A program made the translations under genes and the position numbers. A stretch of DNA of 64,000 bases. Origin: Hygrocybe punicea. Taxonomy: Eukaryota > Basidiomycota > Agaricomycetes > Agaricales > Hygrophoraceae. The notes under the pieces were generated by a model. The model saw only the letters and a list, made by a program, of their open reading frames with translations. It was not told the DNA's origin and ran no database searches. Location of the stretch: NCBI GenBank assembly GCA_963556145.1, contig OY744468.1, positions 2,604,001-2,668,000 of the forward strand. The letters run 5' to 3'. This document shows, in pieces, positions 1 through 64,000 of the stretch. Position 1 is the first letter of the stretch; each line of letters begins with the position of its first letter.

Positions 1-1320
1 ATTCACCCATGATTTTCCACGAGCAGATATTTATGAACTGCTTGCCCCTGACCTGCTTCACCAGCTCATCAAAGGTGTATTTAAAGATCACCTTGTGTAG
101 TGGGTGCAAGATTATCTGCTTGCAACTCATGGAAAGAAGCATGGCAATGAAATTTTGGATGACATTGATCGCCGGTAAGTCTTTTGGATTGAGTTGGTCA
201 ATTAGACTGACAGGTACTGTAGTATTGCAATTGCTGCACCATTCTCAAATCTCCGTCGATTCCCTGAAGGGCGAGGATTTAAGCAGTGGACAGGGGATGA
301 TTCAAAAGCCCTGATGAAGGTACACCATGATGTGCTCTACTAATAATAATACCACAGGTATACCTTCCTGCCATTGAAGGTTATGTCCCCGTTGAGATGG
401 TCCGCTGCTTACAAGCATTTCTGGAATTTTGTTACATTGCACGACAGGATGTTCATGATGAGAAAACACTCACTCAGCTCACTGAGGCGATGAATCGTTT
501 CCATCTCTACCGAGAGATTTTTGTGGCCACCGGTGTTCGCCCAGATGGCTTTGGCCTTCCTCGTCAACATTCCATGCTTCATTACCTTCGTCTGATTCGA
601 GCTTTTGGGAGTCCAAATGGCTTGCGCTCGTCAATTACAGAGTCGAAGCATATCAAAGCTGTCAAAGAACCTTGGCATCGGTCTAGCCACCATGAGGCTT
701 TGGGCCAGATGCTACTGGCTAATCAGTGGCTTGACAAGTTGGTGGCTCTTCGTGTGGACTTCACTCACCGTGGAATGCTTGAAGGGACATGTTATACAGA
801 CAGCCTCATGGAAATTGGTATGTCTTGGAGTCTCACAATTAGATATTCCTGAGTAATATTATTCTTAGGGGATGGTGATGGTGGTGGAGGTGTTAATGTC
901 TCTGATGAGAATGATAGTGAAGATGAGCATGATGGTGGTGCTGTTGATGGTCCTTCCATCACATCTTATGTTGATATGGCACGGACTGTTGGTATGTGTT
1001 TTATTAACCTTTTGGACATCAAATTAATAACATGTGTAGTTAGGCAATGGCATGGGTAATCCGCGGATACAAATTTTCTGATCCATATCCATATCCGTGA
1101 AAATCCGTACCCTTGTATCCGCCAGGCACAGATTTTTCCCACGGATACTTTACCCATGGATACGGATTATTCATGGGTACGAGTACGGGTACTATTATAA
1201 TTATATCAGATATTATTATTCTACTAAATATACAGTATATACTACAATTACATTGGGCAGTTGCCAGCCCAGTGTTGTTCTCGCGAACGTCCCATGTCCA
1301 AGTCGACATGTCATGCCATC

Positions 1321-1620
1321 ACCGTTGTTGACGCGCCATCACCGTTGTTGACGCGCCATCACCGTTGTTGACGCGCCATCACCGTTGTTGACGCGCCATC
1401 ACCGTTGTTGACGCGCCATCACCGTTGTTGACGCGCCATCACCGTTGTTGACGCGCCATCACCGTTGTTGACGCGCCATCACCGTTGTTGACGCGCCATC
1501 ACCGTTGTTGACGCGCCATCACCGTTGTGGACGCGCCATCACCGTTGTGGACGCGCCAGCACCATTGTTGACGCGCCACCGCCGTTGTCGACGCGTCACG
1601 GCCGTTGTCGACGCGTCGCC
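1321..1620 (+). repeat. 20-bp tandem array inside E1
   Basis: Ten consecutive perfect copies of a 20-bp unit (ACCGTTGTTGACGCGCCATC) are followed by five copies that diverge progressively towards the right (TTG to TGG, CCATC to CCAGC, then GTCGACGCGTC). Period and phase are exact at 20 bp. Confidence 0.95.
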
Positions 1621-1713
1621 GGTGTTGCCGTGTTGCTGTCATTGTCGTTGTCGATGCGACGCCATAGTTGACACGTCGCCATCCCGGAATGTGTCCTCCC
1701 ACAGGTCCCTACA

Positions 1714-1765
1714 CCTCGCGCGGGCCAGACGCATGTCAATTGACATCGTCGTCACCCTCGCAAGG
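1714..1765. other. Nested palindrome module of E1
   Basis: The core ATGTCAATTGACAT (1733-1746) is a perfect palindrome. Imperfect inverted arms flank it: CCTCGCGCG on the left and CTCGCAAGG on the right. The footprint is 52 bp, as in the other five elements. Confidence 0.8.
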
Positions 1766-1955
1766 TAGACGGGGGGGGACTCTGGTGGGCTTCGCACTCG
1801 GGGGTAACCTTGTTCGCGAGGGGTGGGGGCGCCGCGTGAGCCCTACGCATCAGTTGACGCGTCTGCGCGTGTTTGCGAGGTCCTTGTGTATTCTTCTGTC
1901 CCTGTGTATGCTTCTGTGCTGGAGACCTCGCGAACACGTGTTGATGTGTGTCCGT

Positions 1956-2053
1956 GAGGCGTGGTTGTTGCGATGCGCGGTTGTTGCGAGGCGTGGTTGT
2001 TGTGATGCGCGGTTGTTGCGAGGCGTCGTCGTTGGGAGGCGTGGTTGTTGAGA
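1956..2053 (+). repeat. 16-bp tandem repeats inside E1
   Basis: About six copies of a 16-bp unit alternate between GAGGCGTGGTTGTTGC-like and GATGCGCGGTTGTTGC-like forms. The minus strand reads as CAAC-rich repeats. Confidence 0.85.
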
Positions 2054-3559
2054 GAGTTAGCCAAAGTCTTAGAGGCTGAGTTGGGGGCACGTACCTGGGC
2101 CGTTCGGTGGGCGCACCACCCTCCCGGCCATTCTCCTTCTGTTGCGTTGATGTTGTTGTCGCGTTCTCGTTGTTGTCGCGATCTGGTGGTGGTTCCTGCT
2201 AAAGTAATTAGTTGTCACATATGTGACAACTATTGCCATATCTGGCAGATCTGTATCTGTGGGTCCACGGAGACAAATTAACCGATCCGTACCTGTATCC
2301 GCATGGGTATGGATCGCCACGGATACGGATTTACCCATATCCGTGCCATAGCCTATGTGTAGTTCGAACTTGGAATATTCACTCTCTCGCAGCTGAGATT
2401 CAGCAACCAACATTTCCCATGCTTCTTGCTCGCTTTCTCTATGATCAACTATACCCTAATAATGTTCTCTCTGCATCCCAAGTTCCTCTCAGCACATGTC
2501 CATCATACACGGGCAAGATCAGGGTGCACAATTCAGCTGTTGCCACCTTCCATGCTCCAAGTGATCCCAGTGGAATTGGTGGCATGCATCGTGAGTATAT
2601 CAGGGCTGTACCATCATGGAGAAAGGGTCCCAGTCGGTATGATTGTGTCTTTCTCAATCGCAATCCAGAATTGCCTGGAATACATGGGTTGGATATTGTT
2701 CATGTTCTTCTCTTATTTTCTTTTGACTTCAGTGGCACAACATATCCTTGTGCATTGGTCCATTGGTTTAAAGTTGTTGGTGATGATGCAGATGAGGATA
2801 CAGGGATGTGGATTGTGCAGCCAGAAGCTAATGCTGATAAGTCTCCGGTCCTTTCTGTTATTCATCTTGAATGTGTTGTCTGTGCTACTCATCTGCTTCC
2901 TGTGTTTGGAAATGTTGTCATTCCCAGAGCTCTACACTTTCACCAATCCCTTGACTCCTTCAAAGCTTTCTATGTAAACAGGTTTATTGACCATCATGCT
3001 TTCAAAACAATATAATCTTTGCCTTGGTGATCCTAAAAATGAGGATATTTGCTATATAAATAGAATGTAGCAATGGATCTGTCGACCTCACTAAGCTCAC
3101 TGAGCAAGCTGAGTGCCAGTGTTATGAAGGTCTGTAATACACCTAATCTGCATGTGCATCACCAACTTGATACTCTCTTACAGAAATGGTTGAAATCATG
3201 AAACACATGAAGTGTATCACCTCTTCTGACCAAGAACTTACAGTTGAGGAATGCAATCATTTCTCTGTCACTTGCAAGAATGTCATCAGTGCACATTACA
3301 TGTCATGAAGAATTGTTTCCTCTATCAAGCAAAAATAATAGTCAAAAGAGAATGAGACACAGAGGTAAGAGGCTACTGAGAGAAAATTGAGAGCAAAGGG
3401 ACCAAGATTGGTAAGAACATTCATGAAGTTCTTGATAAAGACCTTATCCATTTCACTACCTCTGGCAAGTCTAAGATGTTCTAAGCCAATATACACACTA
3501 TCTTTAGCTGATTTCTTGGAGCCAGATCTTAGAATGGCTGATTACTATTGTTACCTTAC

Positions 3560-4909
3560 TAGTGTTGGGGAAGTTCGGTCTCAGACCGACCCAAACCCGG
3601 TTTAGACCGAACTGAAACCGCCGGTTTCGGTTTCGGTTTGGGAATTTCTAGCGGAGACCGAACCATTTGGTCTCGGTTTGGGAGATTTGGCCGCGGGCTG
3701 AAACGGTTTCAAACTCAGTTTGAACCGCAAACCGACAGTCTCAAGTCGGTTACTTGGCTGACTTCGAAAGTCACCCAAAGTCACCAACCCCCACCAACAA
3801 CACCCCCGATGTATGCCAAACGAGGACGATGGAGCACCCGAGGTTGACAAAACGGGCGGCGGGGTACTCCCTGCCACCCGCGTATGTTTTTATTTATTTA
3901 TTTATTCGAACTTAACTAACGCTTTAACAAATTACAGGTTGGCGCACCATCACCACGACCACGACCACGACCACCATCATGACGACGACGACGACGATTG
4001 CCACCACGATGGCCGCAACCACCAGGACCGCCACAACCACCAGGACTGCCACGTCGGACGCCAACAACAACGCGTCCAAGATGCGCGCGCACGCAAAGGA
4101 ACGTGAACAGGGTGGAGTGGGAGACAGAGAGGTGGAACGAGTGGCGGGGGGTGGTGCATCCACCCCCGCTCCTTCGTGGTATGTTGTTTGTATCCATTCT
4201 TTTATTGATTTTATTCGTATATAATGGAACGTGGCACCACACCACCACCACCATGCAACACCACCACCACCACCAACACCACCATGCAACACCAATGCGG
4301 CCAACGTGGGGTCAACCTGTCCGTTGCGCGTGTTGTACACGCGCGACGCGTCGGGACATTCACGCGGAGAGGCTCGTACACCACCACCACGCGCCCGCCG
4401 AAAACAACCAACGCGGGTTCAACCCGCCCATTGTCGCGTGCACAATGCATATGACGCGTCGGGACACCACCACCACCTGGATACAACCAAGGTGGGCGGC
4501 CCACCCGAACGTGGCATCATACCACCACCACCACCACCACCACCGCGAAACGCAAATGCGGCCAACGCGGGGTTAACCCGCCCATCGGGTTTAATCCGGC
4601 CACCGGGTTTAACACACCCGCCATCACGTGTACAAGGTGGAGCACCCCAGCACCCCAATCCCACCTCGCAAACGAGCTGGCCACGTCAATTGATGTGTGC
4701 GGCGCCGTTGTGAGGTCAGAATGGCGCAGGGGGGCTGACCACCAACGGTCCGCGGTTCAGACCGCATTTGGACCGAAACCGAACCGATGCAAATGGTTTG
4801 CATCGGTTTCGGTCTGGTTTGGGGATTTTGGGTGGAAAACTGGACCATTCGGTGTCCGGTTTGGGCAAAAAGGCCCCAAACCGGACCAAACCGAACTTCC
4901 CCAACACTA
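3560..4909. mobile_element. Non-autonomous hAT-like element E2 (1,350 bp)
   Basis: The inverted ends TAGTGTTGGGGAAGTTCGGT and ACCGAACTTCCCCAACACTA are perfect for about 20 bp and are flanked by the 8-bp duplication TACCTTAC (3552-3559 and 4910-4917). Subterminal DNA repeats GGTTTCGG/CCGAAACC words. An intron-like segment (3882-3937; GTATGT, CTAAC, ACAG) leads into CCACCA/ACGACC-rich triplet arrays (3940-4560). A palindromic module follows at 4664-4715, 194 bp from the right end. No transposase is encoded; the His/Pro/Thr-rich ORFs are array translations. Confidence 0.88.
4664..4715. other. Nested palindrome module of E2
   Basis: The core is ACGTCAATTGATGT (4683-4696). The outer arms are CCTCGCAAAC and GTTGTGAGG, inverted with one mismatch. 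The footprint is 52 bp. Confidence 0.78.
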
Positions 4910-5460
4910 TACCTTACAGAGTTGACCTGCACCAAAGGCAAAACCCACAGCAAAGCGGGTGGGTGTACCTGTAGCCCTGATATCCACTATTTGATGATGC
5001 TATCGTTGAGCTTGACACATTAGCAGAAGAAAGCTACAAAGATTCAACTCTTATTATGCAACTTGTGAAGAATAATTTGATGCTTGCTGAGATGTTATCA
5101 AAGGAAGGTTCGCCTCGTCTGTGTTGCATAATGGCTGTGACTCTCAAGTTTGTTCGCCATTATCTTTTACTCTTGGTCTTATACTTGTTGCTTGACTTGT
5201 CTGACAGTGACAGTTAAGAATAATGTTATATATGCTCTATGGAAAATCCAGCATAAATTCCTTATAACTGAACCTGAAAATAAGCAGTTGAGAGGAAGTT
5301 GATGGTGACTTTGCATTCAGTGTGCTTGATTCCTTTGATTTCATAATGTACTAGATCACATCTTCCACAGTTGCATCTCCATCTGCCTGACCCTTCTTGT
5401 CTTTATCCTGAGCCTCCTTTCCATTTGCCTACTACACTTGTACTGACATCCTTCCCTCAG

Positions 5461-7455
5461 CATGCATATCCCACCACCATCCCCCTCTCCCCCCTGTAAT
5501 CCTCCTCTCCATCTAAATGCCCCTCCCTTTCCTGTCATCCATCGCCTCTCCAACTCCATGCCACTTCATGCCACTCCCTCTCCCCCCCTCTCCAACTCCA
5601 TGCCCCCCCCTCTCCCCCCTTCTCCAGCTCCATCCCCCTGCCCCTCCCTCTCCCCCCTCTCGAACTCCATCCCCCTGGACCTCCTCTGCCCCCCTCTCCT
5701 ACTCCATTGCCCTCCCTCTCCCCCTCTCTCCAACTCCATCCCCCTGTGCCTCCCGCTCCCCCCTCACCATCCCCCTGCCCCTCCCTCTCCCCCCTCTCCA
5801 ACTCCAGCCCCCTGCCTCTCCCCCCTCTCCAACTCCACCCCCCTCCCACTCCCCCACTCTGCAACTACACCCCCTCCCTCTCCCCCACTTTGCAACTACA
5901 CCCCCCTCCCTCTCCCCCACTCTGCAACTACACCCCCGTCCCTCTCCCCCACTCTCCAACTCCATCCCCCTGTGCCTCCTGCTCCTCCCTCACCATCCCC
6001 GTGCCCCTCCCTCTCCCCCCCTCTCCAGCTCCATCCCCCTGCCCCTCCCTCTCCCCCACTCTCCAACTCCACCCCTCCCTCTCCCCTGCTCTTCAACTTC
6101 ATCCCCCTGCCCCTCTCGCCCCACCCTCACCATCTCCCTGCCCTTCCCACTCCCCCCCTCTCCAACTCCACCCCCCTCCCTCTCCCCCCCCCTCTCCAAC
6201 TCCATCCCCCTGTGCCTCCCACTCCCCCCTCACCATCCCCATGCCCCTCCCTCTCCCCCCCTCTCCAGCTCCATCCCCCTGCCCCTCCCTCTCCCCCACT
6301 CTCCAACTCCATCCCCATCCCTCTCCCCCCTCTCCTACTCCACCCCCCTGCCCCTCCCTCTCCCCCCTCTCCAACTCCATCCCCCTGCCTCTCCCTCTCT
6401 CCCACTCTGCAACTTCACCCCCCTCCCTCTCCCCCACTCTTCAACTTCATCCCCCTGCCCCTCTCGCTCCCCCCTCACAATCTCCCTGCCCCTCCCTCTC
6501 CCCCCTCTCCAACTCCACCCCCTTCCCACTCCCCCCCTCTCCAACTCCACCCCCCTCCCTCTCCCCCTCTCCAACTCCATCCCCCTGTGCCTCCCGCTCC
6601 CCCCTCACCATCCCCCTGCCCCTCCTCTCCCCCCCTCTCCAGCTCCATCCCCCTGCCCCTCCCTCTCCCCCACTCTGCAACTGCACCCCCCTCCCTCCCC
6701 CCCTTGCCGACTCCATCCCCCTGTGCCTCCCGCTCCCCCCTCACCATCCCCCTGCCCCTCCCTCTCCCCCCCTCCCTCTCTCTCTCTCTCCAACTCCATC
6801 CCCCTCCCCTTTTCCATCCAACTCTTGTTCTGCACACCCCACCCCTCCTTCTCCCCCTCTCCATCTGCATGCCCCTCCCTTTGCCCCCCTCCCTCCCCTC
6901 CTCTTGATCTGCACACCTCTCCCCTCCCCTCCCTCTCCTGCTCCCCCCTCCATCCCCCTCTCCATCCCCCTCCCACTCCCCCTCTCCATTCCCCTCTCCA
7001 TCTGCATGCCCCTCACCCTCACCCTCCACCTCTTCCCTCCATCTGCCTCTCATTCTGCATGCCCCTCCCCTACCCCTACCCGTCCCCCAGCCCTTCCCCC
7101 CTTCCCCTCTCTCTCCCCTCTCTCTCATCCCCTCTCCATCTCACCCCCCCCTGTCCCCCCATCCTTGTCCTCCTCCTCCTCCTCCTCCTCCCCCTCCCCT
7201 CTCCATTTCCCTCCCACACTACCTCTCCCCATTCCCTATCCATAGCGTCCCTGTCACTCTTGCCCCCATCATATCCCTCTCCATTTTTCACACTCCCCTC
7301 CCCTCTCCCTCCATCTCTTTTCTCCTTCCTCCTTCCTCCTCCTCCCCCTCCCATCCCATTTCTCCATCCTCCTCTGCCTCATCTCCCTGCCTCGTCCCCC
7401 TCTCCATCTCCAACCCCCTCTCCATTTTCCTCCACACTCCTATCCCCATCGTTCT
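5461..7455 (+). repeat. 2-kb polypyrimidine satellite
   Basis: The plus strand is almost only C and T with scattered A, and very little G. It is built from degenerate units such as CTCCATCCCCCTGCCCCTCC and CTCTCCAACTCCACCCCC. A longer block (TGTGCCTCCCGCTCC... to ...CTCCAGCTCCATCC) recurs near 5740, 5955, 6200, 6580 and 6720. ORFs of up to 646 codons in every plus frame are Pro/Ser/Leu strings that simply reflect the absence of A/G-rich stop codons, so I do not call genes. The tract fades into CTCCTCC and TTCCTCC runs towards 7455. Confidence 0.92.
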
Positions 7456-7497
7456 AAGTTACCACTAGGCTAAGAGTCACTGTACTACTAGTACTCC

Positions 7498-7597
7498 ACT
7501 TACTTATCCTATCTTAGTTGTCTTATCTGTCTTAATGGTCTTACTCGGTCTTACTCATATGAGACTAAGACAATTAAGACAATTAAGATGAGTAAGT
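7498..7597. mobile_element. 100-bp hairpin MITE-like element
   Basis: An imperfect inverted repeat runs from ACTTACTTATCCTATCTTAG on the left to AAGATGAGTAAGT on the right, with arms made of GTCTTA/TAAGAC words. The words resemble those in the terminal repeats of the DD34E element at 8355-20250 (GTCTTATTTGTCTTATTCTG), so it may be a remnant of that family. I could not fix a target duplication. The surrounding 7455-7921 holds no supported gene. Confidence 0.5.
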
Positions 7598-7926
7598 AGA
7601 ATCCCTGTTTTACTGATGCATACCTTGAGTTTCCTTGAGATTTTGCAACACTTATCATTTTACAATTTTGCAGTCGGATTCAGCATCGGCTTGGTCCAGA
7701 ACTGCGGTCTTACTACTTACTAAGAGCCTCGGCTACCGGGTCACTAGATAATGTGAGACATTGGATACAGCTATGGCAATGCGGCACATGGCGGAGCTGG
7801 AAATATCCTTATCAATACCATGGATAGCAAAGTGCACTTCCAAGCTAGCCACAGATGACGAGTTCATACTGTCCTCATCACACTTGCAGCTCTACTTCAT
7901 TATTTCTCAGAAGTCTTCTCAATGTC

Positions 7927-8170
7927 TATTAGAATATATAGTTTGCAGTGGTTGTTGACCACTAAGATATTTTGTGTGGAATGAATTATTATTTGCCTCT
8001 CTCTGAGAGGGCTTTTATACTACTAGCTAAATCTACTAGAAGTTTCCTGTGGTAAGTAGAATACATGCTGCGCTTCAGCATTATTCATCGGACGGGTGTG
8101 TTTGAGTTCTGGGGTCACGTGATACAGATTACTAATCCTTTCCGCGACTATTCGGCCACTATTCCCAACA
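7927..8170 (-). repeat. Copia 3' LTR
   Basis: In sense orientation it begins TGTTGGGAATAGTGGCC and ends ATATATTCTAATA, so the terminal dinucleotide is TA rather than CA. The purine tract CCAAGGGGGAG abuts its 5' edge on the minus strand, as expected for plus-strand priming. Confidence 0.93.
8012..8019 (-). promoter_or_regulatory. TATA box in Copia LTR (with upstream E-box)
   Basis: TATAAAAG on the minus strand within the LTR. A CACGTG hexamer lies about 100 bp upstream (8116-8121). The same pair sits in the 5' LTR at 26544-26551 and 26648-26653, where it would drive the element. Confidence 0.55.
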
Positions 8171-8354
8171 CTCCCCCTTGGTCGAATACTCTTCGACTCG
8201 TTCCAGGTCGCGGTAAACATCGTCCATGTATTCCATTTAGTGTTGCCTAAAACCGGTCGACCGGTTTTAGGCAACACTAATTCCATTACGTGTTCCGCTC
8301 TTTCCCATTCTTCTCCGGTCAATAGACCAAGTTCGGCTGTGAACTTTGCGTGAA
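8171..8354 (-). pseudogene. Copia polyprotein C-terminal tail
   Basis: This is the last part of the Copia reading frame after the RNase H domain, beginning AKFTAELGLLTGEEWERAEH. It is cut off from the main coding region by the DD34E insertion at 8355. Dropping that insertion joins it in frame to the residues GLPCPLH encoded near 20252-20272. A 42-bp micro-hAT interrupts it at 8238-8279; without that insert the frame continues to a stop just inside the LTR boundary. Confidence 0.85.
8238..8279. mobile_element. 42-bp micro-hAT (two end sequences back to back)
   Basis: A perfect 42-bp palindrome starts TAGTGTTGCCTAAAACCGGT and ends with its exact complement, centred on GTCGAC. It is flanked by the 8-bp duplication ATTCCATT (8230-8237 and 8280-8287). 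The terminal TAGTGTTGCC is the same as in elements E3 and E6. Excising one duplication plus 42 bp restores the Copia reading frame. It therefore behaves like a transposed hAT element reduced to little more than its two tips. Confidence 0.9.
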
Positions 8355-10029
8355 CATCAGGAAAACTCAATGTCACTTAATTTCACTTAATTTCACTTAA
8401 TTTTGTCTTATTTGTCTTATTCTGTTATATAAGTCTTGTCTCAAGGAGGGTCACACCCTTTTTTCAAGAAAATTTCTTACAGCGTTTTCGGAAATCCTTG
8501 TCATGAGCCAAAAAAAAAAATTCAAAATTCAAAATTCCTGTGGCTGAGCCGGAAACAGCTGAACCAGCCATATACTTATTCTATTTCTACTTCTATTTAT
8601 CGATAATGGAGCCAGATGGGCGTGGAACACCTCCCCCTGCCTATTTTGCAGCCCCTGTTGCACCTCTACCTCCACCAGCACCAATTGGTGTTGTCGCTAG
8701 GGTGCTTGTTTCACCTTCTTTGAGTCCCAAACCTGAGGTCGCTCCCATCCAGCTGACTCCAGCCACTCGTAAGAAAGGCCGTCCAAAGAATCCTCCTCCT
8801 CCCCTCCCTACGACATTCGAGCTCCTAGTGCAAGTAACCATGCCAGAAAGACATGTTCATCAGCGTGGAGGAAAGACCAAGACGGAAAAGCAGGAGCCTA
8901 TCAAGAAAGGCCCTCTGGAAGTTGGCATCAACATGGGGTGGGATGAGATGTTGGGAATGGTGGCAGAACTCATTGAAACCAGTGTTGACAATCTGATGAT
9001 AAACACGTTTGAATGGCATTGGCTCAAACCCGCAAGTGGGTCCTGGTTGCCCTTGATGGATGGACGTGGTTTCAACTCCATGGTGAAACAAATCTTGACA
9101 AAGACCGAGCCCTACGTTATCTTGCGGATGCAACCCCCTAGAGCGGACAGTGCCCCAACACTGGTGAGTTGTTGCTTGAATGAACGCGTCGTGTACTAAC
9201 TCAGCATCCAGCCCTGGGTGTCTTCGACTGGTAGAGCTACAACTAGCACAGTGGCGCAGGCTATAACAGTTCAGGACGAATATGAGGAGGAGTTCAATGA
9301 TGGTCCAGCCAAATGACTCAAATTTGATGATGAACTTGAAGAGATTGTTGCACAAATCAATCAAAAGTATCCAGTTGGCCATTGTCAACTCCATCCGGAG
9401 ATTTCATGCTTCTACCATCGGCCGACTGAGCTCCATTTTGAGCTCAATCGTTCTCACTGCCTTGTGTGGGCTGCCGCAATTGTAAGTCCCCTATTAGTGT
9501 TAGATCTAGGGTGGCTCTGATTCTGGTTTGTAGAAAGCGGGCAATGCAAACTACGGCCACATTCCTATCGGCTCGAAGCTCTTCAAGAAGGGACAGGAAT
9601 ACAAGGGCAAAAAAGTGGCTACACCCAACACCCCCCGTGTGTCTGATCGTGAACCAGAAGCATCTGTTCTGGGCCCTGCAACTGCTGCCACCGCTCTCGT
9701 ACAGACCACGGCACCTGCCATCAACCAAGCTCAACTGGCACAGTACAGTAGACCCAGTCGTTTTGGTTAACCCAATCGCAGATATAGTTGCAAAAGGTAG
9801 GTACACATAGCGCAGTTGCTTGCTGGGGGGGTAGGTTAACCCAAAAGACAGCACTTGCTGGGGAAATGTGGTGTGGTAGGTTGACCCAGGTACAGCTCTT
9901 GCTGGTCAAGGCTGGCTGGTTGGGTCAACCTGGTGTCAGCTCTGCCATGGAGTCGGTTAACCCAGGGCAGCTATTCCAGGATGGTTGGGTTGACCCAGGC
10001 CCAGCTGTTCAAGCCATGTGGGTTGACCT

Positions 10030-11510
10030 GGCTGCAGTTATTGTTGCAGCACTGGGTTGACCCCAGTCCAGCTCTTGCTGCAGGCTGGGGTTGACCTAGA
10101 TGCAGCTGTTGCTGCAGAACTGGGTTGACTAGGGCCCAGCACTTGCTGGAGGGTGGGGTGACTGGGGTCCAGCGATTGCTGCAGCACTGGGTTGACCTGG
10201 CCCCAGCTCTTGCTGCAGCACCGGGTCAACCAAGGGCCAGTTATTGCTGCAGCATGGGGTTGACCTGGCCCCAGCTCTTGCTGCAGCACCGGGTCAACCA
10301 AGGGCCAGTTATTGCTGCAGCATGGGGTTGACCTGGTCCCAGTTCTTGCTGCAGCACAGGGTCAACCTGGGCCCAGCTATTGCTGCAGCATTGGGTTGAC
10401 CTGGGCCCAGCTATTGTTGCAGCACTGGGTTGACCCGGGTCCAGCACCTGCTGCAGGGCTTGGGTTGACCAGGATCAGCTATTGCTGCAGCACCAGGTCG
10501 ACCTGGGCCCAGGTATTGCTGCAGCATTGGGCTGACCCGGGTCCAGCACCTGCAGGGCTTGGGTTGACCAGGATCTAGCTGTTGCTGCACCACCAGGTCG
10601 ACCTGGGCCCAGCTATTGCTGCCGCATTGGGTTGACCTGGGCCAGATATTGCTGCAGCATTGGGTCGACCTGGTCCCAGCTCTTGCTGCAGCATTGGGTT
10701 GACCTGGCCCCAGCTCTGGCTGCAGAACCGGGTCAACCCAGGGCCAGCTCTTGTTGCAGCATTGGGTCAACCCAGGTCCAGCACCTGCTGCAGGGCTTGG
10801 GTTGACCAGGATCCAGCTATTGCTGCAGCACTTGGTTGACCCTGGCCCGGCACTTGCTGCAGGGTAGGTTGACCAGGGTCCAGCTATTGCTGCAGCACTG
10901 GGTTGACCCAGGTCCAGCACCTGCTGCAGGGCTTGGGTTGACTGGGAGCCAGCGATTGCTGCAGCACTGGGTTGACCTGGCCCCAGCTCTTGCTGCAGCA
11001 CCGGGTCAACCCAGGGCCAGTTATTGCTGCAGCATTAGGTGGACCCAGGTCCAGCACCTGCTGCAGGGCTTGGGTTGACCAGGATCCAGCTATTGCTGCA
11101 GCACCAGGTCGACCTGGGCCCAGCTATTGCTGCAACATTGGGTCGACCTGGGCCAGCTATTGCTGCAGGATTGGGTTGACCTGGCCCCAGCTCTTGCTGC
11201 AGCCCCAGGTCGACCTGGGCCCAGCTATTGCCACAGCATTTGGTTGACCTCAGCCTAGCTATTGCTGCAGCACTGGGTTGACCCAGGTCCAGCACTTGCT
11301 GCAGGATAGGTTGCCAGGGGCACAGCTCGTTCTGCACCATTGGGTTGATCCTGGACCCACTGATGGGGCAGGCTTGGGTTCACCAGGGTCTGGCTATTGC
11401 TCCAGCACTGCGTTGCCATGCCCAGCTTTTGCTGCAGAAATGGGTTGACCCTGGCCCAGCTCTCCCTGCAGCATTGGGTTGACCAGCGTCCAGCTCTTGC
11501 TGCAATGTGG
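10030..11510 (+). repeat. GGGTTGACC/CTGCAGCA tandem array, left foldback arm
   Basis: Degenerate units of roughly 33-40 bp combine GGGTTGACC (or GGTCGACC, GGGTCAACC) with CCCAGCTATTGCTGCAGCA. The palindromic words GGTTAACC and GGTCGACC also occur in the element's tips, so the array looks like amplified subterminal repeats. Long ORFs here are repeat translations. Confidence 0.9.
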
Positions 11511-11959
11511 GCTCATGTCGGTCGACAGGCTTGCATCACATCCCACTTTGCCTGCATGTATTTCATGTTCCAAACATTGCCAGAGCCCACACCAGCTCAA
11601 GCCAATATTTATTCAGAAACTGCCATATAAAGTAATCAAAATTTTTCAACCTGTACATGACATAAATGTACCACGTAATATAATTTGAATGCACTTATTA
11701 AAAACACAGGGAATAGCAAAATTAAAATTTTATTATTTTGACAATGCACAATCTCTTACTTTTACTATCAGTCAGCCATTACAGGAGCTACTTATCCCCA
11801 ATGACAATCTATGACAAAATCAGAACTTACCCCACTTGGAATATTGTGCTTTTCTATTCAATATTGCTCAATTCTCCATTGGAATCAATATATATAACCT
11901 CACTATTACTTAAAATAGACATAAATTTAATGATTATTTTATCCAAATACCTAATTAAA

Positions 11960-12640
11960 TAGTGAAGGGCAGAAGGCAGGTGAGAGGAAGATAGGTGGGT
12001 GTGGAGTGGGAGGAAGGTGGGAGTGGGAGAAGGGAGTGGGAGTGGAGTGGGAGTGGGAGAAGAGGGAAGGTGGGAAGGCAGCAGGGAAGGGAGGGAGACA
12101 GAGACGGAGACGGAGACGGAGATGGAGAGGGACAGGGAGAGAGGGAGGAGAGTGGACTGTACATACGTTCCCGTTGTCCTCGTCGTCTTCGTCTACGTCT
12201 CCGCCGTCCTCGTCCCCCTCGTTCCCGTCCCCGTCCCCGTCCACGCCGTTCCGGTCCCTGTCGTTCCCGTTCCCGTCATTCCTCTCGTCGTCGTCATCAT
12301 CGTCGTTGTCGTCGTCATCTGCCGTAGTCCTCGTCGTCCGATGGATGGTCGTCGTCGTCTGCGTCGTCCTGTCGTCCCCTAGCTGGCCGTCCCCGTCGTT
12401 CCCGTCCCCGTTGTCCCCGTTCCCAACGTCGTCCTCGTTGTCGTCGTCCCCGTCTCCGTCCCCGTCGTCGTCCTCGTCTATCCCTGGATGGTCGTCGACT
12501 CCGTCGTCCTGTCGTCTCTTCGCTGGCCATCTCCGTCCCCGTCGTCTTCCCCGGCTGGCCGTCTGTGCCCTCGTCGCCTCTGTCCTCGTCGTTGCCTGCC
12601 ATCCGCCGTTTCGGCCCTTCAGTTGGGCGTTGAGGTGACA
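11960..12640 (+). repeat. Polypurine tract and CGTC-type array, left inner arm
   Basis: A G/A-rich stretch (GTGGGAGTGGGAGAAGGG type, to about 12150) gives way to GTCCTCGTCGTC triplet-like repeats up to about 12620. On the minus strand an intron-like segment (GTATGT...GCTAGCTAAT...) lies at about 12690-12760. The corresponding right-arm region is 13700-14490. Confidence 0.8.
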
Positions 12641-12869
12641 TGGCGCGGGCATGCGTGTTGCGGTCAATTCCAGGCGCGGCAGTGAGAAAGTCCTTCATAA
12701 AAACAATAATATTAGCTAGCATAGTAATAGTAATAAATTTTGAGAAATATACATACCTTCTACTTGATTTTGCTGCTGTTGCTGTTCTCATGGACGCATC
12801 GTGGAGTACGCGAACCCACGCCGGAGGTTGCCGATTGCCCAAACGGGCGCGAGTTGCCTTATATGTAAC

Positions 12870-13560
12870 CAAGATCTTACTTTTCTCAGTGTAATTGCAT
12901 GGAGCACAACAACTGTGTAGCACATTTAAGACCATGTAGGGATAGAATTAGCCTCTAACTACATCCTCCCCAAATTTTGTATTTTATTATGGCATACATA
13001 GAGAGATATCCATGATTCATTGATACCTCCCTGCCAATTTCGGACCCTTCAAATGCTACTTTACCAATATTGCTCTGAAAAATATGAGAATAATTGTGAA
13101 ACTACTATGTAAAGTATCTATTGTATTGATGATCAGTGCCTGGCACTTGGTGGTCCCAGAATCTGTTGTAGCCAAGAAATGAAAGGTTCAAAGTAAAGCT
13201 GAACTTGAAGCTTGAAGTTCGGACTTGGTTGATGGGTCAGCCACAATGCACAATTCTGTGCATTTGCTTGGCTAAAACAAAGGTCCTGGTCCACCAACAA
13301 TCAGGCACTTATGTGTACCACAATGAGTACTCATTCAAGTACTCCTTAGATTAATTTCAGATTTTTAAGACAAAGTTAGATCATTAAGGGTCCAATTCTG
13401 GCAGAGGAATGGAATAAATTGTGAATAGCTCTTGATGCAGGGCCGAATAAAATACAAATTTTGGTGTGAGGGTAGATATACCATATTTACACCTTTTGAG
13501 GATCTCACTTCGGGTATGCATGCATTGTTGTGCATGCTAGAAGATTCAAAAGCTTCAGCG
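12870..13560. other. Central loop of the foldback element
   Basis: Unique, moderately AT-rich DNA between the two diverged inner arms. I see no gene, no array and no clear element end here. Confidence 0.5.
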
Positions 13561-13664
13561 ACACTTCCATGTTTGGCAACTCGAACCCGTTTGGGAAATC
13601 GGCAACTGCCGGTTGGCTTTCCCGCGCGAGTTCAAACATCGACTCGTTTTCAACAAGAACGCGT

Positions 13665-14290
13665 CAACGACAGGTGACGCGTGACGGGTGCAGAGGAGCA
13701 CCCGAGGTAATTTCTGATTTTAACTTTTTGGTATTCTTTGCTAATTGTTGACCTTTTGCAGGTACCCCACGCCAAACAGGCGATTCCGAACACCCAACAG
13801 CAGAACACAACGCGCCAGCAAACAGAACGGAAGCCGACGAAAACGGCCACCGTGAGGATGCCGCGAGGCCGGGTACGAGGATGCGCCAACGACCAGGACG
13901 GACGGCCGAGACAACCACGACGGCAACGACGAGGACAGTCGACGAGGTCACAGACGGCCGGCGAGGGGACGACGGGGCGGAGAAGGATAGCGACGGGACG
14001 ACAGGACGACGGAGACGACGACGACCATCCGGGGGACGACGACAACCATCCAGGTGACGACGAGGACGACGACGGGGACGGAGACGCGGATGACGACGAC
14101 AACGAGGACGATGACGACGAGGACGGGAACGACGGGAACAGGTACGACAGCGACGGGGACGACGGGGACGAGGACGGCGGAGACGCAGCCGAGGACGACG
14201 GGACGAGGACGGCGGAGATGCAGACGAAGACGACGAGGACGACGGAAACGCGAGAGGTATGTACATCCCACCCCTGCTCCCTCTCCCTCT
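13665..14290 (+). repeat. GACGAC-type array with intron-like lead, right inner arm
   Basis: An intron-like segment (13704 to about 13761; GTAATT, GCTAATT, TTTTGCAG) leads into CAAC/GACGAC repeats translating as acidic Asp/Glu/Gly strings. Short perfect inverted repeats precede it (ACGCGTCA..TGACGCGT near 13666; CGGGTGC..GCACCCG near 13686). Confidence 0.7.
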
Positions 14291-14979
14291 CCCTATCCCA
14301 GTCCTCCTCCATCTCCATCTCCCTCTCCCTCTCCCTGCTGCCCTTCCCTCCTGCCTCCACCTTCCCTCTTCTCCCACTCCCACCCCCTTCTCCCACACCC
14401 ATCCCCTTCTCCCATTCCCACATTTCTCCACTCCCACTCCCACCTTCTTCCCACTCCCACTCCCACCGTCTTCCCACTCCACACCCACCTATCTTCCTCT
14501 CACCTGCCTTCTGCCCTTCACTATTTAATTAGGTATTTGGATAAAATAATCATTAAATTTATGTGTCTATTTTAAGTAATAGTGAGGTTATATATATTGA
14601 TTCCAATGGAGAATTGAGCAATATTGAATAGAAAAGCACAATATTCCAAGTGGGGTAAGTTCTGATTTTGTCATAGATTGTCATTGGGGATAAGTAGCTC
14701 CTGTAATGGCTGACTGATAGTAAAAGTAAGAGATTGTGCATTGTCAAAATAATAAAATTTTAATTTTGCTATTCCCTGTGTTTTTAATAAGTGCATTCAA
14801 ATTATATTACGTGGTACATTTATGTCATGTACAGGTTGAAAAATTTTGATTACTTTATATGGCAGTTTCTGAATAAATATTGGCTTGAGCTGGTGTGGGC
14901 TCTGGCAATGTTTGGAACATGAAATACATGCAGGCAAAGTGGGATGTGATGCAAGCCTGTCGACCGACATGAGCCCACA

Positions 14980-16450
14980 TTGCAGCAAGAGCTGGACGCT
15001 GGTCAACCCAATGCTGCAGGGAGAGCTGGGCCAGGGTCAACCCATTTCTGCAGCAAAAGCTGGGCATGGCAACGCAGTGCTGGAGCAATAGCCAGACCCT
15101 GGTGAACCCAAGCCTGCCCCATCAGTGGGTCCAGGATCAACCCAATGGTGCAGAACGAGCTGTGCCCCTGGCAACCTATCCTGCAGCAAGTGCTGGACCT
15201 GGGTCAACCCAGTGCTGCAGCAATAGCTAGGCTGAGGTCAACCAAATGCTGTGGCAATAGCTGGGCCCAGGTCGACCTGGGGCTGCAGCAAGAGCTGGGG
15301 CCAGGTCAACCCAATCCTGCAGCAATAGCTGGCCCAGGTCGACCCAATGTTGCAGCAATAGCTGGGCCCAGGTCGACCTGGTGCTGCAGCAATAGCTGGA
15401 TCCTGGTCAACCCAAGCCCTGCAGCAGGTGCTGGACCTGGGTCCACCTAATGCTGCAGCAATAACTGGCCCTGGGTTGACCCGGTGCTGCAGCAAGAGCT
15501 GGGGCCAGTTCAACCCAGTGCTGCAGCAATCGCTGGCTCCCAGTCAACCCAAGCCCTGCAGCAGGTGCTGGACCTGGGTCAACCCAGTGCTGCAGCAATA
15601 GCTGGACCCTGGTCAACCTACCCTGCAGCAAGTGCCGGGCCAGGGTCAACCAAGTGCTGCAGCAATAGCTGGATCCTGGTCAACCCAAGCCCTGCAGCAG
15701 GTGCTGGACCTGGGTTGACCCAATGCTGCAACAAGAGCTGGCCCTGGGTTGACCCGGTTCTGCAGCCAGAGCTGGGGCCAGGTCAACCCAATGCTGCAGC
15801 AAGAGCTGGGACCAGGTCGACCCAATGCTGCAGCAATATCTGGCCCAGGTCAACCCAATGCGGCAGCAATAGCTGGGCCCAGGTCGACCTGGTGGTGCAG
15901 CAACAGCTAGATCCTGGTCAACCCAAGCCCTGCAGGTGCTGGACCCGGGTCAGCCCAATGCTGCAGCAATACCTGGGCCCAGGTCGACCTGGTGCTGCAG
16001 CAATAGCTGATCCTGGTCAACCCAAGCCCTGCAGCAGGTGCTGGACCCGGGTCAACCCAGTGCTGCAACAATAGCTGGGCCCAGGTCAACCCAATGCTGC
16101 AGCAATAGCTGGGCCCAGGTTGACCCTGTGCTGCAGCAAGAACTGGGACCAGGTCAACCCCATGCTGCAGCAATAACTGGCCCTTGGTTGACCCGGTGCT
16201 GCAGCAAGAGCTGGGGCCAGGTCAACCCCATGCTGCAGCAATAACTGGCCCTTGGTTGACCCAGTGCTGCAGCAAGAGCTGGGGCCAGGTCAACCCAGTG
16301 CTGCAGCAATCGCTGGACCCCAGTCACCCCACCCTCCAGCAAGTGCTGGGCCCTAGTCAACCCAGTTCTGCAGCAACAGCTGCATCTAGGTCAACCCCAG
16401 CCTGCAGCAAGAGCTGGACTGGGGTCAACCCAGTGCTGCAACAATAACTG
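14980..16450 (-). repeat. GGGTTGACC/CTGCAGCA tandem array, right foldback arm
   Basis: This is the mirror copy of the left-arm array. A 196-codon ORF across the array appears in both arms with a single residue changed, showing near identity over about 590 bp. Confidence 0.9.
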
Positions 16451-17104
16451 CAGCCAGGTCAACCCACATGGCTTGAACAGCTGGGCCTGGGTCAACCCAA
16501 CCATCCTGGAATAGCTGCCCTGGGTTAACCGACTCCATGGCAGAGCTGACACCAGGTTGACCCAACCAGCCAGCCTTGACCAGCAAGAGCTGTACCTGGG
16601 TCAACCTACCACACCACATTTCCCCAGCAAGTGCTGTCTTTTGGGTTAACCTACCCCCCCAGCAAGCAACTGCGCTATGTGTACCTACCTTTTGCAACTA
16701 TATCTGCGATTGGGTTAACCAAAACGACTGGGTCTACTGCACAGTATGCATCGTTTTTCAATCCTTTCCTATTCAATCCCATGGCTCCTTAAGCGATGGC
16801 AATGCCGGGTGCAATGGGAATTATGGGTGCAATGAAGATGTCAGGGTTGGACACACCATCCATCTCACCGTGCAAGGAGCGGTCTTCTTCTCCTGTCAAC
16901 ATTCCTGGTGATCTCCACATGTTCTGCGAAGCATATGGGATCAAAGAGGATGAGGAACAAGCGCTCGAGCGGCTTGGATTTGTCATGGGAGATAATTTGG
17001 ATGAGGTGACGGAGCGGGAATACAAGGAGGCTGGCTTCAAACCCTTGGCCTGGAAGAGGGTTCTGAAGGCTTACAAGAAGCATAAGCGCGCATCCAAGGC
17101 TTGA

Positions 17105-17261
17105 ATAGATTGTTCGTCCACCACACTCATTTTTTCATAGCTTATTCATTCTTTTATTACTCATCACTCCATTCGTTACACTCGTAGTACCGTAGCTAGG
17201 TTGCAAATACAACAGTTCTCATTGATACAGGACATTTCGAAGACAAAATTACAGACGGATG
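17105..17261. other. Intergenic gap between two convergent genes
   Basis: 157 bp separate the stop codons of the accessory gene and the transposase. It is AT-rich and presumably holds both 3' ends; no clear terminator motif. Confidence 0.5.
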
Positions 17262-18325
17262 CTAGACATGATAACCAGAATGTAAGAACCACTCTCGTGC
17301 CTTCTCAGGAGTAACAGCATGTGCGGCTTCAAGGAGCATGATCTCAGGATACTCAGCATCTTGTAAGCGAGCCCAATGACGGCGTATCCATGCTTTTACT
17401 AGTACAATATCAATTTGACTCACGAAATTCAAGTAAAATACTTACCGCAACTGAAACTCTCCTCGATTGGGTTGAAATCGGGAGAGTAGGGTGGAAGGAA
17501 TATCAAGAGATGGCCCTGAGCTTCGATAACTGTTCACAGAGCATCAGATTTGTGGATTGCGCAGTTGTCGAGAACGAGAACACTGTTATCTTCAGGATAT
17601 GGGTTCATTTTCGGCAGCTAAAGTAATTTCAGACATCAGACAAATGAAACCAGATGAAAACACCTACCACTTCATTGACAATGAAATCAAAAAACATTTC
17701 CCCATCAACTGATCCTGGAACAACAGAGATCGCCTCATATCCATTCATCGACATAGCTGCTACCATACTGTAGCATTCTCCCCTCACAAAATTGGCATGG
17801 ATTGTAGCACGACGTCCAGCAAATGCACGCCCATAGTGTTGATAGATTGTTCGATTGTCTTTGCTCGTTTCATCCACCATAACTAGTTGGTGTGCAACAT
17901 GGTGCATTCTCATCATAGCCACCCACTCTTCTCTCAGATCCTCATCCTGTTCTGCTGCTGCCTTTCGAAGAAGCTTGTAGGTAAGGCCGCAATTACGAAT
18001 GTTGTCATGCAGGGCTGAACGAGAGATCCCTGTGTCGTAGGCCAATGCCAACCAGTCCTGGATCTCATCCAGGAACATCTCTGGGCTTTCCTCAATGAGG
18101 ATGGCAAGATCGTGTGTCATGTCGGCATTGAGAAGACTAGTGTTGCCGAAGTTCAGTTCGGTCCGGTTCCGACCCTTTTTGGCGGAACCGCGAACTGAAC
18201 TTCGGGTCCGGTTTGGCGCATGGCCAAACCCGGACCCAGACGGCGTCGAACCGTCTCTTTGCGTTCGGTCTGGGTTCAGACGCGGTCTGAAACCCAGACC
18301 GAGGTGGGCTCACCCCGTCCGTTCT

Positions 18326-18377
18326 CCTCGCGAATGGCAGGCGCGTATCAATAGATACGGCGCTGCACTTCGCGAGG
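18326..18377. other. Nested palindrome module of E3
   Basis: Perfect outer arms CCTCGCGAA and TTCGCGAGG flank the core CGTATCAATAGATACG (18344-18359), which has one mismatch in the centre. The footprint is 52 bp. Confidence 0.9.
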
Positions 18378-18529
18378 TAGATGGGTGCGGGGGAGCCCTC
18401 CGGTGTTCCCAAGGGATGTGGAGGGACGGGGGGTCTTGTCCCGTGGTCCCTGCGTGGCATTGCCGGCGCTGCTGCTGCCAACCGTTGTCCTCGTCGGGGC
18501 GGTGGTATGGTTGTGGTGGTGTTGCTGCC

Positions 18530-19170
18530 ACGGCTGCTGCTGCTGCTGCTGCTGCTGTTGCCGCCGTTGCTGCTGCTGCCGTCATTGCTGCCGTCGTTGC
18601 TGCCGTCGTTGCTGCCGTCGTTGCTGCCGTCGTTGCTGCCGCTGCTGGCGCTGCTCCTGCTGCCGTCGCCGTTGCTGCTGCCGCTGCTGCTGCTGTCGCC
18701 GTTGCCGCTGCCGCTGTTGCTGTTGCTGCTGCTGCTGCTGTTGCCGCCGTTGCTGCCGTTGTTGCTGCCGTTGTTGCTGCCGTTGTTGCTGCCGTTGTTG
18801 CTGCCGTTGTTGCTGGCGCTGCTGCTGGCGCTGCTGCTGCTGTCGCCGTTGCCGCTGCCGCTGTTGCTGTTGCTGCTGCTGCTGCTGTTGCCGCCGTTGC
18901 TGCCGTTGTTGCTGCCGTTGTTGCTGCCGTTGTTGCCGCCGTTGTTGCTGCCGCTGCCGGCGCTGCTCCTGCTGCCATCGCCGTTGCTGCTGCCACTGCT
19001 GTCGTGGCTGTCGTGGCTGTTGCTGCTGCCGCTGCCATTGCCGTTGCCGTTGCCACTGCTGCTGCTGCCAGCATTGCCACTGCTGCTGCTGCCGGCATTG
19101 CTGCTGCTGCTGCTGGCCGTCGTGGTTGTCGTTGCCGTTGTTGTTGCTGCCGCTGGTGGTGGTGGTGGTG
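18530..19170 (+). repeat. CTG/CCG triplet array in E3
   Basis: Runs of CTGCTGCTG, TTGCTGCCG and CGTTGCTGCCG keep a strict 3-bp period over about 640 bp. All frames stay open on both strands, giving poly-Ala, poly-Leu, poly-Gln or Ser/Asn/Gly strings; these are not evidence of a protein. Confidence 0.92.
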
Positions 19171-19960
19171 GTGGTGTTGCAGCTGTCGCGCGTCCATTGG
19201 CATTGGGTTGGCATTGGGTGGTCATCTCGCGGCCGTGGGTGTGGTCACACTGCAGTCGCGGTCGAGCTTCCTGTAGCAGGCAACATTAGTAAAGTTCAGG
19301 AAAGTAAAATACGTACCTGTGTTCATGAACGCGACATTGTGTCGCGTTCATTGGCCTTGCGTTGTTGCGTGTTGGTGAAGAAAGCTACCTGTAATGGTCA
19401 CATGATACCGTTTAACACGAAAAAGTAAGTAAAGGAATGCGAAAAATAAATGAAATAAATACCTTAAAAATATCCGCGTTCGCGGTTTGGACGCGGTTTG
19501 GAGCCGTTCAGGAAATCCGGCAGGCCTCGAAACCCGGAACTGAACCCGCGGTCCGGTTCAGCACTTGGCTGAACTTAGACTGAACCTAGGGTTCGGTTCG
19601 GGGTTTGAACCGGGTTCGGCTAGGTTCGGAACCGAACTACGGCAACACTAGAGAAGACGAGGTCGGCCATGGATGGCGAGGGCAGGAGGTACCACTGATC
19701 CATACTGGGCTTCGTTGGCCTTCCAACGCTGAAGACTCCGTTCCGAGATGCCAAAAACGTCGCTGACATCACGGGGGATGAAGTTATGATTGAGGAGCCA
19801 TAGCGCCCGCTCTTTGAGGTCCTTGCTGATGCGTTTGTAGACCATACCGATAGTCGGTACAGTGTTGTCCAACGATACGGCTGTTTCTGGCTCAGCCACA
19901 GGAATTTTGAATTTTTTTTTTTTTTTTGTCTCATGACAAGGATTTCCGAAAGCGCTGTAA

Positions 19961-20135
19961 TATGTCTTACACCATATAAAATTAAACATCAAGACACATC
20001 AAGATACATTAAGACGTTTCAAGAGAGACTCTGAAGTGAACAAGCAATAACATTCATCATTGACTTGATATCTTAGTTTACTTGATGTCATCTTAAAGTG
20101 TCTTGATTTTCAATTTTATGTGATGTAAGATGCAT
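19961..20135. mobile_element. 175-bp MITE in the right terminal repeat of the DD34E element
   Basis: The inverted ends TATGTCTTACACCATATAAA and ATGCATCTTACATCACATAA (complement) flank short CATCAAGACAC words. TAA occurs on both sides (19958-19960 and 20136-20138). The left terminal repeat lacks this segment, which shows it is an insertion. A 3-bp TWA duplication would suit a PIF/Harbinger-type MITE, but TA is also possible. Confidence 0.75.
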
Positions 20136-23100
20136 TAAGGGATTTTCTTGAAACAAGGGTGAGATCCTCCTTGAAACAAGACTTGTAAGACAGAATAAGA
20201 CAAATAAGACAGAATAAAGTGAAATTAAGTGGAATTGAGTTTTCCTGATGAAGTGGGCAAGGTAACCCTTTTGTAAATATGTCCGCTAGATTTTCTTTGG
20301 AAGGAATATACGTGACTTTGAGAATACCAGACGCGATGTGATCTCGTAGGAAATGTAGATTGATATCTATGTGCTTCGTCCGCGCATGGAATTCTGGGTT
20401 GTGCGATATAGCAATCGCGGCCTGATTATCAGATCGTAAAATCAATGTTTGGTCCGACCGTAGGTCCAATTCCTTCAATAAGTTTCTATGCCAGATTAAC
20501 TGCTTCGTGGCATGAGTAGCGGCGACATATTCTGCTTTGGCTGTTGACAACGCAATCATGCTTTGCTTCTTCGAGCTCCGAGTCACGGCTCCCCCTGTGA
20601 TCGTGAACACATATCCGCTAATGGATTTCCGGTGCGGGTTGGATCCCCAATCAGCATCGATGTAATGAATGGTTTCCATCATAGTCCGTTGGTCCTTTCT
20701 GCCGTACATTAGTTCATAATCCATTGTTCCCTTTAGATAGCGGAATATTCTTTTGAGTGCTGTCCAGTGTTCTGGACTCGGGTTCCGTGTGAATTGCGCA
20801 ACAGTTACAGTTGCATACATGATATCGGGTCTTGTTGCATGCGCAGCATACAAGAGCTCTCCGACTCGTGTTGCATACTCGATCGAGGTGCGTTTCCACT
20901 CGTTCTTATCAGTTTTGGTTTCGTTTATTCATAGAACCACGTTCTGGTTCATTGGGGTTGATACCAGCTTGGCATCCTTCATTCCGGCCTTCGCAAGGAT
21001 CTTCCAGATATAGCGGTCTTGTGATAGAGTGACTTTCCGTTGTTGGTGGTCTCGTTTGATATGGATTCCGAACAGTAACGTTGGCTTTCCGATGACCGTT
21101 ACCGTGTATTTTTCTTTCAACTGGTTGATTACCTGCTGATTCATCGCTCGGTTGTTTGCGTAAGCCGTGAGGTCGTCGACCCATATGAGTACGATGGAAA
21201 AGTTTTCACCTTCCTGATAGTAGTATGCACAGTAGTCAGTCCGCAATCTCGTATAACGAAATTCCTTCATCATGTTATTGAAATCTGTGTTCCATACGTT
21301 TCCGGCTTGCCTGAGACCATATATAGGGCGTATGAGGCGGCAAACCCATCTGGTTACATCCTCAAATTCCACCGGCTGCTTCATGTACAGCTCCTCCTTC
21401 ACCCATCCATTAAGGTATGCGCCTTTGATATCCATCTGCTGGATATCCCAATCCTTGACTGCAGAATATGTGAGCAACGTCCGTAACGTCTCAAACCGCA
21501 TCACAGGAGTGAATGTTCCGGTTTCACTGAAATCCACTCCAGGCTTCTGTGAGAACCCCTGGGCTACTAACCAGGCCTTGTGCCTAGCGATTGCGCCCGT
21601 CTCATTGTGTTTCTGGTGGAAAACCCACTTGCTTCCGATGGCTTCCCACCCCTCCGGTAAGTCTACGAGTTTCCAAATGCCCATTTCCTGTAGCTGATCA
21701 AATTCCTCCTTCATCGCTACCTTCCAGTTCTCCCAATCTACAGCTCCCCTGGCTTCCCTTAAATCCCATGGGTTCTTGTCGGTGAGACTGCTATCCTGCT
21801 GCATTGCGCTCAAGAACGCATATGCTATGGTTGTTCTGCACTGACTTTTTCCTTTTGTTTCGCTGCAGATGATTCCGTTGGTCTCCGTACATCAAGCGGT
21901 TCGCGTATCTCGCGTTGTGTCGGTTGTGCATGCGGGTTGTTTAACTGTCGGTAGTCGCGGTCGACTCCTCATGTTGCTCTTGGTAGGTATGTTATTTCAG
22001 TTTCCGGTCTGCGAATGGCCCTTTCCAGTGCCGTTACAGTGGGTTCCGGTGATTCCGTTGTGGGTTCTGGTGGTTCCAGAGTTTGCGAGTCGTCAGATTC
22101 ACTCTGCTCCCCCTCGAATTGCAAACCCAGTAAGTCGGATACAATCCAGACTTCCTGCAATGCCCCATCCTCGTGAAATGCAACATTCCGTGACATTTTA
22201 ACAGTCCGCATTGTGGCATCGTAGTATTGGATAGCCTTCTGCGACTCCACAAATCCTACAAACTTCATCTTAGCTGATTGCGGTGCCAGCTTTGATCTTT
22301 TTCCACCTTGATATAAGACCCAAACATCACATCCGAGCTCCTGGAAATGCGATACGTCTGGCTTCTTGCCAGTCCAGGCTTCATGCGGAGTCATTCCATC
22401 TAGAGCCTTGGGTGGGGGATTGGTTTTGAATGTATGCCGCATGTGCAACGGCTTCTGGCCAAAGGAATGCGGGCAGGTTTTTAGCGATCAACATCGCGTG
22501 GGCTAACTCCAGTAACGTGCAATTAAATCTTTCCGCCATTCCGTGTTGCAAGGGTGAGTAAGGGGCCATTGTTTCAATGACAATTCCCTTCTCCACTGCC
22601 CATCTCTCAACTTCCTTGTTGACGAGTTCCTTTCCGTTATTGAACCGCAAATATTTAGGGTTTCAATCGAACTTCTTCTCAATCATGTTAACATAAGCCT
22701 TGATGCGTTCCGTCGCCTGGCTTTTCCATTTCATGAATAAAGTGGTTGTGGTGCATGTCGCGTTGTCTGTGAATGAGATATAGTATTTCAATCCTCCGAT
22801 AGACTCTACGCATGCTGGGCCCCAGACGTCGCTCAAAGTCCACTCTCCGGCAACTTTGGATTGTCCATCAGCCTCTTTCAGAAATGGCTGGACAGCTTGC
22901 TTCGCCTGAATGCAAGCCTCACAGGTTCGGGAAGGGACACTGCCTTTGTCGATTTCTAGACCCATGACTAACCCCTTTCTCTGCAGGGTCTTGAGTCCAC
23001 TCATTCCGATGTGTCCGTATAGGCAGTGCCATTCGTCCCAAGACATTTTCTTTGGTTTGGCTACGTTTGCCTTTTCCGGCGTGCGGGATTGCGCTCGGGC

Positions 23101-24064
23101 GTTCAAACAGTATAGTCGTCCGTCTTTCCGGCCTGTTCCGACAAGTTTATTCTCCTTCGTATAGAGCCTGCATATTTTGTTGTGGAAGTTAACCCATCCA
23201 CCGCTTTCATTGAACTGGCTAAGCGATAGTAGCAAGTTCCGTGACTCCGGTACATGTAGTACATCTCATAGCTGGTGCTGTACATCCTTTCCATCCACTG
23301 TGAAGTGTAAGATGATGGTTCTGTGACCAAGAGCTTGAGCAGCTACCTTTCCTAGTCCTTGAACGGTAGCTTCGTCCAGAGTTTTGTACGTGATAAATGC
23401 GTTTCAGGAATTGCTGATGTGACTTGTCGTTCCGGAATCCAGTAACCAATCGTAGTTTGAAATATTGTCTGTATTCACTGCGTATGCTACGTCCTGTAAC
23501 ATATTATTGACATTGTCTGCAGCTTGATTCGATCGGTTCCGTTGGTTTCCACCCTTTCCAGCGCCCTTTCCATTCCCTTTCGGCCCTTGCCCTTCCTTTC
23601 TGCCACCTTTAGACCAGCAGTCCTTTGCCATATGTCCCTTCTTGTGGCAGTTGAAGCATTCCGTTTCGGAATCGGCCACTTTCCGCTTTCTGTTACCCTT
23701 TCCGTCGTGCTTTCCAGTGAACCTCCCGTGCATAGCGACATTGTTAGGATCTCTGCTGTGCTCATGGCGCCTGCGGTCTTCCTCCAATAGGATCGCGACT
23801 AGCTTGTGTGATGTCAGTGACGTTCCATCCTTCTTCAAGCCTAAATACGCTGATGTATACAAGTCCCAACTTTCCGGTAAGGAGGATACTAGGCATATGC
23901 ACGGGTTTTCAAACCCGCGTGGGTCTAGACCCACGGGTTCCATGGGTATGGGTACGGGTTATGAAATTCAACCCGCAACTAACCCGTACCCGGCACTGCA
24001 GGTATGGCAGGTTGCTGATGGGCATGTTGTTTTTTAATATATTATTATTTATTACTACTATTAA

Positions 24065-24872
24065 TTACAGCCGTTTTAGTAATTCATGGCAGTAACTGGA
24101 TTTTTTTTCATCAATTGAGAAATTTGGACTTAGTGGAATTTCCAGTGCTGAATCTTGTATCTCATGAAATACTGTATGGATTGAGATGGTTATAGAGGGA
24201 AAGTTGTACTATTTCTTAAGGGCTATCTACTCCTATCATTACATTTGGACAATATTTAGTGTTTGGTGACTTGTGGATGAAACAAAAGGTAAACCAGTAC
24301 TTTTTGACACCCAAAATGATATTGTCAAATTATGCTATCAAATGAGCTCATATGAAAAATATTGTAGGGAGAAACTTCTTCAGTTTTTCAAGGGCTAGAA
24401 GTACAAATACCGTGTTTTCCTTCATTTTTGTCCTTGGAGCCAACATTGCATCTGTACTATGTTTGTCTGCATTAGGCTTGAAATATTACATGAATTTTAA
24501 ATGTTGGCTCCAAGGACAAAAACACGGTATTTGTACTTCTAGCCTTTGAAAAACTGAAGAAGTTTCTCCCTACAATATTTTTCATATGAGCTCATTTGAT
24601 AGCATAATTTGACAATATCATTTTGGGTGTCAAAAAGTACTGGTTTACCTTTTGTTTCATCCACAAGTCACCAAACACTAAATATTGTCCAAATGTAATG
24701 ATAGGAGTAGATAGCCCTTAAGAAATAGTACAACTTTCCCTCTATAACCATCTCAATCCATACAGTATTTCATGAGATACAAGATTCAGCACTGGAAATT
24801 CCACTAAGTCCAAATTTCTCAATTGATGAAAAAAAATCCAGTTACTGCCATGAATTACTAAAACAGCTGTAA
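24065..24872. mobile_element. 808-bp near-perfect palindrome inside E4
   Basis: Two arms of about 380 bp mirror each other (TTACAGCCGTTTTAGTAATT at left, its complement with one mismatch at right), with a loop of about 45 bp around 24450-24496. AT-rich, no ORF of note. It looks like a foldback/MITE inserted in E4; I could not define a target duplication. Confidence 0.85.
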
Positions 24873-25555
24873 ATACTACAAAATAATTTTTTTGAGGGGA
24901 TTGAATGGGGATTTTGAGCCACTTATATAGGGATTTCAATGGCGCACGGACCATGTGACTTTATTTGGTCACTGGGTGCCAATCAACAAATGCATTTCTG
25001 ACAACACGCGTCACCGCCAACCTCACAACCACACTTCTCGAACGCATTACCACCAACGATGCCAACACCCACACCAACATCAACGCACCCACACCAACGC
25101 CAACACAATTGCCCACGGCATTGGCAACGGCCACGATGTCACCACACCGATCACCTCAAACGTGGCACCACCAACAATACGCAGCGAAAGCAATAAGGAG
25201 CAGCATGGGATGGTGCACCCACCCCCGCTGCCAAAGGTAAGTTTTTATTTATACATCTATAACTAGTAACTAACACCAGGCTCACCCAACCACGCCAGCA
25301 CCAAACGCCAACGACACCAACGCCAACTCACCCATGCCAACGCCAACCCAATCGCCCACAGCAATGGCAACGGCCACAATGCCAGTAATGGCCACAATGC
25401 CAGCAACGGCCACAATGCCAGCAACAACGCCAACACCCACACCAACAAAGCCCACGCACGGTGACGCACCCACGCCAACGCACCCACACCAATGCCAACG
25501 CAACCACCCATGGCCACATCGGCATCGACAGTGCCAGCACCACCCACCCAACTCA

Positions 25556-25608
25556 CCTCGCGGACACGCACCGCCACGTCAATTGACGTTGGCACTGCAT
25601 CTGCGAGG
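25556..25608. other. Nested palindrome module of E4
   Basis: The perfect palindromic core ACGTCAATTGACGT (25576-25589) lies between arms CCTCGCGGA and TCTGCGAGG (one mismatch). The footprint is 53 bp. Confidence 0.88.
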
Positions 25609-26458
25609 TAATGGGAGAAAGGTGGTGCCCAGCACCATGATGATGTCGCGGGTACAGACAGTACCCGTGACCCGCATCTAATTCCGGGACCCACGGGACC
25701 CGCCAGTCAACCCGCCAGTCAACCCGCATCCAACCCGTACCCGTGGCAGCGGGTATGGGTATTAGCCAGGTCGGGTACGGGTCGGCAAAAATTACCCATG
25801 GGTAACCCGTGCTAATCCCTAGAGGATACAAGTATCATCGCAAAATCTTTGTTGGAAATGAGGCTTCCCATCAAGTGGAGTTCCTCCTGCAGTTTCTGGA
25901 GCTTCAATATGTGCTCAATTAGGTCGAATCCTTCTTCAGCAATCAACCGGTACAATGCATGTCGCGTCGCTAATATTCCGAGCTTCCCCCTGGATTCCTT
26001 TACCAAGGTTAGCTGCTTCCACATCTCACTCGCCGTGTGTGCGCCAATGATATGTATCATTTCCGCATCGCCAATGATATGTATCATTTCCACGTCGCCA
26101 ATGATATGTATCATTTCCGCGTCACTAATTGTGAGCCTGATCTGCGTCCTCATCTTGGCATCTCCACTGTGCCATTTCTTCATTGCCTCGGATTCCTCTG
26201 ATGTTGGACAGGATGTGTCTGCTGGGACAGGGGCCTTTGATTCTGCATCGATGTACGTCTCTAACCCAAGATCCCGAAGCACAGCTAACATCTGTCTCTT
26301 CCACGGCATCCAATTGTTTCCCTTCAATAACTCGATCCAGTATGATCCCGATGTGTGCATGACTTTGTCCATCATAGTCGGCTAGTATACAAGGTAATAA
26401 TGCGATGTTTGGAGGTGCGTGATCATGTTTCTGTTAAAGCCGTTCAGGGCTCATAACC

Positions 26459-26702
26459 TATTAGAATATATAGTTTGCAGTGGTTGTTGACCACTAAGAT
26501 ATTTTGTGTGGAATGAATTATTATTTGCCTCTCTCTGAGAGGGCTTTTATACTACTAGCTAAATCTACTAGAAGTTTCCTGTGGTAAGTAGAATACATGC
26601 TGCACTTCGGCATTATTCATCGGATGGGTGTGTTTGAGTTCCGGGGTCACGTGATATGGATTACTAATCCTTTCCACAACTATTTGGCCACTATTCCCAA
26701 CA
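26459..26702 (-). repeat. Copia 5' LTR
   Basis: 244 bp, nearly identical to 7927-8170. It carries TATAAAAG (26544-26551) and a CACGTG (26648-26653) about 100 bp upstream in sense orientation. Its outer edge abuts the ATG of the Myb/SANT-like gene. Confidence 0.93.
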
Positions 26703-27050
26703 ATGTCAAAAGCTAAGGACAAAGATAAAGAGCAGAAGGATCTAACTCGAGCCCAGTGGAATGAAGCAGAATCTATAGCCCTTCTTGATTATTTGATTGA
26801 ACACAAGGCAGAAGCGGGCAATGGAATGAATTTCAAGCCCACCACATTCCAGGCTGCTGTTCCCAGTGTTGCATTACACTATGTCAAAGGTCTCAAGAAG
26901 ATGGCCAAGATGCTCAAAGGAAGATATGGCATAGTACATTGTCTTGAACATTATTGGGGAAAAATATACAATTGACTTGATTTATTGGATTAAATCAACC
27001 TACAACCTCATCTGCACCTGGAAAACATTATCAGGAGTGCACTGGGATGA
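26703..27050 (+). pseudogene. Myb/SANT-like DNA-binding protein, 5' fragment
   Basis: The product starts MSKAKDKDKEQKDLTRAQWN, then AESIALLDYLIEHKAEAGNG and a TFQAAVPSV...KGLKKMAKMLKGRY stretch. This resembles the fungal Myb/SANT-like domain often found in basidiomycete repeat-associated proteins, with a WxxxE...ALxxYLxxHKxEAG pattern. A clean ORF runs to 26975; in another frame the DNA after that reads IKSTYNLICTWKTLSGVHWDD, which looks like the continuation of the same domain. It is truncated near 27050 by the LINE. The Copia target duplication ATGTC contains the start codon. Function is unproven; DNA binding is inferred. Confidence 0.6.
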
Positions 27051-27056
27051 CCATCA

Positions 27057-28030
27057 TGGAATCCATCTCAGGAAAGATCACAGAACATATTGACTCCACA
27101 CTCGCGAACACCAAACCACAATGCCCCCACCCACCTTTAAATTCCTAGGCATCACCAGACTACATAACGGAGGCATATTATTGGAAACCAACTCAAATGA
27201 CACCGCACAATGGCTACGCAATGACCAACATCTCAGCACCTTCCTCGCCAACTTCGGACACAGTGCCTCAATCAAACGCCGCACCTATGCCATTTTAGCC
27301 TACTTCATCCCATTAACCTTCAACGCGGAATCACCCGAACACCTCAGGGAAATCGAGGAGTCAAACAACTTACCAAAAAAACTCCATAAAAAGAGCAAAC
27401 TGGGTAAAGCCAAAAGACCGTTGCGCCCCCAACCAAACCTGCGGTCACGCCATATTTGCCCTCAACACTCCCAAAACGGCCAATAAAATCCTAGCGAACG
27501 GATTCTACGTCTGCCACAAAAGGATAAACACCAGCAAATGTAAAAAAGAACCCATGCGATGCCTCGTGGATATTCGCAATCCGGAAAACCTCTTACCTTA
27601 CTTCCCCACGGCCGAAAAATGGACCCAATCTCCGTACCCTGACAATTACTCCAAAGCTCCCAATTCCTTACCTACCACCACTGCCACCCCCTCCACACGA
27701 CTTGACCGTCACCCCCCTACCAATCTCGAATCAATGATCCCGAACAGACAGCATTCTCCCTACCTGCTCCCCCCTCTCTCCCCGGCCGCACGACACTACT
27801 CCCCTCCCCACTCCATCTTCGACCTACCACTGAATCCCCCTCCTCCTCCAGACACCAGTCCAGATCCACCCGACAAACCACTATCAACTTCGAGAAGCAA
27901 CCACCACCACATCACACCACCTCCATCCCACCCTCTCGAGCGTGGGGAGACGAACCACTCGTCGCCCCCGTCGACCCACCCCCCCACACTCCCACACAGA
28001 ATGACAACCGAGCAGGCAGTACCTCCCACC
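27057..28030 (+). pseudogene. LINE ORF1 (nucleic-acid-binding Gag-like)
   Basis: The translation (with frame shifts near 27120 and 27380) gives FKFLGITRLHNGGILLETNS, SPEHLREIEESNNLP and ANWVKPKDRCAPNQTCGHAI, then VCHKRINTSKCKKEPMRCL. These match the general pattern of fungal LINE ORF1 proteins upstream of CCHC knuckles. The knuckles themselves are missing: after MRCL the sequence runs into a Pro/Ser-rich tail, so a deletion is likely. It would have bound the LINE RNA. Confidence 0.7.
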
Positions 28031-28153
28031 TAGCCCCTTCGACTAATGCCTGAACATCCACACCCACAGCCAACACAGCTAAATGTCTGGCAAATAAATC
28101 TCAACAAATCTGCCAAAGCTCACTGGGATCTCATTAATTCGCTAACCCACACT

Positions 28154-29080
28154 TAGGGTTGACCACGGGTTTGGGTCAACCCGCAGTATTACCAAAACGG
28201 GTTGCGCGGGTACGGGTATGGTGTTTGGTTTCATCACCCGTGACCATACCGTCACCCGTACCTGCAGTGTCACGGTTTTCACGGGTATGTCAACACACGA
28301 CGACGACTACAACAATGACTACAACAACGACCGTGACGACTACAACAACGACCGTGACGACAACAACAATGACCGTGACGACAACAACAATGACAACTAT
28401 GAACACAAAACAACAGCAACAACAACGACTACAACGACAACTACAACGACAACTACAACGACAACGACCACAACGAGTTTATGCATGGCCGGGAAAACAG
28501 CCAGTGAGGTGGTACGCCCACCCTCTGGCTGTCAGGTACGTCAATTATCATCATCTCATTAAACTGGCTTGTGCTAATGCTTGCTACTTTATTATTTTTA
28601 TTTAGTTTCATTGCTAAACGGCGGCGGCACGTCGTGGCGACGACGGCGACACGACGCAACGGCAACGGCGACACGACGCAATGGCGATGGCGACACGACA
28701 CGACAACGACGATGCTGTTAACATGACAATACGACGACCCAACACCAACGTCGTCGACGTCGGATCTGGCCCAGTGGCCAAGCCGTTCCAGCGATGATGG
28801 TGGAAGTTGGCAGGTGCATCGAGAGGCCGAGGGCGGCAGAGCCGTCGCAAAACAAACCAGCCATGTCAATTGACGTGTGCTGGGTGTTTGCGACGACTTT
28901 GGGCACACCCTGGCTCCGAAAAAACCGGGGGACCACGGGTTTGGACAGACGGGTACGGGTAACCAGGGCACCGAGGGTCAGAACGGACGGTACGGGTTGT
29001 ACCCGTTATGGGTGCGGGTTCAGCGGGTATGGGTGCGGTGTTGGCCATGCCAACCCGTCACGAACCCGTGGTCATCCCTA
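28154..29080. mobile_element. Non-autonomous hAT-like element E5 (927 bp)
   Basis: The ends TAGGGTTGACCACGGGTTTG and, inverted, TAGGGATGACCACGGGTTCG are flanked by the 8-bp duplication CCCACACT (28146-28153 and 29081-29088). Subterminal ACGGGT words resemble E4. It has an ACAACGACC-type array (28290-28470), an intron-like segment (28536-28605; GTACGT, GTGCTAATG, TTTAG), a CGACGGCGACACGACG-type array (28615-28740) and a module at 28843-28895, 185 bp from the right end. Removal restores LTHTKCDILL of LINE ORF2. Confidence 0.92.
28843..28895. other. Nested palindrome module of E5
   Basis: Arms CGTCGCAAA and TTTGCGACG are perfectly inverted but differ from those of E3/E6. The core is ATGTCAATTGACGT (28863-28876). 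The footprint is 53 bp. Confidence 0.87.
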
Positions 29081-32000
29081 CCCACACTAAATGCGACATT
29101 CTGCTAATACAGGAACCATACTTCGACCATTACGGTAACACGAAAGCCACACACAACTGGAGAGTCATATACCCACCCGACCAATTCACCTCCGAAGCAC
29201 CCACCCGATCAGTAATCTTTGTTAACACCAAACTCAACACCAACTACTGGGAACAGATAAAAATCCACGGTTCCAACGACCTCACGGCGATCTGAATCAA
29301 AAGCCCAACAGGCAACTTCTCCATCTTCAACATTTACAATGAATGCCATCACTCCAACACACTCAACACCCTCCACTACTTCACCCAGGCCCACAAAGCG
29401 ACCCTCCACCAACGAGACACGGACCATATGTTATGGTGCGGCGACTTCAACAGACACCACCCTCTATGGGACAGAGAGCGAAACCATCACCTATTCACCA
29501 CCAACGCCCTAGCCCAAGCAAGACTACTCATTGAAGCCACAGCTGACTGCGACATGATAATGGCACTACCCAAAAACCTCCCCACCCTCGAATCCATGGC
29601 AATGAAGAACTGGACCAGAACAGACAACGTCTTCTGCACCACCAAAACAAGCAACCTCATACTTTCCTGCAATACCAGACCAGAACTACGCCCAACCGGC
29701 ACCGACCACATACCGATATCCACCTCCATCACTCTCCACCCACAACTAAGACTTGACAAACCATCACGAAACTTTCGCAACACAAACTGGGACACGTTTC
29801 GCACCCACCTTGACACTCAACTACGACAACACCCCCCTACACCCCCCATCACTTCCCAACAACAACTAGATGACGCCATATCCACACTGACCAATGTACT
29901 ACAGTCAACTATCAAAGCCGTAGTCCCCATCTCCACACCATGCCCGCACTCAAAACGATGGTGGACTCCGCAACTAAACCAGCTTAAACGAGATAAAAAC
30001 AGGCTAAGTCGACTATCTTATAAGCACCGAATAGACGCCGCTCACCCCAGCCACGATGAACATAGGGCCGCACACAATCTATACGGTAATGAAATCCTCA
30101 AAGGCAAAGAAAAGCACTGGTCAGCCTTCCTCGACGAAGCGAGCGACAACGACCTCTGGACAATCAACAAATGTGTATCCAATCCCATCAGCAACAACCC
30201 CAGAGGAGATGGTGGCAAGAGCTCCATCCCCACCTTGGAAATAACCCACCCGGACGGCCACACAACCTACGCAACGTCGAATGAAGACAAGAGCTGGGCC
30301 ATCGCTAACTCCTTCTTTCCCCCCCCACCTGAACACTCCTCGGTCCCAATAGACTACGTATACCCAGATCGAGTCCCCTACACGACGCACATCTCCAAAG
30401 ACCTTATCACCAAACACCTCACCAAAATACTCCCCTTCAAAGCCCCGGGCCCAGATGGTATCCCAAACATCGTACTCAAAGAATGCACAGCACTCATTTC
30501 GGACCACATCCACAACATCTTCAACGCCATTCTCACACTCAACATATATTACGCCCATGGAAGGACTCCATCACCAGCGTGCTACGCAAACCGGATAAAC
30601 CAAGATATGACATCCCCAAAGCCTATCGCACCATCGTATTACTCAACATCCTCCCAAAACTACTGACATCTATCATCGCAGAAACCATAACGACCATGGT
30701 CGAAGAACACCAACTCCTACCCTCCCACCACTTCGGCAGGCGACCCGGACGAACCACCACTGACTCCATGCACATCCTAGTTCATCGAATCAAACACGCC
30801 TGGCGGAATAAAAGAGTAGCCGCAATTCTATTCTTCGATATCGAAGGGGCATTCCCGAACGCGGTCACGGAGTGGCTGCTCCACAACATGAGAAAAAGAT
30901 GCATTCCCGAACCCATTATCCAACTCATCAACAACATTCTAACGGACCGCACAACCCACCTCGCCTTCGACGACTATATCTCCGGCCCGATACACCTCAA
31001 AAATGGCATCGGCCAAGGCGACCCAATATCCATGATAATCTACTTATTTTATAACGCTGACTTACTCGACATCCCCACAGGAAAACACGAACTCGCTGTG
31101 GCATTCGTAGATGATGCCGCCATATACGTAGAGGGCAAAAACTTCACGGCAACCAACAGACTCATCAAGAACATCATGACAAAGCAAGACGGAGCCTTCA
31201 GCTGGTCCAAGGACCACAATTCTAAATTTGAAACCAGCAAATTCGCGCTGATAGACTTCTCACAGTGCAGCAACGTATCGAGACCCCCACTCGCGCTCAA
31301 CGACACTCTCATTAAACCCGTAAAGACACACCGTTTCCTCGGCATCATCATGGACCAGCACCTCCGATGGCACAAACAGCGAGAACACGCAATCGCCAAG
31401 ACCACCAAATGGATCCATCTCTTCCACAGAATAGCACAGCCCAAATCAGGCGTTCCCAGAAAGCTAATGCGACAGCTATACACGGCCGTGGCTATCCCAA
31501 AAATGACCTATGCAGCCGACGTTTGGTACACCCCGGTCCACAAGACAACAAACGGCACCCAATGAAAAGGCTCGGTCAGAGCGATGCGCGAGCTCACAAA
31601 AACCCAATGCCTGGCATCTATACCCATCACTGGAGCCCTCAGAACTACACCAAACGACCTACTTGATCTCCACGCTGGCATTCTGCCCGTCGACTTACTA
31701 ATGCACAAAGTTTGTCACAGATCGGTCATCAGAATGGCATCCCTCCCCGCCTCACACCCACTACACATTCCTATACGACGCTGTGCGAAACACCTTGTCG
31801 CCAGACACAGATCCCCCCTCCACACACTCACCCACCTCTTCCAAATCGACCCACATGACATAGAACACATACGCCCAACGCACTCACATACCCCCCCCCT
31901 TTCCACACCTCCATACCCGACACCAGAGACAAATCCATAGAACAACACGACAACGACAAAGCAGACATAAAAATATACTCGGACGGCTCCACACTCGAAG

Positions 32001-32879
32001 AAGGCGTGGGCACAGTGGCGGTCATTTACCGCAATGGACGTACACAAGCCAGAACACTCCACTATCACCTAGGACCCAGCGACTCTCACCACAACGTCGA
32101 GGCAGAAAACATAGCTGGCACCCTCGCCATACACTTACTAAGCCGTGAAATACTCCTACGTGACGTCTCCATTTACATTGATTGCCAACCGACAATACGT
32201 GCACTAACCTCCACCAGAACAAGCCCTAAATCCGGTCAACACACATTAGACATCTTCCACAAAGCGGTCCGACGTCTTACCGACACCAACCACCTCCTCG
32301 TTATTACTATCAAATGGATATCAAGCCACAGTGGCGTCCCCGGGAACGAACAAGCCGACACAGAGGCCAAAGCAGCAGCGAGAGGAACCACCAGCCCACG
32401 ACACTCCCTACCCCACGCCCTTCGACTCAAACCCCTGCCCTCCAACGCCTCAGCCCTCAAACAATCATTCAATAAACAACTAATAATACAATGGAAGGAC
32501 GCCTGGCAACGATCACCCCTTTAACAAATTCCTTAAAACCACACTTGACTTAAATCGCCCCCAGACCAGTCTAATCACACAAATACGCATGGGACATCTC
32601 CCGCTCAACGCCTATCTACACAAAATCAAGAAATCCGATACCGAAATTTGCCCCAAATGCGCCCAAGCGAAGGAAACCATACACCACTTCCTCTTTGACT
32701 GTCCACTCTACCGTAACGCACCTCACTCACTGACTAACACACTTAGAACACAAGCCCGATCCCTCACCTACCTCCTCAATAACAAAAAAGGCATATCAGA
32801 GCTATTAAAATTCGTACACCGTACAGGCAGACTTAAAGATTCCTTCGGTGACATTCGCAACCCGATCCATACTTGACTA

Positions 32880-33235
32880 ACTTTACTTTTCAACAGCACT
32901 ACTACCGTCACTGATAATTCCCCACCCACCCCCACCCCCACACACACTCGCTCACATCAAGATCTACGCCGCCCCCGCCCGCCCGACTTTATCGTCGACC
33001 ACACCATACAACCAGCATCAACAGACGATCACCCTTTCACCATACCTTCTCCACCCTGCGGCCCCATCTTCCTCGTGCATGCCTGCCTCGGCGGCCAAGC
33101 ACTTATACGGTCTAGACCCCCCACAACGCAATCCCCACTAGCACCACCAGGCACCCTCACAGCCAGGCCAGGTGTCTAAAACAGCATTGGATATGCTGGG
33201 GTCACGGGGGACTTACTCCATCGTGACTACACACA
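32880..33235. other. LINE 3' region / gap
   Basis: Pyrimidine-rich DNA with CCCCCACCC runs and no supported gene. A short GGATATGCTGGGGTCACGGGGG stretch near 33189 precedes the start of the repeat element. Confidence 0.4.
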
Positions 33236-35440
33236 CCTTACAGCATATCTTTTCCACAAGACATGGCTCAGCTGAGAGGGACAATTCCCACTCCAAGTGG
33301 GCCAGCCAATCTCGGACAACCAATATCTTTCTCCAGGGGAGATGGCTTGGCCGAGGGGTCTATGTTCTGAGGGACATGAGTTGGCCGAAGCAGGGGGATA
33401 TATTGGCCAACCGGTCTGGATATTTTGGCTGGCCATGGGAGATGGATTGGCCGACCGGTCTGGGTATCTTGGCAGGCCATGGAACATGGATTGGCCGACA
33501 GCCCAGGGTAATTTGGCTGGCCATGAAAGGTGGATTGGCCAACATGTCTGGGTATTTCAGCTGGCCATGGAACATGGATTGGCCGATGGGTCTGGGTATG
33601 TTGGCTGGCCATGAAAGGTGGATTGGCCGACGGGTCTGGGTATTTTGGTTGGCCATGGAACATGGATTGGCCGACGGGTCTCAGTATGTCGGCTGGCCAT
33701 GAAGGGTGGATTGGCCGACAGGTCTGGGTATTTTGGTTGGCCATGAAAGGTGGATTGGCCGACCACACTGGGTATTTCGGTTGGCCATGGAACGTGGGTT
33801 GGCCGACGGGTCTGGGTATGTCGGCTGGCCATGAAAGGTGGATTGGCCAACAGGTCTGGGTATTTTGGCTGGCCATGGAACGTGGGTTGGCCGACGGGTC
33901 TGGGTATTTCAGCTGGCCATGGAACATGGATTGGCCGACGGGTCTGGGTATTTGGGTTGGCCATGGAACATGGATTGGCCGACGGGTCTCAGTATGTCGG
34001 CTGGCCATGAAAGGTGGATTGGCCGACAGGTCTGGGTATTTCAGCTGACCATGGAACGTGGGTTGGCCGACGGGTCTGGGAATTTTGGTTGGCCATGAAA
34101 GGTGGATTGGCCGACCACACTGGGTATTTTGGTTGGCCATGGAACATGGATTGGCCGACGGGTCTGGGTATTTTAGCTGGCCATGGAACGTGGGTTGGCC
34201 GACAGGTCTGGGTATTTTAGTTGGCCATGGAACATGGATTGGCCGACGGGTCTCGGTATGTCGGCTGGCCATGGAACGCGGATTGGCCGACAGGTCTCAG
34301 TATGTCGGCTGGCCATGGAACGTGGGTTGGCCAACAGGTCTCGGTATGTCGGCTGGCCATGAAGGGTGGATTGGCCGACAGGTCTGGGTATTTTGGTTGG
34401 CCATGAAAGGTGGATTGGCCGACGACACTGGGTATCTCGGTTGGCCATGGAACACGGATTGGCTGATGGGTCTGGGTATTTCAGCTGGCCATGGAACATG
34501 GATTGGCCGACGGGTCTGGGTATTTGGGTTGGCCATGGAACATGGATTGGCCGACGGGTCTCAGTATGTCGGCTGGCCATGGAACATGGATTGGCCGACG
34601 GGTCTCAGTATGTCGGCTGGCCATGAAAGGTGGATTGGCCGACAGGTCTGGGTATTTCAGCTGACCATGGAACGTGGGTTGGCCGACGGGTCTGGGAATT
34701 TTGGTTGGCCATGAAAGGTGGATTGGCCGACCACACTGGGTATTTCGGTTGGCCATGGAACGTGGGTTGGCTGACGGGTCTGGGTATGTCGGCTGGCCAT
34801 GAAAGGTGGATTGGCCAACAGGTCTGGGTATTTTGGCTGGCCATGGAACGTGGGTTGGCCGACGGGTCTGGGTATGTCAGCTGGCCATGAAAGGTGGATT
34901 GGCCGACAGGTCTGGGTATTTTGGCTGGCCATGGAACATGGATTGGCCGACGGGTCTGGGTATGTCGGCTGGCCATGAAAGGTGGATTGGCCGACAGGTC
35001 TGGGTATTTTGGCTGGCCATGGAACATGGATTGGCCGACGGGTCTGGGTATGTCGGCTGGCCATGAAAGGTGGATTGGCCAACAGGTCTGGGTATTTTGG
35101 CTGGCCATGGAACATGGATTGGCCGACGGGTCTGGGTATGTCGGCTGGCGATGAAAGGTGGATTGGCCGACAGGTCTGGGTATTTAGGCTGGCCATGGAA
35201 CATGGATTGGCCGACGGGTCTGGGTATGTCGGCTGGCCATGAAAGGTGGATTGGCCGACAGGTCTGGGTATTTAGGCTGGCCATGGAACATGGATTGGCC
35301 GACGGGTCTGGGTATGTCAGCTGGCCATGAAAGGTGGATTGGCCGACAGGTCTGGGTATTTCGGTTGGCCATGGATTGGCCAATCCTGGTTAGTATACCA
35401 TCAGCCATGGGACATGGGTTGGCAAATACCATATATTGGC
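33236..35440 (+). mobile_element. Repeat element F: leader plus 44/88-bp tandem array
   Basis: A unique leader starts near CAGCATATCTTTTCC and includes CAATTCCCACTCCAAGTGGG, followed by about 45 copies of a 44-bp unit (33420-35370). Units alternate as an 88-bp dimer: one half ends GGCCATGGAACATGGATTGG, the other GGCCATGAAAGGTGGATTGG. The right half is highly homogenised at 88-bp spacing, while the left half is more mixed. An inverted copy with the same leader lies at 53565-54165, so this is a dispersed mobile unit. No TIR, target duplication or coding function could be fixed. Confidence 0.85.
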
Positions 35441-35532
35441 TTGCTGGTCATTCTTGGCAGATGGTTATGGTCCAGTTGGTTAAAAATATATTACTTTCTT
35501 CTGTTCAACTATATCTTCTTTAATAATATGTA

Positions 35533-38500
35533 TTACTCCATCTTGTTGGAAAAGGCAGTTTCTGCTTGTGCTATCATATTCCTCCACATTACCATTTGTT
35601 TTTCCGCATAACAGATGTGCCCCATCAGTCCCAGACTAACTTTGTCACAACGTGCTTCCCATTGCACCTTCTAGTGTTGCAGCCAACGAATCACGTTACC
35701 CATTTCTGACTTGACGCTTTGCAATTCTTCAGACCACCGATCATATCTGGCCTTGCCACAGAGCCAGTTTACACGATACACTGTATAGCAGTAAGATCTT
35801 CCATGAATTGCTGTAGCAGAACCATTCACCTTCTTGCATCCAATCGTTGTCACCAGTATTATTCCTTTCTTTCCTCCGCCAGATCCAGGGCAGCTTGTGA
35901 CTCCTCTGGCCCACTCTATTCTCCTCAAGCATATCAACACTCATCTTGATATCCTCCTGCCTCAGCACTTTGAAATGATCCAAAATGTCTGCATTCCCCC
36001 CTAGATTGACCAATGCTCGATGAGCCTGCCTGTAGCTGGTGGCATATTTACCAACTTTTTGCTGGATGGCATGTATGTCGTCCCATGCTCGAGTCTTCTT
36101 CTTCTGGCTGTTTGCTCCACGAACAGAGGTTCGAAAGATTACCATTTTCTCACCCAGTGTCATCCTCAAGTTTTCCAAACAATCGTTTACTTGGCCCACC
36201 CTGAGTTCCACCTCCTGAGCCACCAAATATTCCAAACCCAGCCGAGCACATTCCTCCACTCCTAAGGTCGATGGCATTGTGAGTCAGCAATTTTCTGGCC
36301 ATTCTGCAACATGGTCATCATCTTCTTCATCTACCCCACCCTCCTCATCCACATCCACAATCCAGTCATCAGCAGTGGGATCATAATTGACCAGATTACA
36401 CTCATCCACATCTTCACCAAGTATTCCTTGTATTTTTCTGTGGAACGAGTCGATCCGAGACTGCACTCTATTTTGCCGATCCTCCAGATTTGCCTTGTCT
36501 GTGAAACTGCCCGTTTTTTGAACAGCACGAGCTGTTGTTTTCAGAGTATTCCTGTAGGGTAAAAAAATGTCAAAGAGATGATCGATGAGAATGAGGATAC
36601 ATCCTACTGTGCTTGTTCTATGTTTATTCCTTCATTTAAGATGGTCACCCGACCAGCCATTACATCTTTGGGATTCCCTGTCATCAGTCTCAACCTGATC
36701 TCAGCCTGCGATGGTGCTGGTGAAACATCATTACCGTGTCCAAAACACCAACACTTTACAAGACAAACCTTTCTCCATTCTGACGTTGAATACCCTCAAG
36801 TAGTCACCACGGAAATCCATTGCCCTTCTTTCTTCTTCCTTCCACTCTGCCAGCACTTGCTCATCCACAGTTTTGGAAAGCTCCTCAAAGGCTGCCTTCA
36901 TTTCCTGCATTCCATCTACTGCTTTATCATATCGTTTCAACAAAGACCGAACTGTGTGACAGCTATGGTGATGATATGTATTGATGACATGCCTATGAAT
37001 CACCTACCCATTCCTACCAACTTCTTCCAATTCGAATCCCTCATAAGGTCATCCAAGATCTCACGTCGTTGGGATTTTGACATGAAACGAATAAAACTGG
37101 AAATCTTGTTGATGATAGCCCACAGTGTCTCCAAAATTTCACCATCCTGCTGACCAGCACCACGAACGAAGTTGAGACTGAATAGGGCAAAACACTTGGC
37201 AACATGTGCACCAAGATGAAACTTGCCCACAGCCCCAATGATCTCAAGCGCCTCAGGGAGAGTGAGGTGGTCGGAATCGGAAACCCTTTTAGCAAAATTG
37301 ATCAGCCAACTGCAGGCAATATCATATTCCACCAGTGCTTGGGTGATACCACTGTGGCACAGCCTATTGAGAGCGTTGCATATCGAATAATCAATGTTCA
37401 TGTGTCTGGTGCAGACTCTTTAATAAATTTGTCACGATTCATAGCTCAAAATACATGACTAACCGTTCACCCTTCTGGAAGTCGACGACACTGTGGGGTA
37501 CAAAGCAACCATGCTTAGCACATGCACATGCACTGATGCCAGTAGCGTATAAGTTATGACGATTGGCGTTTGCTTGGTTGACGGCCTTGTGATTGGAGCA
37601 CTGTGACCTCTGATACATGATTATTGATTTAGCATTCACGAAATTCACAATTCGATAAATACCTCTTTGGACTCCAGGGAAGATGCCAGATGAGCACGAT
37701 AAGGTGCATCCTCAACCATATAGCCTTGTCCATCGATAAGCCCAACGTCGTCATCAGGCTTCCGCATGTTAATCTGCTCAGCTTTGAAATTGCCATCGAC
37801 GACAATGCTGGGCCTGTAAAGCCACCTGTTTCCCTGTTTGGTGTGGAACTACATGAAAGCTGATCAGAATGACCCACTGATGCGGTCTATCCATCCAGTT
37901 CTGCGGAAGATTTATCCCTGGCTGGGGACATGCAGGGCAAAACAATGCCAGATCGCCATTACCAGGCTCCCTCTCAGTGTCATGCCCAAAGCCGAATCGT
38001 TTCTTGAGGTGCAAGTATCGCCACTGTCTTGACACCCTCATTAGCTCACGATAACGATCCTGAACACCATAACTCAGTACTCCGTTCTGTATGCACAATG
38101 TAACAAAACAACTAGTATATCACGAACCGGCAATGTATCTGGAAATGCATTGGAAGACAGTCTCCTTAACTTGTTATAAAAGTTGTTTGCAGACGTTTTG
38201 CACTCCATCGAATCAATGTAGAAATGATCCAGGAGCTGGAAAGTGAATGCTGACAACGGCCATTTTGCTGTTGCAGGATACAAATGCATTCGAAGTAGTT
38301 GAATATCTCGAGTGGGGGCATCTGGGCAGGAGCACCATCGGATTCGACGTCGGTAAATTCCATTCGTATGAGTGACAGTTATGATATCTTCCTCGGCGTG
38401 AACTGCCAAAGCCGGATCCAAATCGTCCTCCTCACCACCACCTGACATAAGAACATCATGCAGATATGTATCTTCGACAGATGGCTGGGGGCCATCTTTT

Positions 38501-39096
38501 CTGTATGACGGACAATCGCCTCCACCATGGCCAAGACGCATGACCAGGCCAATCGTATTAAGGTCATGTTTCAGGAAACATCTGCCGTTCCATATCTCAA
38601 TTCTGTGGAATGGATTATGAATGTGTGTCTGCAAACAACAACACTGGCAGAATGAAGGGCAACCATAGCAATCAGGGCAACGAATGGTGATATCGGCCAT
38701 CAGACATGACTGGCATGTAACATCGGAAGGGGGGGCCTCAGATGATAAGAGTTCGGAGAGGTATTGCTTGTGAATCGCTTTCCAGGCTTCCATTTCATCA
38801 TTCTGTGTCTAATTGACATGCAATCAAAATCAAGTCGTACAGATAATAGTTGTGTCAACCTTTCCACGCTTATTGCGATGTCTCCTTGTCTGAGGGTCCT
38901 CCTCTTCCACAAACGACGTTGAGGGCAAGGGAAGATCTTCACTCCTGTGTGATTGTTTTACAGGACTTGGCGGACGAATAACTGGACAAGCCTTGACTGT
39001 CTTTCCACCTCGTTTCTTTTCCACCACCATAAATTCAACCTCTCTGGCAAATTCCTTTTTTTTTCCCGACCAGGAAATGACTTTTGATTTCGGCAT
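35533..39096 (-). CDS. KDZ-family transposase with cysteine cluster (multi-exon, damaged)
   Basis: The start at 39096 gives a basic N-terminus, then after an intron the Cys-rich cluster VTCQSCLMADITIRCPDCYG followed by CPSFCQCCCLQTHIHNPFH (CxC2-like). The central part reads RVSRQWRYLHLKKRFGFGHD and LFCPACPQPGINLP. The catalytic core has VVDGNFKAEQI (first Asp, about 37790), VEYDIACSW (second Asp, about 37330) and QQDGEILETLW (Glu, about 37140), then RREILDDLMRDSNWKKL. The C-terminus includes PSTLGVEECARLGLEYLV and RTSVRGANSQKKKTRAW. Many introns of about 50 bp. TGA at 36284 and TAG at 35671 interrupt the C-terminal part; they fit CGA and CAG. KDZ enzymes mobilise large fungal elements; the upstream Ulp1-like gene on the same strand fits such an element. 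Confidence 0.85.
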
Positions 39097-39239
39097 GGAT
39101 GAACAATAGTTAGATGAGTGTGGGAAAAGTGAGAAAATGACACGCCTTATAAAGACCAATACACGAGGCAAAACACATGGATAATAATAAAGATTATTAC
39201 GTCACTTGATATACAAATACATTTGAGGACAGGAAAATG

Positions 39240-41060
39240 TTACAAATCCGATGAACTGTCAGAATCTGATACCATAGTTGGGGCCTCAAACCAACCGGGG
39301 ACCAATTTAACATCACCGGATGAACCCTCCTTTCCTTCCAATACAACCCTTTCCAGCGCATCACCCTGAATGCAATTACGAACAGCTTGCCTGCGCAACG
39401 CCCCCTGGAGTTCCTGACGGAGCGTGGGTATCCGCCCATCTTGCCATGGATCTTTGGCAGCTCTGATAGCAATCTCGTCACCCAGCGTGATGTTCATCAT
39501 TTCTATTGGGTTTTCTAAGAAGATTCGGAGGAAGTGCAGCATGTAGATGCCGCAATCATCAAAATTCGGCTGGACAGGTGCCTGAAAACAAACGTTCAAT
39601 TCATTCACAACATGGAGGTTAGATGTGGTTCACCTTGGGGGTGATTCTCTTGATAGGTGCCAGCTTTTTCACCTGTCTGGTGTTCTTCGCAATGCAGGCT
39701 AGCCACGCATGAACCAGGGATATATCTTTTTGATGGTGTGCTGGGGGCAGTGAATCGAGAACAAATGTTACGCTAACCGACGATGAGTAAGTTCAATGCA
39801 AAGCTGAAATGGATAACTACGTGTGTAGTCCATCAGGAGGATTTTCTAACAAACATGCAGCAGGATTTGCCACGATAATCAAATACCAGTGGTCACTGAT
39901 GGTGAAGTGAGATGTTGCCTTCACAAAAACTGACTACACTCACCCAGTGGGCACAGGAAAGACCAAGTATGGGAGCGAAAATATGTCAATTGCCTTCGTC
40001 CACCTCTTCAAAGTCTTCACCCCATTCTTCCTATGACCAGATTTAGAGGAAATGAAGTTATATGAACAACCAAGCAACGTGCACCTCAATTTCTCCATGA
40101 AAAAAGTAATGAATATGTGTATGTTTGCCGGCAACTCCGGCTGATGGATTGCTGCTTGCTGCAGAGCGTAACTGAAACGGGGAATAAGCTACTGCACTGG
40201 AGGGTTGAAATGTACCTACTGGGTACCAAAATTCAGTTCGTCATCTAGCCAATCCTTTTCCAAACGTTGATATGACATCCACGGAACAGCACCCCGCTCT
40301 GAGTATTTTGCAACAGTACGCGTGTTTTCAAACCTAGAACACCTGAGGTGAGTGACGGGCCTGGCCATGGCAATGTGATGTACATGACCGCATCTGGCCT
40401 TTCATTCAACTGCAAAAATCGGCCATTGGTTTCGATGTCATTTCTGTTGAAGTAGAGATTAGTTGTGGTATGATGAATGTGTGATACTCACTGTAAATAC
40501 TTGATGCTACTTTCGCCCAGTGTACTGGTGAGCAAACTGAGCAAATCCGCATACATATCTGATGTCCAGGATGCATGCTCGTTGTCGAAATAAATGCCAA
40601 TTTGATGTTTTGAAACAATCTCTGAGTATCAATTGCAGTCACATGTAAGCTTATTGAAATGGTGGCGTACCATTGTTCTCTCTGCCTAAAAACACGCATG
40701 TGGCTTTATCCACATGCCGAGAAACAAGCACATGCAATACCAAGCCGCGTATCTGCTCTTCATTTGGTTTGGTGGCCTACAAAATTACTTGAATATCAAG
40801 GGTGGGCTGTTGAAGACTGACAATCACCTGGCAACTGACAACATCGCATTCCACCAATAGTTGCATGGTCACAGAGCTGTCCTCTGTCAAAATACAACAA
40901 ACACTTGTATACGACAGTGAGTGATGATTAGGATGCTGAACATGATGACTTACCATGATCCTTTGCATTCAAACTCGACAGATGTGGTCCCTTCCGGAGA
41001 TTTGTGGTAGGTGTTTCCACCAGAGACCATGAAAAGGACGGGGAGTAGGAGAGATGGCAT
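39240..41060 (-). CDS. Ulp1-like SUMO protease (peptidase C48), KDZ-associated
   Basis: The multi-exon C-terminal half matches the C48 cysteine peptidase pattern: TKAIDIFSLPYLVFPVP leading to HWYLIIVANP with the catalytic His (near 39892), an LDSLPP segment with the likely Asp (near 39740), and QPNFDDCGIYMLHFLRIFLE with the catalytic Cys (near 39552). An acidic tail DSDSSSDL ends at 39240. The N-terminal exons (41060-40200) are less certain; I chose the start MPSLLLPVLF because it opens the most upstream plausible exon. Ulp1-type proteases are known cargo of KDZ/Zisupton-type transposons, where they may act on SUMO-linked silencing. It is co-oriented with the transposase 140 bp away. Confidence 0.8.
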
Positions 41061-41149
41061 ATTCGATTGATGTGAGGTTATGCACGTGATGGTTGAGAAC
41101 AAAGAGGCTGTTCAATCATGTGATGCCAGGTCACATGTAATGTGGACCC

Positions 41150-41723
41150 GTGACATCACACATGCGTGATGTCACGCCGCTGTTGGACACATTTAACGCA
41201 GTAGGGAAATTGGATAGCAAAGAAGAGGTAATAGCAGCGCTGCACAAATTGCACATCCTCTATGAGATTGCTCATTCCCCACGCAGCCATTATTCTATTT
41301 TTTCTAGTAGATATGATACCCTAAAATGGGCATTTGTTTTTATTTGGTCAGAAATCACCTTATTCCATCACATCCTGAGTCGCACCATCAATGTTGGCCA
41401 AGGTAATTTCTCTTGATTCCAACACACTACCATCTTGCTGCGTGGCAATAATCACTGGTACGGCAGCAAATGACAGCGCTGTTGTATCCTTGGTAGGGTG
41501 CTGTACCAGGGAAATGTGGAACGCCACATTTATGGCGGTTCTTGTTGACGTGCGGCCTGGTAAAGCTGCTGATTTTCACGACATTGAATGCTTCCCCCAG
41601 TGTGTTTACAACATTACACTGACCCCACTTTTGATTGTTTACGATGTGCCTGAAATCTATTCGTGTCTTTTCATGCAGCCGTCACCGAACAAGAACAATA
41701 TTCTGTCTGATGGCTCGGCATGA
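41150..41723 (+). CDS. Hypothetical protein, unrecognised (two-exon or decayed)
   Basis: An ORF from 41150 (MTSHMRDVTPLLDTFNAVGK) ends at 41416 and overlaps a second open stretch (41391-41723, with TLPSCCVAIITGTAANDSAV and MAVLVDVRPGKAADFHD). They could be exons of one gene divergent from the Ulp1-like gene. I do not recognise either. Nearby 41100-41170 holds ATCACACATGCGTGATGT, a short palindrome. Confidence 0.3.
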
Positions 41724-42430
41724 TGCGATCGGAAGACGCAGGCCATGCACGAACGCCGTTCCTGAAAGGAGGCTGGCCACACATGTTTGGTGTGGACGAA
41801 AATGTTCGTATGCGTATGGGATATTTCGTTCACCTAGCCACTAGGTTTGTTGCAGGTGTGCTACATCCCTTGATTGTCGGTGAAACCTGTGAATGTTAAT
41901 TTTCACCAACCGCCCACATATACAGTTGAAATCAAGGCAAAGGTGTTCATTATTCGGGAGTGACGCTGTAATTAAACGTCTGTGCAACAAAGTGCCATTC
42001 ACAAGCTTCCTACCCAGAGCATGAATTTCAAATGTAACAATATACAGTACTGACGTTTCCGTAACTACGGGCCTTTGCAACACTGCCATTTACGACTTTC
42101 CTAGCCAGTATATGAATGCACACAACAACGAGTCACGCCTGTGACTTGTCACCATCCAAACTTGGCCACATCATGTGAGTCAAGTCATTTCACGTGATGA
42201 AAACCAACCGCGTTTGTCACGTGAACAAATACAACCAATCACAAGCGCTGATTGAATTTTTTTTCCCATCCTTCGTTGTTTTCCCCCTCATCATTGTACA
42301 TCCCACACTGCGAGATTGTTGTACTGGGCAACAATCTCGCATTATGGGATGCCATGCACTTTAGGTTACATATCATTCTTCTACCCGAATGGTGAGTGGT
42401 TTGTTATGTCTCTGCTGAATGCCATTCACT
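41724..42430. other. Intergenic region with E-boxes and short direct repeats
   Basis: No gene supported. Two CACGTG hexamers lie at 42191-42196 and 42218-42223. A roughly 50-bp motif (GCAACA..TGCCATT.AC.A.CTTCCTA) recurs near 41982 and 42075. CTCGCATTATGGGATGCCATG and a nearby CACTGCGAGATTGTTG form part of a local inverted repeat around GGGCAACAATCTCGC (42310-42345). Confidence 0.4.
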
Positions 42431-42479
42431 TAGAATATTCGTAAGTGAACCATTGTTTGTCACTGTGATTGATCTTCTA

Positions 42480-43316
42480 CAGCTTCCTGCCAAGGTTTCC
42501 ACATGCATTAATTGTGGAATCAGTACATGCCAAACCGATGGTGGCCGGTCCTCAGACATGGGTGCTTGCTGCTGCCAGTCAACCTGGAATGAAAAGGTGG
42601 GTGAATCTCACCGATTTGCTTGCCAGGCAACCTCCTTGCAACAGGCCTGGCGGTATACCCGTTTGCATCCAAGGTGTGTGTCTTCTCATTTTAATATTGC
42701 GCTTTTAGTAGTGATTCACTTTCATTACAGCTGCTCTTTCCATCATGTTTTGTGGCGGTGAATAGGCTTACTGACAATTTTACTGCGTTCAGATAAGTTA
42801 TCCATGAGCGCGAGTTGTGGCATCAGTGCATACCAAACCGGTGGTGGCAGGTCCTCAGACATGGGCGCTTGCTGCCGCTGGTCAACCTGGAATGAAAGGG
42901 CAGGTGAATCCCCCTGATTTCCTTGCCAGGCAACCTCCTTGCAGCGGGCCTGGCGGTATTCCTGGCTACAACCGAGGTGTGTGTCTGCTCATTTTAATAT
43001 TACCCATGTTGACAGGTTGACTCACAGGTGATATACGTCGTCTTATAGTAGTGATTCCCTTTCATTACAGCTGCTCTGTCCATCATGTTTTGTCGCGGTG
43101 AATAGGCTTGCTGACAATTTTACTTATTTCAGACCACTCCTTCATAGCGCAAGTTGTGGCATCAGTGCGTGCCAAACCGGTGGTGGCCCGTCCTCAGAAA
43201 TGGGCGCTTGCCGCTGCCGGTCAACCTGGAATGAAAGGGCGGGTGAATCCCCCTGATTTCCTTGCCAGGCAACCTCCCTGTAGTGGGCCTGGTGGCCTTG
43301 TTGACGTCAAGAAAAG
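42480..43316 (+). repeat. Tandem triplication of an exon-like block (~320 bp units)
   Basis: Three direct copies begin near 42515, 42825 and 43165. Each has an open segment of about 53 codons (KPVVAGPQTWALAAAGQPGM then NPPDFLARQPPCSGPGG), followed in the first two by an intron-like stretch (GTGTGTGTCT...CATTACAG) and a shared AATAGGCTTRCTGACAATTTTACT tail. Copies 2 and 3 are closer to each other. The open frame is kept in all three, which hints at a tandem exon duplication in a gene; I recognise no domain (Gly/Pro-rich, possibly disordered). Confidence 0.7.
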
Positions 43317-43628
43317 TAAGTCTTGCTGTACTTTTGACTATTCTATCATTCACCAAATGGCACAGGCATCAATCAGCTTATAAATGTGCATGGTCTGTAT
43401 ATGTATATACACTGAATCTGCTCAGCATTGCCATTTTTTGCGCTATATTGTGTGTTATATCATAGTTGGTCATTCTTGTGACATGGCGAAATTGCTGTAT
43501 GCAGCAAATTATTAAATGCTAAAAGTTCTAACCATAATAACACCTTATTAAATTATACCGCCTCGAGGCCACCATGTGTACTAAAACTGACCTTCCCAAT
43601 TCTCAACCAATCTCACTTCTCAACCATT

Positions 43629-46600
43629 ATGTACGCCGACAGAATCCCCTCAAAGAATGCACAATCCAAGGCAATGGAAGCCTCGCTTTCCGTCAACATG
43701 AAAACACTTGAGAAGGCTATCGTAACCTTAATTGGCAATCAGTCTGCTCTAGGAAACACACCGTCCACCTTGGCTGTGATGGTGCATCAAATCTCCCACC
43801 TTGTAACATTGACGGTCAACTTGTCTGCTAGGCCCTGGCAAAGCAATTGGATTATGTGAATCCCACAGGTGAAATCTCACGTAAAGCCCAAACCATCCAA
43901 GAATACCTCTCTGCTGATGGCTCTGCTATGCGTGATGTGGCAAGGTGGACTACTGTGTACCGGAATGACCTCCTGGTAGCGGCTCACTCAATCCTTCACT
44001 ATACCCTGCTCGATAAGCTCATGGACGCTGTTGGGTTGCCTCGTCATCCAAGTTTCAAAGTAATTCGGAGATCAGCGAAACCAGAGATGAGCGAGAAGTT
44101 GACCAAGGTGAGTTCACCATTTACATTTGGGCAGACGTTTTAAGTTGACGTTTGCACACCGTCTTGAAGCTCTACAAATTTCTGAGAGACTGGAGTAAGC
44201 CGATCACGAAGCTTCGTATGACATGCAAAAGTCTATTAATCACGCAACAAGATCAAGAAGTGGTGGGTGTTTCAGCTGTGGCAGTGCTGCAGAAAGTGGT
44301 GTCCAGTATGGACACCATCCCTATCTTTGCAGTCGCTCTCCCAGCACACTTGACACCAGCCCAAAAAGAAGTAGAAATGAACATCCGGATCCTTTACCGT
44401 GCATCTGTCAACCTCGAATCCTCCGACGTCAACCAGATCCTCCTCAATCTAGAGCTTCTTGCATTCTCATTCACGTGGTTTGGCCAGGTATGTGACGTAT
44501 GTCCTATATGAAACGTGTGTCAGATTTTGTACAAAAACAGGGCAACTCATATGTAGACTGCGACTTCACAACATGGGTGGAGAAGCTACAGAGGTTGGGA
44601 TTGCGTTACAATCACATTACACCTGCCGCAAATAAATAATTCACATGGTTTCAGGATGGCCAAGAGTGTTGATCTACTGTTGCAAGACTCATTTGTCAAT
44701 GCCCTCACCACCAAGTCTTTCGGAGGTTTAATGTATGATCGGATGAGAAATCTATTCCACCTAAGCCTCACACTGTCACCCATAATTACTCTTCTCCCAC
44801 GACATTTCAATCATGAATCTCATGCACGGCCATCTCTCATGGCAGTGAGTCCATTATTTGTGCCAACTTGGACGTAGTTGACATAAGGAAAAGATCACGT
44901 TTGCCTTGGGCAATGAAAGGCCTCCATTCCTTGCCAAAACGGAGAGGGCGCTTTGGAGGGCCATTACAAGAATATGTTTAGGATCTTCGGCGATGCAGGA
45001 GCTGAATGTATTCCTCCAAGAATACGATTTGTTGGAGGACAGCGTCCAGGGAACGGAACAGGACTTCAGTTGGTTTTGTTTTGACAGTATGCCGCCTGTC
45101 TCTACATTTATCGCTGGGACTGACAACAGATGTTGCAAGATAAGGAAGTGGATGACCTGACCAACTCTGCTAGTCAGCTTACGGTGGCAACGAAACAAAA
45201 TGTTCCAACAGACCCCAAGGCAAAGAATGACAAGCCTGCATCAGGCAACCCTCTGTCCAGCGATGATGAACCGCTTCAATTAAAATTAACAAGGAAGAAG
45301 AGGGGTGGACCATCGAAGGAGCTTGCTTCAGGTGGACAGAGCTCCATGTTGACCCGAAGCCAGGCCAAAATGTTGGACAAGGTTGGGGACTCTTCGAAAG
45401 GCAAGGAGAAGCAGAAGGCAGAGAAAGTCCAGAAGGAAGAGAAAGTCGTGGTTGCGCCGGGGAGGTCCTATCAGAGGAAGAAAAGATCCACTCGCTGGTC
45501 GACAAGAAGTTATCCCAAGTCCAAGAAATGTGATGATCTTGAGGATGAAGATGACGATGATGACAAGGATGACTATAAGAAAGCGCCAGAGAAAGTGAAC
45601 GTGATCATCGACCTTACCGGAGATGTAAGTGATTCAAGAATGTGTCATTTGTCATGAATGAATATTTTGATAGGATTATGGGGAACCTGATTTGCTCAGC
45701 CATCCAGCACCCATTGTGTGTCTTTTGTTGTTTGATAACGTGCCACCCCACTGATGATTCATAAAGCGAGCATCAGAGGGTGTTCATCTCACGATGTATG
45801 ATGGTGACGCTGTACACGAACCCGTTGAACATGTGCACTATTCACCATCCGTCGTTGTACGTTGATGTCTGATTTTTGTACCGTTTGATTGTTAACTGGT
45901 AAGCACGATACAGGCAAAAGTGGAACATGCATTGTTGCGGGAAACATATGAAATGATCCAATCCAGTTACATTGATGGGGTTCCTCCACATCGGCTGCCC
46001 AGTGCAAGAGAACAAATGTATGATCCTCATGCATCATGTGTGTTCGTGGTGGAATGGAACATCTTCAAGTCGATGGATGCTGCAACAATTCAAGGAATCT
46101 TTCATCATCGTCACATCCTCGTGCTCAATGCCCCTGTAGAAACAGTGGAGTTTGATAGGGAAGGTTTGGAGACATTGGGGTCTTTGTCGTCCATTCGTTC
46201 AGTGCAAGGTCCGTTTCCGGAGCGATGTCTGGGCATAGCGACTAAAGTGCCTTTGTTAGTTGCTGAATTGCGATTGGTGCCTAATATCGAGAATATGAAC
46301 AAACCTGGCACATTGGAGACATTATATCAGCTTGCGCTTGACCCTGACAATGAAAGGGTTTTCAATTTGCTTGACCTTCCCATGGGTCATATGACGTTGG
46401 ACCCACCTCCAAAATTTCGGTGAGCAACCTTGTTTCGAAGATCGAACACAAGATTTACCTGTCTATTCGTGAAAAGGTCCTTTTCATCATCTGAGGTTGC
46501 TTGGCACGAAACCCGCAGCCGACCGGGGTTTGTCCGCGAGCAGCCTTTAAACGACGATTTGGCTTGGGGAACGGCAGTGACAGCTCGAGCCATTTCTTGG

Positions 46601-48593
46601 ACACACGTAGATGATGATGGCTTTGGCACGGTGGTTATTGTCAGGACTGGCGCAAAGTACTGGGTCCTCATGAGGCCTCGAAGGGATGCCGAATGGGATC
46701 GCAAGGCGGGCAATCTTGCGACTAACAAGGCCTATCCTCAGGAGTGGGAGCCGAGAAAACATGGTGGGAAAGGCTTGTGGGAAGCAGAAGGATTACTGCT
46801 CACAAAGGGTTCAGTGCTGTAAGTGGGAATATATTTTGTGGCAACTCGGATGTGTGCTGAAACACACAGTTACATGAGGCCGTGCACCCCACATTATGTC
46901 CTCAGTGTGGAGCACTCCATTGTGAATGGGCGTCATCTCTATGCGACGTCAACTATACGGGATACCTGTTATGGGATTATCCATACTTTCATGATGAGTC
47001 ATACCATCACAAACGCGGAGCATAATGTGACACGTACATTTCTGCGCCGACTTCTCACCATGTGGATGGAGTACTTCACGGGGAACCACGAATCATCATG
47101 TGAGCTACTTTGGGTGAGGTTTACAAATTCCTGAAGATTAAAATGCTCACTGCACAGCTACTGTCTTCACCAAGTCTCATATGCCCAAGATCGAAACCGA
47201 AGACGGCTTCCTCGACCTTGTGATTGTGGGAAACCTGATCGAGCTTGCGGATATCATCAACAGGAAGTTCTACACCCATACCATATCGGCTGACATTCAT
47301 GAGGAACAGAATATTGCACGATGCAGATATAGACGTTTCCAAATCTGGTTTGCGGAACATTTTGTTGTCTTCATGGAAGACCACTGGATCAGCCCCTCTT
47401 ACATTTTCCAACGAAGTCTTTTGAAACTATCTGCTGCAATTGTTGGGTATAAATGGGACAAGGATGGGGTTGTGAAGGCACCAGCACATTGCACAGCCAA
47501 AGCTGTTGAGTCAGCGGTCCGCCGACATTTTCAAAACGATTGGCCAGATTTGGTGCCAAAGCTGAATGAGCTGCTTCAGATCCCACCATCGGAATTCTTC
47601 TGGACCGGCCCCAAAATACACATTCAGACCCGTCCAGTGGAACCCATCAGTCCCATTCTTGTTGAATGCTTAGATTTTCCACCTCATCCAATCCTGCTCG
47701 TCAACGCAACTACCGGTGAAGGCGAGGTACAGGATGACACAGATACACGGGAAAAGGCAAAAGACAATGAGCGTGACAAAGGGGAGGGCACCGATGGTGA
47801 GGAAGAGGTGGATGATCCATCTACAAAGGTGGGAGATTTAGTGGATGCAGCTGGCGAAGAGGTAACCACAGAGGAAAACCAGGATCCACCTGCAACGGTT
47901 GGATGTTCAAACGACATGGCTGTGGACACTGAGAGGGAAGAGGATCCACCTGTAATGGTGGGAAATTCAGCCGACGTGGCTGGGGAAGATGCGGGAGAAG
48001 AAATGGACGTCGCTGGCCCGAATGAGGAGGATCCACCTGAGCAGGTGGGAAATTCAAATGACGCAGCTTCGTGGAATGAGGACGGTCTAATCATGCCCCT
48101 GGGTATGTCAAATGAGGAAGATGTAGACCGTGACGAGGGGAAGCAGCAGGAAAAGAAGGGGGGGGAGGAGGGCGCGGTGCAGGGCAAGGGGGTGGAGGCG
48201 GGGGAGGTGCAGGAGGAGGGGGAGGAGGACGAGGGGGAGGAGGAGGAGGACAGGGAGCTGCAGGTGGAGGAGGAGGAGCTGCAGGAGGAGGGGGAGGAGG
48301 AGGAGGAGGAGGAGGGGAAGCTGCAGGAAGAGGAGGAGGAGACAGATGGGGATGGGGCAGAGGAGGAGGACGAAGAGGAGGAAGATCGAAATGAGATGGT
48401 GGGGAAGTTAAATGCCCAGAGTGTGGACAGTGACGAGGGAGAGGATGACGATCAAATGGACATCTCATCTGGCAGTGATGCAGTGTATAATGATTTCGAT
48501 GGATCACCCCAACCCCCGACACCCCCTGTGAAACGTCCTCGGAGGGAAGACTCGGGTACAATAAATTGCCTCAACAGCTTGTATATACACTGA
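43629..48593 (+). CDS. JmjC-like 2-oxoglutarate/Fe(II) oxygenase with acidic tail (multi-exon)
   Basis: The N-terminal half (43629-45130) is helical and unrecognised, with a possible frameshift near 43830. Next come a basic/acidic linker (RKKRGGPSKE, TRSQAKMLDK, DDDDKDDYKK) and an oxygenase-like core: WGTAVTARAISWTHVDDDGF with HxD (46604-46612), TGAKYWVLMRP (a Lys that could bind 2-oxoglutarate), and after an intron MRPCTPHYVLSVEHS with the distal His (46892-46894), then YGIIHTFMMSHTITN. The tail holds degenerate repeats (DPPATVGCSND, DPPVMVGNSAD, DPPEQVGNSND), long Glu runs and a nuclear-localisation-like PPVKRPRRED. The role would be oxidation of protein or nucleic acid in the nucleus. It may be cargo of the KDZ element. 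Exon borders are approximate, and it could be two genes. Confidence 0.55.
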
Positions 48594-49080
48594 TATGATC
48601 ATTCACACAGATTCACCAATACGTTCCACAGACCTGAAACGCCGTCGTAAGTAGCCGGGAGGATCATATCATTCATACTGCTTCCTACTCATGTATATTC
48701 CTGACATCGCAATGCATCATCTGCCTCCTCTGCTGTTAAATGTATTCCTTGTAATAAACACCGAACCATTGAGAGGCATGGGTAGAGGAAAATGTTATGT
48801 CACGTTGGGCCTTGCACAAGTGACATGTCACAAGTGTTATGTCACGTTGGGTCATCCAAACGTGACATAACACTGGTGACATGTGACGTTGGACCGTCTT
48901 GACACAAGTATTATATATTTATGATTTATTCCACATATCACCTTTTTAGGCACATTCAACAAAGCCTATTTCCGCCGTGTAGAACGTCGCAAGGGTTGAC
49001 TGCTTGTGGTAATGCAAATTGTGAGCTGCATCCCCACCTTTGAAATGGGATAGCTTTACCTCGCATTTTTACCAGCATTT
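48594..49080. other. Intergenic, palindrome-rich region
   Basis: No gene. 48780-48920 carries overlapping inverted repeats built from TGTTATGTCACGTTGG and CCAAACGTGACATAACA, plus GTGACATGTCAC. This could be a transposon end or a regulatory array; no partner end was found. Confidence 0.45.
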
Positions 49081-49502
49081 CTTGAGCTGTCCAACTTCCC
49101 TGGGCGTCTTTGTTGTGCAACATCACTCTCCCGTGCCTCGTTTGTCTCCCTCTCCCGCGCCTCTCATGCCTCCCTCTCCTGGGCGTCTCGTGCCTCTTTC
49201 TTCCTGGCCTCCTCCCGGCCCTTTCGTGCGTCCCTCTCCTGTGCCTCTCATGCCTCCCGTTCCGCCCTCTCCCGCGCCTCTCGTGCCTCCCTGTCCTGTG
49301 CCTCTCGTGCCTCGTGTGCCTCCCCTTCAGCCCTCTCCCGCGCCTCTCGTGCCTCCCTCTCCTGGGCCTCTCGCGTCTCCCACTCTTGTACTTCTTGTAA
49401 CTGTCTTGCCATCTCTCGGTTCTGTGCTGCTACCCGTTCTGCTTGCTCCTTTTGCTTTGCTTGTCTCTCCGTCTTCTTTTTCGTCCACAGAAGCTTCAAC
49501 GT

Positions 49503-49670
49503 TGGAGTAGTGGGACCTGCCAGTCACGTGACCAGGTTCCCACGGTTGACCTAGTTAGTAGCCTTCCCGATGTAGTAGTCAGTCCATCATCCTGTCCATC
49601 ATCCTATCCATCCCATCTTACCTCTCGAGTCCTGCGTGAGCCCCTGGAGAGGTACCTCGGTACCTCTCCA
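49503..49670 (+). repeat. 5' LTR of mini-element
   Basis: 168 bp. It contains AGTCACGTGACC (CACGTG at 49525-49530) and an extra CATCATCCTGTC unit compared with the 3' copy. Confidence 0.88.
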
Positions 49671-49879
49671 TCGTGGTGATGAGAGTGTTCTTCGACCCAC
49701 GCATCTCTTTTTCTCATCGTTTTCCCACTTCTTACATTTTTTCTCATGAGACAACTTTTTCTGGCCTCACCACCCCCCGAATTTTCACTTTCCCTAGACC
49801 CAGCTATGTCCACACGACCCCCCGCAACTTCGTTCGACGTTCCGGAGCCCCGCGTTCCCCATCAGGATCCCACATAGCC

Positions 49880-50800
49880 CGCTACTGCGAGTTTTGGACA
49901 ACCCAACGAAAATCGCATCGCCGCCTCGTGGACCCCGTTTTCTTTTCATGCACCCCGGACCCAAAATGCACACGTTCGACTCCCCGCACCCTCGGCTCAT
50001 CTGCCAGAACCCCCCGTCGCGCCTCGTCGTCTTAAACGAACCGCCCCGCACCTTTTGGTCGCCCCATGGATCTGCCACGTCACCATTGTTAGACCCCCCA
50101 TTTCTCGTCACCCCCACCCCTACACGGACCCATTCGACTTCCCGCATGCTCGTTCCACCGGCCAGGACCCCCCCGTTCCCCTCCATTTTGCCAAACGAAC
50201 CCCCACCGTCGTTTTCGGACACCCAAGCCACGCGCGGCCCTGTTCTGCCAGCACAACCGGCCCAGACCAACTCACCAAACTCGCGGCCCACCCCCCAGAG
50301 CACCCTGCATCTCGTTAACGCCCCGAACGAGTCCCCACCGCCATTTTTGGTCGCACCATGGATCCGTCGCGCCCACCCGTTGGACCCCCGTTCTTTCGTG
50401 TACCCCAGCCCCACACGGACCCATTCGACCTCCCGTACCCTCGTTCCACCGGCCAGGACCCCCCGTTCCCCTCCATTGCACCAAACGAGCCCCCACCGTC
50501 GTTTTCAGACACCCGGGCCACGCGCCACGTCACCATCGCGTGGCCCCATTCTACCAACATACCCAGCCCCAGACCAAATCACGAAGCTCGCGGCACACCC
50601 GCTCACCATCCCGGAGCACCCCACCTCACTCCAATACCGCGAATGGACCGTCCCCGCCGTTCCCAGACCCCCACCGCGTCCCGCCACGTCACCACCCCCC
50701 GGCCAGTTCCTAACACCATACCTGGCCCTGCGAACCCTCGTTCAGCTCCCTGCAGCATCGTTCTCGACCTGGACGAGCCACCCCGATCTCTTCGCGTGAT
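49880..50800 (+). repeat. ~300-bp degenerate direct repeats inside the mini-element
   Basis: Blocks containing CACGGACCCATTCGAC, CTCGTTCCACCGGCCAGGAC and CCCCACCGTCGTTTT recur near 50115 and 50415, with a weaker copy near 49970. The long Pro/Ser-rich ORF (49894-50799) follows from the C-rich composition. Confidence 0.75.
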
Positions 50801-51314
50801 ACGCCAACCCCCTCCGCGTCGGGATACTATGCCTCGTTAAGTACAACCCTATGCCCCATCAGTATTATAGCTTTTATTATAGCCTCATCCCCTGTTCCCC
50901 CGGATGTCAATCACAGTCTACCTACAAGCCGTCACTACACTACGTTCATGCACCCGTTTACCCGATCTCCACCAATACAGTTATATTTTGGACCACCTTC
51001 ACCTTCACACTGCACTAAGTACTTGCTAGGACGATTCGAGGGATCTTTGGCCTTGCGTTGTGAGCCTGAACCCTTGCGAGGGAGGCATTCGAAGAGTATT
51101 GAGTTTGAGGAGAGTCTTGTAGAGTCTGGTCATCTACCGCCCCCTGTGCGAGGACAACTTCCCGCTTCACGATATAAGGCCCCGGCCTTGAGTCAAGGCA
51201 TTCTGAGGGACTGGGAGTTGTGGCTTTAGAGTTTTTTGGTCAGTTTCTGTTTGTTTTGTGTTCTTTTCTGTAGCAGTTGGTGACGAGGGTGTCGCCATGA
51301 GGAAAAGGGGCACT

Positions 51315-51470
51315 TGGAGTAGTGTGACCTGCCAGTCACGTGACCAGGTTCCCACGGTTGACCTAGTTAGTAGCCTTCCTGATGTAGTAGTCAGTCCATC
51401 ATCCTATCCATCCCATCTTACCTCTCGAGTCCTGCGTGAGCCCCCAGAGAGGTACCTCGGTACCTCTCCA
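51315..51470 (+). repeat. 3' LTR of mini-element
   Basis: 156 bp direct copy with CACGTG at 51337-51342, preceded by the polypurine tract. Confidence 0.88.
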
Positions 51471-53214
51471 ACGTCGATGTATCGTCATCCATCTCGCTGT
51501 CGCCACCACGTCCATCAAAGCTACCACTACTTGCACTCTCGTCACTCCAACTATCGTCGCCCTCTTCGCTACTGACTGCTTTCTGTTTTCCCTTGCTGGA
51601 ATTGGCTGCATTTTCTGTTTTCTTCTTGGGGTGGACTGTCTTTAATGCTGGAACATTCGATTTGGATCTGCGAGGTCCGATAGCATTCGATTGTGCAGCT
51701 CCCATAGCACTCGATTGTGCAGCTCCGGCAAGAATAGATGTCGTTTCCCTACTGGAGTTTGATGGCGCCGAACGATCGGTCCTGGCCAAAGCAGCAGCAG
51801 CATGGAACTTCTTCTTTTTTTGCACGAATGCATTTGGTGCTCGCTGGTCGGTCTTCAGGACGGTTTTAAATCGGAATGGTTTTTCACCGAGTTTCTGCTG
51901 TTGCAACCAAAATTGTTGGACGGTCCGAAGTTCATCGAGTTTCATTTTCCACGGTTCCCGTAGTTCTACGTGAGAGGGAAAGTAGATGTCCTTGATGTAT
52001 TGGTTTCAATTTTGTCCAATTTTTCCCCATGGAACAGCGACGACGCTGTTGTTGCACATCTGACCTTCAAATGAATATGAGTACAGTAAGCTTGGCCAAC
52101 GTCGAGGTATGTACAATATGACATGGTCATCAGTGATCTAAACATGTTTCTTACATCGACCAATGACATAGTTGACACATTCGGTACCATAGGAAAACCG
52201 TCCTCATCGATCTCAAGCTTGAACGGCAGGCTTTTGTCATATCTGGTCGTTGGACCACCATCATCGTCTTCACTGTCGGTCTTCGCTCCATCGGATTCAT
52301 CTGGAACACATTACATGGGAAAGATGGAACAATGGCTAATCGTACCGTCATGATTAAAAAGGGACCCCAAATGTTCATCCCATTTGGTCCAAATGTCATC
52401 CCCGTTATTTTTGAAGATGCCGATGAACTTCTTGTGTACCGGGGCCGGTGTCTCGAACCTCACAGGAAGGGAAGATAAGTACATGATTGACACAAAGCAG
52501 GAATTGACCCACTTTCCTTTGGTTACAGTCCCATCTTCATCTTCATATCCCACCAACATGAATATTTTTACTCCCATCTGCTCATCTATGTCCTTCATAA
52601 ACTTCATCGCCGTCTTACCGAAATCTTTTGCTGCTCGGCTGGATAAGGTAGAAGATTAGCATCATGCAGACAAAAGAAGATTATTAGTACCGTCGTTTGA
52701 CTTCCAAGGGTGGACCTTGCTGGTTCCAGGCGTCGGCAAGAGCTTCAAATTCTTGTTTTTTCTCTTCGGTCAAGGAACCGTAAATATCACTCCACACTTT
52801 GCCATAGCGCTTGATGTAGCCGGGCTTTCCTCCGGTTTCTCCAGACAGCTCCACCGTCCTAGCGTCGATTTCCTTGGTCATCTTTTCTCTTGTAACCAAC
52901 CTTGCATTCCACTTCTTTGTATATTTCGGAGCATCCTCAGTGTCGCTCTCCAATTTTGACCGATGATTGTGGTACCAAGTTTGAATTTTCTGTATTCATG
53001 GTATAATGCTGTTAGGCTTATCTGAAGGGTAGTATTAGAATATACAGACCTGTTGCATATTTGGGGGCCATTGTGTGTTGGTTTGTTGTGCCGATTTTTT
53101 TAAAAGTTTCCTGATCCCTTTCAGGACACGAATACGATCTTCACCAGTGGATCTCCTAAAATCAGGATAACCGTCCTCGAGGATCTTAGTAAATTCTGGG
53201 GTGATCCACTTCAT

Positions 53215-53564
53215 TTAGGCAAAAACTGAGGAGAATGAAGGCAAATGTCGTTGTCTGGAACAAAGGCAGAACGTCATTGTCCGGAACAATGGAAGAATGC
53301 CTCGTGGTGAACATGAGGTGATGACAAATCACGTGATTGATGGCAACAAATAGCAATGTGGATTACAAGTAGATGACTCAGGGGATTGCAAGTCGGTGCA
53401 GGAGGTGATTAGGAGAATATGATGAATTGTGAATATTGATAAATTCCAGAACACAAGGATAGAGGAGCAAGTACCAAATCTGTGGCACATGGCAAGGGGT
53501 GGGTAAGAGTCCAAAGATGTAAGGTGGGTATGTTCAGAGCAGGCTGAATGAACAGATACAACCC
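53215..53564. other. Intergenic gap
   Basis: Upstream region of the 53214 gene, with short GGAACAA direct repeats near 53257 and 53281 and AATCACGTGATT at 53327-53338. No ORF supported. Confidence 0.4.
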
Positions 53565-54165
53565 ACCTGTTGCATTTGTGGCAACACTGTTCCATGGCCA
53601 GCCAAAATACCCAGACCTGTCGGCCAATCCACGTTCCATGGCCAGCCGAAATACCCAGCCAGGTCGGCCAATCCATGTTCCATGGCCAGCTGAAATACCC
53701 AGACCCGTCGGCCAATCCACCTTTCATGGCCAGCCAAGATACGTAGTCTGGTCGGCCAATCCATGTTCCATGGTCAGCCGACATACACAGGGTAGTTGGC
53801 CAATCCATGTTCCATGGCCAGCCAAGATACGTAGTCCGGTCGGCCAATCCACATTCCATGGCCAGCCGAAATACCCAGCCAGGTTGGCCAATCCATGTTC
53901 CATGGCCAGCTGAAATACCCAGACCCATCGGCCAATCCACCTTTCATGGCCAGCCAAGATACCCAGCACAGTTGGCCAATCCATGTTCCATGGCCAGCCA
54001 ATATATCCCTCTGCTTCAGCCAACCCATGCTTCTCTGAACATGGAACCCTCGGCCAAGCCATCTGCCCTGGAGAAAGATATTGGTCGGCCGAGATAAGCC
54101 AGCCCACTTGGAGTGGGAATTGTCCATCTCGGCTGACCCATGTATCATGGAAAAGATATGCTGAA
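53565..54165 (-). mobile_element. Second copy of repeat element F (inverted, short)
   Basis: On the minus strand the same leader (CAGCATATCTTTTCC, CAATTCCCACTCCAAGTGGG) is followed by about nine 44-bp units (GGCCATGGAACATGGATTGG type). It interrupts the Gypsy reading frame near 54180. The array ends abruptly near 53590 at GTGTTGCCACAAATG, so this copy is either shorter or truncated. Confidence 0.8.
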
Positions 54166-54179
54166 AGGGCTCCCGTGCA

Positions 54180-54935
54180 TATTGCGAGCTGGACGGTGGC
54201 CGCCGGGGCCATATAATCGTCAAAAGAAGGCTTTTGCATGAGTGAGGTAAAATCTGGGCATTTTTCGTGAGCGGGGTGCCTAGTACACACCGTGCAACCT
54301 GGCCATTCTACTTCCCCTTTGTCACCTGCCTCGTATCCGTCATGATCTGTATGCTCAGACGGGTCGCAGCTGATGTCGAGGGCAGAATGGTGAATGTTGT
54401 TGGTGGGGGCCGTTGAGTGGACTTCGGATCCCCGGAAATGAAAGAAATTGTTGTCCGTGGTCGTGGAAAGGTCCGTGGTACCGTCTACGAGGGTCGAGGC
54501 ATTTTCCGGAGGCATGGTAGTAGTTGGGGAGGGGCGTCTACGGCCACGCTCCGTGTACTGTAGTGGAAGTCGTTTGTCAGTGAACAGATGAAGTGGGATC
54601 CTTCCCACCTCGTAGTCCCATTCCCAGCCTTCAATTGGGCTCCAACTGCGCGCCTCGTCGTCGATCAACGACGATTCGCGGTCATCCTCGCCAGTGAGCG
54701 TGATAGCGGGGACAGAAGAGCCAACCGTGGGAATCCGCGTGACCGGTAAGTTAACAGGGTGACGGGGCGGTTCTAAGGGCGGAATAATGTCTCCATGGCA
54801 CGTGCGAGGGTCACGAGTGGTCACTGGGAAAGAATAAAAATCCTCTATGTAAGGAGGAGGGACAGGGGGAGGAGAAAAGTTCTCCTCAGTAGAAGGGTTA
54901 GCAAATGGGTAAAATTGAAAAACTAAATGTCCCAT
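54180..54935 (-). pseudogene. Gypsy polyprotein segment downstream of protease
   Basis: An open frame starting MGHLVFQFYPFANPSTEENF continues with Pro/Ser/Asp-rich sequence, IEGWEWDYEVGRIPLHLF and a CTVCTRHPAHEKC motif. It lies just after the gag-protease region and looks like the low-complexity linker found between protease and RT in some basidiomycete Gypsy elements. Element F cuts it off, and no RT, RNase H or integrase follows. Confidence 0.5.
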
Positions 54936-55126
54936 CCTTAAAGAGGGGGGACACTTGGAGAATTTATTGTAGCTAGAGAGGCATTTAATAAAATTCTGTG
55001 CTTAAAAGGGACACCAAGGGAATCAATCCCCGGAGAAAGCCTATATCCTACAGTGGCAGCAATCAAAAATTTACTTAAATGGGGAGATTGGTAATCAAGG
55101 GAATTTCCCAAAAAGGAAGTGATAAG

Positions 55127-58100
55127 TCAGCCAGCATCTGGATGACCATTGGAGTGGATCCCTTCTACAGGGAGAGGAAGAGGGTGGTTATTGATCATAA
55201 AAGGTGGGATCTGGGGGGTTTGTGCAGCAGACATGGCTACTGTCTCTCCCATTTCTTCAGAGTTTTTATAGCAATTCCTATCTAAATTTCCCTGGTGTGA
55301 AAATCCATTTCTTATCTTTCTCCTTTTAGAAAATTCAGATTCTTCATTGTTCATGTCATCACAATGGGCTATGGACAATGCAAAAAGTTTCGAGCCATCA
55401 TCTCCATTTTTGGGGATATTGAAGCATGAGATACTTTTATCTCCTTTTACTTCAGACTTATCCTTATCCAAATAAGGCTTATCCTGTAAGCATGTAATCA
55501 TTTCGGTAAAATAATTTGGTTTAAGCGGAGTTTGAAATTGCGGATTATAGCGGACTAATGCCTTATTTTGTTCATAAGACTTAGTTAAAGGAATTGTAGT
55601 GGTTTCTTCAAGTTCCATAGGTAAAGTGCATAAATAAGATGTTGAGGCATGGGCAGTAGTAGCTTCTCTGATGTGATTAACTTGAGAATGGTTTGGTGTG
55701 ACCATTAGTTCAAATCTGTTTGTCAAATCTTCAGGATTCTTGAATACTAAATATGTACCATCTATTCTTTCATCAATAGAAACATAGTTGCCTCTTTGCC
55801 ATGGTCTTCCAAGTAATAAATCAAAGGGCACTGTCTCTCCTATGTAAAGATTGGCATAAGTGAGGACACCACCACAAGTCAATGGAACTTCTGAGACTAA
55901 TCCTTTTAATGTTCCTTCACCTCCATCAGCATCATTCATTGTGAGAATTTTTCCTACATCCATAGGTCTTTGGATAATTTCTTTCCAGACTCTTTTACTA
56001 ATCACATTTAACTGGGATCCAGTGTCAATGATGGCTTCAATAGGTCTTCTATCACATTCCATCTGAAGCCTGATTAACACTCCACGATCCTTGGTTATGA
56101 ATGAGCTTGCAATGGCAGATATCTTTGCATTCTTTCTCTTGATCATGTCTGTTAATTGCTCAGATAATTCCTTGGAAGAAGCTAATACTTCACGAACGCA
56201 CAGTGTAACTGGTGTGTCAAGGATTTGATTGACAACTTGAGTTTCTCCAATATTGACTGAAATTTCAGATTGTCTGGGAGTGGGCTTTGGACGAGTTATG
56301 GCATTATGTCTTTCAGCCATGATCTTGTTCTTATCTATGTTTGCCTTGTGTCCTTGTATATGAGTCTTTGCTGGCTTTGCTGGAGAAGGATCTATCATCT
56401 CCACATCTGAATCTGTGTCTGAAGGAATATGTATTGGGGTTCTTATATCCATTGGAACAGGTTGCTTTGCATGCAGTTCTTCTGTAGGATGGAATGGGTT
56501 TGTCTTCTTGAGAGCAAAGGGTAATAGTGCGGGTGTATGTGCTTGAGCTTGCTTCTGTGCTGAAAGAGGGCCGGGTTTGACTGGGCCTTTAGGAATGGGT
56601 GGCAGTACTGTATTGGGCCTTATATTCTCTTTTCCTTTGGCCTTAATACCTGTGGGAGGATATACTCCATCTAATACTTCCTTCCTTGCTGCACCAATTT
56701 TCTGTGGTCCTCTGACTGCAGGCAGGATTTGTATTTCTTCTTCCTTGATTGTAGGTATAGTATATGCTTCAAAATCTTCTTCAGCATCAGATTGATAGTA
56801 ATCAGAGAATTGATCTTGTAATACATAGAAGTGTGATTGGACATTGCTGGCCTTCTCAGCTACATGTCTATCAATTACTTGTACAAATGTCTCACCCATA
56901 TTTCTGCGAATTATTGAGCCATCTGGATAAACAATCCTTCCAAGACCATCCTTGGTTATCTTGCCTGTCTTGAGTAATTCATTGATCTGAAAACATGTTT
57001 GCATTCCATGTCCTTGTCCTCCACAACCATAGCAGGTCATAGATCCTCTTAATTCATTAGAAAGAGTAAATGAATTGGTAGGGGTAAACAAACTAGTAGA
57101 AGGGTTTGGTGGAAGGCCAACACTATTGGCAGCTGAGATTTTGAAGGGAGGTCTTTGTGTTTGCTGTGACTGTGCTTGCCTTTGCTGAGGTTGTTTCAGC
57201 TCAGGTGGGCTAATACAATGAGCAATGTCTGGGTCTAGCTTCAAGGCTCTATAGTATGCTAGTCCATACTTAATATCATCCAAAGAGAGCTTTCCCATTT
57301 GCTTGATTAAGGACTCTACTTCATTCTGGTGTGATGATGATGTGGAGGTAGACTTCCTGTCTGTCCCCTTCCTGCCATTATCTTTCTTCTCAGCTTCTTT
57401 CCTTACTGTCTTCTTAAATAGTTCATCATCTGAATCATATGCCTTGGATTTGAATGCCTTCTTCTTCTTGCTAGCTTTCTTTCTCTTGATGCAGGCTTCA
57501 TAGTCACTATCTGTGTCATACTCTGATGAATCATCTGTATCAGAGTCTTCTGAAACAGAGTTGTCTAGTCTTCCTGGCACATCTGAATCTGAATCTGCTA
57601 GGTTCATGTCAAACCGATTCCTTTCAAATAGAGTTTCTGCAACCTTAATGACATCTTTCATAGGGAATGGAGATGTGACATCTAAAGGTGTTGATCCAGT
57701 GTTGAGACGTGTCTCAATGATATATCTGAGGTTCTTGTTGATTCCATGCCAGAAGTATGCAGCCTTTTCATCTGCAGAGATCTTCTTCTTGCTCTCTAAC
57801 CATCCTGCAATAGTAATGAACCTGCATTCATATTGCTTCCACTTGGTGACAGTTCTGATCTACTTAAGTTTCCAAATGCGTGCAAGGGTCATGAGATCTC
57901 TAACAATGTATCTTGTTTCCTTTAGGACAGCATCAAAGCAGCGAGTAATATCTTTCTCAAGAGTATTCCAGTCCTGGGATATGTAACTCTCCAGGGCTTC
58001 AATGAGCTTGACTACTTTGGTGGAGCAGTAATCTACAATCCTTTCACATTTCTCTTTATCAGAAACAGCATAGGATTTGCACATTTGATTGTAATGCCTT

Positions 58101-58207
58101 AAGAATCTCTTGACTTCTTCATAGCTTTCTTTGAATTTAGCTGGGGCAGACTTCTGCCCTAGCAGGGGCATCATGTCTGGGGTACGAGTACTGGTGCTTG
58201 TGGACAT
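55127..58207 (-). pseudogene. Gypsy Gag-protease polyprotein
   Basis: Gag begins at 58207 (MSTSTSTRTPDMMPLLGQKS) with a capsid-like helical region (SYEEVKRFLRHYNQMCKSYA). A TAG at 57860-57862 interrupts it (probably Gln). Then come acidic and Lys-rich linkers, the zinc knuckle CYGCGGQGHGMQTC, and an aspartic protease with EAIIDTGSQLNVISKRVW and DLLLGRPWQRG. The frame stops at 55127. RT, RNase H and integrase are absent from the window, so this copy is either internally deleted or a gag-PR-only non-autonomous element. The sequence 54960-55126 continues Gypsy-like coding character with stops. Confidence 0.88.
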
Positions 58208-59055
58208 TGTGTATTAGAGGTATAGAAATGCTTGGGTTATTTAAATTTAAAATCCCTCGCGGTGGGCTCCAATTTTGTTATGTGAATGTTTGTTTCACCA
58301 AGAATTACCGGAGTTGACTTTGTTCAGGTACCTTCTTGTTGTTCATGGGTTTCTAATATTTAAATAACCTATCAGGAAGGGGTTTGTGGGTATATGTACT
58401 ATATGAATCAATAGAATGTAATAGTGAGGTCTCTTCAATTAAGAATTGAGACTTTGAGTAGGTATGAATAGTAATTGGGTGTGTGATGTACTGAAAATAC
58501 TAATATTCACTACTGGAATATAAAAATATGAACTAATGAATATTGATAACAATATTCACCAGTTGAATATGGATGGTTTTGGCTACAGGGCCTATTCAAT
58601 CAAGAGTATCTCTGGGTATTATAATATCTGACTTAAATCCGAAGCTTCAAACGCACATTGGCTACTAGTTCAGGGATATCTTTAATACCTTTTGAATACT
58701 CTGTTTTGTTTAGGATGAAACCTTAACCTTAGAAGTGTATCTAGCTGACTAATGCTGACTAATGAATTGATTGGACTGAGTGAACTGGTGAATTCTCCTT
58801 GATGACAAAGGGAACTCAGAGAATGATAGAATAAGAGTGAACTAGACTGGATTGCAAGCACTTAGTGTTGCCGAAGTTCAGTTCGGTCCGGTTCCGAGCC
58901 TTTTTGGCGGAACCGCGAACTGAACTTCGGGTCCGGTTTGGCGCATGGCCAAACCTGGACCCGAACGGCTTTGAACCGTCTCTTCGCGTTCGGTCTGGGG
59001 TTCAGACGCGGTCTGAACCCCAGACCGAGGTTGGCTCACCCCTGAGCTCCGTTCT

Positions 59056-59107
59056 CCTCGCGAATGGCAGGCACGTATCAATTGATACGGCGCTACGCTT
59101 CGCGAGG
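59056..59107. other. Nested palindrome module of E6
   Basis: Perfect arms CCTCGCGAA and TTCGCGAGG flank the perfect 16-bp core CGTATCAATTGATACG (59074-59089). The footprint is 52 bp. This is the cleanest copy of the module in the window. Confidence 0.92.
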
Positions 59108-59129
59108 AAGTTGGGCTACGGGGGAGCCG

Positions 59130-59511
59130 TCTGGTGCTGTTGCTGCTGCTGCTGCCGCTGCCACTGCTGGTGCTGCTGGTGCTGCTGCCGTCGCCGTCGC
59201 TGCTGCGCTCCTGCTGCTGCTGTTGCCGTTGCCGCTGCCGCTGTTGCTGCTGCTGCCGGCATTGCTGCTGCTGCTGCTGCTGCTGGCCGTCGTGGTGGTG
59301 GTTGCCGTTGTTGTTGCCGCCGCTGATGGTGAGGTTGGGGCTTGATGCACCAGCAGCAGCTGCTGCTGCTGCCGGTGTTGCTGCTGCCAGCGTTGCTGCT
59401 GCTGCTGCTGCCGGCGTTGCTGCTGCTGCTGCTGCTGTTGCCGCCGTTGCTGCTGCCGCCGTTGCTGCTGTTGCTCCTGCGCTCCTGCTGCTGCTGCTGC
59501 CGCTGCCGGCA

Positions 59512-59543
<32 letters not shown>

Positions 59544-59643
59544 GCCGTTGCTGCTGCCGCCGTTGCTGCTGTTGCTCCTGCGCTCCTGCTGCTGCTGCTG
59601 CTGCTGCTGCCGCTGCCGGCGCTGCTGCTGCTGTCGTGGCCGT

Positions 59644-59674
<31 letters not shown>

Positions 59675-59800
59675 GTTGCCGTTGCCGTTGCCGTTGCTGC
59701 TGTTGCTGCTGCGCTCCTGCTGCTGCTGCTGTTGCCGTTGCCGCTGCCGCTGTTGCTGCTGCTGCCGACATTGCTGCTGCTGCTGCTGGGCGTCGTGGTT
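59130..59800 (+). repeat. CTG/CCG triplet array in E6
   Basis: Long uninterrupted CTG runs (up to about nine) alternate with TTGCCG and CCGGCG words. Segments of roughly 120 bp (GCTCCTGCGCTCCTGCTGCT type) recur, suggesting recent internal duplication. Confidence 0.9.
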
Positions 59801-60332
59801 GTTGTTGCCGTGGTTGTCGATTTGCCTGTCGCAAATAACATTAGTAAAGTTAAGAAACAAAGGAAACTTACCTTGAGGAACACAACACAATTTGTTGTGT
59901 TCAATCCGCGTTGATGTTGCTGTGTCGCGTGAAAGCTACTACGGCCGGTCACATGATACCGTTTAACACGAAATGGTAAGTAAAGAAATATGAAAAACAA
60001 ATGAAATAAATTCCTTAAAAATATCCGCGTTCGCGGTTTGGACGCGGTTTGGAGCCGTTCAGGAAATCCGGCCAGCCTCGAAACCCTGAACCGAACCCGC
60101 GGTCCGGTTCAGCATTTGGCTGAACTTAGACTGAACCCCGGGTTCGGTTCGGGGTTTGAACCGGGTTCGGCTAGGTTCGGAACCGAACTACGGCAACACT
60201 ACAAGCACTAGCTACTACAATGAGTAACTACTAGTACTAAGAGAATGAGGGATCACACTGTGTGAACCCAACTAAGAGTGACTACTGAGTGGTGAGGGGG
60301 GAAATCCTACTGACTACTGGAATTTGGGGGCC

Positions 60333-60341
60333 CTATTTATA
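60333..60341 (-). promoter_or_regulatory. TATA box in Gypsy LTR
   Basis: TATAAATAG on the minus strand, within CAGTATAAATAGGGCCCC. Its position inside the LTR upstream of gag fits the retroelement promoter. Confidence 0.6.
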
Positions 60342-60676
60342 CTGTTGGAGAACAATGGGGGACTGAGAACAATGGGAAAGTGAGAACAATAGGACTGAGT
60401 CATGAGAACAATGGATGGCATCAAAGAGGCTGTGAACAATAGGCTCTATCTCCATTTGGACTGTTTAGAACAAAGGACTGCTCAGAACAATAGACCATTG
60501 TCTTTATGTAAGCAGAATATCACAATCACTCTCTGATGCATCCTATCTTATCATTATCTTATCATCCTCTTGTTCACATCTTATCTAATCATTTCCCATT
60601 ATCTAGCTGAGCCGCTTTTGATCAATACAAGTAAACAAGATTTGTAATCAATCCATTACTGCTAATATAGGTAACA

Positions 60677-61374
60677 ATGCTAGTTGGGCTTGTCTCCTTG
60701 CACGCGCAATACAGAGAAATATATAATAAATACTAATGAGTGGGGGATGTGCCTCTGTGCACCATACATAAACGGCTATGTCTGGGCATTACTAGTGAAG
60801 CCATAATAAATGATATAAAGGTAAGCATATATGCTATTTGTGCCTGTTCACTAGCATGCGTAATGTGGAAAGGCATAGAATGGGTACTAATGAGTGTAGG
60901 TGTGCATCCATAGTGTTGCACTTAAATATCTAAGTCCGTGGTCCGATGGTAAACCCATGACATTACACCCAAAAACACTTGGGGTCATGACATCGGCCCA
61001 GGTACATACCTCAAATCTAGTTCCTTCAATGCTCGCTAACCACACGTGGCTGACGGACTGGACGATGCCAGGCGAGCGACGACGATAGCGATATGCGGTG
61101 GTGGGTGGGGAGACACTGGCAGATGAAGTCGGCGACGTAGACGTCGAACTCCAGGAGGATGCGGCATAGCATCCATAGCAAACACTAGCTACATAGCACT
61201 AGAGAACATTGTACTACAGCTAATGGGTGATATGATTGCTATGAGCCCTTACACGCTATCAACAGACAACCATGCTCTATTGACTGCAGCCTAGATGTCA
61301 CTCACGGCTACCAAGTGCTACAACTCGCTATGGAGCCTAGGTTCAGCGCTATGACTGCTATGACCTCATCAGTA
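60677..61374. other. Unassigned region
   Basis: No gene supported. A GCAATACAGAG..TACTAATGAGTG..CATAC.. block recurs in weaker form near 60700-60780 and 60850-60910, hinting at a decayed repeat. Confidence 0.35.
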
Positions 61375-62800
61375 AATTTACATCCCCCTTTTTTTGCACT
61401 TTTGACACCTTGACCTTTTTTCTCAACTTTTTTGCCAACTTTTTTCAGGCATTTCCACCTTTCGGTACTTGAGCAGCTTGAAAAAGTTTAAAGTTCTTGT
61501 ACTTTTTTTTTCTCTCATACCTTTTGACTCTTTTTTCTTCGCTTGTCATACTTTTGTCATACCTTTTTTGAATTACCTTTCGACACTTTTTTCTAGCTAG
61601 AGTCCTTTTTTAAAAAAAAGTTACTTAAGATTGAATCAATAATTAATTATAGACAATAAGTTGAAGCAGTCTTTCGTCGCAACCGTCATCGTCGTCTCGA
61701 CGCCGCCGCCAGTGGGTGGTCGCGCTTGTGGTCATGGTTGTCGCCCCGCTGCTGCTGCCAATTGTGGCACGGCGACATCCCGGTGCTGCTGCTGCTGGCC
61801 TCAGTTGGCGGTGGTGATGGCCAACATCGTCCCACGGTCGTCGCTGCCAGTGGGTGGTGGGTCGTCGTCGTCGTCGTCCTGCTGCTGCCGCCAGTTGGCG
61901 GTGGTGACAGCAGTCGACGTCGTCGTTGTCTTGCTTGCTGCTGCCAGTTGGCAATGCTGGTGGCCACCGCCATCGTCGTTGCCCTCCTTGCTGCGGCCAG
62001 TTGGCAGTGCTGGTGGCCGCCGTCATCTTGCTGCTGCTAGTTGGGAGCGGTCGTGGTTGCAGTTGTTGTCGTTGTCGTTGTCCGGCTGCTTCTGCCAGTA
62101 GGCAGCGGTTGTAGTTGCCGCCGTCCTGCTGCTGCTGCCGGTTGGCCGTGGTGGTGGCATCGTCTTCTATGCGCCATCCTGCCCTGGTTAGCGGAGATTG
62201 GGGATGGTGAGGCAGTTGGAGACGTACCTTATCAGCCCGGGTGGTCTCACACCTCTCCTTGTCGTTTCTTGTCGACGCCGTCTTCTCTGTTGCCGTGTTG
62301 TCGTGTCTGTGGTCAAACGTCAGTGGCGAAAATCGCTAAGTCAGAACTGACCGAAAGTGGCAAGTGACAATGTTTGGCACTCCATTTCGCCAAACTTTGC
62401 CAAATGGTCCGTGCGCGACCACAAAACATATATAAGTCCAACACATATTTACGGTATTCCTCCATCTTTTAGTGACTTAACAGAACCGTAATAACAATGT
62501 ATTAGTACTATTGTAAATATATTATAGCCTAATCAAAATTATTTAATTATTTGCCTCATGCAATGAATAATTATTAAGAATATTATATATAGCATTTCTT
62601 CACCTTGTAAAATTCTCACTGAATTGCCCGCAAAAATAGGATCACCAGTGCAATTTAGAGAACTTTTTTATGTGCTTTTACCTACTTTTACAAGAGGTTT
62701 GACCTTTTACAGGATAAGGGACTCGGCCTGGAAAAGGTGAAGCTCTTTTCACCTTTTCCACCTTTTTCCCCTTGGAAAAGGTGCAAAGGGCCCAAAATCG
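61375..62800. mobile_element. Probable non-autonomous element E7 (ends unresolved)
   Basis: The left end is packed with CCTTTTT/CTTTTGACACC words (61380-61620) and the right end with complementary GGAAAAGGTG words (62700-62790), like the subterminal repeats of E1-E6. The centre (61670-62160) is a GTTGGC/GCTGCTGCCAGTTGGC array with a GGTGGTGAC period of roughly 75-80 bp. A minus-strand donor-like GTACGTCTCC is seen near 62220. No TCAATTGA module and no 8-bp duplication were found, so it may be a different family or a truncated copy. Confidence 0.5.
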
Positions 62801-62820
62801 AGTTTAAAAAATAATTTTAC

Positions 62821-63127
62821 TCAAGTCTAATAGACGAGAGCTTTTCTACTACACGCGATCTCGCCGTATCCCGTTCTATGGCGTAATTCCCTCATGCAGG
62901 CGTACCTCCTTTCTGACAAAGCGTAACCCTACCTTTCGGGTGAACCCAAGCTCGCGCGGAGAAACAGGAGTTTGTCTCACCCTCCTTTCTCTCACCGCAT
63001 TGGTTCACCCAGGTAGCGTATCCCTCTTTTCCTGTGAGCCGTACTCACCACATTGGTTCACCCAGGAGTAGAGATTATTTTTTTATTCTCTTTTTCATAT
63101 CTGAATAAATTCCATCAAATCTCTTTT
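62821..63127 (+). promoter_or_regulatory. Leader region of the retroelement ORF
   Basis: It contains two direct copies of ACCRCATTGGTTCACCCAGG (near 62995 and 63049) and a third weaker CTTTCGGGTGAACCC. This looks like the 5' untranslated or terminal-repeat region of the element whose ORF starts at 63128. Confidence 0.4.
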
Positions 63128-64000
63128 ATGACTTCTCCCACCAATGCGGACTCAGGGTCTTCGCAGAGACGGACCGGAACGGAATCATTCACGCACACGT
63201 CAAATTCACAAGCACCATCGCAACTTTCCAGTCAAGCACCACGAGAAGAAGTTATCTCTTCTGAGGCGATTATATCTGCAGCCCCGGAATTCCTTGCTAG
63301 GCCGGACATCACTCGACAGTGCGAGCTCATCCTCAACACATTCAGGAGAGGAGCCACCTCCAAGTCCGACGCTTTCCTTGCTCTCGCGGATACAATCCCT
63401 GGATCTAGGGAACTCGACAGCGCAGGAAGCAGTGCTCTCGCATCCTACCTCGCGATGCTCGACAGGTACGACTCAGCGACCAACATCATTCCCGGACCGT
63501 TCATCGGCAACCCAATCGACTCGCAACGCCCCCTTTCTCCGCGACCGGATAGAGCTCACGCTGCTGGACCGGATGAAGCCGGGATTGTCGAACCAGTTGA
63601 AACCCACATTGTTGGACAGGATCACACCCACGCTGCTAGACCGGATCCATCTCGCGCATCCTCGATCGAACGAGACAGCGAACCGAAACGAAGGAGAGTC
63701 GATGACTCCGCCCTTCCTTGGACCGTCGCGAACATTATCGGGGACGCCATACTCAAACCCGAGCTCGCCAAGACACGTCGGCTCCTCCTCGAATTCTCGA
63801 AAGACATCAAATATGTCCTCAGTTCGCTACTCAACTCGACCAGCCATATCTCTTTCCCCGAGTCCGAGTGGACGGCCCTCATCAAAGGGCAATCCATCAA
63901 CCTTGACAAAGTCATCACCCACCACCACTCTGTGTGTCACGACACTCGGACCTCCCAGAAACTCGGGGATAGCATCGAACTCCGGTTCGGCTCATCCGAC
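63128..64000 (+). CDS. Gag-like ORF1 of a basidiomycete retroelement (partial)
   Basis: Open from ATG at 63128 to the window end (291 codons, no stop), so it is 3'-incomplete. The N-terminus is Ser/Thr/Gln-rich (TSPTNADSGSSQRRTGTESF). Then come a helical block (ITRQCELILNTFRRGATSKS), a Pro/Asp linker, a basic SEPKRRRVDD and a conserved-looking block (KTRRLLLEFSKDIKYVLSSL, PESEWTALIKGQSINLD). I recall such proteins as first ORFs of Agaricomycete retroelements, possibly of the tyrosine-recombinase (DIRS-like) type; that placement is tentative. It is one of the few long undamaged frames in the window. Confidence 0.6.
   Translation, partial: MTSPTNADSGSSQRRTGTESFTHTSNSQAPSQLSSQAPREEVISSEAIISAAPEFLARPDITRQCELILNTFRRGATSKSDAFLALADTIPGSRELDSAGSSALASYLAMLDRYDSATNIIPGPFIGNPIDSQRPLSPRPDRAHAAGPDEAGIVEPVETHIVGQDHTHAARPDPSRASSIERDSEPKRRRVDDSALPWTVANIIGDAILKPELAKTRRLLLEFSKDIKYVLSSLLNSTSHISFPESEWTALIKGQSINLDKVITHHHSVCHDTRTSQKLGDSIELRFGSSD

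Follow-up and report, generated by a model that had tools for sequence, protein, structure and literature searches.

A two-fold-symmetric palindrome in transposase-less hAT-type elements of Hygrocybe punicea: a possible binding site for a dimeric protein

A palindrome of 52–54 bp recurred in hAT-type elements of Hygrocybe punicea that had at least two classes of termini and in which no transposase was found. We tentatively favour, at somewhat less than even confidence, the reading of this module as a conserved two-fold-symmetric DNA site to which a putative dimeric, trans-acting protein would bind; an RNA hairpin, and mutation alone combined with hitchhiking, are serious rivals. Six modules were present in the window (the whole stretch of DNA analysed, 64,000 nucleotides), one in each of the elements E1 to E6, at the coordinates and with the lengths of the original prediction (52, 52, 52, 53, 53 and 52 bp). 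All six were confirmed in the sequence and with a covariance model, and they are listed here without strand, together with two degenerate copies:

1714..1765, palindrome module of E1, 52 bp
1832..1880, degenerate module-like copy within E1 (covariance model E 0.071)
1926..1991, degenerate module-like copy within E1 (covariance model E 0.0083)
4664..4715, palindrome module of E2, 52 bp
18326..18377, palindrome module of E3, 52 bp, core TCAATAGA
25556..25608, palindrome module of E4, 53 bp
28843..28895, palindrome module of E5, 53 bp, arms CGTCGC/GCGACG
59056..59107, palindrome module of E6, 52 bp, the copy on whose coordinates the original prediction was placed

The host elements were delimited as follows:

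1041-2355, minus strand, E1, non-autonomous hAT-type element, TSD TGTGTAGT; strand assigned from the second motif (see below)
3560-4909, plus strand, E2, non-autonomous hAT-type element, TSD TACCTTAC, TIR 20/20
18138-19650, minus strand, E3, non-autonomous hAT-type element, TSD GAGAAGAC; strand from the module position only
23890-25821, plus strand, E4, non-autonomous hAT-type element, TSD GAGGATAC
28154-29080, plus strand, E5, non-autonomous hAT-type element, TSD CCCACACT
58863-60201, minus strand, E6, non-autonomous hAT-type element, TSD CAAGCACT; strand from the module position only

All six elements had the perfect 8-bp duplications and TAG...CTA ends that had been claimed for them. Their terminal repeats were of two broad types, TAGTGTTG..GAAGTT-like in E2, E3 and E6 and TAGG..CACGGG-like in E1, E4 and E5. 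The proposed position close to one end was borne out for E2 to E6, whose modules lay 194, 188, 213, 185 and 193 bp from the nearer end, with E1 (590 bp) as the exception. Other parts of the original prediction stood in a narrower form. The common centre was a near-constant TCAATTGA, which E3 replaced with TCAATAGA; the footprint, said to be always 52–53 bp, was so for the six modules of the window, but 54-nt and 51-nt forms occurred elsewhere; and the interiors, described as unrelated, were only partly so, E3 and E6 being one family and E1, E2, E4 and E5 sharing a second motif. In the covariance model that had been suggested as a check, built from 29 modules including those of the window, the six scored E 3.9e-08 or better, each on its better strand, and the rest of the window yielded the two degenerate E1 copies and nothing more at E ≤ 0.1. 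Parts of the half-site were near-invariant across the 29 aligned modules.

The window also contained a 360-nt inverted repeat (99%) nested in E4 (24059-24878), a 2182-nt inverted repeat with 100% complementarity and arms 2.6 kb apart (9740-11921 and 14564-16745), which is recent or assembly-related, and a 44-bp minisatellite array (33314-35375) that had a relative in inverted orientation at a distance of 18 kb (53588-54029). Copia-type and LINE-type reverse transcriptase-like frames were recognized by eye at 20116-21891 and 29296-32524. The stretch 38074-38808 matched the CxC2 domain (PF18803, E 1.4e-25), a cluster of cysteines found in association with KDZ transposases.

Genome-wide, in 92.2 Mb distributed over 42 contigs, the arm pattern CCTCGC-N40..42-GCGAGG occurred 1552 times, compared with 10 times for the reversed control. 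Arms with the exact core were found 1110 times and ACGTCAATTGACGT alone 558 times, each with 0 in the control, and three mononucleotide shuffles of the window and 20 further loci gave no module matches. Thirty shorter spacings, summed, gave 438 matches vs 42 in the control, many of the matches listed being unrelated repeats. Among the 66 forward matches listed, 33, 22 and 11 were 52, 53 and 54 nt long, the only lengths admitted by the pattern. Extra hairpins with CCTCGC-type stems, other loops and shorter spans were present in the L015, L016 and L022 elements, for example a 34-nt form with a TCAA loop. The exact module pattern had no match in viral contigs or in bacterial and archaeal genome contigs, and word matching in open-licence PMC papers retrieved no title or abstract opening that describes such a module.

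The location of 46 modules was determined in the window together with 20 further regions, all from contig C1; these regions were chosen for holding modules, and the counts therefore give the share of modules in elements and not the share of hAT elements with a module. Most modules (39 of 46) lay within intact TA..TA elements, contradicting the possibility, raised with the original prediction, that they occur mostly outside hAT elements. Among the other seven, L021 and L022:5370 were situated in copies of known elements, the L008 module and both L023 modules had the second motif upstream, and the sequence upstream of L016:6699 resembled the part of L022 that immediately precedes the second motif; L016:7916 was alone in having no such element evidence. 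With a complete duplication (8/8) and a TIR of at least 12/16 required, 32 TA..TA elements were recovered, 26 of them with a module (26 of 33 in a recount under a different merging order), and the shifted-duplication control recovered no TA..TA element. The module nearest an end was 136-234 bp away from it in 22 of 25 elements, the exceptions being E1, L006a and L022, and tandem modules approximately 100 bp apart also occurred. Exact TAGTGTTGCCGAAGTT ends numbered 700 genome-wide; 25 of these were on C1 below 2.98 Mb, where an exact-arm module followed within 600 bp inward of 14 and outward of none (random mean 0.30). In three of six element families the module was a local conservation peak (F4, F5 and, more weakly, F2), and in F1, F3 and F6 it was no more conserved than its surroundings. 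The observed/expected CpG ratio was 1.01 for module elements (n = 25), 0.86 for autonomous elements (n = 6) and 0.63 for surrounding tiles (n = 23); CpG depletion failed to separate the hypotheses and was discarded as a discriminator.

Transposase-bearing relatives were sought among a minority of the PF05699 matches in the genome, of which there were at least 152; six of those examined lay in elements with clear ends. L038 and L040 (3267 and 3326 bp; one family, 98% alike) had the TAGTGTTGCCGAAGTT ends of the E3/E6 type and PF05699 matches within, placing a hAT transposase between termini of this type; such a transposase-bearing partner was matched to some, not all, of the end types that carry modules. 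L033, L034 and L042 (2950, 2963 and 2651 bp; one family, 94-99% alike) had TAGTGTTRCCGCRACT-like ends, and L032 (2753 bp, TAGGGTATAACACGGG ends, duplication AACCTGGA) was a complete hAT element at 764-3516, nested in an E3-type element. The 722-codon transposase frame of L034 had relatives in Amanita muscaria (50% identity), other mushroom-forming fungi and JGI metagenomes (88-91%). Amanita and the other matched mushroom genera are Agaricomycetes. The module was missing from all six copies, representing three families, and modules in those loci fell outside them; the autonomous, module-carrying relative that the original prediction suggested looking for was thus not among these copies. Three short elements (320, 454 and 469 bp) lacked the module too. 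The hAT matches without clear ends (L026-L031, whose sequences were cut short, and L035, L036, L037, L039 and L041) gave no covariance match at E ≤ 0.1, and one of them, L036, had one weak module string (score 7); these loci carry no weight in either direction.

None of 25 module-bearing elements, a set that leaves out the 3.6-kb nested element in L009, had similarity to transposases in tblastn searches (1e-3) with 88 protein queries, namely 29 open frames of transposase-bearing elements and 59 database homologues of the L034 transposase. As a positive control, the 59 homologues alone matched all six transposase-bearing elements. The ten long frames of E1 to E6 contained no transposase domain at E ≤ 0.1 and no convincing Pfam domain: a match of an E5 frame to PF21827 (9.7e-08, just over the cut-off) fell on a threonine-rich stretch and was taken as compositional, and a match of an E2 frame to a DUF (0.0028) was below the cut-off. 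The module-bearing elements are non-autonomous.

The arms of the module remained paired while their sequence drifted, as had been predicted. For the pairing tests, 74 module strings were collapsed to 66 unique modules, from which 26 representatives differing from one another by more than 9 edits were taken. Because these do not stand for wholly independent lineages, the pairing figures set upper bounds on strength. Among the representatives, arm positions 7-12 matched their own partner at 0.58 vs 0.44 after derangement, and the core flanks at 0.68 vs 0.49, with 0 of 5000 derangements as good in either case. Agreement at arm positions 7, 8 and 9 was 0.81, 0.85 and 0.65 within modules, compared with 0.55, 0.57 and 0.51 for the halves of other modules; at core-flank positions 7 and 8 it was 0.85 and 0.73, compared with 0.48 and 0.42. 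Arm positions 1-6 were mostly set by the search pattern and carry little weight. Whole modules folded at -29.1 kcal/mol with their own partner and at -23.0 kcal/mol with foreign halves (0 of 5000 as good). Spacer pairing was not significant position by position (639 of 5000 derangements as good); with bulges allowed, spacers in a constant frame folded better with their own partner than in all but 2 of 5000 deranged sets, or all but 53 of 5000 when the one perfect palindrome was removed. The derangement, folding and double-change tests (the last described below) all exceeded the expectation from a shared consensus, and the derangement controls speak against the view that pairing reflects common ancestry only. 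A third arm beyond 53 bp was judged too weak, with flanks of the same module aligning only slightly better than those of different modules (14.8 vs 12.4 over 30 bases, 18.4 vs 17.0 over 50 bases and 24.8 vs 23.1 over 80 bases).

Paired stems could also serve at the RNA level, as a hairpin in the 3' part of a spliced, probably non-coding element gene. We regard this as unlikely on balance. With the module placed towards the 3' end, a second palindrome, GTGG-TGCRY-CCAC, followed by a splice-donor-like GTRNGT, was found upstream in 18 of 25 elements and was absent from seven (E3, E6, L011a, L012, L013, L014 and L018). In 11 of the 18, a CTAAC-like branch site (CT[AG]AC) followed 32-39 bases on. 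Many second motifs folded with a longer stem that was variable yet paired. The window contained four copies:

2107..2119, minus strand, second motif of E1, GTGGTGCGCCCAC hairpin, then donor-like GTACGT
4151..4163, plus strand, second motif of E2, GTGGTGCATCCAC; donor-like GTATGT from 4179
25210..25222, plus strand, second motif of E4, ATGGTGCACCCAC; donor-like GTAAGT from 25237
28509..28521, plus strand, second motif of E5, GTGGTACGCCCAC; donor-like GTACGT from 28536

The strict form of this motif occurred 489 times genome-wide vs 0 in the control. Of the 31 strict motifs located on C1 below 2.98 Mb, 12 were followed at 70-431 bp downstream by an exact-arm module, and none was preceded by one within 1 kb upstream (random mean 0.58). 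Since the module lies downstream of splice-like signals, it may be transcribed. A coding interpretation was rejected: many elements read VV[HRL]PP or a close variant in the frame of the second motif, but no conservation was seen beyond it, and the open length upstream in this frame ranged from 10 to 118 codons. Compensatory stem changes, as expected of a structured RNA, were present in the module itself. In 18 ungapped 52-nt modules, with relatedness left in, double changes were observed in 9 of 15 stem pairs (0 of 500 shuffles) and 90.7% of cells were paired vs 84.5% after shuffling; of the five pair measures, one, further pair types, was not above the shuffles (14 vs 15.3; 487 of 500).

The strand tests argue against an RNA role, under which C-to-T changes on the sense strand (leaving G.U) should outlast G-to-A changes (leaving A.C). 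Across 59 modules, whose orientation was assigned from the element or from similarity, mismatched stem pairs were unbiased (44 G.T vs 42 A.C). The sense strand folded no better than the antisense strand, either for the module (17:18, p 0.92, 37 modules) or for the second motif (9:16, p 0.13). These tests drew on 37-59 modules, and a weak bias could escape them; the RNA reading was rejected as far as it predicts strand asymmetry in mismatches or fold energies. An RNA hairpin would, moreover, have no need of invariant stem ends and core, and the window had no Rfam match at the gathering score, the matches around E6 all being below threshold. A DNA-level site would be expected to show no strand bias, and it is favoured by this result in combination with a footprint that is fixed and with hexamers and a core that are nearly constant.

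The other serious rival, which we consider rather unlikely, requires no selected site: the module would hitchhike in successful elements while polymerase template switching keeps its arms alike. The mechanism itself is described in the available portion of PMC8794818, where template switching at quasi-palindromes keeps arms alike without selection; the likeness to our module is that arms are corrected together and perfect copies arise. In the subfamily of C1:2374777, a given half occurred on one arm only in 8 of 9 loci and on both arms in 1 of 9, in a comparison made on module sequences without their flanks. The copy with both arms, C1:2374777, was a perfect 54-bp palindrome and looks like the product of a template switch at a DNA hairpin. 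Template switching, and not selection, may thus account for part of the covariation, and the unremarkable conservation of the module in three of the six families fits a mutational origin too. As a mutational process, however, template switching as presented in that portion of the source (PMC8794818) is insufficient alone for constant hexamers and core: the constancy of CCTCGC and TCAATTGA in diverged modules of fixed footprint is left unexplained, with the qualification that the searches required the arms.

It also leaves unexplained that unlike elements share the module alone. In 18 hand-picked element pairs, E3/L006b (81 bp, 85%) and L011a/L015 (66 bp, 88%) had little in common beyond the module and a few flanking bases. 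A common interior was shared between elements with different ends in L011a/L010 (391 bp, 85%), L006a/L017 (371 bp, 81%) and L022/L015 (386 bp, 78%). The interior shared by E3 and L014 (616 bp, 80%), again with different ends, consisted mostly of triplet repeats and the module. E4 and L033, which have similar ends, had two separate stretches in common, one of 77 bp (82%) with the module and one made up of the last 90 bp. By eye, several block edges coincided with the second motif or the module end.

A DNA hairpin or cruciform, acting as a replication or resolution site for a structure-specific enzyme, appears improbable. Stems paired around a near-constant centre and covariation that extends into the spacers, bulges included, would suit such a structure, but the exchange of halves at the core that site-specific recombination should leave was not seen among the 66 unique modules. 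Where two modules differed by no more than 3 edits in one half, they differed by no more than 8 in the other; at exactly 4 edits, ten pairs had the other half 9-12 edits apart, a range also filled by background. Halves were not reassorted among close modules, and modules therefore seem to travel whole.

In the available part of PMC10368747, hAT transposases bind palindromic subterminal repeats asymmetrically, and Hermes has a left-end quasi-palindrome (LE-STR1-STR2) that is bound by pairs of BED domains, lies at bp 11-27 from the end and is required by its own transposase. Our module resembles that site in being palindromic, in a hAT element and asymmetric between ends, and in its proximity to one end, but it is 52–54 bp long, lies approximately 190 bp inside and is missing from the transposase-bearing relatives examined. 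A transposase-binding site or enhancer of the Hermes kind, one of the functions originally proposed, is therefore very improbable: 0 of 6 transposase-encoding copies in three families carry the palindrome, the L038/L040 family lacking it despite its E3/E6 terminal repeat and the three short elements lacking it as well, which indicates that the transposases of the six copies do not need it.

For the dimeric-protein reading that we favour, we envisage that each half would be contacted by one subunit of the putative protein, which would recognise both the outer hexamer and the inner CGTCAA. Such a protein would be supplied by the host or by another element, and its binding may help transposase-less elements persist, for example by opening chromatin or by recruiting a second factor. 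Arm symmetry may in part have been restored by template switching at a DNA hairpin. Against this reading stand the absence of the module from the transposase-bearing relatives and the modules of F1, F3 and F6, which do not stand out from their surroundings. The better folding of spacers with their own partner favours a hairpin or template switching, since a protein site alone needs no spacer pairing.

By analogy, the closest known case of trans recognition of a non-coding motif is VANC-type anti-silencing, which would be a hypothetical role here. According to the available part of PMC5735166, VANC motifs of Arabidopsis VANDAL elements are non-coding, are read by a sequence-specific protein and have spread by tandem repeats; the likeness lies in a non-coding motif within a DNA transposon and in the tandem modules found here too. 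The VANC motif differs in comprising 9 bases and forming dense arrays in the same orientation, and that part of the source mentions no palindrome (PMC5735166). Agaric hAT derivatives have been described in Marasmius oreades: in the available text of PMC9674265, MarorhAT-4/11/12 are non-autonomous hAT elements thought to be mobilised via matching terminal repeats, and they resemble the present elements in being agaric hAT derivatives. They differ in their size of 597-631 bp, and no palindrome is mentioned in that text (PMC9674265). New here are the transposase-bearing hAT copies without the module and the finding that the interiors are not all unrelated.

A further proposal, which we put forward as speculative and somewhat unlikely, is that transposase-less hAT elements carry a gene-like cassette in which the donor palindrome is combined with the 53-bp palindrome towards the 3' end; this cassette would behave as a second-order parasite, passing between families with different ends and using any hAT end. 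The palindrome would dock a putative trans factor conferring an advantage for which transposase-bearing elements have no need. The usual picture of a non-autonomous DNA transposon is one of two ends separated by filler; in the present elements, whose ends differ, that filler often contains two palindromes in a constant order, and the clearer of the two is missing from the transposase-bearing relatives examined. With more than 1100 copies, the module offers a rich natural record for telling selection for a palindrome apart from template switching. Provided that the site is functional, transposase-less elements would possess cis-acting equipment of their own.
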